Assembly (NCBI RefSeq): GCF_052324685.1 | Contig: NW_027506913.1 | Span: 496,001-560,000, forward strand | From: Brachyhypopomus gauderio | Taxonomy: Eukaryota > Chordata > Actinopteri > Gymnotiformes > Hypopomidae | Length of the DNA stretch: 64,000 nt | Direction of reading: 5' to 3' | In this document: positions 1 through 64,000 of the stretch, piece after piece | How the letters are laid out: each line of letters starts with the position of its first letter | How positions within the stretch are numbered: the stretch's first letter is position 1 | The notes under the pieces: generated by a model | What the model was told of the DNA's origin: nothing | What the model saw: the letters and a program-made list of their open reading frames with translations, nothing else | Databases searched by the model: none | Program-made: the position numbers and the translations under genes

Positions 1-416
1 TCCTAACTGCTTAAGTGCCTGCCTGCTTTTCCTCTGGCTTACATCTGCTGATCTGAATCTGCCCTCTTCCCACCTCCCTCCAGCTGTATCGTGGCCTAAC
101 CTTGGCTGGAGAAATGCACACGGATTTAGTGACAAAAAGAAATTGCCGACTAACAAAAGGTGCTTTACTTTAATGGTTTTTTTTTTAATATGTATATGTA
201 ACAGTATATAACTCATGGTGCAGATAAATGGTATAAAATTCAAAATTTTGGATCACATTTCGCATTTATTTCGAAGCATAAATCTACAATTGGGGGAAAC
301 AAGCTTGCAGTGTGCTCTCTTAGAAATAAATACCCCTTCATATATTAAATGACTGTGAGCAGCATTAGCAAATGTTCATATTTAGTCAATGACTGAAGGA
401 TTTCATCCTATAATGT

Positions 417-429
417 GCAGATCGCGAAA

Positions 430-473
<44 letters not shown>

Positions 474-483
474 TTTCGCGATC

Positions 484-486
<3 letters not shown>
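417..486. repeat. Perfect 70-bp palindrome with (AT)n core
   Basis: The left arm gcagatcgcgaaaagata is exactly complementary to tatcttttcgcgatctgc at 469-486, and everything between is alternating AT, so all 70 bases can fold into one hairpin or cruciform. A further (AT)n runs from 487 to 559. Confidence 0.9.

Positions 487-559
<73 letters not shown>
487..559. repeat. (AT)n microsatellite
   Basis: Alternating AT dinucleotides, uninterrupted over about 73 bp, directly after the palindrome. Confidence 0.95.
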
Positions 560-561
<2 letters not shown>

Positions 562-1799
562 CATAAATGTAATAGTGCCTGTAACTTTTTAAATCTCAGC
601 TGTGAACTCGGAGGAAGCCCACAGATGCCAGAAACAGCAGGTTGTCAGGTGCCATGGTTTCTGATAAAAAGTTCTTCACAAAGAAGTCAATTGAAGAAAT
701 AAGCAGTGTAACTGCTAATCACATTCAGACTTCTGTACTGATTGAGGAAGAAGTTCCTTTTGTATAGTTTTCTTTCTAAAAATTTTAAATATGTTGTTTA
801 ATGAATACTGAAAATACTTTTGTTTCTCTCTCTCTCTCTCTACCTTTTCATTCAAGTTGTGATTTTCCATTCAATATGTTAAAATAAGTAACTTAATCTG
901 TTGGCTGTTAAATAGAAATACAAATAGTGTTTGTAGAAAGTGAGTTTTGTTGACCTATCTTGTTGAACCCCAGCTTTGGTCCCAACAGCAAATAAAATAA
1001 TGTAAACTCTACTTCATACATATTTTCATCAGCCTTGGACCCAATAGCGGCACTATGCTGAATGGAGAATTTCTGATGTCCTTCGACTGAGTCCGTAAGA
1101 GTGACTGTAACATTTAGGAAGAAACATGTACGCATAGGCCTACAGATTGTTTAATATGTTGAGCTGCAGAGGGATGTCGTGTAAATGGTGCTTTTAAGAT
1201 CAGGAGAATGAAAATGATATTGACTACATGGTAGTACAAGTTGTGAGTTGTCGAAACCTGTGCTCTCCGGAAGGAAATCTGAACATTTTAAATAGGTGTT
1301 TATCTAAGACACCTGTGTCAGTCTAATGGTCAGTCACACTTTTGAAGAAAGGTTGGCATTTTTAGCACCTTTCTGATGCCCTTTCTGTGAGCTATTGGGA
1401 GATGCCAAGGGAGCAGCAATTTCCTGTTGGTCAGCATGAAATATTAAAAGCCTAATGTAGTCACCATCAACGGCCAAGCATGTACTGACTGTGTGATTTT
1501 ATACAAGGTGAAAGCCTGTTGGCAGGTTGCTTTCAAATGTTGACATATCTATCAAAATAATTTTATTATTATTATTTTTTAGTTTTGGACATTTACTGTC
1601 CATGAGGTCTCACCCGGTGGTAGTGACTTGGCCATAATGTACTGAAACTAGGACAGATTTTTGGATAATTGTGAAGATTTAAACTATGTTGAGTCCAATG
1701 GGCCCACAGTAAGACAAGCAAACAGAAAGAATTCCCACTAATAAAATGAATTAAGATGAAAGAGAATTACATGAAGTGAATTACATTTCAGTAGTGGTC

Positions 1800-2262
1800 A
1801 CATTGGGGCAAAAGGAATTGGACCTAGATATGGCTCAGTCCTAGCAACGAGATGGTGGAATGATCTTCCACTAGCTGCTAAGACTGCAGAGTCTCTTGCC
1901 ATCTTCAGAAATAGACTGAAGACTCACCTGTTTGTTGAGTAATTAAATGAGCACTAACACCGCAGATAGGACTTCTATCTGTTCTTTACATTGTATGTTT
2001 ATCTGTCTATGGTTATTTAAGCTTCTAGGTATAAGTTTTATTTCCTGTTGTTTATGAGCCTATGTTTATTTGTAATACTATGTAATGGCATTGATTCCTG
2101 TAGTTTAGTAGTAGTCTAGCTCAGGGGTATCTTGAATTCTAACCTATCTATGCTACTATCTGGGATGCATTCTGTGAACAGATGCAAAGCTCTTTGTAAG
2201 TCGCTCTGGATACGAGCATCTGATAAATGTCCTCAATGTAAATGTAAATATGGAGATATTAG
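1800..2262 (+). mobile_element. LINE 3' end (L2/CR1-like), truncated
   Basis: A short frame encodes WWNDLPLAAKTAESLAIF followed by RNRLKTHLF, the usual C-terminal end of fish L2-type reverse-transcriptase ORFs. The 3' tail gtaagtcgctctggatacga ends in a taaatg-type repeat. The 5' part is missing. It lies downstream of gucy1b1, in the opposite orientation. Confidence 0.65.
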
Positions 2263-2694
2263 GCTAAATGTAAATTGGCTGACTCCACCATCAGGCTAGT
2301 TGGAGGCTCTTGCCTTCCCTAGGTGGTGGAGTGGATAGGGCACTTCTGTAACAAATTTGGTATCTCTAGGATTTAATGTCTTGGCTGGACATGTTAAAGG
2401 AGAGTCAGAGGAAGCTGAAGAAGAAGAAGGGATAAAAGCCTATATTTAAAAAATGGGTTCCAGGACCTTAGATGTTTGGACTCCTAGAAAACATGGTACA
2501 GACACTTGTAATAATTTTCAACTGCAGATACAGAATTATAAAACTGACAGCTGCTATTGGTGACTACAGAGATGAGCATTTAGTTCATAATGCTCATATG
2601 TCAGTGTAACTGTGAATTACAACAACGCATGTCTTAAATAGAGAATAAGAAATTCTGGAATGGAAATGGTGCCCCCTGGTGGATCAGCATCGGC

Positions 2695-5600
2695 CTACAG
2701 GTTCTTCCTAGAAAGGAACCACACTTTCATCGGTTCTTTCTTGCCCTTCATGGTCACAGGCCCACGATACTCCAGATGGAACTGGGGATCCGCATTCTCC
2801 ATGGACTGCAGACACCTGAAATTAAAATAAGCAATAGCATTTAATCCATCTCCTAAAATTCCTGCAACTGAGTGTTTGCTCTGCTTTTGAGAAGATGGCA
2901 AGGCTTGTTTTCGCCAGACAGAAAGGCACTGTGTGAATGCAGCAAGTGGGGATTTCCATTTAACCTCTGCATAAGCTGTATCGCTGTTTATGAGTATAAT
3001 CCAAAATGAGTTCCAGCGCTGCTATTTAGCTACAACGGTGACCTGCACTTTGGGCTGTGGTGTCTCTGATGAATTCTGACTCATTTTTGTAGCCTACCTG
3101 CTTAAACAGATGAATGACACATCATCTAATTTTGGGATGTGAACCAAGAGGCTTTAGTTTTTTTTGTAAGGATTGTCTCTGTCAGGACCATATCTCCCAG
3201 CACGCTAATGTGGACAATGCTAAATAAAAGATAGCAGTGTCAGTTAACGGTGTTATGGCAACTGATGCCCGTTTCTTCTGTGCAGCCATGGTAGCCATCT
3301 TGGTTCCATCTCAGGTATCCGTCTCGGCAAACAAGCACAGCTATGCTTACCTGTAGGTGTACTCGGACACGTTGATCTTTCCCTTCTCACCCGTGGTCTC
3401 CGTGCGACTAGTCAGGTTGACTGTGTTCCCAAACAGACAGTAGCGGGGCATTCGCTGACCTATGACCCCTGTCACAACCTCTCCAGTATGGATGCCAATG
3501 GTGATCTGACGGCCCCCAAAAACAAGCACAGACAGAAGGATCAGAAATGCTGCTGTTGGCATGCGCTGGCATAGTGCCTATTTCCCACAAGGTTACAGGG
3601 TGCTGGAAAGAGCCATAAATGTACTTGCAGCGGGCCACAGTCACAGCGTAAAGTAAAAGTATTGTATACAGCATAAAGTGTAAAGTATTCCAGACAGCCA
3701 CAGCTGTGTGACGAAATGTTTTATAGCAGTGACCTCACTTTGAGTCACAGCAGTGATTGCACACGGGGGTCAGACATTTGGACGCTGGATGTACTGAAGA
3801 CGTTTGGATGCTGGACGCACTCCTCTAGTATAACTCATGCACACGTGCACCAGAAACACATTCCCCACGGCCCGACCACACCTTCATCACGAACTCTTAA
3901 ACGAGGCACAGCAGAAACATGTCCAGGATGACAACAGCGACGGTGGTTTATTTTTAAATAGGCGAGGAGCCTCCATCACGCCAGCCCCTGTGCACACGCG
4001 GCTGCCCATGCGAGAGGGAGGGTGTTTGTGTCTTGCCTAGCTGTTTGTGCCAACCGAAGCCCGAGAAACACGCGCACTTCGTTCGACAGTCTTCCCATCT
4101 TGCAATGCCGCCCACCCCAACACCTCGAAAACAACAGCAAAGACGGAATAAAGCTTTACACAAAGGCATGAAATACTCAAGCTCACGTTTACTGTTGTGT
4201 CCGACACACATGGAATGGGTGGTTTTTTTAAATTGCCATCACACGTGCGAGTTCCGGGTTTGCAAAGTGCAGACGACTAGTCAGAATATTGCAGAATATA
4301 GATTCAAAACTGCAGCCTTTGGCGTGTCAACGGGCCACCTTAGTTGTAGTCAAAGCCACAGGCCCGAAACCACATTGGCAGAAGGAAACCCCTCATTTGA
4401 TTTTGCTCTGTGATGCCTCACGTTTGACCTCCATTTGTGTGGTATTTGGTTTGACAGGACTAGCAAGAGTGACATAAGCACAGTGGGCGTTGACTTGGGT
4501 GCCTCCGACGGCTCCGTCTGTCTTTCTCCACCCGCAGGGGAGGTGCAACACTTTATCACTGATCGGGGGAATACAGAAGCACAGAGTGGCAGGGTCAAGT
4601 GGGAGACAAAAAGTTACTTATTGTACGGCAGCTTGGATAAATAACTCATATGCTCTCTGCAATAATGCCTGTGATGACGCTCCAACTGTTTAACTAATCA
4701 GCGTATCATCAACACCCAGTAGTACCATCAACCCCACTACACAGCAACAGCCAGCACCATCAACTCCACTACATAGCAACAGCCTGTCAGGCCATCAATT
4801 ACTGTCGACATACAGAATAACTTATGTAAGCATGAGGATTGTTTGTATATGACTTCTCTAAGTAAGAGAGCTATTTGTTTGTTTTTTTTTTTTTAAAGTT
4901 TTTTTCGTTTTTTTAATAAATACTTTATACACTTAAGGTATAAAGCTTTAAAATAAATCATATTGGTCTGTGTCCCTTATAAATTATATGTGTTATAACT
5001 GCACTCTTTTATTGTAAAATTGGGTCATATCGTTTAAAATAACTTTGCACAGGACAGGGTGAAATGGTGGCAAGGTGCAATTAAGTGGTTTATAAGATGA
5101 GTGAATGAATGATGAATGCGTGAGGCTGCAAATGTTTGACAAATGACAAAGAATTCAGACCAAAGAAACTTTAAATGGATCTTTATGTACTAGAGAGGAT
5201 TTCATGACGATTACCTTTTTTTGTAACCTTTGCCATTATAAGCCTTGTTGTGCCACAGTGTAGCACTTTTCTCCTCAAGAAAAGCATTTTTTAAATCCCT
5301 TTTTGTTCTCTTTGAGATTAATCTCACTCTTAATCAATCAAGAGTCATACCATAACAAAGTGTAGTGTAGCCTTAGCTTGTACACAAACACTTCATCTCC
5401 ATTATTACCTGGACTCCCAAAGCACTGCACCAAGGATACCTTACCATTTTTGGACTCATAACTGTATCTATCAGATATTTTGATATACTGATCTAGGATT
5501 GAGGTCTCTGTCCATGCTGTTGCATTAGTTATGATGTCAATGGTAAAATCATGGCCACTCCCTGCCTCTGATCCCCAATCCCACTGCTAGGGGTGAAAGG

Positions 5601-6796
5601 TTAAAGGTTAGGCAGCTGCGACCTCCCACCTATTTCCCACCTTCCTGCACAGGGACATGCTTTCATTGGCTGTTACCTGCACAGGATCCTCATCTACCTT
5701 CACCTGCCCTGCCATCTCCATCATGTCCAGGGCCAGGTGGCAGATGGACTTGGCGTGGTGGATGCAGGGCTCAGGAAGGCCGCTCACAGTCATGTACTTG
5801 TCCCCAACGGTCTCCACCTGCCAAGGGGCCATTAGACAGGGCGTCAAGACATATCGGCTGTATGGATTCAAGGGGCACATAAAATGATGGAAGAATGTAG
5901 CCAGCAGGAGTAACTGCTAGGTTTCCCCTAGGCCAACTTGCCCCGGTACATGTTCACAGTGTATTACCGACAGTCAACCTCAGTGTGTGCCATCTCCTAC
6001 ACAATACACTCTCATCATATCCCCCACCCCCCGCCAATGTAAGTTTAAACATACACAGACATACACACACATACACACACATCTTTGCTGAGGGCCCCAT
6101 CCCTCGAGAGACTGTAAAACCTCAGGACCACCAAGACACAGATGGTATAAAGTAAATATTGCTTTTTTTGGTGAGCCAGTATTGAAATTCTAGGCTCCCG
6201 TTTAAATCGGTTAGCTCGTGCTCCGTAAAGTGCATTCCTGTCTGGAAGCCTGGCGCATAAATCAGGGAGGCCATCTTGTCGTGCCCTCGTTTTTTTTTTT
6301 TTTTTGGAAAGCCCAACTTCGACGCAGCTGCAAATAGACGTCATAAGCAGAATGAAATAAATTACCTGGGCCCAAAGCACGGCTGGTACTGACGTGTGTG
6401 GCATTTTGGCCTGAGAAAGTCAGGCAATGTCACTATGAACCCCAGTTTTCCCATTCAAGTCATTTGCAAGAAATCATCTATTAAAGCTACTTTCAGTGTG
6501 TTTGTTTTGCTTGCGGGCTTGGTTTTGTTAAGGAAGCTGTTAATATCGTTTATGGACTACAGTGCCCTTGCTATGGCCTCCGTTCGGTGCGTTGTGTTGG
6601 TACTCGAGTGTCCATGCTTCGACTTTCATTGCACTCCATTTTCTTCCTTCTGTGCATGTAAAAAGTACAGAAGTTGTCCCAGTCCACATTTCAGCCCATT
6701 TACCTAACCCATGTCTTCACTGCCACTGAATGAATACAATTTTGTGTGTGTATGTGTATGTATTATGTATGTATCTGTGTGTGTGTTTACATACAA

Positions 6797-6895
<99 letters not shown>

Positions 6896-9800
6896 TGTGT
6901 GTGTGTAAGTGAAACTGGTGTTTGGCATCCATGTGTCGTACCTTATACACGTAAGGGTTCTTCCGGGAGTCGGTAAGGATGTCAAATTTGGTGTAGATGT
7001 CGTTGAGGAGGTTGACTATCTTTATGGCCCCCTCTGCCGACGCGTGCTTGCTGCAGAAGGCATTGAAGCCCACGATGCCGCTGAAGAGGATGGTAACGTT
7101 GTCATAGCGCTTAGCAGGCACAGGACGCTTGTGTCTCAGCTCGTTGGCTACGGACGGCGGCAGCACGGAATACAGCAATCTGCCATGCAGAAATGACGCG
7201 TTTCAGATGAAGGGCAGAAGGTTGAACAGAAGGTTCAGTGAGCTTTCGGCATCAGCGCTGTCTATGCAACAGGGCAGTCCGACTCTGTTCCTGGAGATCA
7301 GTGTGGAGTTTAGTTTCAGCCTTCCTGCCTCTGATGTTCAGGAGCATCTGAAGGCCAAGGCTCTATCGCTCTGGACAGATTGAGGTTCTGCAGCACACCT
7401 AATGCAAGTCTTTAAGAGCTTAGTCGTTAGCTTTTGACCTGTTGATGTGTGCTAGAACAAGGCAAGCTAGAGTCTCTACAGGGCATTGGGGCCCCAGGAC
7501 TGGCGATGTAAAGCAAATTAACTTGACAGAACAGTAGATCTCCAGGACAAAAGCTGTGAACCTCTGTTATACAGCATACAATGTACACACACACACACAC
7601 CCTCCAAGACTTCAGTTACAGTGACTGTGTTCCTGGTTCCTGACATGGATAATATAATTTAAAAGCACAATGTGAGTTCTATTTTTATCTGTTCCTGACT
7701 TAGACCTAAAGTGATTTAATTCAGGTGAAGTGAGTGGTTTAGCTTTATACAAAGTGAACAAAGGAACTTAATTATCCACGAGGACCAAGGCAAAATGATC
7801 CTGTTAGCCATCGTTGTTTTAGTTCCTGTCCCCAAGGCATTTCTTCACTACTGCTTTGTACATAGGCTATATTAGTCTGATATTACATAAAAAGACATAC
7901 ACTTGAAAACACACCAGGGGCCTCCTGTACAATTCTGTTGTGTAATATCTAGGAAATTCAATCTGCCAAGCTTCAAATCAGCCTGTTGAGATTCAGCATG
8001 GCTTTTGAGACCAATAAGTAAATAACAATATATAACATTTTCTTGTTCATATTTTCATATCACCCTGAAGCAGGTCTTCGGAGTACAAGAATGGGGAACA
8101 AGAGGGGTTGCTATGGGAACATGCCTTAGGATAGCTTATTACTCTCTGCCAAAACTTCAAAATGCATTAAATAATGAATTCGTATTACCGGCCACACTGC
8201 AGACAGGGCGCATTTTCAATGATCTGCTTTCCCAAAGCGCACATGCCTTCTGAATACAAATAGCAGTCTCTACGTGAGGAGCAGACTCATGGTCAGCTTT
8301 CTGTAATTTCTTCTGCATGCTGATTTGATGAATATACCAGGGGCAGGCACTGACATTCTCTGCATGTAGTAGGAAAATGAGGTGAATTCTGCCTGGCATC
8401 TTTATAGATTAACGAGCGCATCTTGGGTTTTTTTATTTTTTATTATTATTATATATGTTTTTACAACCGTATTAGCATGTGAAACAAAGAATCAGTGCAG
8501 GCCTTTCAGCTTGGACGCGACATGTGCGTGGACCACCATCGCCCCAACCCCCCCCAAACCTAAGTCGCTGCCACTGGAAGTGGGGTTTGAGTCCTGGTGT
8601 TTGAGTCCCGGATTTTGCGTCATTGCAGAGAGGCACGTGGAGCCCAGGAAACCTGCTGCCATAGATAAGCGAGGCTGTTTTAGCAGAGCGGGCGTACCAC
8701 AGCCTTGCTGTTATCACCAGGCAGTAAACCTCCAGATTCCTCGGAAACAAGGAGGTGTGTGTCATCCCCACAAAACCAAACTGCAGAGCCGGCGCATTTA
8801 AAAATCTCCTCCAAGAGGCCCTCTGTAGAACAAAGGAACTGCTTGAAAGATTATCGTGTTTATTTTTCTCTCTGTCTCTTCCACCGTGGCGATGCAAAGT
8901 AATCAGACATAATTACAACATCTATTTGCCATTCACAACACAGCAGAAGCCACCCAGTGTGTTTAATATATTTGAGTCGTTGACCAAGGTAATTGCAACA
9001 CCTTCCTTTGGGGAATTGAAAAACAAATTAGCAGGCGCATGTAATGTCTTAGGTGCCCGCTCTTGGGCCTTGTTGAGTTTCAGTTCACTTCACTGTTACA
9101 TTAGGATGATGGAGTCACAAAAATGTGTGTCCTGACAGATTTACTAGCATTATCAAATGAAAATCACAAATAAAATTAAATAAACACAAATATGCCATCA
9201 TATTATGACTAGTGACCTTTGACACTGAAACTTTGAGTGACCAGCAATTCCAAATGTAAATTATTCTATAAACTTAAGAGTTTTGACCGGACATCAACTC
9301 ATTAATAAGACAATTAATCAGTCTATATCCCAAATCCATTAATTCATGGCCAAGTAATGGCAAAAGCACTGGACAGCATCTTCCTGCCTTGCAGCTTTGA
9401 GTGCATTTGAGCTGGCAGTGCTCAAATCCCACATGGCTGTCTCCACTACAGTTAGCTATGAGTTGTTCACAGAGTGGGGACTCGGTCGACCCAAAGCCCC
9501 AGACAACTGCCAGCACTCACGGGACCAAGCGCGCCGTCATGCGCAGTGAGCACGTGGATCTGGGTTGGCTGACATGCAAACAGCCGTTTGTACCGAGGCT
9601 CCCCTGTTGCCTGTAGCACAGGCTTCGGTTTCAAGACAGTGGAAAAAGTAGGTGGCCATTTTGGAAAACAAAGTGAGATCTAGATGCTGTTTGGTATCTT
9701 TCAGACTGTCAGAAACGAGACCATTTGGCATCTTATAACCAGATTATCCATATCTGCTTTCTTGGAATATTCCTTGAAGTTACCCTACAATCATAAATTT

Positions 9801-12800
9801 AAATTTTAACTATAAAATTCCAAATGCTAGCATTTCAAATCCTTCAATAATAATTTTCAGTAATTAATCAGTAATAATTTTCAATTTATTATTCCATAAA
9901 CTTCACTTGAGGACTTAATATCACAGGGCTAAATCTGTCAAATTACACAAGCTCTGACAGCATCAATGTGCCATACCATTTTATCTAATGTTTTGTGTTG
10001 ATGTATGATGTATGTATGTAGGATCGGTAACATATACAGTCTGCTTGTTTGTAACCAAGTTTTTCGTGAAGTATCACGTTTGGTGCTTTGTATGAGCTTG
10101 GAGGTGAGCCGCTTGTGCTTTGGCAGGCGTATGAGCTGGGGGTGAGACGCTTCCACCGCATTACCAAGACAATGGGCGTTAATCTCTTCACAGCAGGGGA
10201 GTGGGCTACATGGACCTTACTAAGCCTTGCGAAAATTTTCTCGGCCGTCGGGTTCCTAGTGTTAAAAAAATGAATCCCACCAGTCAATGGCTAAACCTTA
10301 CTCTATGTATGTTTACCATACATGTGAAAAGTTATTTTAAACATCATAATTCTGAAGGTTTTCTATTTCACCGGAAATGTTTACACTGGACTGGCATTCT
10401 TTGACTGTTATGCCTTAAGATCAAGCACTACATCTATTTATTTGACTCAGATTTGGTTTCCTTTTTTTTGGAGGGGGGGCAGGGGGCTGTTTTGTATCTT
10501 AATGAGCAATAATGGATTTTCTGTTACACTCTGTGCTGTTCACCATAATCTCTATAGAGAAACTTCTTGAAACATTTATAGTGGTTCATGGAATTTGACA
10601 TTAAGGCAATTGAAGCTGAGAGACCTGAATAGTTTCAAACCTGATTAATACGTTCAGATAAAATCCAACAAAAACCAACAGCAAACGGAAAATAGTGAAT
10701 GAAAACTGCCAGTTGGATAGATAATTTATAATGATCAGACTATGCCTGTAGTGAGTCTGTATGATAGAGATCGATATGATTATGGAAGGTGTTAAATACA
10801 ATTACTCTCCATGTAAGGTTAAACCTCCATGTAAGGTTAAACCTCTAGCCTACTGACTTCTCTTTTATTCTAAAGCAAGGTGCATGTCATGAACGTTCTC
10901 CAAACGTGTTCTAGAAGACTGTTGATAGGTGTTACAGTGTGTGATACAGAGCACTGTGGGATGCTGGACCTGTCTGTTTTCTTCTTCTCGTCCTCCAGAG
11001 CCCGGAGCGTGTGCTGCAGGCGGTCGGTGAGGATCTCCAACTCCTGCGTGAGCTTGTACTCCTCCCTGAACTGCTCCCCGAGCAGTACCAGGTCACGAGT
11101 GGCATCGTGCAGTGGGATGTCGCTCAGGTACAGACCCCTGCGCGTCAGGTCGTCCAGGTTCATCACGCTGAAAGGGGTGGGGCATAAAGGGGTGGAACAG
11201 AAAGGACGGGGCATAAAGAGGATTTGCTTGAGTTTCAGTGAGTTTAAAGTAACTTCAAGGTTTCTTCATCGCATTTTTAACAGCAAAATGAAGCAGAATG
11301 ATGAAACCACTTGTCAAATTATGGAATGTGGCAAAAGATGATCCCCCCACAGAAAATATGCTACTACAATTTTAGGCTATTTCCACCTGATTTTGTGGCT
11401 ACCTGTGAGGCCTACGGTCGCCAAGATGTCTCTGTCACAAGAAAGATGTCTCCACGTGTCCGATTAAGAGACTCTTTTCATCCCAGAAAATGTTGTAGGC
11501 TTCCTTAGAAATTCCTGTTGCCCAACTCTAATTGGCCTGCCAAGACTGAGCTCCACAGCAAAGCAGTTTGATTACTCTGGCCTGCCTTGAGATTCGGTCG
11601 AGCCATTGTTACATAGTTATTACCTGCTGGTGTTAAGTGCAAATGCTTTGTCCCGATAGTCATCAGAGTGAACACGAGGTATTGGCGCACTCTGTCTGGA
11701 AGGAAAATCTCCCCGTGTTTGAAAGAACTATCAAATAAGAGCCTTAGGACATAACTCCCTTCTATATACACTGAATACGTCTGTCATGTTTAAGGTACAA
11801 CATGTGTTCTGCAACAAAACACACCGGCAAATTTTTGGTTCTTCGATATATTCACGCTTGACATGAGTACATTTACAGCCACAGTTTACCAGATAATTGA
11901 TGCAACATCAGCATGAAGAACTTGCATCTACATCTAGTTTTAAGTTAAATACATGGGTTCCTCCTAAAACTACTTGAGCAGAATGCATGGCCCTAAGGTG
12001 TAATTGCCTTTCCGGTGGGCATCAGTGCAGGCGGCCAGGCGAGGTACCTCGGGGAGCAGAGGAAGAGGATGTTCTCAGTCTCGGGGAGCGAGATCATCTG
12101 GCCTTTGAGCCGCAGGCAGCTGACCTCCGCCCCTGTCAGCTCATCTTCGTTCTCGGCCGTCTCCACGTTCAGCAGGCCCTCCTGTGCCACACACAGCCGC
12201 TAGCACGCCGCCTCACGAGACCCCCCTGTGACAAGGCTTCAAGATACAGTCGTATTTTTTTCCTCTACTTCCTTTCCTGCTTTTTGACTGCCCGTTCTGA
12301 TTTGTGTTGGGGCCGGGTGATTTATTGCTCAGTCCTACGAGGCCCTTCTGGGGCTGCTGATAAGGCTATTTATTAAATTACGAAAATATTCGGTCTTGCG
12401 TATTGAGCTGCCTTGAAGTACATTATTCATTTGTCCCTCAGGACATGATTATGTACGTGCCATTTAGGTGTTCTCAGTCTGCACTCTGCAGTGATTCACT
12501 CTCTCTTTTTTTGGACCGTAAAAACCGCTGCCTTTATAACCTAGCAGAAGTGAGATAATTTTCTGACTTGCTTGTTCAGAACGAGCTTCAGAATGACCAT
12601 CTTTTATGCTAATTTTAATTCACATGTATATAAAAAGAAGGGCTTGTGTATGTGAAATTTGGTCATTCTGAGAATAATTTTGCTTTCAGATGAGCTCTAA
12701 ACAATCCAGATCACACTTTAACACTGTAACAATAAACTGATTGATGTTCTTGTTAAGATGATTACTGCTGTGGTTCAAAGTTTTAAAGTGGATTAAACAA

Positions 12801-13021
12801 TAACTCCGTCACTCGGCTTCTGAGCCTTGAGCTGGCACATGGCTGGGTGTACTAACCTTGCTCCGGAGCACAAACACCGTGTTGATATGGGAGAGGATGC
12901 CATGGAAACTGAAATCAATGTGAGGCCGCACAAGGGAAAATACTGAGGCCAGATTACACACGCCAGGCTGGAGCTGGGACATCACACACACACATACACA
13001 CAAACAACGATCTGAGTCCTC

Positions 13022-13102
<81 letters not shown>

Positions 13103-13315
13103 CTCAAAAAATAAAGGGAACACTGAAATAACATCCTAGATCTCAATAAAAATCTTTGAAATCAGTTGAAAATCTCTCATTTCTACCTGTTGTCTGTTCC
13201 ATTTGCACAAGAGCAGATGAAATTGATTCACAATCAGTGTTGCTTCCTATCTGAACACGAAGTGTGGATGACTTGAAGTCATTGTGTTGTTTGTTCCCTT
13301 TATTTTTTTTGAGCA

Positions 13316-13390
<75 letters not shown>

Positions 13391-16300
13391 TCAGCCATAC
13401 ACTGCTTATATATTAATTCCCAATAAGCATTTACACAAGATTGTACTAGGGCAGATAACTAAGGCATTTAGTAATGTTTATAAGCTGAAACATGCCCCAA
13501 ACAGGCCACTTTATATGCAAAAGTTTTCCCTGCCTCACCTGCGGCAGGACCCTGAAGATGGCGTTACCACACTGGGTGAGCACAAGGTCCCTGTCAAACA
13601 TCAGGTGGAAGGGGAATGCCTTGCAGAAGGTGTAGGGGCTAATGCGCGTCTCCTGGGTGCTGTTCTCCTCGAAGCCGTCCAGGTCCTCATAAAATGCCTC
13701 CTCCTCTGAGTCCTTCTCCTCAATCAGGAACTTTATGTGGTCACACTCCTCGCTTTTCTGTTGGACAACCTGACGTTGTGAAGAGTTAAGGGATTAGGGG
13801 CTGTAAGATTGTGTTTGCCAATGGTGGTGTTTAAAAGAAAAGAAAAAAAAGGCAATGCCGGCAGTGTGGAATGGGCAAGGGTGTGATAACTGATATTGCC
13901 CATCGTTCAGAAGGATACCCGACAGAGCATGAATAGTTTCTAACAATATCAATTTCTTCATCGATCGGCGGTTCTTGCTGTAAGTGCCGACTAAATGCTA
14001 ACCACAGCATGGGCTCAGCAATGAAAACTCCTGCCCTATATATGTCTACAGTACACACTGCAAACGCCATTGGTGATTGGTTTTCCTGAACAGATGTGTA
14101 CTGTAAAACACCCAGGAATACAAAGACACAAGAACCAGTGTACATCCAGAAATCAAAGTCCCACTATGCATCTTGGCATCAGATTTTTTGTTTCTTTTAG
14201 TAATGATTTATAGGAAATGATGGTGATTATTCACTCAAGCTGCTTATATGGTTTAAATGTATGCTAATAATGTCCATTTCACATAAGCCACCTACAGCCT
14301 TGCTCCTCTAGTGCTGTTCTGCACATTGAAGCCTTATCTGAACACACCCAACACGGTTGGTCAGAGTGTTCAGGTGTGTCTGTAAGCCAGAGCTGAATAC
14401 TCTTGAACTATACTCTGCAGAACAGAGCAGAACTGTGTAACGCATGGTGTTTCTGCTACTTGGCCATCTGAGTAAATCTGATTACTTGTCAATTGTAGGA
14501 CCTAGCACCAGTGAGTCAGCGTGTTTATTTGTTTTTGCGCTGAGATGGTACTAGCTATGCCAGTCTTCCTTGTAAACAAGATTTCAAGATGAGAAAACTC
14601 ATGAAAATGCATGAGCTATCCTCACACATTCTGAATTCACACACAATCAGAATTTAACAGATTACATTTATTGTACTCGCCTACCTACTTTGAGTTAACA
14701 AAAAGCAGACATTTCTGAAAATTAGCCATTTGTGTTGTTTGGCGTCAACAGTAAATCCCTATAATATAAAACATGCTGTATGTCGGGCCTGTACGGAGAT
14801 CTTTTAGTCAGCCCTACTCTGCAGCTGCTCGACTTGAAACTGAAGCCATTTTTGCTGACGTCAAGTCACAGTGTCTTTTGCCCTGCTGTTGCCGAGGAAA
14901 CACCCGCTACCATGGGTTTTTTTTTTTTTTTTTTTTTACCGGTAAAATCAGGTGTTGCGTTTGTTCAGAGGATCTGGCAAATTCAGCTCCTCTAATCTCA
15001 TACTAAATCCGTCGTAGTGCATCCATGAGGAAGAGGGAGTGAGAGAAAGAGAAGAAGACAAGCAGAGAGAGAAGAGTGTGTTGGTCCTGGAGGTGATTAC
15101 TCTTTTGGGGGCGGGGTTAGAAGCCTTCCTCCCATTAGACTGTTGTCGTCACTACATGTTCTACATGTTCAGCGGTGCACGTTTTCTCCCTCCTGCTTTT
15201 GATCTGCGTTAAGACCAAGTTCGGTGGGTTTCTATTTTTGTCGACGACCCCGTTTCTGCTAGCGCGTGCTGAGCATCAGAGCTCGGCTGTAACGTCCTGC
15301 GGCACAAGAGTGGTGGGAGCGGGCTGAAAAAAAAACGAATACGGCGGGATGTTGGGTTTGTGGATGGAAGTGAGCAGTGGTGGTGGTGGAGGATGGTAGG
15401 TGACGCAGGATGGGGCCGAACCTTCATCTCGATCTCTGTCCCATGGATCTGCTGTGCGACGGTCTTGATGATCCCGATGACAATGTCCTGGAGGCCCTCT
15501 CTCTCGGAGTAGTAGTGCAGGATGAGATTGTTGCCCTTCTCCGCGTCTGTGCAGCGGAAGGAAGGCGCACGCATGCCCGGGTAAATGGTGCCCAGGTGGT
15601 CGTGCAGGGCGTCCAGGTTCTGAAAGAGCAGTGACCTTTTCACCTTCGACTCCCTCTCCCTTCAGTAGTGTCGGTGTACGGTGTAGCGCCATGCTATGTA
15701 TGTGGCTGAACTGTGAACATGTTCCACATGTTCATTTAACTTTGCTCTACATTTTTGAACAACACAAGTGCAAAATTCAACAAGTTCACATTTCAGTGCA
15801 TATATCATTGTAAACTGAACAATTTTTTTCTAGTATATTCAGCATATACTGTAATATATTCCATAGTGCTATAGTCCCTTTCTTAGTGTAAGATGTAGTG
15901 ATGCCTGTTACCCAAAAATCTAACTTGCTCCCATAAAATGATTAATACTTTACAACCACCTCATCCCCTAAAAAACAAAAAAAAAAAACAAATGTTAAAC
16001 ACCACAAATCATACACAACAGAGGAGGACAGAGGTGATTAGGGAGGGGAAGAATGGCCTTACTTGAAGGAACTCTCGCACGTTGGAGCCGAGCACTCTGA
16101 GGATTGTGTCGTAACCAGACTCCTGACAATACTCAAAGAACATCTTTCCAAACATCTGCAGGATGTCGCCTGCTTCGATCTCTGTTCCAATCAGACAGCT
16201 TCATGTTATTATGTGCATTAAAAAATTGATTGTTTTTCTTGCTTATAACATTGCTAATGTGTTACATAGTCCCGAAAATTGAAAGATTTAATAGGTAATG

Positions 16301-19300
16301 CCTGAAAAGTATCTAAATTTGTGAAAAGGAGAAGACTTTGGATTATATCTGTTCAGAAATTAGCACAGTTATACAGGAAAACTTTTTGGACACTTTCAAT
16401 AAAGGTGAAATTAAATGAAATCCCGCTTACTTAGAACTTTGCTCGCAGCTGCCACAAGATCGTATGTCTTGGCATCTTCATAGATGATTCTGACCAGGAA
16501 CTGTCCTTCAACATCGACCTGGGCCTCCCGCCTGAGATAAATTTAGAATGTGACAACTTTCAGCCAGTGCTAGAGGTTTAGTGAGGTGCTTCCTGAATGT
16601 TTCTTTGAAAAGATACCTGTTTAGATGGCTTTGAACATTTAAAACCGTTTATGTTGCCATGATTTATTGACAGAAATCACTGTATACAGAAAAGACTTCT
16701 TGTATCCCATCTACATGCAGTTTTTGCCAGGAACTGCATCAGTTCTGTGACGTAGTGATCTGAGACATCTATATTTTAAAATGTATAGCACCAAAATTTT
16801 AAAGGGGATGGAATATGCTAAAGCATTTTGCTAGAAATATCTTAATTGAAAACTCCCTCTCAACAAAAAACATTGACATATTACTTTACAGTTAAATATA
16901 CTGCAGCTGTGAATAACTGCATTCAAACCACTTTGCACACTTACACCATGTGCACATTGATCTAATGCAGGCCTGCACATTTTTGGAAACAGGCCATTGC
17001 AATTAGGCATAGAACAAACTCAGCAATATAAAATATCTGACATGCACACAAAATGCAGTTTAATTCAGGTCCTTGACAAGGTCTCTGACCTTAAAGTCAC
17101 CTTATCAGGCCAAGCTCAAAAAAGAACACAGATTTGCAATGATGAACCAAATGATGAATGATCGGTTTAGCTAAACACACAATGCAAGGTTAAAACAGCA
17201 TGAGAAACACTCTTGAGATGCTGCACAGGGCCCAAAATAGACCAGATATTACATCATTAATCAGGCCCATTTTAGCGAGCGTACTGAGATAAGCTGCCAT
17301 GGTGATAAAGGTGAGGTTTGCTGAAATAACTTTGCAATAACAGTAGTGGAGTGTTACTGTAGCGGAGCAATGGGAAGTGAAGGAAAGCGGTGAAAAAAAT
17401 TCAATACCAGTTCTCACAAGTCAAGTCTGGTAAGATAAAATTGGGCCCATAAAGGAAGATATTTTCTGATGAGCCAAAGGGTCAGATGAAGCCAATAGAA
17501 TATGAGCTACATGACTCTGAATTAAACTTTTTGGAAATATCTGGATTTCTGCATGACTCAAGCCTAGGCCTGTCGCGATAATTACATTATCGACTTATCG
17601 TACGATAATTTTTTTAACTGCGATCATTTTTGCTGATGTCGATAATTGGCCATTGGATTTCTGCGCAAATTTGTTTACATGAGAATAAACCGCAACTACG
17701 TCAGATTTCAGAAAGGCACGCAGTGCTGCTTTCTCGCTGCCCCCTCCCCCTTAAGGGAAGACGAATCTGTGATCAGAGACCGACATCTACCGGTTAGGAA
17801 ATGAGTGCAGTACACGGAGAGCGTATGCATCAATAACAGTGCCTCCACACACACAGGTGGAGATGTGTTAGTTTGCGAACGTATTCGAGGCTAATAGGAC
17901 TCGAAATGATTCGAAATAATTAGCTTTTTATCACATTATTTAATGATTGTTTATTATAGTGACCGTAGCGCGCGACTCTGCACACCTCGCGCTAACTTCC
18001 GAGAACGGTTCTTGCCGCATCACATTCTTTGCAGTGTAGTTCGAAATGATATGTAGATATGGTAGTATAAAGAAACACCCCTCAAAAACAGGAAGGAACA
18101 TTTACCTGACAAATTTTAATGTTGCATTGTGTTCCAGGTTTGAAAAGTGCTGGAATTTGTTCGTTTCACAACAAATAGCTATCTGACTGAACAGTTCTCT
18201 TGTATTACGTTAACAAATATGAGCCTCTTGTAATTCCAGGACGAAACATGAGAGAACGCGAAGACGTTAAGATTGGGCGTTTTGAAAATAAACAACCAAT
18301 AAATAGTGTGATAAAAAGCGAATTATTTCGAATCATTTCAAGTATATGTATAAATATTTAACTTAATTAAGCTTAACGTGCTGGTAAATATTGAAATGGA
18401 CCTTGAAAGTGATGTACAAGTCCTTGAATTCCACCTTGTTAAGGTGTATGAACCCTGCAAACATGACTTTGTTGGCGCGCACGAAGTTACAGGCGGAGCC
18501 ACCGCGATTACGTCAATTTCGTATAAACCAGGCTTAAACCAGGCTTAACTCGCTATATAGCCAAAGATGCTGCCGTTAAATAAACATTTATAAACATGCT
18601 GCAAAGATTTGACAAGCAGTATGAACTGCCAAAGAAAACCTATATCTCCCAAACTGCCATTCCAACCTATAATGAAGTGAAAGATGGCATTCTGAAGGAG
18701 ATTAAAGACATCTCGTTTTACTCTGCCACTACAGATATGTGGTCAAGCTCAAATATGACCCCATATATGAGCTTTACAATACATTACATTACTGCAAACT
18801 GGTGTAATTGTATTATTATGCTACTATATTATTATTGTGGCACATTGTCTTAAAGCTCCTTTGGGGAACCCAGAAGCAAGAACAAATTCTATAACGGCAC
18901 TTTAAAATTACAATATTATCGTTTATCGCAATAGTTTCTGGGACAATATATCGTTCTGAAAATTTTGTTATCGTGACAGGCCTACTCAAGCCTCTTCTGA
19001 ATGGACATTCACAATCATAACCCTACAATTCTGCTGCAGAATGTCTCCATAAATCTTCAGATCTCAATAAAAGGACTCTTCTGCTATGCTTCACAGCTGG
19101 AATTAATTTTTATTGCCTAGTGGCATGCATGTTTTTACACACACTCACCGGCCACTTTATTAGGTACCCCTGTCCAACTGCTCATTAACGCAAATGTTGA
19201 ATCAGCCAGTCGCATCATGGCAGCAACTCAATGCAATTAGGCATGTAGACATGGCCAATATCTGCTGCAGTTCAAACCGAGCATCAGAATGGGGAAGAAA

Positions 19301-22053
19301 GGTGAAACAGGTGTTTTACAATAACTGTTAAGTGACTTTGAATGTGGCATGGTTGTGCCAGATGGGCTGGTCTGAATATTTCAGAAACTGCTGATCGACT
19401 GGGATTTTCATCCACAACCATCTCTAGGGTTTACAGAGAATGGTTAGAAAAACAGAAAATATCCAGTGAGTGGCATTTCTGTGGGCGCAAATGCCTTGTT
19501 GATGCCAGAGGTTAGAGGAGATGGTTTGAGCTGATAGAATGGCAACAGTAACTAAAATAATCAGTCATTACAACTAAGGCTTGCAGAAGAGCATCTCTGA
19601 ATGCACAACACGTTGAACCTTGAGGCGGAAGGGCTATAGCAGCAAAGACGACACCGGGTGCCACTCCTGTGAGCTAAGAACAGAAAACTGAGGCTAAAAT
19701 TCACACAGGCTCACGAAAATTGGACAATAGAAGGTTGGAAAAATGTTGCCTGGTCTGATGAGTCTCAATTTCTGCTGTGACATTCGGATGGTAGGGTCAA
19801 ACTTTGGCATCAACAACATGAAAGCATGGATCCATCCTGCCTTATATCTTCGGTTCAGGCTGGTGGTGGTGGTGCAATGGTGTGGGTGATATTTTCCTGG
19901 CACCCCTTGGGCCCATTAGTACCAATTGAGCATCGTGTCAACACCACCACCTACCTGAGTATTGTTGCTGACCATGTCCATCCCTTAATGACCACTGTGT
20001 ACCCATCTTCTGATGGCTACTTCCAGCAGGATAACGCGCCATGTCATAAAGCGTGAATCATCACAGACTGGTTTCTTGAACACGTCAACGAATTCACTGT
20101 ACTCGAATGGCCTCCACATCACCAGATCTCAATCCAATAGAGCACCTTTGGGATGTGGTGGAACGGGAAATTCGCATAATGGATTAAGGATTAAGGACGA
20201 AAGATTTAAGGCAGTTTTGAAGGCAAAATGGGGTCCAACCCGGTACTAGGAAGGTGTACCCAATAAAGTGGCTGTTGAGTGTAGATTGTCTCCTAATATA
20301 CCAGTGTACATATACCAAAAAGTCCGCCTTTTCTTTCCTTGTCTGAAACTACACAGAAACCCACTCCGGTTGGTGGTCTTCTGCACACTTGAGATGGGCA
20401 ACAGAGTTTTTCCAGAAGCAGTGGATTCCTCCCTAGTAACCTCCCACTGAATACCTCTCTCCTTCAGTGTTTTACTTATGGCAGACTCAGGAACACAGAT
20501 GGTATCAAGCCCAAGGGACGCTTGCTGATCCTGAGCCGACCTCCTAAGGATCCTTGTCTCTTGGCTTTGGGTGGTGCCGGATCTTGGTGGATTGGACTGA
20601 ATTTTTCTGTACGTCTTCTCTTATAACACTCAAAAGGGTTTTGTAAGATAATCTAAAATGTTTGAGCCATTCTGCAACATTCCTTCAAAATTGTGTTGTA
20701 ACTAAAATTGCATAGCAGTTCAAGCCCACACCTGAACAAACTGAAGCATCTGACTTTGAACAAGGCATTTTTTCTGCCTCTACATACATTTTCAACAAGG
20801 GAAAATGTATTTAAACACCTTGAATATACATCACAATGTAAAACTAACTTAATGGGGTATGCTAAACAACTTTTAAATGCCTTTCATTATTAGGATTTAG
20901 AAGATCACATTTTAGAGGTAATTATTTTAGTAATCCACATGAGCTATTCAGCATGACTCCCAGAGCAATGGTAAACCACTCTCAACAGAGTCACTGACAT
21001 GTTTTTTTTTTTAATAAATAAAAAATCAAACAACACAGGCCAGACTCACACCAACACAAAACCCACTTCAATCCCACTTCATCTTTGTGGATGTGATGAT
21101 GTTGTGGATGTGTTGATAAAAGGCCATTCAAACAATATCCGGTCTGCAGCAATTACGATCCAGGGTACGCAGTGGCTGACAAATTATAATGGGACCACAT
21201 GATCAAGGGCCAATAACTGTGTACCTACAAAATTCTATTGTAAGTGACTGTAGGTTTAATCATTTAGGTGTTCATGAAATTGGCTGATAAGTGTGTATCG
21301 CATAGGTCGGGTTGGTTATGATGTAGCCTAAGCTATTCTGCAAGTAATCCACTATACAGCTACTCTGATGACGAATCGTCTTTCGAGATCTTGTTAAGGA
21401 AAGTTCCATACACCTCTCTATACTGTTGATGCAACTGAAGGTGATATTGGTTAAATATGATAACATCTGCATTATAAACATAAAACTGCGAATGTAGCTC
21501 CACTGTTGTGGATTATCGAGATTAAAACAGAAGTTAACAAGGGCAAATTACGTATTGAATGGGTTTTGTACTCACTTGATATCCTCCCATACATCCGGGC
21601 CGAAATTTCTCAGTACCAGAAGTTCTAATGCGTGGTTGACAAAACCATACTGGAAAACGAAACAAAAAATGTGCATAATCATATATATATATAGATTAAT
21701 ATATTGTTACTCGCGTTCCTACCCGCATTTATTGAGATAAATACGCAGCATCTCCTACATATCATATCACTGATTGCTGTTGGTTAAAAGCATCGGTTAG
21801 GTCTCGTTCTCGCTTATGTAATGTAATGCTTTATAACGCTTTACTAAATAGCCTTACTGAAGTTACAAAAATCAAATAATCAATGTCATCTAGCTGTGTC
21901 AATAAATCGATAATTTCTACTGCTTACTTTTGCCTATTGACGATACAACCGCGATATACAATATAAATACACGCACTACCTCGTAAACATAATGATATAA
22001 TGAAATAACGATAGATAAAATACTGCATCGAATACATTTGTGCCACCTACCAT
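2695..22053 (-). CDS. gucy1b1: Soluble guanylate cyclase subunit beta-1 (13 coding exons, 609 aa)
   Basis: This is the haem-binding subunit of the cytosolic nitric-oxide receptor, which turns GTP into cGMP. Coding exons in order: 22053-22051, 21649-21576, 16531-16431, 16181-16063, 15619-15422, 13769-13539, 12973-12857, 12181-12048, 11167-10970, 7179-6942, 5817-5677, 3505-3351, 2815-2695. All junctions are GT-AG and the 1830 nt join without a frame break. The H-NOX domain spans about residues 1-190; proximal haem ligand His105 and the YxSxR motif (Y135, S137, R139) fall exactly on human numbering. PAS and signalling-helix regions follow, then the cyclase domain with E473, C541, N548 and R552. 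Where alpha has a metal-binding Asp, beta has Gly (motif LFSGIVGF), as expected for this subunit. The protein stops at RKNL, about 10 residues before the human (619 aa) end. gucy1a1 lies upstream on the same strand. Identification is by recognising family motifs, not by a database search. Confidence 0.96.
6743..6905. repeat. Compound (TG)n-(AT)n-(TG)n microsatellite
   Basis: An (AT)n core at 6804-6892 is flanked by TG/CA-rich repeats. It lies in gucy1b1 intron 10, beginning about 37 bp after the end of exon 10 (6942) in transcript direction. Confidence 0.95.
10807..10842. repeat. 18-bp tandem duplication
   Basis: Two identical copies of ctccatgtaaggttaaac, in gucy1b1 intron 9 about 130 bp past exon 9. 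Confidence 0.9.
13026..13100. repeat. (AT)n microsatellite, left of the Tc1-type insert
   Basis: About 75 bp of pure AT repeat in gucy1b1 intron 6. Confidence 0.95.
13101..13318. mobile_element. Short Tc1-type non-autonomous element inserted in an (AT)n tract
   Basis: The left end tgctcaaaaaataaaggga and the right end ccctttattttttttgagca are inverted repeats, typical of a teleost Tc1-like MITE. There is no coding capacity. (AT)n microsatellite flanks both sides (13026-13100 and 13319-13387), as expected for insertion at TA inside an AT array. It lies in gucy1b1 intron 6. Confidence 0.8.
13319..13387. repeat. (AT)n microsatellite, right of the Tc1-type insert
   Basis: About 69 bp of pure AT repeat, probably the other half of the array split by the small element. 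Confidence 0.95.
17902..18340. repeat. Inverted repeat nested inside the hAT element
   Basis: Arms at 17902-17941 and 18301-18340 are about 37/40 complementary (core gaaatgattcgaaataatt) and enclose about 360 bp. I could not find a target duplication beside the arms, so this may be a nested MITE or part of the hAT element itself. Confidence 0.7.
18596..18853 (+). pseudogene. hAT transposase remnant (about 60 recognisable residues)
   Basis: The open frame carries [17 protein letters not shown] followed by [22 protein letters not shown], the stretch around the first catalytic aspartate of ZBED1-like hAT transposases. The BED zinc finger upstream and the rest of the catalytic and dimerisation regions downstream are missing. 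The open frame ends soon after in non-homologous sequence. Confidence 0.8.
19142..20281 (+). mobile_element. Tc1-like DNA transposon, degenerate (1140 bp)
   Basis: The ends are inverted repeats (CACTCACCGGCCACTTTATT at left; the right end reads the same with few changes on the other strand). The right end abuts TA; the expected left TA reads CA. Between them is a transposase gene broken by stops and frameshifts. Its DDE-domain piece [13 protein letters not shown] is at about 20013-20056, and a later piece resembles the family's NPIEHLWD motif. It lies in gucy1b1 intron 2, 157 bp after the hAT element. Confidence 0.9.
19826..20056 (+). pseudogene. Tc1 transposase catalytic fragment
   Basis: This open piece includes [12 protein letters not shown] and [13 protein letters not shown], the region around the second catalytic Asp of Tc1/mariner DDE transposases. 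It is followed at once by a stop, and flanking pieces lie in other frames, so it cannot make an active enzyme. Confidence 0.85.
22051..22053 (-). other. gucy1b1: gucy1b1 first coding exon contributes only the ATG
   Basis: On the minus strand the start codon is followed at once by a consensus donor (ATG|gtaggt). The next exon opens with TAT (Tyr2) after a ttttccag acceptor at 21651-21650, giving the invariant [13 protein letters not shown] start of the beta-1 H-NOX domain. No other upstream ATG supplies that N-terminus. The rest of this exon is 5' UTR and its transcription start cannot be placed from sequence alone. Confidence 0.85.
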
Positions 22054-23521
22054 GATTTCTCTCTCTTTTTCCCGGATAAAATAAATCTGAAAACAGAAGC
22101 TTTGAAACCGCTTTCAGCTGTTATGTGGGAAAACCACCATTCCTGAAACTAATCTCTGTTTGATTGGCAGAGACGTATCCAATCAGAGCTCGGGGATGCA
22201 GCAACGTACGGACGCTCCTCACCACAAATTGCGTATACTTTTTATTCTCGCGTCGCCATAACTCTATAATAAATATGATAAGTCCTACTGATAATGTCAG
22301 AATCCTTCGATTGCATAAAATAGACAAGGATCTTATCTTCTTCACTTGATAATACTTCATAGAATAAAACAAAAAGTATAGCATATTTCAAGTATACCTA
22401 ATTTACATTACAGCTCAGAACAGACAAACTTAGAACCTAGAAAGGCCACATTTCAAAATGATCTACACAACAGTCACCTACATAATGAAAACTATGCTAT
22501 AAAATGCAAAACTAATTAGATTAATGTTACAGTACCTAATAATGTATCCAACATTTTAGACCATTAGGTCTACATGTATTACATACAATAATAAGCATAC
22601 TGTAGTTAATTGTACATTAATAAATCTAATAATAAAATGTGTTCTATTATAACTAAAAACACATAACTAAAGCAAAGGTAATGTTAACCATAGCCATATT
22701 GTTTTTTTTTTTAATAAACTGTTCATAAGGAGCTGTGCATTTTTATAATTATTTAGTAATAGTGATACAGAAGCGACACATCTTGAGTAGTCACAATGTT
22801 TATTAGAGGTGTATTACGATACAAAAGTCACAAGGAAACATTATAAATGTTTGTTTTTAGGATGGTTAAACATTCACTGTGGTCAAACTATGTTGCAGTA
22901 CAGTTAGGTCTACTGTGAGTCTGTGAATTTCCTTCCACTGTGAGCAATACTAGATTAATGTTGTCTACTCGTGTGGTCCAGTCGCTGTATTTAGAGTATT
23001 CAAATGATCACCATTGTTTGACATTTTTAAAACCACCCAAATCTTGTCCTTTTCACCGACTAAAATGACAAACACCTGAATTACGTCCTATGGCTTCTGC
23101 TCTGCAGGAGTATATTAAACACTGCTAATTTCACTGTGTATCTCCATATCTTCTAGATATCCATACAAGCAATAACAGAAAGCTTTTTTAAGTGATTGAG
23201 CTCAATTTAGACTTTTTCCAAGTAGTGCTTGGTTGTTGTTTTTTTTGTGGTCAAATCCAACTGAAGGAGGCCAAATGTAAGCACAATGACACAATCAGTG
23301 TTTCAAACTCTGCAAACACCTGCATATAAATGTGACACAAATCAGTCTCTATGAACTTAAACATAAACAGTGCTCAGTCGAACCCTTTAAACAAGCTTTT
23401 TTGGCAACTTTCTATTGCTGAATAACTTGCTACCTTTGGCCAAGCTCAAAAGATATATATATCGCACCTCACGCCAGGCAGCTCTGAAGCAGGGTGCTAA
23501 GTATTCATCAGTTATTTATGT
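22054..23521. other. Gap between gucy1a1 stop and gucy1b1 start
   Basis: About 1.5 kb of AT-rich sequence. It must hold the gucy1a1 3' UTR and the gucy1b1 5' UTR and promoter. I see no coding exon and no transposon, and no clear TATA box could be assigned. Confidence 0.7.
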
Positions 23522-25770
23522 TTATTTCGCGCCTTCTTTCACAGAGTCTCTGTGAGGGTCGATGGTCCTTTGATTGGACACCTCAAGGAAGTAACAAATG
23601 CCAGGGATGTCGGAAGGGAAGTTGGGCGGCAGTTCTTCTCTCGACCGTGGGGTGAAAGCAAACTCGGGGCGATCTTTTAGTAGCCTGGAACAAGAGAGGA
23701 CGCGTCAGATGATGCTTAACGAACGGAAATTTAGTGCCCTGCGTGTGCTGTGTGTTTATGTAAGTGCTACAAGGCCCACTGCATCTGTCCTCACGTCCAT
23801 CTACTGAAGTCTCAGATAAACAGATATGAACCACATGTAGAAAGGACAGAGGGATGAAAGACAAAAAAATGGAACATTTAGCCAATGAAAAAGAGGGAAA
23901 ACAATGAAAAGTTGGTGAAAATAGAAGCTGTAAACACAGCACGTTAACTTTGTCCTGGCCACTGTACCTGTAGGTGGTGGGACTGATGTTGATCTTTCTT
24001 GGTAGACTACAGGACTCAAACTTGTTGGCTAAGGTGACATTGTTGCCGAAAAGGCAGTATCGAGGCATCTTTACGCCAACCACACCCGCCAGGATGGAGC
24101 CAGAATGAACACCAATGCGCATCTGAGGAGCGAAGACAGGGTCATTGATGAGTAGAGCCATGTCCGCAGCACTGACCTTGAAATGACAATGTCATGTGCT
24201 TAAAGCTCCAAGGTTTGTTAGCATCAACTGTCAAACAGCCCAGGTATGAATGATGGTGATAACCGTGTAATAAGTACAATCAGCAAGATGCTTAACGCAA
24301 GTGACTTCCGTATATCATCAAGAGAGTCAGTCACATAGCCTCATTAATCAAACTGAGTTTAAATTGTATGTCCAGAATAATTTAATATATCTACTTTGTA
24401 GATAGATTTCATATCTGAAAAGCTTTTTGGACATTTACTTATCTAACATTGTTTAATAAATGAATCATGAGAATGTCATGTGGTAGGATCAAACTCATAA
24501 GTCATAATCCGTTCTTCCTACGACAGACTGTGAGAACAGATAGCAGCTTTCTGCAGGCTGGTCTCAGAAACTTCTAGTGCCAAAACCAAGATGCCGTAGC
24601 TCACATTCTCATGCAAAATAAATAAATATTTAAAAACTATTCTTTTGCACTGCTTTGAAAAAGCTGCACACTGTGTATTTATAAGTTGCCAACTGCAAGG
24701 ACAACATGATGCATTTTACAGAAAAGCTTGTGTGGCAGGACTTAGGATTTTTTATTATTTTGTGTTTTACACGCAGATTGAAATAGAATAATGTGAGTTA
24801 ATGAGAGGTGTAAAAAACAGGCATTAAAATAATGTCTAGTATCTGATTATCTGAACTAAATAACAATGACAGTATAGAATATTAAATAAAGGTTGCATTT
24901 AAACGATTAGATTTTGTAGATATTTACAGATGTTACAAACTACAATGGGATTTGCAGAGAAAAATGGAATTTACAGAGCTACTTGACATAAACCTTTGCT
25001 GTTTGTTGTTGTAAAGTTTACACGCAGTCCTATGATGAGACACTAACCCTAATGACCTCCCCCATTGGGGTTGTAACTTCATCGGACAGTTCCATCATCT
25101 TTAGGGCCATGAGAGCGATTTGGGCAGCATGGTTTGGGCTTTCCTTGTGCAAGCCTCCGGCAACACAGTATGCATCTCCGATAGTCTCCACCTAGAATGA
25201 GATGTGTACAATAATCAAGGAAATTCATTGTTCATTAAATGTTTATTATAACAGTTTATCATTTAATTATCATAACCACTAACAGGCATTAATATAAACG
25301 ATTAATTCCCAATGTGGTGTCACCAAATTATATCATTAGCTTGACAAAGATCTCGGACACAGCAAAATTAAAAATGTTGCACATTGAAGTTATCGGTCCT
25401 TCCATAAGATTGAATTGCTAATAATAATTAACGAGCTGAACAATATCCCCCGTCCCCCTCCAAGGGATAAATTATCCCATTTCTTAATCTCCAGGGTTCA
25501 AGTCACAGTTCTCTGTCCACGGCTGGCTCAGCGTACTGACACGAGAAGAGCCAGATGCAGAGTGAAGAGGGGGATCTATTTTTGGGGCCCGAGCCGTCGC
25601 CAGGAATGTAAGCAAAGCGGCGTCCCAAGCTAAACTCTTCCTCCGCCGTCCTTTACAAAGAGATCCATCTCGCAAGTGTAGACGAGATGTTTTAGTTTCG
25701 CACGGGGGGGAAAAAAATACTGATTACATTAGCCGACCTCATGGGGCACAGAACAGAGAACGTGGGGGAA

Positions 25771-25808
<38 letters not shown>

Positions 25809-28800
25809 GCGGTTCTTGCCTAAAGCTCTCAAACTGAGGCAAACAAAATTGGCTCATCAGTTTCAGACTAGATGTGCAGGGCCTTTGTCGTTTGTAACAC
25901 TCTGATAGGCCCTGAATGGGAGGCGTTATGGCATTATTGCAGCGTACCAGCACTACAGAGACACTTCAGCTATGACTGAATAGTGGCTTAAATTCAATTA
26001 ATTAACTGCTTTGAATGAAATTCTATCAAACAAAACTCATTGCTTTTTAAACATGGAAAATGTTTTTGCCTCCTGAAAAATGCTGCTAGTTCTTTATAAC
26101 CTAAAAGAACTACATAGAAGGCAACATTTTAACCATTCAGTTAACTTGGAAAAAGCCCACAAAGTGTTACTCATCCTATTAACTTACCTCACGTCTGAAA
26201 CCACAATAGATCAAATCTATGTATGGCCCATGAAAGAACATATAAAAAGGTTTATGTGGAATAAAACGGGCTCGTTCCACCAAAGGCAACGGGTTGCCAT
26301 GACGACCTCCTCCAGACCGCTACAAACTCACCTTGTAGACGTCCAGCTCGCCACAGTGGCGGTCGAAGCGCGTGTACAGCTCGCTGAGCATGCTCACCAC
26401 CTGCATGGGCGTGCAGCGTGAGCAGATGGCCGTGAAGCCTACGATGTCCGAGAACAGCACAGTCACCCCGTCGAACTTCTTGGCCTGCACGGGCAGGCCC
26501 TGCCACAGGCGCTGGGCCACGTTGCCCGGGAAGATGGTGTAGAGCAGGTCGACCGTGCGGCGTTTCTCCTCCTCCAGTGCCCGGTGGGCCCGCTCCAGGG
26601 CTGCCTTGGCCTTCCCCAGCCGCCTCTTCAGGCCGTCCTGGGCGCGGGCCTGCTCGCCTACCAGCACCACGTCACGCAGCGCATTGTGTATGGGGATATC
26701 AGACAGGTAGAGGCCGCGGCCCGTCAGCTCCTCCAGTCGGTCCACACACGGCGAGCCGAGGAAGAGGATGGCGTTCATCTCGGACATGAAGACCATCTGG
26801 CCCTTCAGGTCCATGGGCTGCAGGAAGAAACGTGGACGTTTTTGCATGCACAAATGTGGACGCCACATGGAAATCCAGACCTCTTGATTGGCCGTTTGCT
26901 ACAAACGGCTCTACAACAGCTGACTGGCAGTGACTCTCATAGATCACGTCACAATCTGGACAACACTTGTTTTGACTTTGCCAGGGACTCAGTATTACTG
27001 CATGTGGAAGAACTTTTTAATGCCACTTTTCTTTTTAATCAAATATTAGTTTGATTTAAAGCAAACTTTGAATCACTGATACACATAACGCCACATTGTA
27101 AGCATTTTAATGGGCTTTTATTTCGTGGCTGGGCTCCACTTGTGCTAGCTCAAAGCACCAAGACCACTATGGATCCACTCCTTACGGATTAGCAATTTTA
27201 TACGGGGTCCACTGTGTAAACTCAGGTGACATTTAGCTAGTGTGCAGAAGACTAATGCACACTCCTGTTGAGTGCGTACTGGTTCAGCCTTAAAAGTCAG
27301 CAGTGCACTTTAGGGAGATTTTATCTTTCTTTTCTTTTTCCTCTCTTTCTATAAACCAAGAGGAATAACGAATTACCAGATGGCAAGGCTTGAACAATAT
27401 TACTGCGTGTTATCATGGACCATGCTAACGGGGGATGGGAGGTAGATGCACTTTTCACAGGCCTCCTGTCCCCAAAGTTAATACTTGCTTAAATACCCAC
27501 TTATGAGACCGCTTCCCGATTTAGTGAAAGTACGCAAGTACTTGTTAGGTTCACTAGGAAGGGGACGGGTCGTTTCACCCTTTCAGACAGCTTCCACCAT
27601 GATTGTCTCGCACATATTCACTTCTGGAATCTTTTATTGCAAAATCTAGTCAGTGCACAATTGTATGAAATAAATATAATTTTGTAGACATGTCAGATTA
27701 AATGTCTCATGGCTAGTTTACAAGGGTGTGAAGCATGATGTTGTCAGTTGTGTTAAACATGTTTTATTAAATGTTAACCCTGACATTAGCTTATTATAAA
27801 CAAGATACAGAAAGAATTTCAAGATCAAACTGTAGTGGTTTAAAATGATCTGTATGGTCAGCGTTAAACTATTTAGAAAATCTTTTGCCCTGGAATTTTT
27901 AAACAGAACTTTGGGATCCAAACATCTAAAACGTGAGATGTGTGCTTGGATTTATGCATGACGTGTGCAATTAGTGTGGCCTTTTGCACTACGCTTTTGC
28001 CCATTTGAGAGACAGGACACACTTAGACTTGTCTCAGTAGGGACATGGATGCTTAAATAGGTAGACACAACCAAGAGATGTTGGGATGGGCCGAAGACGC
28101 ACCAAAGGAGATCTCATAATTTAAAAGCTCATGGAACAGAAATCGAGAACTGGGCAAAGTCGAATCCAACCGTCATAAATACTGTAAAAAAAGAATATAG
28201 GCCATATTTTTTAGATCTATGTTCATTTAGATATGCTGTAATAAGCATCCCACGTGATTCTTTCACAGTAGCTATAAATAGGGTAAATCTCATTATCTGA
28301 AGCTGGGAGTAGTGAATGCTTCTACATAGCTTGACATTTGGCTCTTCATATGCATCTCATCTGTGTAGGACTGGTTTTACCTTTCCAGAACAGGAGGAGG
28401 TTACCCGTTTTTGTCGATGTGGGGCCTATGCTGCTTTATTATGTATACAATGAATTCTATTCATAACCACAAAAAAATAGGAAATTGTAGACTTGTTTCC
28501 AGCTCATCGGAGAAGGATGCTGGACAAAAAAAAAAACATCCCTAATTACTCTGCACTTATTAATCCTGACTCCTGGTGATTCGCTCAGAAGCTGCTTGTA
28601 CGTCTAAATCTGAACCATTGAGTTTTTTTCTGGTTCTTTGATCTGGGGGCAATTAAAAATATATATAACTCTGGGCATTGATATAATTTACATTTTCCTG
28701 TCATTTAACATACACCAGCTTTGCAGTCTATGGAGACTTTAAGAGTTATTTCTTCTCATAGTTGTGCGTATTAGCTAAGCAATGCAAGGGCAGGAAAAAA

Positions 28801-30704
28801 AAATCTGGGTAAGCTGTTTTTTAGACACAGCTGCCGATGCACTTTTAACACAGAGCTACTGAACGCACAGCTTGAAGCGTACCTCACATCTCATGATTAC
28901 CTTGCCTGAGCGAGTCGTCATGCCTGATCCTTGCTGCTTCACCCGGAGCACGAACTGGGTGTTGAGCATGGTCAGGATGCCCTGGAAGTCTGCGTGTATT
29001 TCGGGCGAGACGACAGCGAAGTGCTCCTCGAACGCGGGCCTCCTCTGCCCGTCCCTGCTACGACCCAGGCGCCTGCGCAGCCCATCACCCATCTGCAGGA
29101 GACCCATGTCCTGGTCCAGCAGGACGTGGAATGGGAAGGTGGTGTAGAGCAGGGACAGGGGCACGGCCCCAGAAGAGGGCGTCCTCATGGGGCTCGGCGT
29201 CAGGTTCCGGGCATCATGCACCGCCACCGAGTAGAGGAGGTGCGGCCGGCGGCTGGCCTGCAGCACATCTGCGTCTTTTCCGCCGGCGTCCATCCTGACC
29301 TCCACCCGCGTGTGGTAGAGGACGGCGGCCGCTGCCTGGATGATCCCAGGGAAGAAGAGCTCGGCGGTGGGGTGGGGGTTGAAGTAGTACACAGTGAGTA
29401 GTCCTGGGTCTTTGTCCAGGCACAGGACGGAGGCCTGGTCCACGTAGCGCCGAGCCTCGGGTGTGGGAGGCGTGCTCTGCTTCAAGAGGACGTTGAAGCT
29501 GTTGAGGAAGTCGTGCAGGGCTCCCCCTACCACACCCAGAATGTGACTGTACTCCTTGTAACAGGTCCGGAACACTTCCAAACCCAAGGAGATCTTCAGC
29601 TTGTCCATGTGAATGCCTTGTAAAGTCGTATAAGGTACACATTCAGAATTAAACTGACATGAAATTTAATATCCATACACAAAGTCTGAGGTAAATGTGC
29701 GTGATATACCTGTTTGCAATGAGTAGTTCTTCATGACATCTACTAAACGCTCGGGTGTTTCCAGTGGAAGACAAACATCTTCGTTGTGTTCCACGGGGCT
29801 GTGGATGCGATAGGGAACACGCACAGTGGATCAAAGGCGCGATATAACAAGGACTCATATGACAATATGAACTTTAAAAGGGCGAAAGCTTAGTGTGAGG
29901 AAAACGAACAGGCAATCACACAGGAGTGTGAATGAAATCCTAACAACTTAAGCAGTATTTGTAAAGATCACCGAAGCTTTAAACCGCACGAGAGTAGGTT
30001 TAAAAACAAGGTATCTAAACATTAATGTAATGCAAAAAATGTTAATTATTCAGACTGGTGTGTATATCAGAGACAGTGTTTAACGTAAAATAGTGTACAA
30101 TAGCATAAATGTTAGGTGTAGGTAAACACCCCAGCAACATCCCTGTAAGGGCAAAATGAGTAATGCGCGTTGTAATGTATGTAATCATATCTCAGACATC
30201 TTACCAGGGAAGGTCTGACGGCTGTTCCATGATTCTGATCATCGCACTTCGAAGATTTTCAAACTAAAAATGCAAACGTTGATTACTTTGGCATAATAAC
30301 AGCGTTTATGTCAGGCGACTGCAGTGCATCACTTTGTGGTTACTAAGTGAGGCTAAACAATACAGAGTTTGGAATAGGCTACAGAGTTGCTCTGACAAAT
30401 CTTAAATAAACGCGCTAATAATAGATAAATCGGACTCCTGAATAATGTGAGATGACATTACCTCTGGGCAAACCAATTTCCGGATGCTTTCCCCTAATGA
30501 ATGGAGATTAACTTTACCCCTGCTTGTTTTTCTTTTGGGCACAACGCATGTGATATTTCCGTGGACCTCTTTGGAAATTGGTAAGGCGTCCTTTGCACGG
30601 TGGTCCTCGGATTCTTCGAAATTCCCCGGTTCCTCATTTTTGACGACCATAGAAAAGGGACACTCTCCCGAAATTTTTAAATCCTTTAGTTTCGCACAAA
30701 ACAT
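23522..30704 (-). CDS. gucy1a1: Soluble guanylate cyclase subunit alpha-1 (8 coding exons, 684 aa)
   Basis: This is the partner of gucy1b1 in the NO-sensitive cyclase. Coding exons in order: 30704-30462, 30263-30205, 29798-29710, 29616-28901, 26817-26332, 25191-25048, 24122-23968, 23684-23522. All introns are GT-AG and the 2055 nt join in frame. Residues 1-81 are a divergent, Lys/Glu-rich tail. An H-NOX-like domain without the haem histidine lies mainly in the 716-nt exon, followed by PAS and a coiled coil rich in Lys/Arg/Glu. The cyclase domain carries the two metal-binding aspartates, about Asp493 ([12 protein letters not shown]) and Asp537 (ETIGDAYC). The alpha sequence [11 protein letters not shown] lacks the Asn and Arg that beta uses for catalysis, so heterodimerisation is needed. 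The end is FLEVSNQRT plus a short tail; human is 690 aa. An AATAAA overlaps the stop codon (23526-23521). Confidence 0.96.
25771..25806. repeat. Homopolymer (G)36 tract
   Basis: 36 consecutive G on the plus strand, in gucy1a1 intron 5, hence poly(C) in the pre-mRNA. The length is uncertain because such tracts are often misread. Confidence 0.9.
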
Positions 30705-31662
30705 TCTTCGTGTATGAATTCCCTGCAGCGTAGCGAAAACAAACGTCTACATCGTAAAAGTGTTGGTCCAACTACAATCATTCCTAAGTCCTTCCCGGTG
30801 TGAAGACATTCCAGCAAAATAATGCAAGGTGACAGACCGGACAATTAAATAATGCACCAGTAAACACCTGTCTTTCCCTTGGTGCAGCTATTTCAAACTT
30901 ATCAACACCTATGCGTAATACATACAATATTCATAGTAATTTATGGGGGGCAATAAGGGGAAAAGCCATTAAGTCTGACCAATCATGGTGGGCAGACAAC
31001 CTCTAACTAGCCAATAGGTGCCGGGATGGGCAGAGCTCGTTAAAAATGTATTAGTCTGTAAAGCCGTGTTTAACGGGCACGGAGTGATCCGTTAAAGGCA
31101 TGGATCTAGATTTGAGACCGTCGCCGTTACGCATGAAGTGGTTTGACTATAGCCACATATGTAATCTATGCAGTGCAATGCAAAGCGATTTCAGTCCCAT
31201 ATAAAGAGTATATTTGTTATGTATATTATACGAGCGTCCTGAAACACTTGCGATGCGCAGTCTGGGATAATCCATCAGAATGATTCGCCAAGGCTAGCGC
31301 TTTTACCACCTATCGCGCAATAAATGCGTAATGTTCATGAACATGGTACATTTAAATGGCAGGTTGGATTTACTCATTACCCATACACTGGGGAATGAAG
31401 TTTTATTTCGTTTGTAACCTTTAAACATTAAAACATTAACGCAACGCTCTGGTACCTGTACATACTCGGCATGAGAATGGGCGATGTATGCTAAAGAAGG
31501 TGGTTTAAAAGGCAGCATTTCCACTGACACTGTTGCCCTAATAACAGCTGGTATGGCGCTTAGCAGAGGTGTCAGCTAAATATCGTGTGGAAAGCTATCA
31601 CAAGGGAAATAAGTCGCCGCTGGTGCTTTAAGCTCATAACCGTCAGACAGTTTATTAATTAG

Positions 31663-31664
<2 letters not shown>

Positions 31665-31709
<45 letters not shown>
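31665..31709. repeat. (GT)n(GA)n microsatellite
   Basis: About 36 bp of GT followed by GA, roughly 960 bp upstream of the gucy1a1 start codon. Confidence 0.95.
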
Positions 31710-32098
31710 CGCTCCTTCGTTCCACTGACCTCTATTCCTTTTTTAAATTTATTTTGTTTCCATTGCAAATCGTTTTAAACTAAAATTTAATTCTAAATGT
31801 CATACATTATTTAATGAAATATAAAACAACAAAAAAATCAATTTTTCAAAAAATTATAGTTGTATTGCTCGGTGGCAATTGTGGGAATTAAAACAGCATC
31901 ATTTTTATTCGGATGAAAAGAGTGGGGCTTCCGTTAGATACTACAAGAGACTAGAGAAAAGTTAGTCTTTAATGATCGGCTAGCCGCTAGCAGATGAGAA
32001 AGTCATTTATTTTGTGTATGCATTCCCTTGCCAGTTGTCAGTCCAACAAAAGTTTTCAAATACTCTCATGGACGTAATTTTGTAATAAAAAGTGGTAT

Positions 32099-32180
32099 GG
32101 GGGGGGGGGGGGGACGGGGACATGGATCGTCGCTATTTAAATATTTGGTTTTAACCGTAAAAACTGGGGGGGGGGGGGGG
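32099..32180. repeat. Pair of G15 tracts
   Basis: G runs at 32099-32113 and 32166-32180 are followed by a third of seven G (32195-32201) next to gacatgtcccc. The layout suggests a diverged dispersed repeat, not named here. Confidence 0.6.
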
Positions 32181-32873
32181 ACTTTTGAAAAAGTGGGGGG
32201 GACATGTCCCCAAAGCTTTGTTCAACGCCTTATGATTTAGTCCAGTATTATTCAGACTGCACAATAAGTATAGTGGCACTGACAAGAGAGCCAAAAACAG
32301 TTGTTCTGTGTTTGGTTATGTCTGCATCAGTTCCAATTTCTCAAAGAAACAATGAAACTTGACACAAGCCTGTTGTATATAATGTATAGCATACCTTTTC
32401 CTGTCCAGCCAAACCACTGAAGGTGCTCTGGTGAGCTAATGATGCTGTATTTGCATACATAATGAGCATAACTACTGTCCTTTCTGTAGAGTTGTCAGAG
32501 GAACTGGGCTGTAAAAGGCTCAATGTTGACTGAATTTAATGTTTAAAAAAAACCCCAAAACTCAGAATTCACCAGAGTATTCTATGCACATGTTTACAGA
32601 TTACAGATTGCTGGTAATTGGTGTGTGTGTTATTATAGATTTCTGACATTAAGATGTAATTGCAAATTTTGTTTCCCCTAAGTCCTGGTCAGTCTAAAAT
32701 TTGTCATTTGTTCAGTTTCTCATGGCTTCGGTTTATTAGCTGAACCATTTAAAAATAGGATGTCAAGTAACCGTACTGGGGGAAAAAGAAGCTCATGTCT
32801 CTGCTGGTGAAGTACCATTAGCAGTCAACACAAAAATCACACAGACACACACAAATATGCTGGTGCTTGCGTG

Positions 32874-32876
<3 letters not shown>

Positions 32877-32919
<43 letters not shown>
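32877..32919. repeat. (CA)n microsatellite
   Basis: About 43 bp of alternating CA in the gucy1a1-map9 interval. Confidence 0.95.
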
Positions 32920-32922
<3 letters not shown>

Positions 32923-33289
32923 CCTAGATTCTTTCCAAGAAGGCTCTGTGTTAACTCATCTTTTGGCCTCTGTGCCCCCTTATGTCTTCGATGTCTTATG
33001 CCGTTCTTTGCCCATGTGGTCTAGAGCCGATGCTGTTCTCTGACCACTAACGAGCATCAGTGTCTCTCCATCTGTCTCTCGCACACACAGTCACACACCC
33101 ACATCAGCACTCACATACATATAAGCCACACACAGGGACAGAGGTGCTCATGAATGCACTCAGGACTCCATGTTCCATGCAATAGATACTGTTTCGTTAA
33201 CTTTCCGGCTTTTGAAATCCATGATACAGACATGAGGCTGTTTCTGTTTTTGCTTTCTTCACTGAATGTGGCCTTGATATCTAAGTGTT

Positions 33290-33334
33290 GGATGGATGGA
33301 TAGATGGATGGATGGATGGATGGATGGATGGATG
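33290..33334. repeat. (GGAT)n microsatellite
   Basis: About eleven tetranucleotide units with one interruption. Confidence 0.9.
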
Positions 33335-35015
33335 ATTTAATGGACAGATGGATGGCTTAGAGAATTACATTACAATGAGTTTGTATCATGTAGAAATGTG
33401 ATTTGCTACAGTCGACATGTCAGAGTCTTCCCTCTGGGAGCCAGTGCTGAGAAGGTGGGTTTCCCTCAGGACCTGAGGCAACTTCAAGCCCTGCTGGTGT
33501 ACATTTGACAGCTAAAAACAATATACAATATGCAGATGGTATCATAACACTCTGCATCTGTCTGCCTGTCATCAGTGCATCTGGTTATTCCATGAATCGA
33601 GGGCTACGGGGTTGTGGATTGCAGGGTTGAGGGTTACAAAGTAAGGCTTACAAGATATTGTAACGTCATGTGCCCTATATATGTCTCCTATTGTTGAATT
33701 CTGTCATTCAGGACACCTGTTTTCCAGCATGTTTGGTGACATCGATACACAAGCAGCACTTCAGGACAAGCTGCAGATGGGGCATTGATAGGCACATTTG
33801 GTTTGGGATTCACCAAATGTCAAAGGCTGGGAGCGTTATTTCTTATGTGCTACTGCCTGAAGCTTCAAAGCGTATTATTACATTCACAGCTCTAATAGTA
33901 AAGACTCATCAAAGTTGATTGAAGTAGCTTTGATGGTGACCATGAATTGACCCAATAAAGCAGACTCCTCTCTGCAGCAATGCAAATCAGAACAGATGCT
34001 GCACCATGTATTTGGTCCTTACAGGCCATGGCAAAATGGACAAGGTCCCGTCTCACACCGGAAAGCCGTTTAACCTGAATGCAAAGGGATCCCAGTGTCC
34101 ACAAGTAGGTACTCGTACAAAAGGCCCTATACTGTTCACCCCACTGGCCATTGAGCGTTCATCTTCCCATCTGTCCATTCATTTTCACCAGTTCATTACA
34201 ACACCAACACGCTATGTCGAATGCATCCACGATGCCCGATTACAGTTTCCCCACCGCCGATAAACCTCCGGTTATTTTCGTGTGCCCTTCGGTCGCCCCC
34301 GCTGCTGGATCCACGTACAACTTAAAAGGACTATGGGATTGATTTTTTTATTATTTATTTCCAGAGTTGATGGGGATCAAAGAGGCTGGCGCCGACCGTA
34401 AGCGCACAAGCACCGGGTCCGGAGTGTTCCGCATTGGCTGGGTGAGTCACTGCGCTGCATGGGGAGGAGTGGAGGATCAGTGTGGAGAGCACTGTCTGTG
34501 CCTCTCAGCAGGGGAACAGAAGTGAGCACAGAGACCGCCCTCCCATAATCGTGTTTCAGAGCGGAGCAAAGCCAGAACGACTTTACACTGGCTTGCGTAG
34601 ATTTTGGGTAGTTTAACCTCTAAACCTCCCACACTTATTTCTTAATTGTCATTCATATTCTTCACTGGGTATTCTTGCCCTCTTGCCTTTCATGTGTTCT
34701 ATGCATGATGCATCCTCTTCAAAATAGCCTTTATCCCTTCCCTCATGAATAACACACGCCACTGGCCCACCTCACCGTGTGTGCCCTCTGCATGTAGCAC
34801 CAGTGATCGCAGAGCTTGACTTCTGGCTGCACCTGAATGGAGTGGCAGACCCACGTCAACAACAGGGCCACAGAGCGGGCAGCTCCACTACTTAGCAACC
34901 GTCTCTGAGTCAGTAAAGTGCTAGTAGGCTACAGATGGGGACAAGATTTCCAGAACCAGCCGTGACCTGCTGCCAGTGCTTTAATCCCAGGAACCATGTT
35001 CTCCTTTGGCCCTAA

Positions 35016-35018
<3 letters not shown>

Positions 35019-35074
<56 letters not shown>

Positions 35075-35078
35075 TCTC
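35019..35078. repeat. (TC)n microsatellite
   Basis: About 52 bp of TC repeat with a short imperfect end. Confidence 0.95.
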
Positions 35079-38000
35079 CACCTGCATAGCTCCAAGCAGT
35101 GTTAGAGATTGGTGTAATTGCAGGTTCACCTCATTACATTCACCACACAACCCATTTGTCGGAGCTTTGGTGGGAGGTAAAGAAGGAACAGCCCGAGTGC
35201 AAGTTTGGGCATGGCGTAAGTTCACCTCATGCACTCGCCAATACTGCAAGAGAGCAAAAACACAGGACAATGGCGCTGAGCATTTTGCACATTCATTGCA
35301 ATTTTTTAAAAACCGTTTATTTTTATGCTGGCTGCTCATTCATTTCCAGTGTTGTTTTTGTGCACGAGCGCTCACTCCACAACCCCATACCCCCGCCCCG
35401 CCATGGACACGGATGATGCTGTCAAGCTTGGCGGTAATGTGGTGCTGATGTTGAGTGTGATGATGCTGACCTTGACCCCTGTAACACTGCAGGACCAGCA
35501 GAAACATGACACTGTGGCCACTGCTATCGGCTTGTGTTTTACTGGGAGACCCAACTGCAGAGGACCTGCACAATGCTGTGAGCTTAAATGCAGCGCTGAC
35601 AAGAAAGGTTTCACAGCATAATAACACTAATGCAATGCTGCTTTTGAGGAGCTATGCTGAAATATAGTAATAGCTTTCTTACGTATCAAAAACATATGAG
35701 GGGTTTTGAAACTCTAAGAACTTTTGCCAAAATTTCTATCATGCATCAATGTATTCATTTGTTATATTATTAATACTTGTTGTTACATTTTTAAACATGT
35801 CAGGAAAAGCTTTGGGTAGAGGAAATATAGGTATGTGCTCCTTTATGCCAAACTTGGGAAATATCAGAAAATTAATTGTGTGAAAACAGAAAAAAGAAAA
35901 CTGAGATTGATGAGACTTTTATGTGATTGTAATATAACATTGTGCATACATTCTTGTATTAATATGTCCTTGTCATAATTATATATTGTTACAATAACAT
36001 TTACAGCTTCACTTCAAAATATCTTGGCAGACCCATGATGGAAAACATATACTGTATAGTTATAAATATTTGCAAAACAGATGTTAAATAACTACCAGCA
36101 TAGTACAGTTTGTCAACCTAAATATCAATGCTGTTTGACAAAATACCTCCATGATTATGTAATGTTGTCATGCACTTATGAACACGGTGATGGTTCCATG
36201 CAGCGTTGGGTGAAAACACACCGGTGCACATGTGTGAGTGTGTGACTAGAATCTGTCATCTCTGAATGCCATAGCAACACACCATCCACAGGGACAAATG
36301 TTCAGCAGAGTCCAATTTCCTTTCTTCCCAACTCTGGAATGAGACAGCCATCCTCACATGGTCTCCTCAAACCCTTTTATGATTACTGCTACGAGGACAC
36401 CCGTGCTAAGTCCGGGGGTCCTCACGTCTTGCTTGATGCTGAGCGCAGTGTGGCGTACTTTAATGTCAGACGTTGCCCTTATCAAAATCCTAATAATAGA
36501 TTTCCAACCCCTATTATGGTCCCTGGTCATGCTCTGTTTCATCAGTAATCCAAAATGCAATTCCCTTATGTGGCGATATAGAAGGAACTTGAGTATCTGC
36601 TGTGTTACATTAATCTGTTGTTCAACTATGAATCATTGGCTGGGGTCATTAGCTGGGTTGAACCCAATCTTGCACTTACAGAATCTCCATTTCAGCTGCT
36701 TTTCAAAGACCCGAAACTCAAACCCTTTATTTACTAAACTATTGCCTGTTTTCATCCATAGGATGGTCTGAGTCAGAATAGCCACCTGTCCATGTTGGGT
36801 CCAGAGAGAAATCAGATTGCCACAACAAAAATGTGCTCCATCTTGGCATTCTTACTAACAGGTAAATGGCTTTGTGCATAGGTCGTCCAAAGCAGGGGCC
36901 GGGGTAGCATTGGACCCCCCTGAAATCTGACCAGATGACTGACATGTCATGGCACCACATGTCTTGTTGAAAAGAGCACGTTGCATATTGTAATCGGTAA
37001 TACCTGTTGACTGCTAGGTCCCTCCTGTGCAGTAGTATGAATGACATAAATGCAGGTAGTTATGAAAATATTATAACATTTACATATTTTGATTGCAATT
37101 GATTGTCTTTCTTCATTGTCGTAGGCTGTGGTCCCACTAAAATAGCTTTGGCCACCCCTAAGATAAAAGTTGCTTCGCCACTGGCTTCGTGAGAGAGTAC
37201 TTTGTGATTGTAAGACCTGGGGACCCTGATGTATAGCAGCACCTCCTTGAAACATAACAAACACGTTGAAGGTTTTAAAAATAGAGTGAAAGTCTGAGAG
37301 GGACTAGAGAAGGCTCTCTCCTCCCCACTACAGCAGGCCTTTAGGCCCTGCAGACTGCTCACTGCTGCATCTGAAGGATGAGCCAGAAAGTGGCTCCTTT
37401 AACTCTTAAATGTTTCATTACCTTCCAAACATCCATAAATGGGCAATTGCTGAATGTTCAAGGAATCCACAGTGTGATTATTAATCTAGCAGTATCGTGC
37501 AAAGTGAAAACATTTGACTGATTCTCCAGATTAATTCCTTTGCCATTGATTAAACAGAGAGAGAATTAGCATTCATATCAGTGGTCAGTGTTGAAGAACA
37601 CCAGCCTACATTCACTAAATTTGATTCTTGTGAGGCCAAAAGTACAAAGAACCACCTTCTTTGAAATCAGGGATGAGCAGATAATTGCCCAGATTGATAC
37701 CAAAATAGTCCCATATTTCTTTTTGATTTAATCAGACTTTAGCTATTTTTCAATGATATACTGAGTGTTGGCCAGCAGTTTGGGGTGGGGTAATTAGATA
37801 AACTGACTGATTACATTTCTACGGCCTAGCCCAGAGGCCGATGAGACACACATCAACAAGACTGCATGTAGGAGAGAGCATCACGCAGCGTTAACATACG
37901 TGACCCAGCCCCGCACCCTGATGTTAAACTTTTTTTTTTACACGTGACAAGCACCGGTGTGGTACTGGCCTCTGAAAGGGCAAACAAGGAGTTTCCCACG

Positions 38001-39112
38001 TTCTTTGACCCATAAGCAAGCCTCTTAAAGGCCAGTGCCACAGAGACGTGTTTACACGGATATGGCAGGCGGCACATGAGGAATTGCGCCTTGGACCAGA
38101 AACATGGGCAAACTGGTCTGAAAGAGAAGAGTTGGCACCTGCAAGTATGTGAACACAGCTGCACCAACCACTCTGAAGCGCAAACACTAGAAAGGTTTAT
38201 TGAGAAGTGCAGGAGGCACCATGAGGTCACGGGTCACCTTGCAGCGCAACAATGGGTCATTTTTTTGTAAAGTCACATTTGTACTGGCTTCACACAGAGA
38301 TAAATAATGTAGCATATAGGTAAAGAAATGGCTTTTTCTTCAATGTTAGCTTTTCTTCTGAAGTGTTTGCCACAAATCCCAGGCAACCCCCATGGCACTG
38401 ATGAATCATCCCCATCTCCTCCTCGTCCGACCCCACAAAGTCAGCAAGAAAGGCAGCCCGAGACACCAAAATACCTACACAGCCAGGCACATTGGTGATG
38501 AACTGTCTCTTTGTGGAAGGTGTGCACTAATCTGAAGGCTGCCTCACACTGCACTGCTATACATGTACACCTCTTAATTGACTCGCGGCACAGAAGCGGC
38601 AAGCAAACGAAGACGCCGGCTGCATGCGTGGTCGGCATATAGGCTACCTGTCAGTCTGCGACTGGAGCCTTTCAGTGGTAATAAGGGAGGCGATAGGTAT
38701 AGTTTTAAAGTGGCGGCTCATCTTGGCACTGTCATCTGCACAGCTTTAAATGGGATATTGGTATTAAAGCCAGTGTGTTCCCATCTGCTTCCGTTGGAGC
38801 TCTGCCTTAACCATATCTCCATTTCTGTTTCTTTCTCTCTCTCTTTCTCTGAATTCTCAAGTGTAAATAGCAGGATTAAAATTTTAGCTATGGTATTCAG
38901 AGAAAGTGGGAGTGGTTATTTCCTTTAAACTTTTGAGTCAAGGGGTTGATGTGAATATTTCCCATTTGTGTTACTTTATGAAGAATTATGCCACTTGGTT
39001 AAAAAAGTAATTACTTTGTAAGTAATCTGTACAAACACAGGTTTGATATAACCCAACCTGTTATTTACTGCTATCTGTTTTCGTTCTCTAATATTCTACT
39101 ATAGGATATTTT

Positions 39113-39164
39113 TGTATTTACATTTGTATTTATCAGAAACTCTTGTCCAGAGTGATTTACAAGT
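39113..39164 (-). repeat. LINE/SINE 3' tail fragment
   Basis: Read on the minus strand this carries a degenerate copy of the same tail seen at 2200-2262 (gtaaatcactctggacaaga then an aaatgta-type end). It is too short to classify further. Confidence 0.5.
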
Positions 39165-42100
39165 GTAAATTGCAAGAAGCTATCATTTAGAGTAAATCTA
39201 GTTCCATGTCATGATTTGCTGCTGTGAAAATAAATTACATCTACATCTATATTTCTGAGAAAGATTGTAGTTAAAGATGTAGTGTTAATAAAAACTGCAG
39301 TGCATAGACAACATTTCCAAAGAAGCAAGACTTTTCTATGCACTGTGCTTGCACATCTGAAACTGAGGCTTTATCTGAAATGTCGTATCCTTGGAAACTT
39401 TGTTTACTACACTGCAGTTGTATTCCATCTATGTCTACTGATATATTTCATAGGGTTCCCAAAGTGATTTAGATTTTATTCTCCCATTCCCCCAGTTCAC
39501 CTTGTTTAAACTACAATCTAGCGTTAAAAGTTTCCACTAGTACACATTTACACACTTTGTTGCCTCTTAGGTGCCATTTTGATTCTATATTGTTTAATCA
39601 CTAACTTAAAGCTTTGGATAACTCTTTAGTGCTTGGCTTCTGCAATTGCTGCTTGCAACTATGTTATAGTATGTTGCTTCTTAACGTTATGCGTAATCAC
39701 TCTGTGCTTTTCAAAGACAGAAATCATTTCAGTCATTTTGCTTTATGCAAGCAACAGCCGACAGTCCCTCTTTCCCATTCTTTCCTCTCCTCACTTCCCC
39801 TGCGTGATACAAACCAGTGACACACAGGCCGTACAACTAACTCAAAGCTTCAGCATTTAAAAAGCCTCTTCCTTCCCATGAGAGCATATGCATCATTTAT
39901 AGTCCGGCCTGAGCGCTTGAGTCCTTAAAGTTATCAGTGGCGTAGGGGAACGAGCTCAATAAAACACGTCAGTCGCCCTGAAACGAATGATTCTTTTAAA
40001 TAGGCCGACAAATATCCATCTCCGTCAGAGATCAGTCTGACGCAGAGGCTTTAAAATTCCAAAGAGTTTAATAGCTTCGTGCCGTTCCCTCAGTATAAAG
40101 TGGCACCTAGTTTATAGTCAGGACCCGCAACCTCGGGGCAGCCGTGGACCCGTGGCGACTTTTCGTTCAGTGGAACATAGCAGGTTGTCATGCGCGCGAC
40201 TGTCCGCTTTATTTGGAGTCACCAATTGCGCGTGATCAGAACCTGCTATTGAAGATAAGGTTAAGGGCTTTGTCGATAAAAAAAATAATGCGCATCCTAT
40301 ACACTGGGAACAACCGGTATGCTATATCGCTGCATAGCACAGCGTAATCTCGGATTTCTGCCAACCCCTCAAAGGGTGGGGCGGTGCTTTGCTTTATTTC
40401 ACTTGAGGCTTATTTTGATTGGTTGCCGTACAAAGCTTGCTGTTATACCATAAGCCACATTTGTGGCCGCAGTTTTTAATTGTGGGTGGTTCCCTTTTTT
40501 TAACCCATGTTTGTGGATGATAGCATTAAAGTCAATTGTAAAATAAAATGCATTGCAGGTCACGCCACATCATTATCCTCTTCAAAAAAATCATTTTAGA
40601 GGATACTTTGAAGCAATATGAATAAGTGAAGCATAAACCTATCAACGCTGACCTTGTCAAAACTGGTCTGTTTCCTACACTATACATTTTTGCGGGAATT
40701 GCTAGAATTTGAAAAAATCTGATCTGTCTTGCAAAAAAAGTTATGAAAATTTCTTGGTTGAGCCTAAATGTAAATAAAAAAATCACATGTATTACCTTAT
40801 TTTATCATTATTTCCTTCACTTAGATACATGCTAGGTAAAAGTGGCATAATAAGCATTAAATTATTAAATTAAATTATTATACAATTATTATACACTTGG
40901 CAAGACTTTTGCAAGACATGTGAACTTGTAGGCCTACCATTAACAAAAAATGTCTAAAATCTTTATAATGTTGTTAAGCGTTTACACGAATACAGAAAAT
41001 CGCATTATTCTCTTAGCACTTAAAGAAAATTGCCCCGGACTCCATGTCAGTTACCTGACATCGATTCTCAAGACTGTAAAAACGGGTTGGGTGGGGGCTT
41101 CAGGTGTTGCGTAAGCGTAGCGCTTTTTTATGGTAGTGACAGCCGATGAAACCAGAATAATTACATGATGCATGCTTCAGTCCGGCCCCACTCCTCCCCC
41201 GGCTCCAAGAGCGCAAAGTGTTATATGCGGTGTTCAGTCGTTGAGGAACAGAACATTGCTGAAAACTAATACGTGCATATTGCAAAGACAGTCCATCCAT
41301 CTCTATCGCCTGTCAGTGCGTCATGACGTTGCCTTTATAGTCGTAGCGTTTTGCGCTTTGTGGTTGCGGATTGGATGTGTGTGGGCGAGCAAGCGTTAGG
41401 GCGCAATAATATTTAGCCATTTTACATTTGTGATTATGTAAGCAACATTGAGAAACTACACAAACACGGCTGCAGATGGTCGCGTAATTAATAACGGTGA
41501 ATAGTTAGGCTATTTAAACCACAGTGTTATAAGCAGAGTTTGGGTTGGGAGTGAGTGAATGAGGTGTAAGTGAGTAAGTGAAGTAAGGCGTAAATAGAAA
41601 AACCAGAGGCGAATGGATGATGCTCCAGACCTGTTTTCGGAATTTAATAAGAGATGAGGCGTACATTTTGTGGACAAATGGAACATATGGAATTAACATG
41701 CTCTTTAAAGCTATCTATATTGCTGAAGGATTTATTTGTCGGCTAAATGGTAGTTAATCCGATGCAGTCAGAGAGAGAGAGAGAGAGGGAGGGAGAGGGA
41801 TATGATATGATATGATATGCTATGATTTGGGTTCAGAATCTGAAATTATTGACTGTTTAAGATTGCGTCAAGATTTTTCATGATTGATAAATCTCATAAT
41901 AATGCATTTGAACACTTTGTAGTGTGGTAAACTGGGTCCTACAAACTAATTTGACAAAAACACTAACTGCTAACCTTTCTGAAGGGTCAGACGGTAGTGA
42001 CAAACCAGTTAGAAAACCCCCTGCCATGTATGCTAGTGTATGCAGGCTAGAGAGAATAATATTTTGAGCCTTTACCGCCATCTCGTGGTCGCCACTGTTT

Positions 42101-42380
42101 TTTCATTTATTTTTTTTATTTTCATTTTGACGACGCGCCTCCGGATGCTACGTAGACACTTCCGTTGCTTCTCCCGTCTCTTGGTAACGTATATAAACAG
42201 ATGGCGCTCCTGTCGAGGTTGATACGTTATTCATAAGAGTTTTTAAAGCTGAGACTTTATTTGGTGACCTTCAAGAACGCAAATAGCTCAGTTCTTTAAC
42301 CTTTTTAAAGCTGTATTGATAACTACTAGCTAGCTCCCAGACAACGTAAGACGCAAATGTGTTGAACCTAGTTTTGCATA

Positions 42381-45300
42381 ATGGGCGACGGACACGTTCA
42401 CACTACTCTTGCATACACAAAAAGTCCCAAAACATCCAGAAGAACTTCTTTCCAGGTATGACGTTTCTGTGGAAACCCGTGTCAGCTAACGTTAGTCATT
42501 ATTTAAAGTTTAAACTCGTGTTGACCTTATAAATGCAGGAAGAGCTAGAGTCAGCGGTGTCTGCGAGGGCTAGTCGACATAAACCAACGGACAGTAACGC
42601 CTATCTTGATGATTTTGATGAAGATGAAGATGGTAAGTGGGAATTGTAATTAATACATAAAACATTAAGTGTTTGATATTGATACATCTGTCAACACACT
42701 ATTTGTTAGGAGTCCCACACATGAACAGTCAGGCAGACAGAAGAGGCAAAACAAGTTATACATTTTTTCATTATTATGAATGGATGTGTAGAGAAATATG
42801 AACAATGCGTGCTGTGTGCATTTGGCCCTGCTAAATATTTCTTTGCAGACATACTCAGTGAACTCCTTAAGACAAGGAGAAAGAAGATTGACATGTTTAA
42901 GTCTGGAAAATCGAAAGCTAAGATGAATGACTTCCATCTGTCAGACGATGAGGAGGAAAACATCAGACCTAAAAAAGTCTCCTTTATGAAGACCAAAAGG
43001 AAAAGCTCACCTGTGCAAGATGCTCTATTTGACTCAGGGAAAACAGACACCACCGGTGGTGCAGAGAGCCCAGGATCTTTCGATTCCTATCACGGCTGTA
43101 ACACTGCACTAAGTACGCAAGAGCTACTGACTCCAGACAAAGAGCAGCAAGATGCACCATTTGCCTCACAGACTGAATCACAAGCAGCATTGAAAAACCA
43201 GTTGGAGTCACCCCTAGGAAGGAAGAACCAATTGGAGTCACCTATGTCTCGGAAGAGCCTATCAGAATCTCCCTTGCCTCTGAATTCGGAGAACAGCCAG
43301 TGGGAGCACCCGCTGCACTTGCTGTCGGAGGGTTTGCAGTTGGACAACCCGCTGCCCTTACCCTCGGACACTCCTCCAGTGGTGGTCAGAGGGAATGGGG
43401 GGTCTCCTATTCCTCAGCCCAGAGAAAGGAGCACCAGGCAAATGTCCCCGAGAGGTCAGAACCAAGCAGTTAAAATGTTGCAGTATTAGGTGCTGATGTC
43501 TGTAAAGTATCTTATGATGTGGCCTAGTGGTAGTACAAGATGGCAGCAAACTGCCAATAATACATCTGTGTATTGAAAATGTACAGAGAGCTCTTATGTG
43601 AGGCTTATCCTTGGATTTCAATTTCATTCAAAATGCACTATAAATGTTAAGCATAATAGACTAAGAAAAAAACAATGTATTTTCACTTGACACAAAGGCA
43701 AGATTCAGGAGACATGCCCAAGACCCCTTTGGGATCTAAACACAATTTATGTCTATTTATGTCACAGTGTGAGCATAATATAGTGTTATAGTGTTAAATA
43801 GTTTTATATAGTTTTGTGACTAATTGATGATATTATAGAATGGCATTAGCCAATATGTGGCCTAATACAAATGAGTCATTCCAACAGTGAAAAATATCAT
43901 GTAAAGGACGATTTTGGTGCTTGCAGGTATCCCTGAGGGGAAGCCTCCAAGGCCAGTGCCCAGGCAGAAGGTCCCGCACATGGACGGCAATGTCTGTGAT
44001 GAAGGGGACGGGCCAGCAGAAACACTGTTTAGTAAAGCGGCTCCCTCTTCTACGTCCATTACCCTGTGGCCTAATGAGAGAGCCTCTGCCTTGTTGCCGT
44101 TCTCAGAGTCAGCGTGGGCTTCTGGGAGCGACTATGTTCAGGTGAATGGAAGAACCACCTGTTTCATTCTGGGGTGGTTGTGTTGACATATTGAATGCTT
44201 TTAATGTCTGAGAATGTCCTGGATATTTGACTTGGAATGAGAATGTGGTTGGGTGCCTTAGCTGTCCTGAGGCCATATAGGCCTAGTGGGTTTACAATTC
44301 AGATATCTACACCCTCAAATTGTAAATTAGTCATATTATGGGTATTCATGGATATTTCCCCAACATTCTTTAATATTTTGTTGCTGTTGGCCACAGTGTG
44401 AAGATGATCATCATGCAGTGCTCAATAAGGCCAGCATGTCCTCATCCTCGGTACAACAGCAGAGGTCTGAAGCCACTAACAGCTCACTGCTGGGCCCTCG
44501 TGAGTGGGAAGAGATTACTGACCCCCCCACCCCCAGGCTTTGTGGTTCGCCTCACTCTGGCTCTCTCTTACTCTCCAAATTGCTACTCAAGTCACTGCAT
44601 GTCACACTGGATAATGAATGCCTGCTTCCTGTCGTTCTGAATTACCATATCAAGCCATCACATATTAGATTTGTTGGCGTACCGTTATATAACCTAGTTT
44701 GTCAGTGCTTTCTCTCTTTATCTTCTAAAGTAGATTGGTCAGGATTGGAACAGGACAAGAAAGAAGATTCCATGCCCTTTAAAGAATATCAGGTTTGTTT
44801 TCTTGAAGGTTTCTCTATCTTTCTCTATGCTTTCCCAGCTATCTTACATTTTAGTAAAACAGCATCTCTGAAATGTGGATACACTTTAATTGCTATCAGA
44901 TGATACAGCATAGTAGACAGGCAACACTGTTAGTTAAAACTACACTGCTCCACTCACATATTTAAACTCTTATTTCAACCAGGAAGGTTGTCCCAATACC
45001 CCTCACCTAACAGCAAGCAGACAAAGTGAAATTAGGATCAATTCACAAAACAGGTGTGTTTATGTACTTTCTTAAAACAAACACTTTCTTAAAATCAAAC
45101 ACTTGGAGCACTGATTCAAAATCTCTTTTGAGTTGCAGACCTCCAAGTTCCCGACCACTTAGCTCCCGGAAGTCAAAGAATACGCCTTACACAGCAGAAT
45201 CCAGATATTTGGGAACTTTGAAGATTTTAGACCAGAAGATGACTTTAGAAGGGACCCAGCCAAATGCTGCTGATTCTCTGAGGGCAGCCGTCTACCAGGT

Positions 45301-47375
45301 TGGCCTGAAACACTGATTTCCTCAGCAATTCCTCTAGCCCGGTGCTTGTAAGTTATATTCTGGTTTTCCATCAGGACTGGCTAAGGAAGAAACAGGAGGA
45401 ACTCCAAGCAACCCTGAGGGTGAAAAAGCAAGAAGAAAAACTGAAGCAAGACAAAAAGACAGAGGTATTGTCATCATGAAGATTTCCAGTAGGTTGCAAG
45501 ATGATGATCAAAAGGGACTTTTCATGTAGTTGTAGACTATAGTCATTAATAGTTCACTATAGCAAAATATAGCACAATGACATATGTTAATCCAAGGATG
45601 TTAATCCAACGGTTTTAAAGCACTGGATTTGTGGTATTGAAATAAGTTCAAGATGGTCCTAATTGTACTCAAACATTTGTGTTTCACTATGGAATTTCGA
45701 AAATGCACAACGTCTTCCGCCTTCAGGACGAGTCCAGCAAAAAAGTGGATGCGGAGGCATCGTATGAGGCCTGGAAGAAGAAGAAGTGCATGGACATGAG
45801 GGGTAAGCTGAGGGAGAAGGAGGAGGCGCTGAAAAAACAGCAAAGAGAAGCTTCCGAGAAAGAGGAGAAGAAAGAGACAGCAAAGAAGGCAAGTGAGAAG
45901 AAGAGAGTGCAGCATACCATCTGCCTCTAAAATTCTTTGCCATTCAAGTCGCAGCAGATTGATGTTTTGGTGTCATTAACTGTTGAATCGTTCGGACGGT
46001 CGTCAAGCCGTTTAGAAGATTCGTTAAGGCAAGGTGGAGGACGTTCACCGATGGGCGTGCTGCATTCAGCAGCTGCAGCGGTTTCTGTGCGAGCCTGTCG
46101 TGTGTGCGTTTTGTCTCACTTCAGGTTTTTGAGAAGTGGAAAGAGGAACATGACGATCTTCTACGAGAGCAGCTCAGAAAGCAAGTGCAGGCAGAGGCCA
46201 GGCTGCAGGAGAAAAAGGTCAAGGATGAAGAGGAGAGGAAACGAGAATGCAGCTCCTCCTTCAGTCAGTGGTGAGTTAAATCTACTCCTCCAGGCTGGGG
46301 TCCATATTGCATCAATGTTGCCTTTACCATGTTGATATTACAGAGGCCTGCTAGTGGGTCAACCCATCCAATCACAGTTTTCGTGATGGTTCTTTAGTTT
46401 CCTTGATGGCCTCAGATGGTCCTTACAAGTGTTTGGCACAGCATTCACACGTTCCAGCAAATGGCTTGGCCAAAATTATGCCAAGTGATCTTTAAGCATG
46501 ACTCATCGCAGGTTCTGTTTTTTTGTAATATATTGTAAGGCATTGTGTAATCACAGCATATCATAGCAAAAATAATCCCAGTGAAGTGTCGTCTACATAT
46601 TGCAACTTTAGTACTAAGCAGGGACATATATTTACATGTGTAGTGTTTAACAGATGCTCGAGAGCAATTTACATATTAATAAGTATTATACTACGTGTGT
46701 TCCCTTGGGAATCAGTCCCATGACCTTGGTGTTGCTAGCAGCTAGCTCTACCAAGTGAGCTATAATGCATATAGATTATAGGCCAAATTATAACTGCATA
46801 TAGATTATGGGCCAATTATAACTCCTCCATTTTGCAGTTAATCTCCGTCACCTGTGTCTTAATGGTTTCTGGATATCCCAGTGTGTAAAAGCCATGCGTT
46901 GCTTGGGAGTGATGCTAGCTGCTGTTGCTAAACCTTCAACCAGGAGCGAGAGGAAGAAGGAAGCCATCCTAGAAAAGGCGAGGGTGGAACGCAGGAGGCA
47001 GGAGGTGGAGGCGGTGGAGGAGAAATACGAGAAGGAGGAGCGGGAGAAGGAGGCCTCGGAGACATATGAAAGATGGCTGGTATGTGCACCGCTGCGCGTT
47101 AGGGACAGTAAACATGGGTGTCATGCAACGTACCACATGTTCTGGAAGTTTTTGCGTTTCCTTGAATCGATCGCATAAACACCTGAGAGGTCAGGAGCGA
47201 TGTGTGTGTGTGTGTGTGTGTGTTTGTATGTGTGTGTTGCTGTCTTCTTTCACAGAGGAGAAAAGAGCTTCTACAGAAGCGAGAGAGACACGATAAAAAG
47301 ATCAGAGCCATCGTTCAAGAGGAGACCCCCCCACCATGGAGCCCCCCCGGCAGAACCGTTCCCTTTGGTAAATGA
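42381..47375 (+). CDS. map9: Microtubule-associated protein 9 (ASAP) (13 coding exons, 679 aa)
   Basis: This is a spindle- and axoneme-associated microtubule-binding protein. Exons: 42381-42455, 42539-42632, 42849-43454, 43927-44141, 44397-44499, 44731-44792, 44983-45053, 45139-45298, 45375-45464, 45727-45888, 46125-46270, 46944-47079, 47256-47375. They join in frame to 2040 nt. Conserved family blocks are TTLAYTKSPK (8-17), MNDFHLSDDEE (82-92), YLGTLKILDQK in exon 8, a Lys/Glu-rich coiled coil from about residue 463 to 660 with repeated FEKWK/YERWL motifs, and the C-terminal PPWSPPGRTV (666-675). The central region (about 100-400) is poorly conserved, so exons 4-7 rest on splice phase and are less certain. 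The intron after exon 10 uses a GC donor. Human MAP9 is 647 aa. A poly(A) signal AATAAA lies at 47824-47829. The gene is divergent from gucy1a1. Confidence 0.92.
43193..43282 (+). repeat. map9: 30-bp in-frame tandem repeat in map9 exon 3
   Basis: Three units at 43193, 43223 and 43253 encode KNQLESPLGR, KNQLESPMSR and KSLSESPLPL. They add serine-proline motifs to the poorly conserved central region. Confidence 0.85.
45889..46124 (+). other. map9: GC-AG intron in map9 (intron 10)
   Basis: Exon 10 ends GCAAAGAAG followed by gcaagt, the optimal context for a rare GC donor. The acceptor is a pyrimidine stretch ending ttcag at 46124. Joining here keeps phase 0 into VFEKWKEEH, which matches the family coiled coil. 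The nearest GT donor (gtgaga at 45893) would shift the frame and meet a stop at once. Reading on through the intron gives a stop at 45928. Confidence 0.8.
46640..46770 (-). mobile_element. tRNA-derived SINE in map9 intron 11
   Basis: Read on the minus strand, tagctcacttggtagagc is an A-box region and ggtcatgggactgattccc a B-box-like region, resembling a tRNA-Ala-type head. They are followed by a LINE-like tail (aattgctctcgagcatctg). The anticodon stem is eroded and the element lies in an intron, so it is not a working tRNA gene. Confidence 0.65.
47200..47223. repeat. (TG)n microsatellite in map9 intron 12
   Basis: A short TG tract 33 bp before the last map9 exon (acceptor at 47255). Confidence 0.9.
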
Positions 47376-47823
47376 CCGCCGTCTTATGGACATCACCACT
47401 ATATCTGCACAGTGACTGATGCTTTAGGCTGATCTGAAATCAGCCCCTGTGATCAATAACAGGAGTTTGTCCACCTGTCCAGTGGAATTGGGATTTGTTG
47501 TATCATGGTTACGTGTCTCTGAACGGCAGCTTTCTGTGACATCATTCTTGGATATTCAAACGTTGTTCCTTGCTGTATATAAACCTCATTCAATACGATT
47601 TATAAAGCTCTGTATCATGCTAACTTATGGAGATTGAAACTGTATTGGCTGTCTACAATGTACCGTGGCATGAACTGTGTTGTCCTATGGTTGATTTTGA
47701 TTTGTTAATTGTTGTCTTTTGTCAACGTATCACTACGGTGATCTGGACTAGTCATTACCATTTCCTTTACATGCATCGGTTTGTCTCTGGTTGGCGTCAA
47801 AATCTGTCACACTGTATGAATAG

Positions 47824-47829
47824 AATAAA
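47824..47829 (+). terminator. map9: Likely map9 polyadenylation signal
   Basis: A canonical AATAAA lies 449 bp after the map9 stop codon; it is the first good match I saw on this strand downstream. Confidence 0.55.
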
Positions 47830-48852
47830 AGAAATCTCGTTTGGCTCTAGTTCTGAAATTCTTCTCTGACTCTATGACATCAACGTGTTACACAGCGGAG
47901 AATGTACACCAGTGCTCGCCTGTAGTAAAATAATATGTACCTCATTTGTTCAAAACGATGAAAAGTGTCGCTAAACTGCAACAGGCTAAATGATGAAATA
48001 ACAGAAACATGTCTGTGAGGCGGTCAGGTGAAAGCAGTGTGGTTTGCAGCACGGTTCATGGCTAAGCCTCCTGGCCTGCAGGATTGCCGGTATGGCCTCA
48101 CTAAAAGCACAAGGCAGTGGTGCCTTGTGGGCTGGTTCTTGGTCTATGTGGTCAGCTGTGTTACTAGTGTTCATAACAAACACTGCATCAAAAACTTGGC
48201 TGTCCAAAGTTCAATGGGGGTTTTGAGTAGGTGTATCGAACTCTGCCAACTTTTGTTGACTGCATTTGTATGGCACAGTAGCTGCAAATATGTTTCGGTC
48301 TTTTTGACATTTGTCCACTGGATGGCAGCACAATAAATCAGGGAGTGTTTGCCTAATTCCAGTTTTTGTGAGTACTGTCCCTATCCCTAATGCAGGTTTT
48401 CCCATTGCTAAAGTTAGAGGTCAGTGCAAGCAACCTGTTTCTTTCTGAGACTCTGTGTCCCTTATTCCATTACTAATGCCTTGAGTGAATTCTTCCATGT
48501 GCACTCAACAGGGAAAATAAATCATGATTATGTCAATCAGTACTTCATAACAAAAGCAGTTAAGATCTTGAAACATGAAGAGATTTGTGTCTACATCAGT
48601 CCCACTGACAGAAACACAATATCAGTTTCAGTGAGATACTGCCACTGCCTGTTGTTTTTGTTCTTTATTTGCCTTCCATTGATCGGAAACATGAAATAGG
48701 AATGTGATCGAGGTGATTGATAACAAAAGACTCAGAATGGCTACAAGGATCTGGGCAATTTTTCTGACAACAAACTGCATGCGAGAATGCACATGCACGC
48801 TGAATTTTACATAGTTGTGCACGCTGCACTCACAAAGAGTGACAACATGTGT

Positions 48853-48893
48853 TGCGAAAAGCGCTATACAAATAAACTTTGATTTGATTTGAA
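48853..48893 (+). repeat. Retroposon 3' tail fragment
   Basis: The segment gcgaaaagcgctatacaaat followed by aaactttgatttgatttga is the familiar tail of a fish retroposon ending in a short TTTGA-type repeat. No head was recognised upstream. Confidence 0.5.
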
Positions 48894-49010
48894 GAGTATA
48901 ATACCCTTTTATCTTGTTCTGATCTCATTCTGCAGACTTAAAAAAGACTGCCACTGTGGATGACCCATTCCATATCTTACACCAGGGTTACCAAGGTCCA
49001 CTCTGCATGC

Positions 49011-49072
49011 TCTGTAGGACTTAGGTGTAGGGGTTAGCCCACTCTGTAGGGCTTAGGTGTAGGGGTTAGTCC
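49011..49072. repeat. 33-bp tandem duplication
   Basis: Two near-identical copies containing cttaggtgtaggggttag, in the map9-npy2r interval. Confidence 0.85.
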
Positions 49073-50332
49073 CATCCTGGCTCTAGTAATGAAGGCACTG
49101 ACTGGCAGGATCAAGTGTGTTGGATTAATACTGGCAGAGAACATCTGCAGGGTGACACATCTCCAGAAATGGAGGTGGTCAGCGTTCATGCTACACCTGT
49201 ATCTAAAGCAAGGATGGTTCTTCTAAGCAGCTGCTGTCAGGTGGGCTTTTTCGCTGCCTTCAGTGCAGGGTGGGTCGTTGAAGATCCATGTGGATAGCCT
49301 ACTTACAACTGGCCTCCTTTATCAGTGGCCCCCGCTGAGACTTCACTCGCATGTTGGCATTTTCCCAGGGCCCTGTTGGACTGTTTTAACTATGTGTTTA
49401 ATGTGATTTAATTACATGTTTTACAAATCCTTTATTACTGTTAATTATCATTTGTAATTGGCCAACCTTGAATGTGAAAGTGTTCTGTTTGGTGGTGGAA
49501 GCAGCTATTTTAAGCAAAATTTCCAGTACTTCACAAATCACAGCAGGACTGTGGGTGATAGTGGGTCCAGCATATATTGTAGTGGCAGAGTTGTCTTGAG
49601 TGCACAATATGACATATAGTGTTACATTAATGCTCTTGTGAGGTTGTTTCATGTCCCGCACCCTTCATATTGGGTACGAGAGGGAGGGTTGGCAAAAATT
49701 ATTGAGACGTGTACCTGAAATGCTTGTTAATATTTGTAAACTGGCATTGTGACAGGGACTTCATAGCCGACATCAAAACCAGATGCAATATGATACGCTG
49801 GTGATCCCACCAGGATCAAAATGCAGAAAACAATGTGCCAATTACAATGTGGCATGAAACATCAGTAATCATATGATGCTATGTGGTAGTTCACTGATAC
49901 GTTTACTTTTTTTGTGATACAGCTCAACAACCTAGTTCATTTGATGCAACATATAATGAGGTATATGTATATAATGTATTTATAATGTAGTATAAGGGGG
50001 AGTGATCCAACGTCATAATTCTCAAACCTGATGCTCCAGAACGTGAGGCACAGGTGTGCTATTTCTGTTATTTTATATAGCACTGCATCGTCAGTTTGGG
50101 CAAAATTATGCACATGCGGCTAAATTGCACGTGACCTTCGGACATGCCTTTGTGGCTTTGAGCCATGTCGCATCAGTTGATGTAGGTCGTTGTGCATCAG
50201 CAATGGAAAACAGGTCCCCAGAAATGGTCTACAATGTCCTGTCAGACATTTCTGAGATGATAAATTTGAATTGATTAGAGGAGGCTTGAAAAACATTGAC
50301 TTTAGTCAGTCTTGTGTCATTGATGTAATGGC

Positions 50333-50336
<4 letters not shown>

Positions 50337-50402
<66 letters not shown>
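50337..50402. repeat. (GT)33 microsatellite
   Basis: 66 bp of pure GT, about 640 bp downstream of the npy2r stop. Confidence 0.95.
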
Positions 50403-50404
<2 letters not shown>

Positions 50405-51037
50405 ATGCGCACGTGCATGTCCAACAATGTCAATGCTTTACTCTTGAAATAAAAATTAATTTCAATCCATTCACTTATTTTACATTTCCATGTGAAACCC
50501 ATGCTTTTCAATAGTCTTGTCATATGTATTATGTCAGCATGTCTTATCTGAACAGTCTTTCTGCCTGTTCCCTTCTGTGACAATTAGATCAAATGATGCA
50601 GTGCAGGTGCGTCCGTTTGACAGCCAAGCATCTGTCACATCCCTGCATGTATTTATTTATTTATTTGTATTTTAATCTCATGAATCTGCTATATTTATAA
50701 ATGTTCATTCTTTATCATTACCTTTTAATAACATGAGGCTAATGCAATGCATTTTAGAGACAAATTGAGCTGAGGGACATATAACAAGACATCCTATTCT
50801 CACAATGCTTTGGAGTCCACGTTGCCATAACACTATACACCATAATAAAGTAGGGCCAATGGGGCCAATAAGAAGACCTCCTGTGTTTAGTCCATTTGCA
50901 TCTTTAAAGCCTGATGATGGGCACCGCATGTACAGAGGTTTATGTCTTTAGATCTGCTAAATAATTCATTAATACAGTCTTTGGTGATGCAGTCTACTAC
51001 CCTTATAGCTTTGTATGGGTTCTAGAGCAGAGACACA

Positions 51038-52165
51038 TCAGAGATGCGTGTTTGCCTGTGTCAGGACGCTGACTGTGCTCTGGTGGGCAAGGGCCTTTTC
51101 CTTCAACGCTCCCCCGCTGTACGCCCTCTTCAGGCCGCTCTCGGCCGGTGCGCACCGGAAGACGGAGGCGAAGGCAGCCCTGTAGTTCCTGTTCATCCAG
51201 CCGTAGAGGATGGGGTTGGCGAAAGTGGAGCACATGGCCACCACGTGGAATGCCGTGTAGAGCAGCTTGAAGTCCCGCATCTCCAGGACGCTACTGTTCA
51301 CGTCCACGGCCAGCTGGAAGGCGTGCAGGGGGAGCCAACAGACGGCGAAGACGGCCACTACGGCCGCCAGCATCTTGGTGGTCTTGCGTCGGCGCCGGTG
51401 GCGATCGGCGGCGCGACCACCCGCCCCGGGGCTGGCGTGTCCACGCAACTTGCCCCAGATACGGGCGTACGCGAAGGACAACACGGAGAGCGGCAGGCCG
51501 TACTGCAGCAGGAAGACGGCCACGCTGTAGACCGTGCCGTCGGCTCCGCTGCCGGGCCACTTCTCGGCGCACGCCTGGATGGTGTGACCGGGCGCCACGT
51601 CGAAGGTCATGTACTCACGGAAGATGGCCAGCGGGCTGGCCAGGGCGGCGCTGGCGGCCCACGTGGCCGCCACCACGGCGGCGCACGCGTCCCTGGACAG
51701 CTTGGTCTCCGTGTGGTGGACGATGCTGCGGTGGCGGTCCAGCGCGATCACGTTAAGCGTGATGGTGGACACGTGCACCGCCAGGCCCTGCGCGAACGGC
51801 AGGAGGTAGCACATGGCCTGGCCGAAGCGCCACTCTCCGCACAGCGTGTACATGAGCGTGAAGGGCAAACACAGAGCGTTCACCAGAAGGTCAGCCACAG
51901 CCAGGTTCGCGATGAAAAAGTTGGTGACCGTGCGCAGGTTGCGGAACTTGTACACCACGTAGATGACCAGCGAGTTCCCTGTCACACCCAACAGAATGAT
52001 GACGCTGTATGCCAAGATCAGTATCACCTGAACCCCGATGAGATTAGTGCTGTCCTCCAAATCATCCAGCAAATCGCCCTTATCTGCTTGCGAACAGCAG
52101 TTTGCAGAGGCTGTGGTGTCCTCTTGGGTTGTGTTCTCTTGACTTTTTATCTCCATACTTGGCAT
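51038..52165 (-). CDS. npy2r: Neuropeptide Y receptor type 2 (375 aa, intronless coding region)
   Basis: This is a class A G-protein-coupled receptor for NPY/PYY, normally Gi-coupled at the plasma membrane. Seven hydrophobic segments are visible, TM1 starting about residue 44 and TM7 ending about 323. There is an N-glycosylation site at Asn11, a disulphide pair Cys119-Cys199, DRH (143-145) in place of DRY as is typical of Y2, CWLP (276-279), and NPILY (317-321). Cys338 (FRC) is the likely palmitoylation site. Y2 signatures include TVTNFFIANLAVADLLVN, ASPLAIFREY and WLPLHAFQLAVD. Size matches human Y2 (381 aa). The ATG at 52165 has a weak context; Met4 (52156) has A at -3 and G at +4 and may be the real start (372 aa). 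The gene is much GC-richer than its surroundings. Its place next to map9 supports Y2 over the other NPY receptors. Confidence 0.95.
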   Translation of the reverse strand: MPSMEIKSQENTTQEDTTASANCCSQADKGDLLDDLEDSTNLIGVQVILILAYSVIILLGVTGNSLVIYVVYKFRNLRTVTNFFIANLAVADLLVNALCLPFTLMYTLCGEWRFGQAMCYLLPFAQGLAVHVSTITLNVIALDRHRSIVHHTETKLSRDACAAVVAATWAASAALASPLAIFREYMTFDVAPGHTIQACAEKWPGSGADGTVYSVAVFLLQYGLPLSVLSFAYARIWGKLRGHASPGAGGRAADRHRRRRKTTKMLAAVVAVFAVCWLPLHAFQLAVDVNSSVLEMRDFKLLYTAFHVVAMCSTFANPILYGWMNRNYRAAFASVFRCAPAESGLKRAYSGGALKEKALAHQSTVSVLTQANTHL

Positions 52166-52169
52166 CCAT
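52080..52169 (-). promoter_or_regulatory. Overlapping upstream ORF at the npy2r start
   Basis: An ATG four bases before the npy2r ATG opens a different frame of 29 codons ending in TAA inside the receptor N-terminus. It would limit translation unless ribosomes scan past it. It is functional only if the mRNA 5' end lies upstream of 52169, which cannot be seen here. Confidence 0.4.
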
Positions 52170-54574
52170 GCAATAAGCTATACAAGGGCACATCAAGGAG
52201 ATGGGGAGAGTCAAATTGTTACATAAATCTGGAAACGAAATAATTGGGAACTAAAACCACAAATTGCATCCAGATACACGAGTTGGAATGATGGGTGTTC
52301 GGCGCTGTTATTGGCAGGAGCGAGCACAGTAACGTTTTTAACCTTCTTAATAATTTTTATACAAAGAGCACTGTGTTCACCTTACTTCACGAGTAGTTGC
52401 ATTTTATAGAATTATCTGTGTGGAAAAATAGGATGTGTTGGGTTGGAGCATTAAATCACAGATACAAAACAGCGATCTAAAGAAAATTAAAGCCACGGTT
52501 TCTTCTCGTCTTCAAACCGTGTGAATCCACGAACCTTAATGATGGTTTTTTCTGATACATTGGTCTTTAAAAGATTTTGGAAAAGGACAATTTGCAGAGG
52601 ACGTTTTTTTTTCTTCATTTTCCACTGAACGCTGTGGCCATGTAACCGCGCCAAAGACATTATATTGCACTCAATTCCAAACATCCAAGTCAATTTAAGT
52701 CTAAATACATAATGTCCCACACTAGCGCTTGTGTAAATTAGAGACAATTGACCATGTACTGCAGAAATGCCACGAAAATGTTGACAAGATGTGCATCAGT
52801 ATTGGTTATAGTTAAACGTTTTGTTTTCAGGTTAAACGCAATTTAACTGCAGGCTCTAAAACTTACCTAACGTCGGTAGCGTTAAAGACAATTACTAACT
52901 TAGAGCACAGTTGGTATACTTTGTACAAGTATTATCATCTCACCTGGTTTATAGAGTAGATGCTTCAGTAACTTTACATGACAAAACGATTCACTCCTGA
53001 GTCATTCCACAGAGCAAAACGATTTAGAGGCGATGCATCCATACCGATATCTCTTTGATAGAAAGCACAAGAAAACAGCTTAGTTGTGATCCTTTGCCTA
53101 TAGGACGTTCGGCATCCGAAGAGAATCGCAAGTGACTACACACAGGTTCACGTCTAAGGAAATTGATATTAACTGCAGGTGGTGTTTGAACAGAGGCAAG
53201 AAGCGCGCGCGCTTTCATCTGCGATGGCTTTATATGCGGCTGTGCGCGCGACCTGAAGGGGCGCACATTTCATTAGACTTTTATTTTCTTACGGTTCGCA
53301 ATTAACTCGCATGATAACAGTTTCGGTTGCTTACGTGTCCATTAAGAATCGACCGACCATTTTCTTTAAAATGTTGAATTGTTGAGGCCACTAAAATAAT
53401 ACTTTAAGCAAAAGGCATACGATTGTTTCTGTTATTTGATCGAATTGGGCGTATGGCTGATTATTTGATAGGTATACCAGACGTTTCCGTCAGGGCAATA
53501 CCTTGTCCTGTACAGTTCTCACGAAAGCTACAGCTGTTCACAGTGAAGACCGAAATGTCAGGAAATGTAATTACTCTAAAGCCAAGGGACTCGTTATACA
53601 AGAACAGGCCATTGTATTGGCTCTTATTATGTGGAAATGATACTGGAGACGCATGTCGGGTCTAAAATTAAGTTAAGGTTCAAAAGGCTTTGTACAACTA
53701 CGCAAAAATGCATTCATTTTGTTACAGTGTTGCACTACCGCTGAAAACGTCGGTGTTAATTGAAGGAATGGGGTGATTGTGGCAGAACTCAGCAAATTAC
53801 CGTGATATCGTGTTTAAACGACCAACGACTGTCCTTTTACTCGTGAAAATGTAACAACAGGTGCTAGCTAAGCAAATAACGAGTATCAATCGTTAATAGC
53901 TTAACCCCTGATGTCAAATTTACACTTGTCCTTTAATATAATATGTTAGGATACCCCAGAGTTTGTTCAAATATCATGCCACTTTTGACAGTTCTCTGAC
54001 CATTTAATCACCATTCAATCACTATTTAATCACAGTAATTTATCTAATGCCAGTCCCGTGTGAACCAGACCCAGCGTTATTTATGTAATATGTATTTACT
54101 GGCCTCTTTCATAAAGTTTAGGGTTGTTATTAGTATTCATTTGCATTGTTAATTTCTAAATACTATTCATCCAATCACTTAACACATGTCTACAGCGTAA
54201 TTTATTTGTTAAATGTTTGAATGTTGTTCTGAATTAGTAGAAGGGGGAGCTATACATGAAAAAGTAGATCATAACATTCATTTGCATTGGGGCTCAATCA
54301 ATCAATCAATCTAATCAATCAACAAACTGACAGAATAGTATTGGCTAACCAACCAGACAGTAATGATGAACTAACAGCAGTGATAGCACCATCAGGAAAC
54401 ATACCATGTGGTCGAATAACTCAAGAAATCAAGGGCTGAGAGAAGATGTGGAATGTGAAGGCAACAGTTTTTGCCATGGTAATTGGAGCACTAGGGGCTT
54501 TGGCCCCCAAACTGAGAGAATGTCTCCAGCAGACACCAGAAACAACATCCAAGATCTCCATCTAGAAGAGTGCG

Positions 54575-54670
54575 GTCCTGGGAACAGTTCAGAAGTGTGC
54601 TGTCCTGGGAACAGTTCAGAAGTGTCCTGTCCTGTGAACAGTCCAGAAGAGTGGAGTCCTGAGAACAGAT
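54575..54670. repeat. 27-bp minisatellite
   Basis: Units begin at 54575, 54602, 54629 and 54656 (last partial) with the shared core gtcctgggaacagttcagaa. The period is a multiple of three, so a short plus-strand frame (54406-54672, 88 codons) stays open, but nothing else supports coding. Confidence 0.85.
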
Positions 54671-57429
54671 AAGATATTGTGTGGGATCCTCAGGCCCCCA
54701 GGACTCTGGTAGAGGACCCGACCCTGAAGGAAAAAAGACGGCCCAGAGGAGGACGAATGAGGAATTGATATATTTACATATATATGGTGTCTAGATATTT
54801 CACACATGCTGTATATGTACCTATAGAAAACATCCAGACATCACCTGCCCTCTTTTTTAAGCAGGTCATTCATGAAAGAGGCCAATGAATATTTGGCACA
54901 ATTGTGCAGAGGACAGAGCTTAGTTCTATCCAGCACTCAGTGAACATTCAACTCCAAAAGCTACAGCTTCAGAATAGGTGTGATCAACAAACAGACAATT
55001 CACAATGTACATGACAAGTCTCTCCAACTTTAAATAGTGGCATTTTTTAAATTGCATATTCAATATTATTTCCTAGATACATTTTATTATGTATTTCTAA
55101 TGCTATAGGCATCTGGTAGCTTAGCTACCACATTCTCTTTAAGTGTATTTTTATGTATGTATCTTTGCCATATTCTACCACATTCAGGCAGATTTATTTC
55201 TCTTAAGAATAAACTATAAAATAGGACAAGCTTACAGTGCATCACACAGGAGCTGTCCTGTTTATACAGGCTTTACACTCTAGCCCTTAATCTGGTCAAA
55301 GAGGAAAGGAAGCATCTAACAGTCACAAAGACCTGCAACTTCAACAACACAGCAACAAAATAAGGGCTGAGCTATCAGATCTGTAGACTGACTCTGGCGG
55401 TCTGACATGGTGATATTTAAAAAGAGAACGATTGATGTTTCCTGATGGAGACGCTGTGAATATCTGAGGGTATTGATGGAAGAAACAATGCATTTTAATA
55501 GACACTCCAAGCCTTCAAACTGACCACTGAAGACATGAAAATATGCCAGAGCTGCACCAGGAGTGGATAGAACGCACCCTAATTAAACAAATGAACAAGC
55601 TTGGATTGGGCCAGGTATCCACATTTGAATAGCTTATGGCATCCCACCAAAATGAAATCACACACCTGTAAACACACAGATTTTATTCATTTAAAGCAGA
55701 GATCCAACTACCTTAGATTGTTTTTTCCTGGGAGATTTCTATATCAGTCACCTCTAGCTCCACTCTCTTAATAGCACTATCACAGGAAACTGGGTTCTCT
55801 AAATATAATGAAAGATCCAGGCTCTTTTCTTTCTAAAATAGAGCAGGACCAAAAGCCATTTTGGTCTTCACCCAATAACGCTCGCGTGACAAATGATGCA
55901 CGTTAAAATCCCTCCAGCATTGATTTAACACCTGCAGTACTTCGTGAACCTTTACAGTGTTCGTGTCCACCTTTGATCACTGCTTGTTAACAGAGCACAT
56001 TTGATGTCAGTTCAACACAGTAGTTCTGGATGTGCAGACTCATTAGCATCTTACAAATATTTATAAACACAAGTATCATATAAACATACATAGGCATGTA
56101 TAAATTGCTTATGATGGAGGCAGTGGTTTTTCCCAGTATTGAAAACTACCAACGATGGCCTTGGGTGTAGTTTTAGACCCTATTATGCAATGTTTACTGA
56201 TGAACAATGCACCAGGCACCCCCCTCCTCTCTAATCTCAGTGCGACCTGCCTCTAATAGAATTTACCAGGCTGCATTAGTCACCTGAAGGTTCTGTAATT
56301 AAGTGATATGGATTTCATTTACTTCCGCACGGTGGACCAAAATACATGTACATCCACCCTAATTGACGTGATTAGGCAGAGTACAACTCCGACCACACAG
56401 GAACATGTAGCCTGGAATAACCTGCTCCCTGGGGAGGTGATTCCGGTCGATACGGGCACAGTCCATAAAACTGATGGCTGTTTTGTTTTATGGTATTAAC
56501 AAGGCACTGCACTATAAACCTGTAGAATGAAAGACATCGGATACAAGGTGGCTTATTGTCCAAAAAGAGTGTTGAAAATAGACATCGCTTTGCTTTAGAT
56601 AGCACAATGAAGTTCAGGACTGTTTTATGCTGGATGTCAATGGCAGGGTTGAGACCTAGATGTGCCTGGGTTTGTAGTCTCGTGGCTGTTCCCCTGAGAA
56701 TGCATAGTTCAATCCAACAATAATTCAGAGCACCATAATGATTAGGAAAGAAATTGTTTCATCCTCTGCTCCAGAAAGTCTTTTAACCTCTTAAAAAATA
56801 AGTATATTCCATTGCACTAAAATCCCAGCATGCTCTTTCTGACTGCTTTGAGTTTGTTTGCATATAAAGAACCAAAAGAAAAAGCACATTTGTGGCAGTC
56901 AGTAATCACCCATGAGGTATTCCCTGCACAGCAATAACTGTTGAACTCAGATCTAACCAATTTAGGACGAGAGCACCCACATGTATTCAAACATAGCTTC
57001 AAATTAGCACACGCTATTATTGTAGAGCTTTTTTTAATCACTGGTAACTTTCAAACTAAAGGGACACCCATCACTGCGAGGTAACAGTGTGGAAAGGCAG
57101 GTAGTAGAGGCTTGTGGTAATCACATTTCACAGGATCTAACCACCCTTCAGATAACTAACAAGACCTTTGTTAAGAAGGAGAAGGAGTATGGGTCCGTTA
57201 GCGTGCTATGTAGACCTGCTGACTGTCTTGACTGCACAAACGTATGGACGTGTCAGGTAGAAAAGGTCACCAAGAATGCAAAAACAACTTTGCTTCAGGC
57301 TTTGCAGAGAAGGTTAAATATCGCTGTGGTACCTGCAGCGAAAAGCATGGTGCAGGAAATGTCCTCATTCATAGTTGTTTACTACCATCAGCACTATGAA
57401 GGTTGTGAAGAACAAGCAGAACTAGAGAA

Positions 57430-57480
57430 GATCTTCAACCCAACCTGATCTTCGACCAGACCTGATCTTCACCCAGACCT
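57430..57480. repeat. 17-bp tandem repeat
   Basis: Three adjacent copies of gatcttcaacccaacct with one to three changes, overlapping the end of an unassigned 119-codon open frame (57089-57448). Confidence 0.8.
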
Positions 57481-59034
57481 CAACCTGACGTCCCAATGCT
57501 GGGATGCTGAGACTGAGAAGAACATTTTGACTGCATCATGACACATGTATTTCACTACAAGTGCACTTTCAGATCAGCAGTTGCATATCAACAAACACAG
57601 GACTAACCTCAATACAGCTGAGGTATCTTTGGAGTGATTTTAAATATTCAGAGTAATTCAGACTTGTTTGAACGGTTCTGGTTATAGAACTGACAAACAC
57701 AAACTCTGCATAAGAAGTTTGAGCAGGTAAGACACCAAAAGCAGTTGTCATTCAAACTCAAGGTTCTTCAACTGCATGACCCATTGTTCTTCACATACTG
57801 TTCATTTATCTTGGATACAAAGTAACTAAAAGCTGCACACTATAGCAGTTTTTAGTTATACTGTAGATTTGAATTCATTAAAAAATCTACATGTGAAGTG
57901 GAAGAAATTTTTATTACACTTACAAGCTTTGCAGGGAATCGTCTGGACCATGCATTTTGTATTTTGTTTTGTTACTCTGAGAAGACAGATATTGTGTTTT
58001 TTTTCCTTCAGTCAAAACACATCCATCAGCATGAGTAAAACACAGGGATGCATTCACTAGGAGACTGAAATTAAGTAAGTGATAGTGATTGAAGGCTTCT
58101 GTTTCTCTTATAGTCCTCTTGAAACTGGTAGTACATGTGTCGGTGTCATGGAGACCTTGGGGATGGAATGGCAAATTGACTTCTACAGACCATGAGAGTG
58201 TGTGATGGAGTGAAGATGTAGTGAATGTAGATTATACATTCTTTCTCTCTCTATCTCTACCATCATCTTTCTGCCTCCTTCTGGGTCAGAAATATGTTTT
58301 TTGTGAGCATAACTGCCACAGATGCAGCAAGGTCAGTCCAGACATGCTGTAAACGCAAGAAATTTGCAAGGCTTTCAAAGGACAAAATGGCTACATTGTG
58401 AGAGGCTGAGAAACCAGCCTCAAGCCTCCTAAATGAACTAAATCCAAGTGTACGTTATTTACCACCCAGGCTTACTGCAAGGTGTTATATTTACATAAGA
58501 AAACAATTTATTTCTGAAGTAGCTGGTCTTACAATTCAGTGCAGGTAACACCTTTCGTTCAAGTGCATGAAACCTTGAGTATTCATCTGACTTCATTGCT
58601 GTCTGCACATGGGAAAGCAGAAAACAGCCCATAAACTGAATGTTCGAACAAGGTAGATGTAGACAGTTAGGTACCAAAGAAGAATATGTAGCTGACTGGA
58701 TTTATGTAGCCAATTATGTATTGATGCAGACACCGTTGTGTAGCTATCTAGCATTCTTCCATTATGTAAGCCATAAATAATCACATTGTATTTTTTGTGA
58801 TTTAAAGCAAATTTGGAGAAGTAAAGACAGTGTTCCCAGAGTTAACTACACACTTATAACTGTCTGTATAAGATATATCAGAAATTGTATAAATTGACCT
58901 CAGGCTGACTGGTTCTTAACCTATCTTTGATGACGTTTCTTCAAAATGAAAAGGGGGGAAAAAGTCAGGTTTTGCGCACAATTGGAGTGATCATATCCCC
59001 AAGGCAGTCTTCCCCGTCATTCTTATCTTTGATC

Positions 59035-59372
59035 TGTCACGTTGAGGACCCCGGCCCCTCCCTTTTGGGCGTGTGTAAACGTTGTCCACGTGCTCTGTCT
59101 GCGTTTTCGGAACTCCGTGGTGATAGCTTTGTTGTGTGAATAATGTGTCTCACCTGTGAATCGTCTCGTAATCACATGGGGCTAATGTGGTCTGTCTATT
59201 TAATGTGCGCTCGCGCAGTGTCCTGTGCTCGTCGTTGTCTAAAGTCTACACGTCTCAGTGTGTGTATACGTGTTCCGTGTGCGCTATTGCGCAATTACTA
59301 TTTAAAATAAAAGTGACGTCAGTCTAAAGGAGGATTCAGTGTCTCATCCTTCGCCACGACCCCATCGTCACA
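59035..59372 (+). repeat. 5' LTR
   Basis: This is a 338-bp terminal repeat starting TG and ending CA. It contains tctatttaatg as a possible TATA-like element around 59197-59207 and AATAAA near 59307, consistent with U3-R-U5 order. The base after the LTR begins taccgacg rather than a TGG, so there is no ordinary tRNA primer site directly adjacent. Confidence 0.88.
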
Positions 59373-59396
59373 TACCGACGAGCCGTGTGAGACACC

Positions 59397-60671
59397 ATGC
59401 CGGGCTATGCCACCCGACCGAAGAGGGGCAATCGAGCCAGCAAGCGGCGCCATCGCGCCTCTTCTCCTGGCCAGCGCTGCCAAGCCACCGCCAACCCCGA
59501 GCTCATGGAGCAGGACCCGCTATGCGCCTATATGCTGCGCATGGCTCGGGAATCCTCCGTCCCCGAGATAGCGGACAACTTCCTCGAGCAGGCACGGCGG
59601 ATATGGCGAGAGCGACACCCCTCTCCTTCCCGCGAACCCTCGCCTCTGAGGATGGGGGCGTTCGTGCTTTGCTCGACGGAGAGCACTCCAGAGAGCGAGT
59701 TTGGGGAGGAGGATTCGCCAAGCGAGGAGGAAGAGGACTATCCTCCGTCTCTAGGCGAAGCCTCCACCGTCGACTACGGTGGGGAGGGGGAGGAAGCCTA
59801 CCCTCCGTCGCTAGACGATGTCTCCACCGTCGACTACGGTGAAGAGGAGGAGGAGGAGTCAGAGGAAGAGGACTACCTCCCTCCGCCCGTGGTTCCCTCT
59901 CCCCCCGTCGAGGAGGGCGAGGAAGAGGGCGAGGAGCAAGAGTGTGACGAGGAGGAGTACCCCTCCCCGTCGGACTGCTCCGCATGCCCCGAGGAAGACG
60001 GTGGGGAGGAGGAGGAGAATGGGGAGTACCCTCCGTCCGAGGGCTCCTACACGGAGGAGGAGGAGAGCCCTTCCCCCTCGGAACTGTCCGCCGGGATGGC
60101 GAAGAGGAGGAGGAGTCCAGAGGCGGGTTCATCCCCCGAGCTCTCCCCAGCCAGCGACATGGACTGTTCCCGGGGTGGCAGCTCGGGACAGCCCATGAGC
60201 TGGAGCCGTGGCAGTGACGAGGTGATGGAAGCGGAGGAGGCCACTCCCACTGCCAGGTCCGGAGGGAGATCCACGGGCGAGGAGGGTTTCCCGTACGGCC
60301 CACCGAGGGTTGGGACCAACCGCGCTGCACCTGCCGCGTCGGCCAACCGCGCTGCACCTGCCACGTCGGCCAACCGCGCTGCGCCCGGTGGAGGGTTTGC
60401 AGCAAGGGCAGGAGGAACACCGCCCACCGCAGCGCCTGCAGCACCAGTGGCTCCCGATCTCACTCCCCTCATCGCTATCCTTCTGGCGCGCAGCCTGGCG
60501 CCTGTTTCATGTGTGTGTGTGCCTGTGTTCGTCAGTCTTCCCGTCTGTATTCCTAACCCATTTTTCCCATTCGTTCCTCTATGTGTCAATGTGCCTGTGT
60601 GCGTGTTTGTGAATGTCCCGTGTAACGTGTCTAACGTCTTTTCCCCTATGTTCCCAGGGAGGGTATTCTAG
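59397..60671 (+). CDS. Acidic Ser/Pro-rich ORF of the LTR element (424 aa, function unknown)
   Basis: The ATG lies 24 bp after the 5' LTR. Residues 1-35 are basic (Arg/Lys). About 36-80 may be a small helical segment (PEIADNFLEQARRIWRER). Residues about 90-235 are dominated by Glu, Ser, Pro and Tyr, with a duplicated block ending ASTVDYG/VSTVDYG. About 308-335 hold a nine-residue repeat (NRAAPAASA-type) in two full copies and a part. The last 50 residues are hydrophobic and Cys/Val/Phe-rich but come from a T/G/C-rich stretch that looks like an intron, so this end is doubtful. No gag, protease or polymerase motif is visible. It could be a diverged gag-like protein, a captured host fragment or an unrelated element ORF. 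I do not assign a function. Confidence 0.55.
   Translation: MPGYATRPKRGNRASKRRHRASSPGQRCQATANPELMEQDPLCAYMLRMARESSVPEIADNFLEQARRIWRERHPSPSREPSPLRMGAFVLCSTESTPESEFGEEDSPSEEEEDYPPSLGEASTVDYGGEGEEAYPPSLDDVSTVDYGEEEEEESEEEDYLPPPVVPSPPVEEGEEEGEEQECDEEEYPSPSDCSACPEEDGGEEEENGEYPPSEGSYTEEEESPSPSELSAGMAKRRRSPEAGSSPELSPASDMDCSRGGSSGQPMSWSRGSDEVMEAEEATPTARSGGRSTGEEGFPYGPPRVGTNRAAPAASANRAAPATSANRAAPGGGFAARAGGTPPTAAPAAPVAPDLTPLIAILLARSLAPVSCVCVPVFVSLPVCIPNPFFPFVPLCVNVPVCVFVNVPCNVSNVFSPMFPGRVF
60318..60386 (+). repeat. 27-bp in-frame tandem repeat in the LTR-element ORF
   Basis: Units start at 60318, 60345 and 60372 (third partial). Each full unit encodes nine residues of the NRAAPA(A/T)SA type. The copies differ by single bases, so the duplication is recent. 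Confidence 0.85.
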
Positions 60672-60813
60672 GCGGTCCGTGGCGGACGCTTCCCCGAGGG
60701 CAGTCACCTCCCAGACGCAGGACTGAGCGCGTCGGATCCGCCCATCGTCGTGGGTTCGGGGCACTCGGTCCTGTTGGCACCCCGGGACGGGTAGTGCCCT
60801 TGGAGGGGGCGTC

Positions 60814-61151
60814 TGTCACGTTGAGGACCCCGACCCCTCCCTTTTGGGCGTGTGTAAACGTTGTCCACGTGCTCTGTCTGCGTTTTCGGAACTCCGTGGT
60901 GATAGCTTTGTTGTGTGAATAATGTGTCTCACCTGTGAATCGTCTCGTAATCACATGGGGCTAATGTGGTCTGTCTATTTAATGTGCGCTCGCGCAGTGT
61001 CCTGTGCTCGTCGTTGTCTAAAGTCTACACGTCTCAGTGTGTGTATACGTGTTCCGTGTGCGCTATTGCGCAATTACTATTTAAAATAAAAGTGACGTCA
61101 GTCTAAAGGAGGATTCAGTGTCTCATCCTTCGCCACGACCCCATCGTCACA
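60814..61151 (+). repeat. 3' LTR
   Basis: This repeats the 5' LTR base for base except for one visible substitution. It is preceded by the purine tract at about 60801-60809 and followed by the TGATC target duplication. Confidence 0.88.
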
Positions 61152-61156
61152 TGATC

Positions 61157-64000
61157 GAGATAAATGAAATCTTCTCTGGAAGCACATCACAAACAGTGTG
61201 TTCTGTGAGTGCAGCATTCTGTACTATTGAAACACACAAACAAATATGGTCCAAATATTATCCCATTAAAGCCACCCATTAGTGTTAATGTCCCACAAGG
61301 CCTTAATTTTACATAAAAATTTTTTTTTTTCCAAATGCAGTTATTAACATTTTACACAAGACTAAATCAGTTTCTCCTCAACTGCTACCCACTGTTCGAC
61401 TGGCGAAATAACTGCAGACAATTTGCACACCGTTAAACAAGATTAACTGAACCCATCAGAATGGCCTTTTCCCGCAATCCATTTAATCCAGTATTACTGG
61501 ACATAGGCTTTTTCATACTCTTGGCTAATGAGACACACTGTCTGCCTAGCGATCTCTGTCCCCCATGCAGTCTGTCATAATTAATCCCATTACAGCTCAG
61601 TCTGACTAACCCAGTGCTCTTGACCAAGCCTGGTGAATTCTTATTTGCTGCTGGCCAGTTCAAATGGACACTGCACGGACATGTAAGAGGTTTTTCGCTA
61701 AACAAATACTTCTCCGTAGCTGTTAAATGATGGCAATTGTTAGGTTGGTGGACATGTTAATTGCACCCAGCTGTAAAATGACCTCAGCAACAGAAGTATT
61801 TGTGAAAATCTTTAAGAGCTGCATGGCTGTTTCACACTGCGGCGCTTCTAATTTTGTAAATGTCTGTCGCTTAGTGATAGATTTTATGTTTTACAGTAGG
61901 CCTATTCATGTTGTAAGACTTTACGCCCCATCTGAGAATTAGGGTGGGGAGTCGATATCTGAATATTTATACAGTGAGTATTTTAATGTGTTTATTAATC
62001 TGGACCTGTGGTTGGTCAGTGACTACAACTCATGACTCAAACACCATGTATCATCTCAAGGACAATTACATTTACATTTACATTTAGGGCATTTAGCAGA
62101 CTAGTTTAGGATGATTAGTTCTTCTGTTGTTGCATATTGTTATGCTTTAGTTGACCAGGCCGTAGCATGGTCCACCAAGCAAACAGGGACTTTGTAACAA
62201 GTTTTCTGAGTATCGATTCTAACCCTCTTTTTGTTTTGTTTCTCACTCTACCTGTGATGTCATATAGACTGGGTCAGGGAATGCTGCCAGTATAATGACC
62301 TAATTTGCTCCTCACTGCAATGTTTGGTAAAATTGTACAAATGGGAGCCATTTCTTTTTCACTTGCATCTGTAAATAGTTACAGTGTTTATTATCACAAA
62401 TGTAATTACAATGTTCCTGTAGTCACCAAATTTGCATATATTTGCATATTTAGACTCAAGGACATGGTGTGGTTGTACTGCCTGGTTTTATTTGAAGCTG
62501 GCTTAGCAGATGGAGACATACGAGTGTGCTGAAGGAGGGCATTCACCACAGGGCCGGAGCCCCGTAACATGTGAAGACAAAAATATATTGAATTTGGAGA
62601 GTTAACAAGACTTTGTCTTCAACTTTAGTCACAGTAGCCTGGAGTGCTGTCCACGTAATATGACAGTAACACATTTTTTTGTTGTTTTGGCTCTGTAGTC
62701 CAGCACATTGGATGTGAAATGTGAAAATTACAGTGACATCACAGAGTAAATGTGTTGGAAGTTGGCTTCAGTACGAGGTACTGTACTGGATGGGAATTTC
62801 AAGAGTTTTCATCCACAGCCCTTCCGGTTTTTTAAGCAAAAGGTTGTTCCAGCTTTCAGCACTTCACTGTGCATCACCACTAAAGAGAAGAATCCTCAGA
62901 AAAACCAAGAACCTTCAGAAGAACCAAGAACTCTCAGAAGAAGTAAGAACCCTTTGTCTTGATGGAAATCTATTGAATGCATGAAGAACAATATCCAGGT
63001 TGTAAGCATAGCCCATCCCACAAGACATAGAACACCACATAAAAGAAATCTGGACTTATTTTTACTAGGCCAAAAAGTATATTGTTCCTGATTGGTCTAC
63101 TCGGTCACCTAAGCATGCATTCCAGTTATGGAGGGAGATAACAGAAACCACAGAGGAAAACAAGTACTAAAATGGCAAAAAAAAGGGCTACAAAAATGGC
63201 TAAAAACTAAAAATGAGTTTACTTCTATATTATGTATTATATTCTATAAATATAGGAGTAAACACCTTCAGATTGACATTCTGCACGTTATAATCATAGT
63301 TATTGTGTCATTTCACCTCTAATTTACTGCAGTGCAGAGGCAGAGATAGCATTAACCATGTGAATGTCCAATCACACATGCACTGCACTAAATGTCAAGC
63401 ACTACCTGCAAGGAGGACAAAGCTCCATAAAAATGGGACACGGGCGACTGTGGCTGAAGGCAACCCGAATTCACCGGAGAACAATTAAATCCAGCAGCTG
63501 TACAACAACATTAAATAGGTCATACAGAATGCTATTAAGCTATTAAATGCTGGATGTGTACAAGGCAAAGGGAGGAATATGCATAAACCCTTTTTTATTT
63601 GCTTCAGCTTATATCCAAGCCTGCATCTTACAAGGGCTTGCAAACAGCTTCAACCTCACAGACATACACACCAGGGACGGCCCGCTGGGTGCCTGTCCGG
63701 TAGACTCATGAACGAATTGACTCGTACCAGCATTGAGTCTTTTCATGGCTTAGACAGGCTGGCAGTAATTCTTCAAAGCCCCATGCAGCCCTTATTGATT
63801 CAGATCGATTATAATTCAGCCTCACTTCCACAAGCGCAACATACAGCTAGCACAGTCACAGCGAGACCCTTGACACCTCAAACCAATTACATCCAGCTGC
63901 CTACAGCCAATGCCAGGCCGCAAGAGCCACAACCCAGCACAGGTGAATGTTTTCCACATCCTAACACAACAGGTTTGGCCTCATTATCCTTCAGGAGTTG
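61157..64000. other. Terminal region without recognised genes
   Basis: Beyond the LTR element I see one LINE-tail fragment (62067) and a short repeated aagaacc-type stretch near 62890-62950. Nothing else could be supported. Confidence 0.6.
62067..62102 (-). repeat. LINE/SINE 3' tail fragment
   Basis: The plus strand reads (tttaca)n followed by tttagggcatttagcaga, the reverse of the common fish LINE/SINE tail ending tctgctaaatgcc. Confidence 0.5.

What the first reader, a model, noticed from the sequence alone, without database searches (positions are those of the whole stretch)
59035..61151. Young, compact LTR element encoding only an acidic ORF of unknown function
Matched 338-bp LTRs with one visible difference, a perfect TGATC target duplication and a purine tract show a recent retrotransposition. 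The sole ORF has no gag or pol features that I can see. It is the only object here that I cannot place in a known family, so it could be an undescribed non-autonomous family or one carrying a captured sequence.
Basis: partly seen in the sequence, partly recalled or inferred. Interest (0 to 1): 0.7.

Follow-up and report, generated by a model that had tools for sequence, protein, structure and literature searches.

The report
Self-priming LTR element, conserved non-Gag protein
A short, recently active jumping gene in this animal genome carries none of the usual copying enzymes, yet keeps RNA signals like those of a known self-priming retrotransposon group and encodes one conserved acidic protein of unknown function, so it most likely borrows its enzymes from a relative.

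Summary
Window 59035-61151 is an intact LTR element: two 338-bp LTRs with one difference, TSD TGATC, a purine tract, and a 424-aa ORF. It belongs to a large family. Sixteen further two-LTR copies from the same genome all have perfect 5-bp TSDs. An exact LTR-end/primer-site motif occurs 816 times (reversed control 0), and 12 of 12 sampled sites lead into the same ORF family. The primer site is complementary to ten bases in the LTR about 30 nt after the TATA-like box, and a U5 hairpin loop pairs with the sequence beside it. This resembles the 'pretzel' self-priming leader of the Tf1/sushi group. The ORF shows purifying selection between three subfamilies (dN/dS 0.39-0.50). It has no significant match in Pfam or the PDB; only a small helical N-terminal domain is predicted to be well ordered. 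Best reading: a non-autonomous Tf1/sushi-like element that has replaced gag-pol with a maintained non-Gag protein and is mobilised in trans. Sushi-type gag frames are present in the genome, but no partner sharing this primer site was found; the decisive searches did not complete. Repbase/Dfam could not be checked.

The parts
59030..59034 (.). left target-site duplication TGATC
59035..59372 (+). 5' LTR, 338 bp, TG...CA
59197..59203 (+). TATA-like box TATTTAA in the 5' LTR
   Evidence: (LTR position 163)
59227..59236 (+). proposed self-primer GCTCGTCGTT, 30 nt after the start of the TATA-like box, hence the expected 5' end of the RNA (start site inferred)
59306..59311 (+). AATAAA polyadenylation signal
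59329..59352 (+). U5 hairpin GGAGGAT/ATCCTTC, with GTGTCTC (59339-59345) in its loop
59374..59383 (+). primer-binding site ACCGACGAGC, one base after the LTR; 15 of the 16 other fetched full copies have AACGACGAGC (L010 has a deletion there)
59389..59395 (+). PBS-adjacent GAGACAC, complementary to the U5 loop GTGTCTC
59397..60671 (+). ORF, 424 aa, acidic (net -45); its ATG is the first one after the proposed RNA start; ordered helical N-domain about residues 34-73, disordered acidic middle, hydrophobic Cys/Val/Pro C-terminal tail 366-424
60672..60813 (+). 142-bp 3' untranslated region (8 of 142 sites vary among 17 copies)
60802..60809 (+). polypurine tract GGAGGGGG, followed by CGTC and the 3' LTR
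60814..61151 (+). 3' LTR, 338 bp, one mismatch to the 5' LTR
61152..61156 (.). right target-site duplication TGATC

Best explanation
This is a recent copy of a large, diverse family of non-autonomous LTR retrotransposons that replicate like Tf1/sushi-group elements. The RNA starts in the LTR at GCTCGTCGTT. Its own first ten bases fold back onto the primer-binding site just after the LTR, helped by a U5 hairpin loop pairing beside the PBS, and prime first-strand synthesis without a tRNA. Reverse transcriptase, integrase and capsid are supplied in trans, most likely by a sushi-type gag-pol element of the same genome. The first AUG of that RNA opens an ORF for an acidic, mostly disordered protein with a small helical N-terminal domain. 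This protein is kept by selection and so probably helps the RNA that encodes it, for example in RNA or particle recruitment or in reaching the nucleus or chromatin. Shown: anatomy, family, leader complementarity, constraint on the ORF, presence of sushi-type gag frames. Inferred: start site, self-priming itself, identity of the helper, role of the protein.
For: Two-LTR structure with TSDs in 17 of 17 copies. Exact LTR-end/PBS junction 816 times against 0 for the reversed control; 12 of 12 sampled junctions lead into the ORF family. Primer/PBS: 29 of 37 distinct leaders (chosen by a PBS-like pattern) have a full 10-nt complement in the LTR. In 21 leaders, 98.6% of primer/PBS cells and 97.2% of loop/PBS-adjacent cells are paired; the whole structure has 93.7%, against 33-51% when partners are slid by 1-3 columns. 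Tf1/sushi self-priming and the 'pretzel' are described in PMC10085805 (passages). ORF: dN/dS 0.39, 0.42 and 0.50 between three subfamilies, Fisher p 2e-8, 3e-8 and 4e-5. The C-terminal tail has dN/dS 0.10-0.13 between its two types. Of ten gap events in the ORF, every one that sets two or more copies apart is a multiple of three. Helper candidates: 150 scored DUF4939 matches of 1339 candidates, many in open frames of 1400-1573 codons.
Against: No gag-pol element with this LTR or PBS was found. None of the 17 listed DUF4939 hits on C1 and on C2 below 14.04 Mb lies within 2 kb downstream of a listed exact junction, and leaders of sushi-type elements could not be fetched. The start site rests on TATA spacing alone. 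Most primer/PBS pairs never vary, so covariation cannot prove pairing; the structure was drawn from the window copy, which favours it over slid versions; the count of pairs changed on both sides was reached by 171 of 500 shuffles. The U5 stem is absent in 2 of 21 leaders (L062, L066). L061 and L069 lack a recognisable primer. The C-tail result is in effect one contrast, window-type tail against one other type shared by the other six ORFs compared. Residues 251-365 have dN/dS 0.94 and 1.01 in two of three pairs, and one close pair has 3.06 in the acidic stretch on 1 against 10 changes. Many in-frame gaps are gains or losses of repeat units of 27 or 60-odd nt, which keep frame without selection. 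Five of 17 copies have a shortened or altered ORF.
Confidence: 0.7

Rival explanations
1. The ORF is incidental and the element is a purely RNA-level parasite (TRIM or LARD-like); openness of the frame only reflects youth.
For: Copies are young (mean LTR divergence 0.0033 over 17 copies), so frames have had little time to break; residues 251-365 show no constraint in two of three pairs; repeat-unit gaps keep frame without selection.
Against: Subfamilies with N-terminal dS of 0.75-1.0 still keep the frame and an overall dN/dS of 0.39-0.50; the 35-, 301- and 1-nt gaps in the ORF each set only one copy apart; 28 of the 30 best ORF matches carry no stop.
Confidence: 0.12
2. The ORF is an extremely diverged Gag and the element is a Gag-only derivative (TR-GAG-like) of a sushi element.
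For: It is the first ORF, where gag sits; a TR-GAG with a single Gag ORF was seen to transpose in Arabidopsis (PMC8704663, passages).
Against: None of the 13 members of A1 matches a gag family; the only Pfam row is CDK5RAP3 at E 0.45 in one member. No CCHC knuckle in 25 of 25 ORFs. The predicted ordered core is about 40 residues, too small for a two-lobed capsid (capsid size recalled).
Confidence: 0.12
3. It is a simple internal deletion of a known gag-pol family.
For: Size and the kept LTR, PBS and PPT fit a deletion derivative in principle.
Against: No gag or pol remnant was recognised in the ORF. The ORF family is found at 12 of 12 sampled junctions and in subfamilies whose N-termini are about 60% identical, so it is an old common gene and not a deletion scar.
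Confidence: 0.04
4. The ORF was captured from a host gene, such as an acidic nuclear protein.
For: Basic N-terminus, acidic middle and a KRRR stretch look like a nuclear protein (by eye).
Against: No significant match in Pfam or in PDB sequences.
Confidence: 0.1

Closest known systems
Tf1/sushi group of chromoviruses (Tf1, Tf2, Tj1, sushi-ichi)
   Same: self-primer at the expected RNA 5' end complementary to a PBS next to the LTR, and an extra duplex between PBS-adjacent and LTR sequence (here; for the group, PMC10085805 passages); a 5-bp TSD is recalled for the group
   Different: no gag, protease, RT, RNase H, integrase or chromodomain found; one acidic ORF instead
TR-GAG elements (plants, e.g. 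AT5TE33540)
   Same: two LTRs and a single main ORF, transposition relying on another element (PMC8704663 passages)
   Different: the ORF here is not recognisably Gag; a self-priming leader of the Tf1/sushi kind, whereas AT5TE33540 is an ATCOPIA63 member
TRIMs including Helenus and Ajax
   Same: short, non-autonomous, PBS and PPT kept, 5-bp TSD in some (PMC10886601 abstract)
   Different: those carry a tRNA- or 5S rRNA-derived sequence in the LTR and the abstract mentions no coding capacity; here there is a selected 424-aa ORF and a TATA-like box
LARDs and BARE-2 (recalled)
   Same: non-autonomous LTR elements mobilised in trans
   Different: non-coding or with a defective gag; here a conserved non-Gag ORF

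Membership tests
LTR retrotransposon | two LTRs with TG...CA ends, TSD, PBS and PPT | tested here: met
   17 of 17 copies with TSDs and the same PPT end; PBS intact or nearly so in 16 of 17
Tf1/sushi group | self-primer at the RNA 5' end complementary to the PBS | tested here: met
   full complementarity in 29 of 37 leaders, six others with one base or a G-U pair off, two without primer; that the RNA starts there is inferred
Tf1/sushi group | additional PBS-adjacent/LTR duplexes ('pretzel') | tested here: inconclusive
   one such duplex found, 97.2% of cells paired in 21 leaders; the Tf1 structure has three duplexes in all and the third was not sought
Tf1/sushi group | RT-IN phylogeny and chromodomain integrase | tested here: not met
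   no RT or IN found in the element; it can be called Tf1/sushi-like in priming only
non-autonomous partner of a sushi gag-pol element | a gag-pol element with the same LTR ends or PBS | tested here: inconclusive
   sushi-type gag frames present; none of 17 comparable hits adjacent to the junction; decisive searches unanswered
TR-GAG | single ORF with a Gag domain | tested here: not met
   no gag family matched by 13 of 13 members in Pfam
any named Repbase/Dfam family | sequence identity to a catalogued element | not testable with these tools
   no repeat library held

The most novel reading that the evidence does not exclude
A lineage of self-priming LTR retrotransposons that has lost gag-pol altogether and survives, with hundreds of copies, on a protein of its own that is neither Gag, Pol nor Env: a cis-acting accessory that gives its own RNA preferential access to another element's particles or to the nucleus.
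Probability: 0.35. Interest if true: 0.75.

Novelty: new variant of a known kind. Interest (0 to 1): 0.55.

Why it matters
Non-autonomous LTR elements are usually non-coding or carry remnants of gag (recalled). A diverse family that keeps a non-Gag protein under selection while discarding its enzymes would be a test case for how a parasite of retrotransposons competes for helper proteins. Because nearly every leader examined carries the self-priming pairing, it also gives many natural variants for testing the Tf1-type priming structure in an animal.

Tried and rejected
tRNA primer: the sequence after the LTR does not begin with the usual TGG (by eye, rule recalled) and instead matches the LTR itself. 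Structure and sequence searches gave nothing significant: Foldseek on the whole ORF model and on the N-domain model, no PDB hit at E <= 0.001; PDB sequence search by single protein and by profile, best E 4 and 0.65. Viral-contig scans with the ORF and with alignment A1 found no relative. The 10-kb loci L024, L025, L027 and L028 around single LTRs were looked at for a partner; the frame list was cut in output, and L027 holds an unrelated-looking Gypsy pol fragment. Partner test by position: 17 of 17 comparable DUF4939 hits have no listed junction within 2 kb upstream. Six literature searches were read as listings (titles and abstract starts); none of the listed papers names such a family. Of four papers opened I saw passages (PMC10085805, PMC3601003, PMC8704663) or the abstract and outline (PMC10886601). 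This says nothing beyond those searches.

Full report
Observation. Four bases (CGTC) lie between the G run and the LTR; the same ending GGAGGGGGCGTC is printed for 17 of 17 copies. The ORF's ATG is the first one after the proposed RNA start.

Family. The window's own 796.5-Mb genome was searchable. With the LTR as query, 40 of 3037 candidates were scored and matched at 94-100%. I fetched 15 paired copies and five single-LTR neighbourhoods. One of the latter (L026) proved to be a further full copy; L025 holds a truncated one. All 16 full copies plus the window copy have perfect 5-bp TSDs, 17 different sequences; LTR mismatches are 0-5, and 6 of 17 have none (L022 and L026 also have gap columns). 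Mean LTR divergence is 0.0033; at an assumed 1e-8 substitutions per site per year this is about 0.17 million years (the rate is an assumption). In 12 of 17 copies the ORF starts 24 nt into the internal region and is 417 aa or longer; L010, L017, L018, L022 and L023 are shortened or altered.

Breadth. The ORF protein gave 163 matches from 99 scored of 8419 candidates, not all listed. Of the 30 best, which became L029-L058, two carry a stop. Identity falls to about 60% in the N-terminus. In 18 of these loci given to a script (L029 is the window itself) an LTR pair was reported in all 18; 15 have clean ends and TSDs, L045 and L056 do not, and L053 paired with a neighbouring LTR. The exact motif GTCACA-K-AACGACGAGC (LTR end plus PBS) occurs 422 + 394 = 816 times; the reversed control gives 0. 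I took 12 of the 100 or so listed sites, all on C1, from the first part of the list. 12 of 12 lead into the same ORF family; in 8 of 12 the frame is open to the end of the fetched stretch (302-307 codons), and in L062, L064, L066 and L070 it is broken. No sampled site leads to gag.

Self-priming leader. The bases after the LTR are complementary to LTR bases 193-202 (193 counted in the full copies), 30 nt after the start of the TATTTAA box, the expected RNA start. One search collected 37 distinct leaders with a pattern that already requires a PBS-like sequence: 29 have the full ten-base complement in the LTR at that place, six differ by one base or a G-U pair (L021, L022, L029, L053, L056, L058), and L061 and L069 lack a recognisable primer. 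The window copy itself (L029) has one mismatch. From the 37 leaders printed (a slightly different set, without L061 and L069) I aligned 21 that cover the subfamilies. Primer/PBS forms 9-10 pairs, G-U included, in all 21; the U5 loop pairs with the PBS-adjacent GAGACA over 5-7 bases in all 21; a U5 stem of at least four pairs is found in 19 of 21. On alignment A2, 98.6% (primer/PBS), 97.2% (loop/PBS-adjacent) and 81.3% (U5 stem) of cells are paired, and two pairs of the stem have changes on both sides. The whole structure has 93.7% against 33-51% when slid. Its covariation score 0.078 was reached by 1 of 500 shuffles, the number of pairs with two-sided changes by 171 of 500. The structure was drawn from the window copy, which favours it. 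The pairing is thus highly conserved, with only modest covariation. It is the arrangement described for Tf1/sushi elements (PMC10085805, passages seen), of which I found the primer duplex and one of the flanking duplexes.

The protein. Between three subfamilies (L029, L046, L052) dN/dS is 0.39, 0.42 and 0.50, Fisher p 2e-8, 3e-8 and 4e-5. By module: N-terminal 95 residues 0.33-0.47; acidic stretch 0.42-0.50; residues 251-365 1.01, 0.94 and 0.44; the hydrophobic tail 366-424 0.10-0.13 where the window type is compared with the other type (p 6e-7 for L029-L044, 3e-8 for L029-L052). The other six ORFs compared share one tail type, so the tail result is one contrast, not several. dS is 0.75-1.0 in the N-terminal 95 residues but 0.03-0.06 in 251-365, so the ORFs are mosaics, as template switching between co-packaged RNAs would give (inferred). 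Of ten gap events in the ORF, seven are multiples of three, including every one that sets two or more copies apart; the 35-, 301- and 1-nt ones each set one copy apart. Gains and losses of in-frame repeat units account for several of the seven. Pfam finds nothing for the window protein up to E 10, and one row (CDK5RAP3, E 0.45) in one of 13 members. None of 25 ORFs has a CCHC motif. AlphaFold2 gives block-mean pLDDT 84-96 for residues 31-70 (helices 34-37, 41-52, 56-73) and about 70 for a C-terminal hairpin; 301 of 424 residues are below 50. The N-domain alone is predicted likewise. L059 and L061 carry the N-module twice.

Helper. DUF4939 (PF16297; recalled as the N-terminal Gag domain of sushi-type elements) has 150 scored matches of 1339 candidates, many in open frames above 1400 codons, several with identical scores, so sushi-type gag frames are present and look recent. 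I could not show that any of them shares this PBS. The 17 hits that lie in the part of the genome covered by the capped junction list (C1, and C2 below 14.04 Mb) have no listed junction within 2 kb upstream, and the direct look at 16 leaders did not complete (from then on).

Reading. The element works like a Tf1/sushi element in priming, and it is non-autonomous as far as its coding shows. It is not filed as a member of that group, because the defining RT-IN test cannot be met by an element without them. What is unusual is the kept non-Gag protein. A non-autonomous element gains from keeping an ORF only if the protein favours the RNA it came from, so I expect a cis-acting accessory role; which one is open.

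Noticed in passing
window 23586-29665, minus strand: Exons of a soluble guanylate cyclase (HNOBA and Guanylate_cyc Pfam matches over cut-off, HNOB below it).
   Followed up: partly
window 51041-52177, minus strand: 379-aa open frame, rhodopsin-type receptor (7tm_1, E 1.8e-58), apparently without introns.
   Followed up: partly
window 418-593, 6724-6913, 12968-13412: Related repeat tracts with 8-base spacing that also match each other in inverted orientation.
   Followed up: no
L059:463-918 and L061:468-884: The helical N-terminal module of the ORF is present twice in these copies.
   Followed up: partly
G000:C8:8251231-8251479: A DUF4939 gag match sits in a 3025-codon open frame, about twice the length of the other long ones.
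   Followed up: no
L027:7930-9899, minus strand: Gypsy-like RT/RNase H frames (by eye) near a single LTR of this family.
   Followed up: no
L024:279-825: A relative, 81-88% identical in two pieces, lacking the stretch between element positions 1410 and 1658.
   Followed up: no
L053:114-443: A second, 82% identical LTR beside the copy in L053, flanked by CATGG on both sides; the copy's 3' LTR is followed by CATGG too.
   Followed up: no
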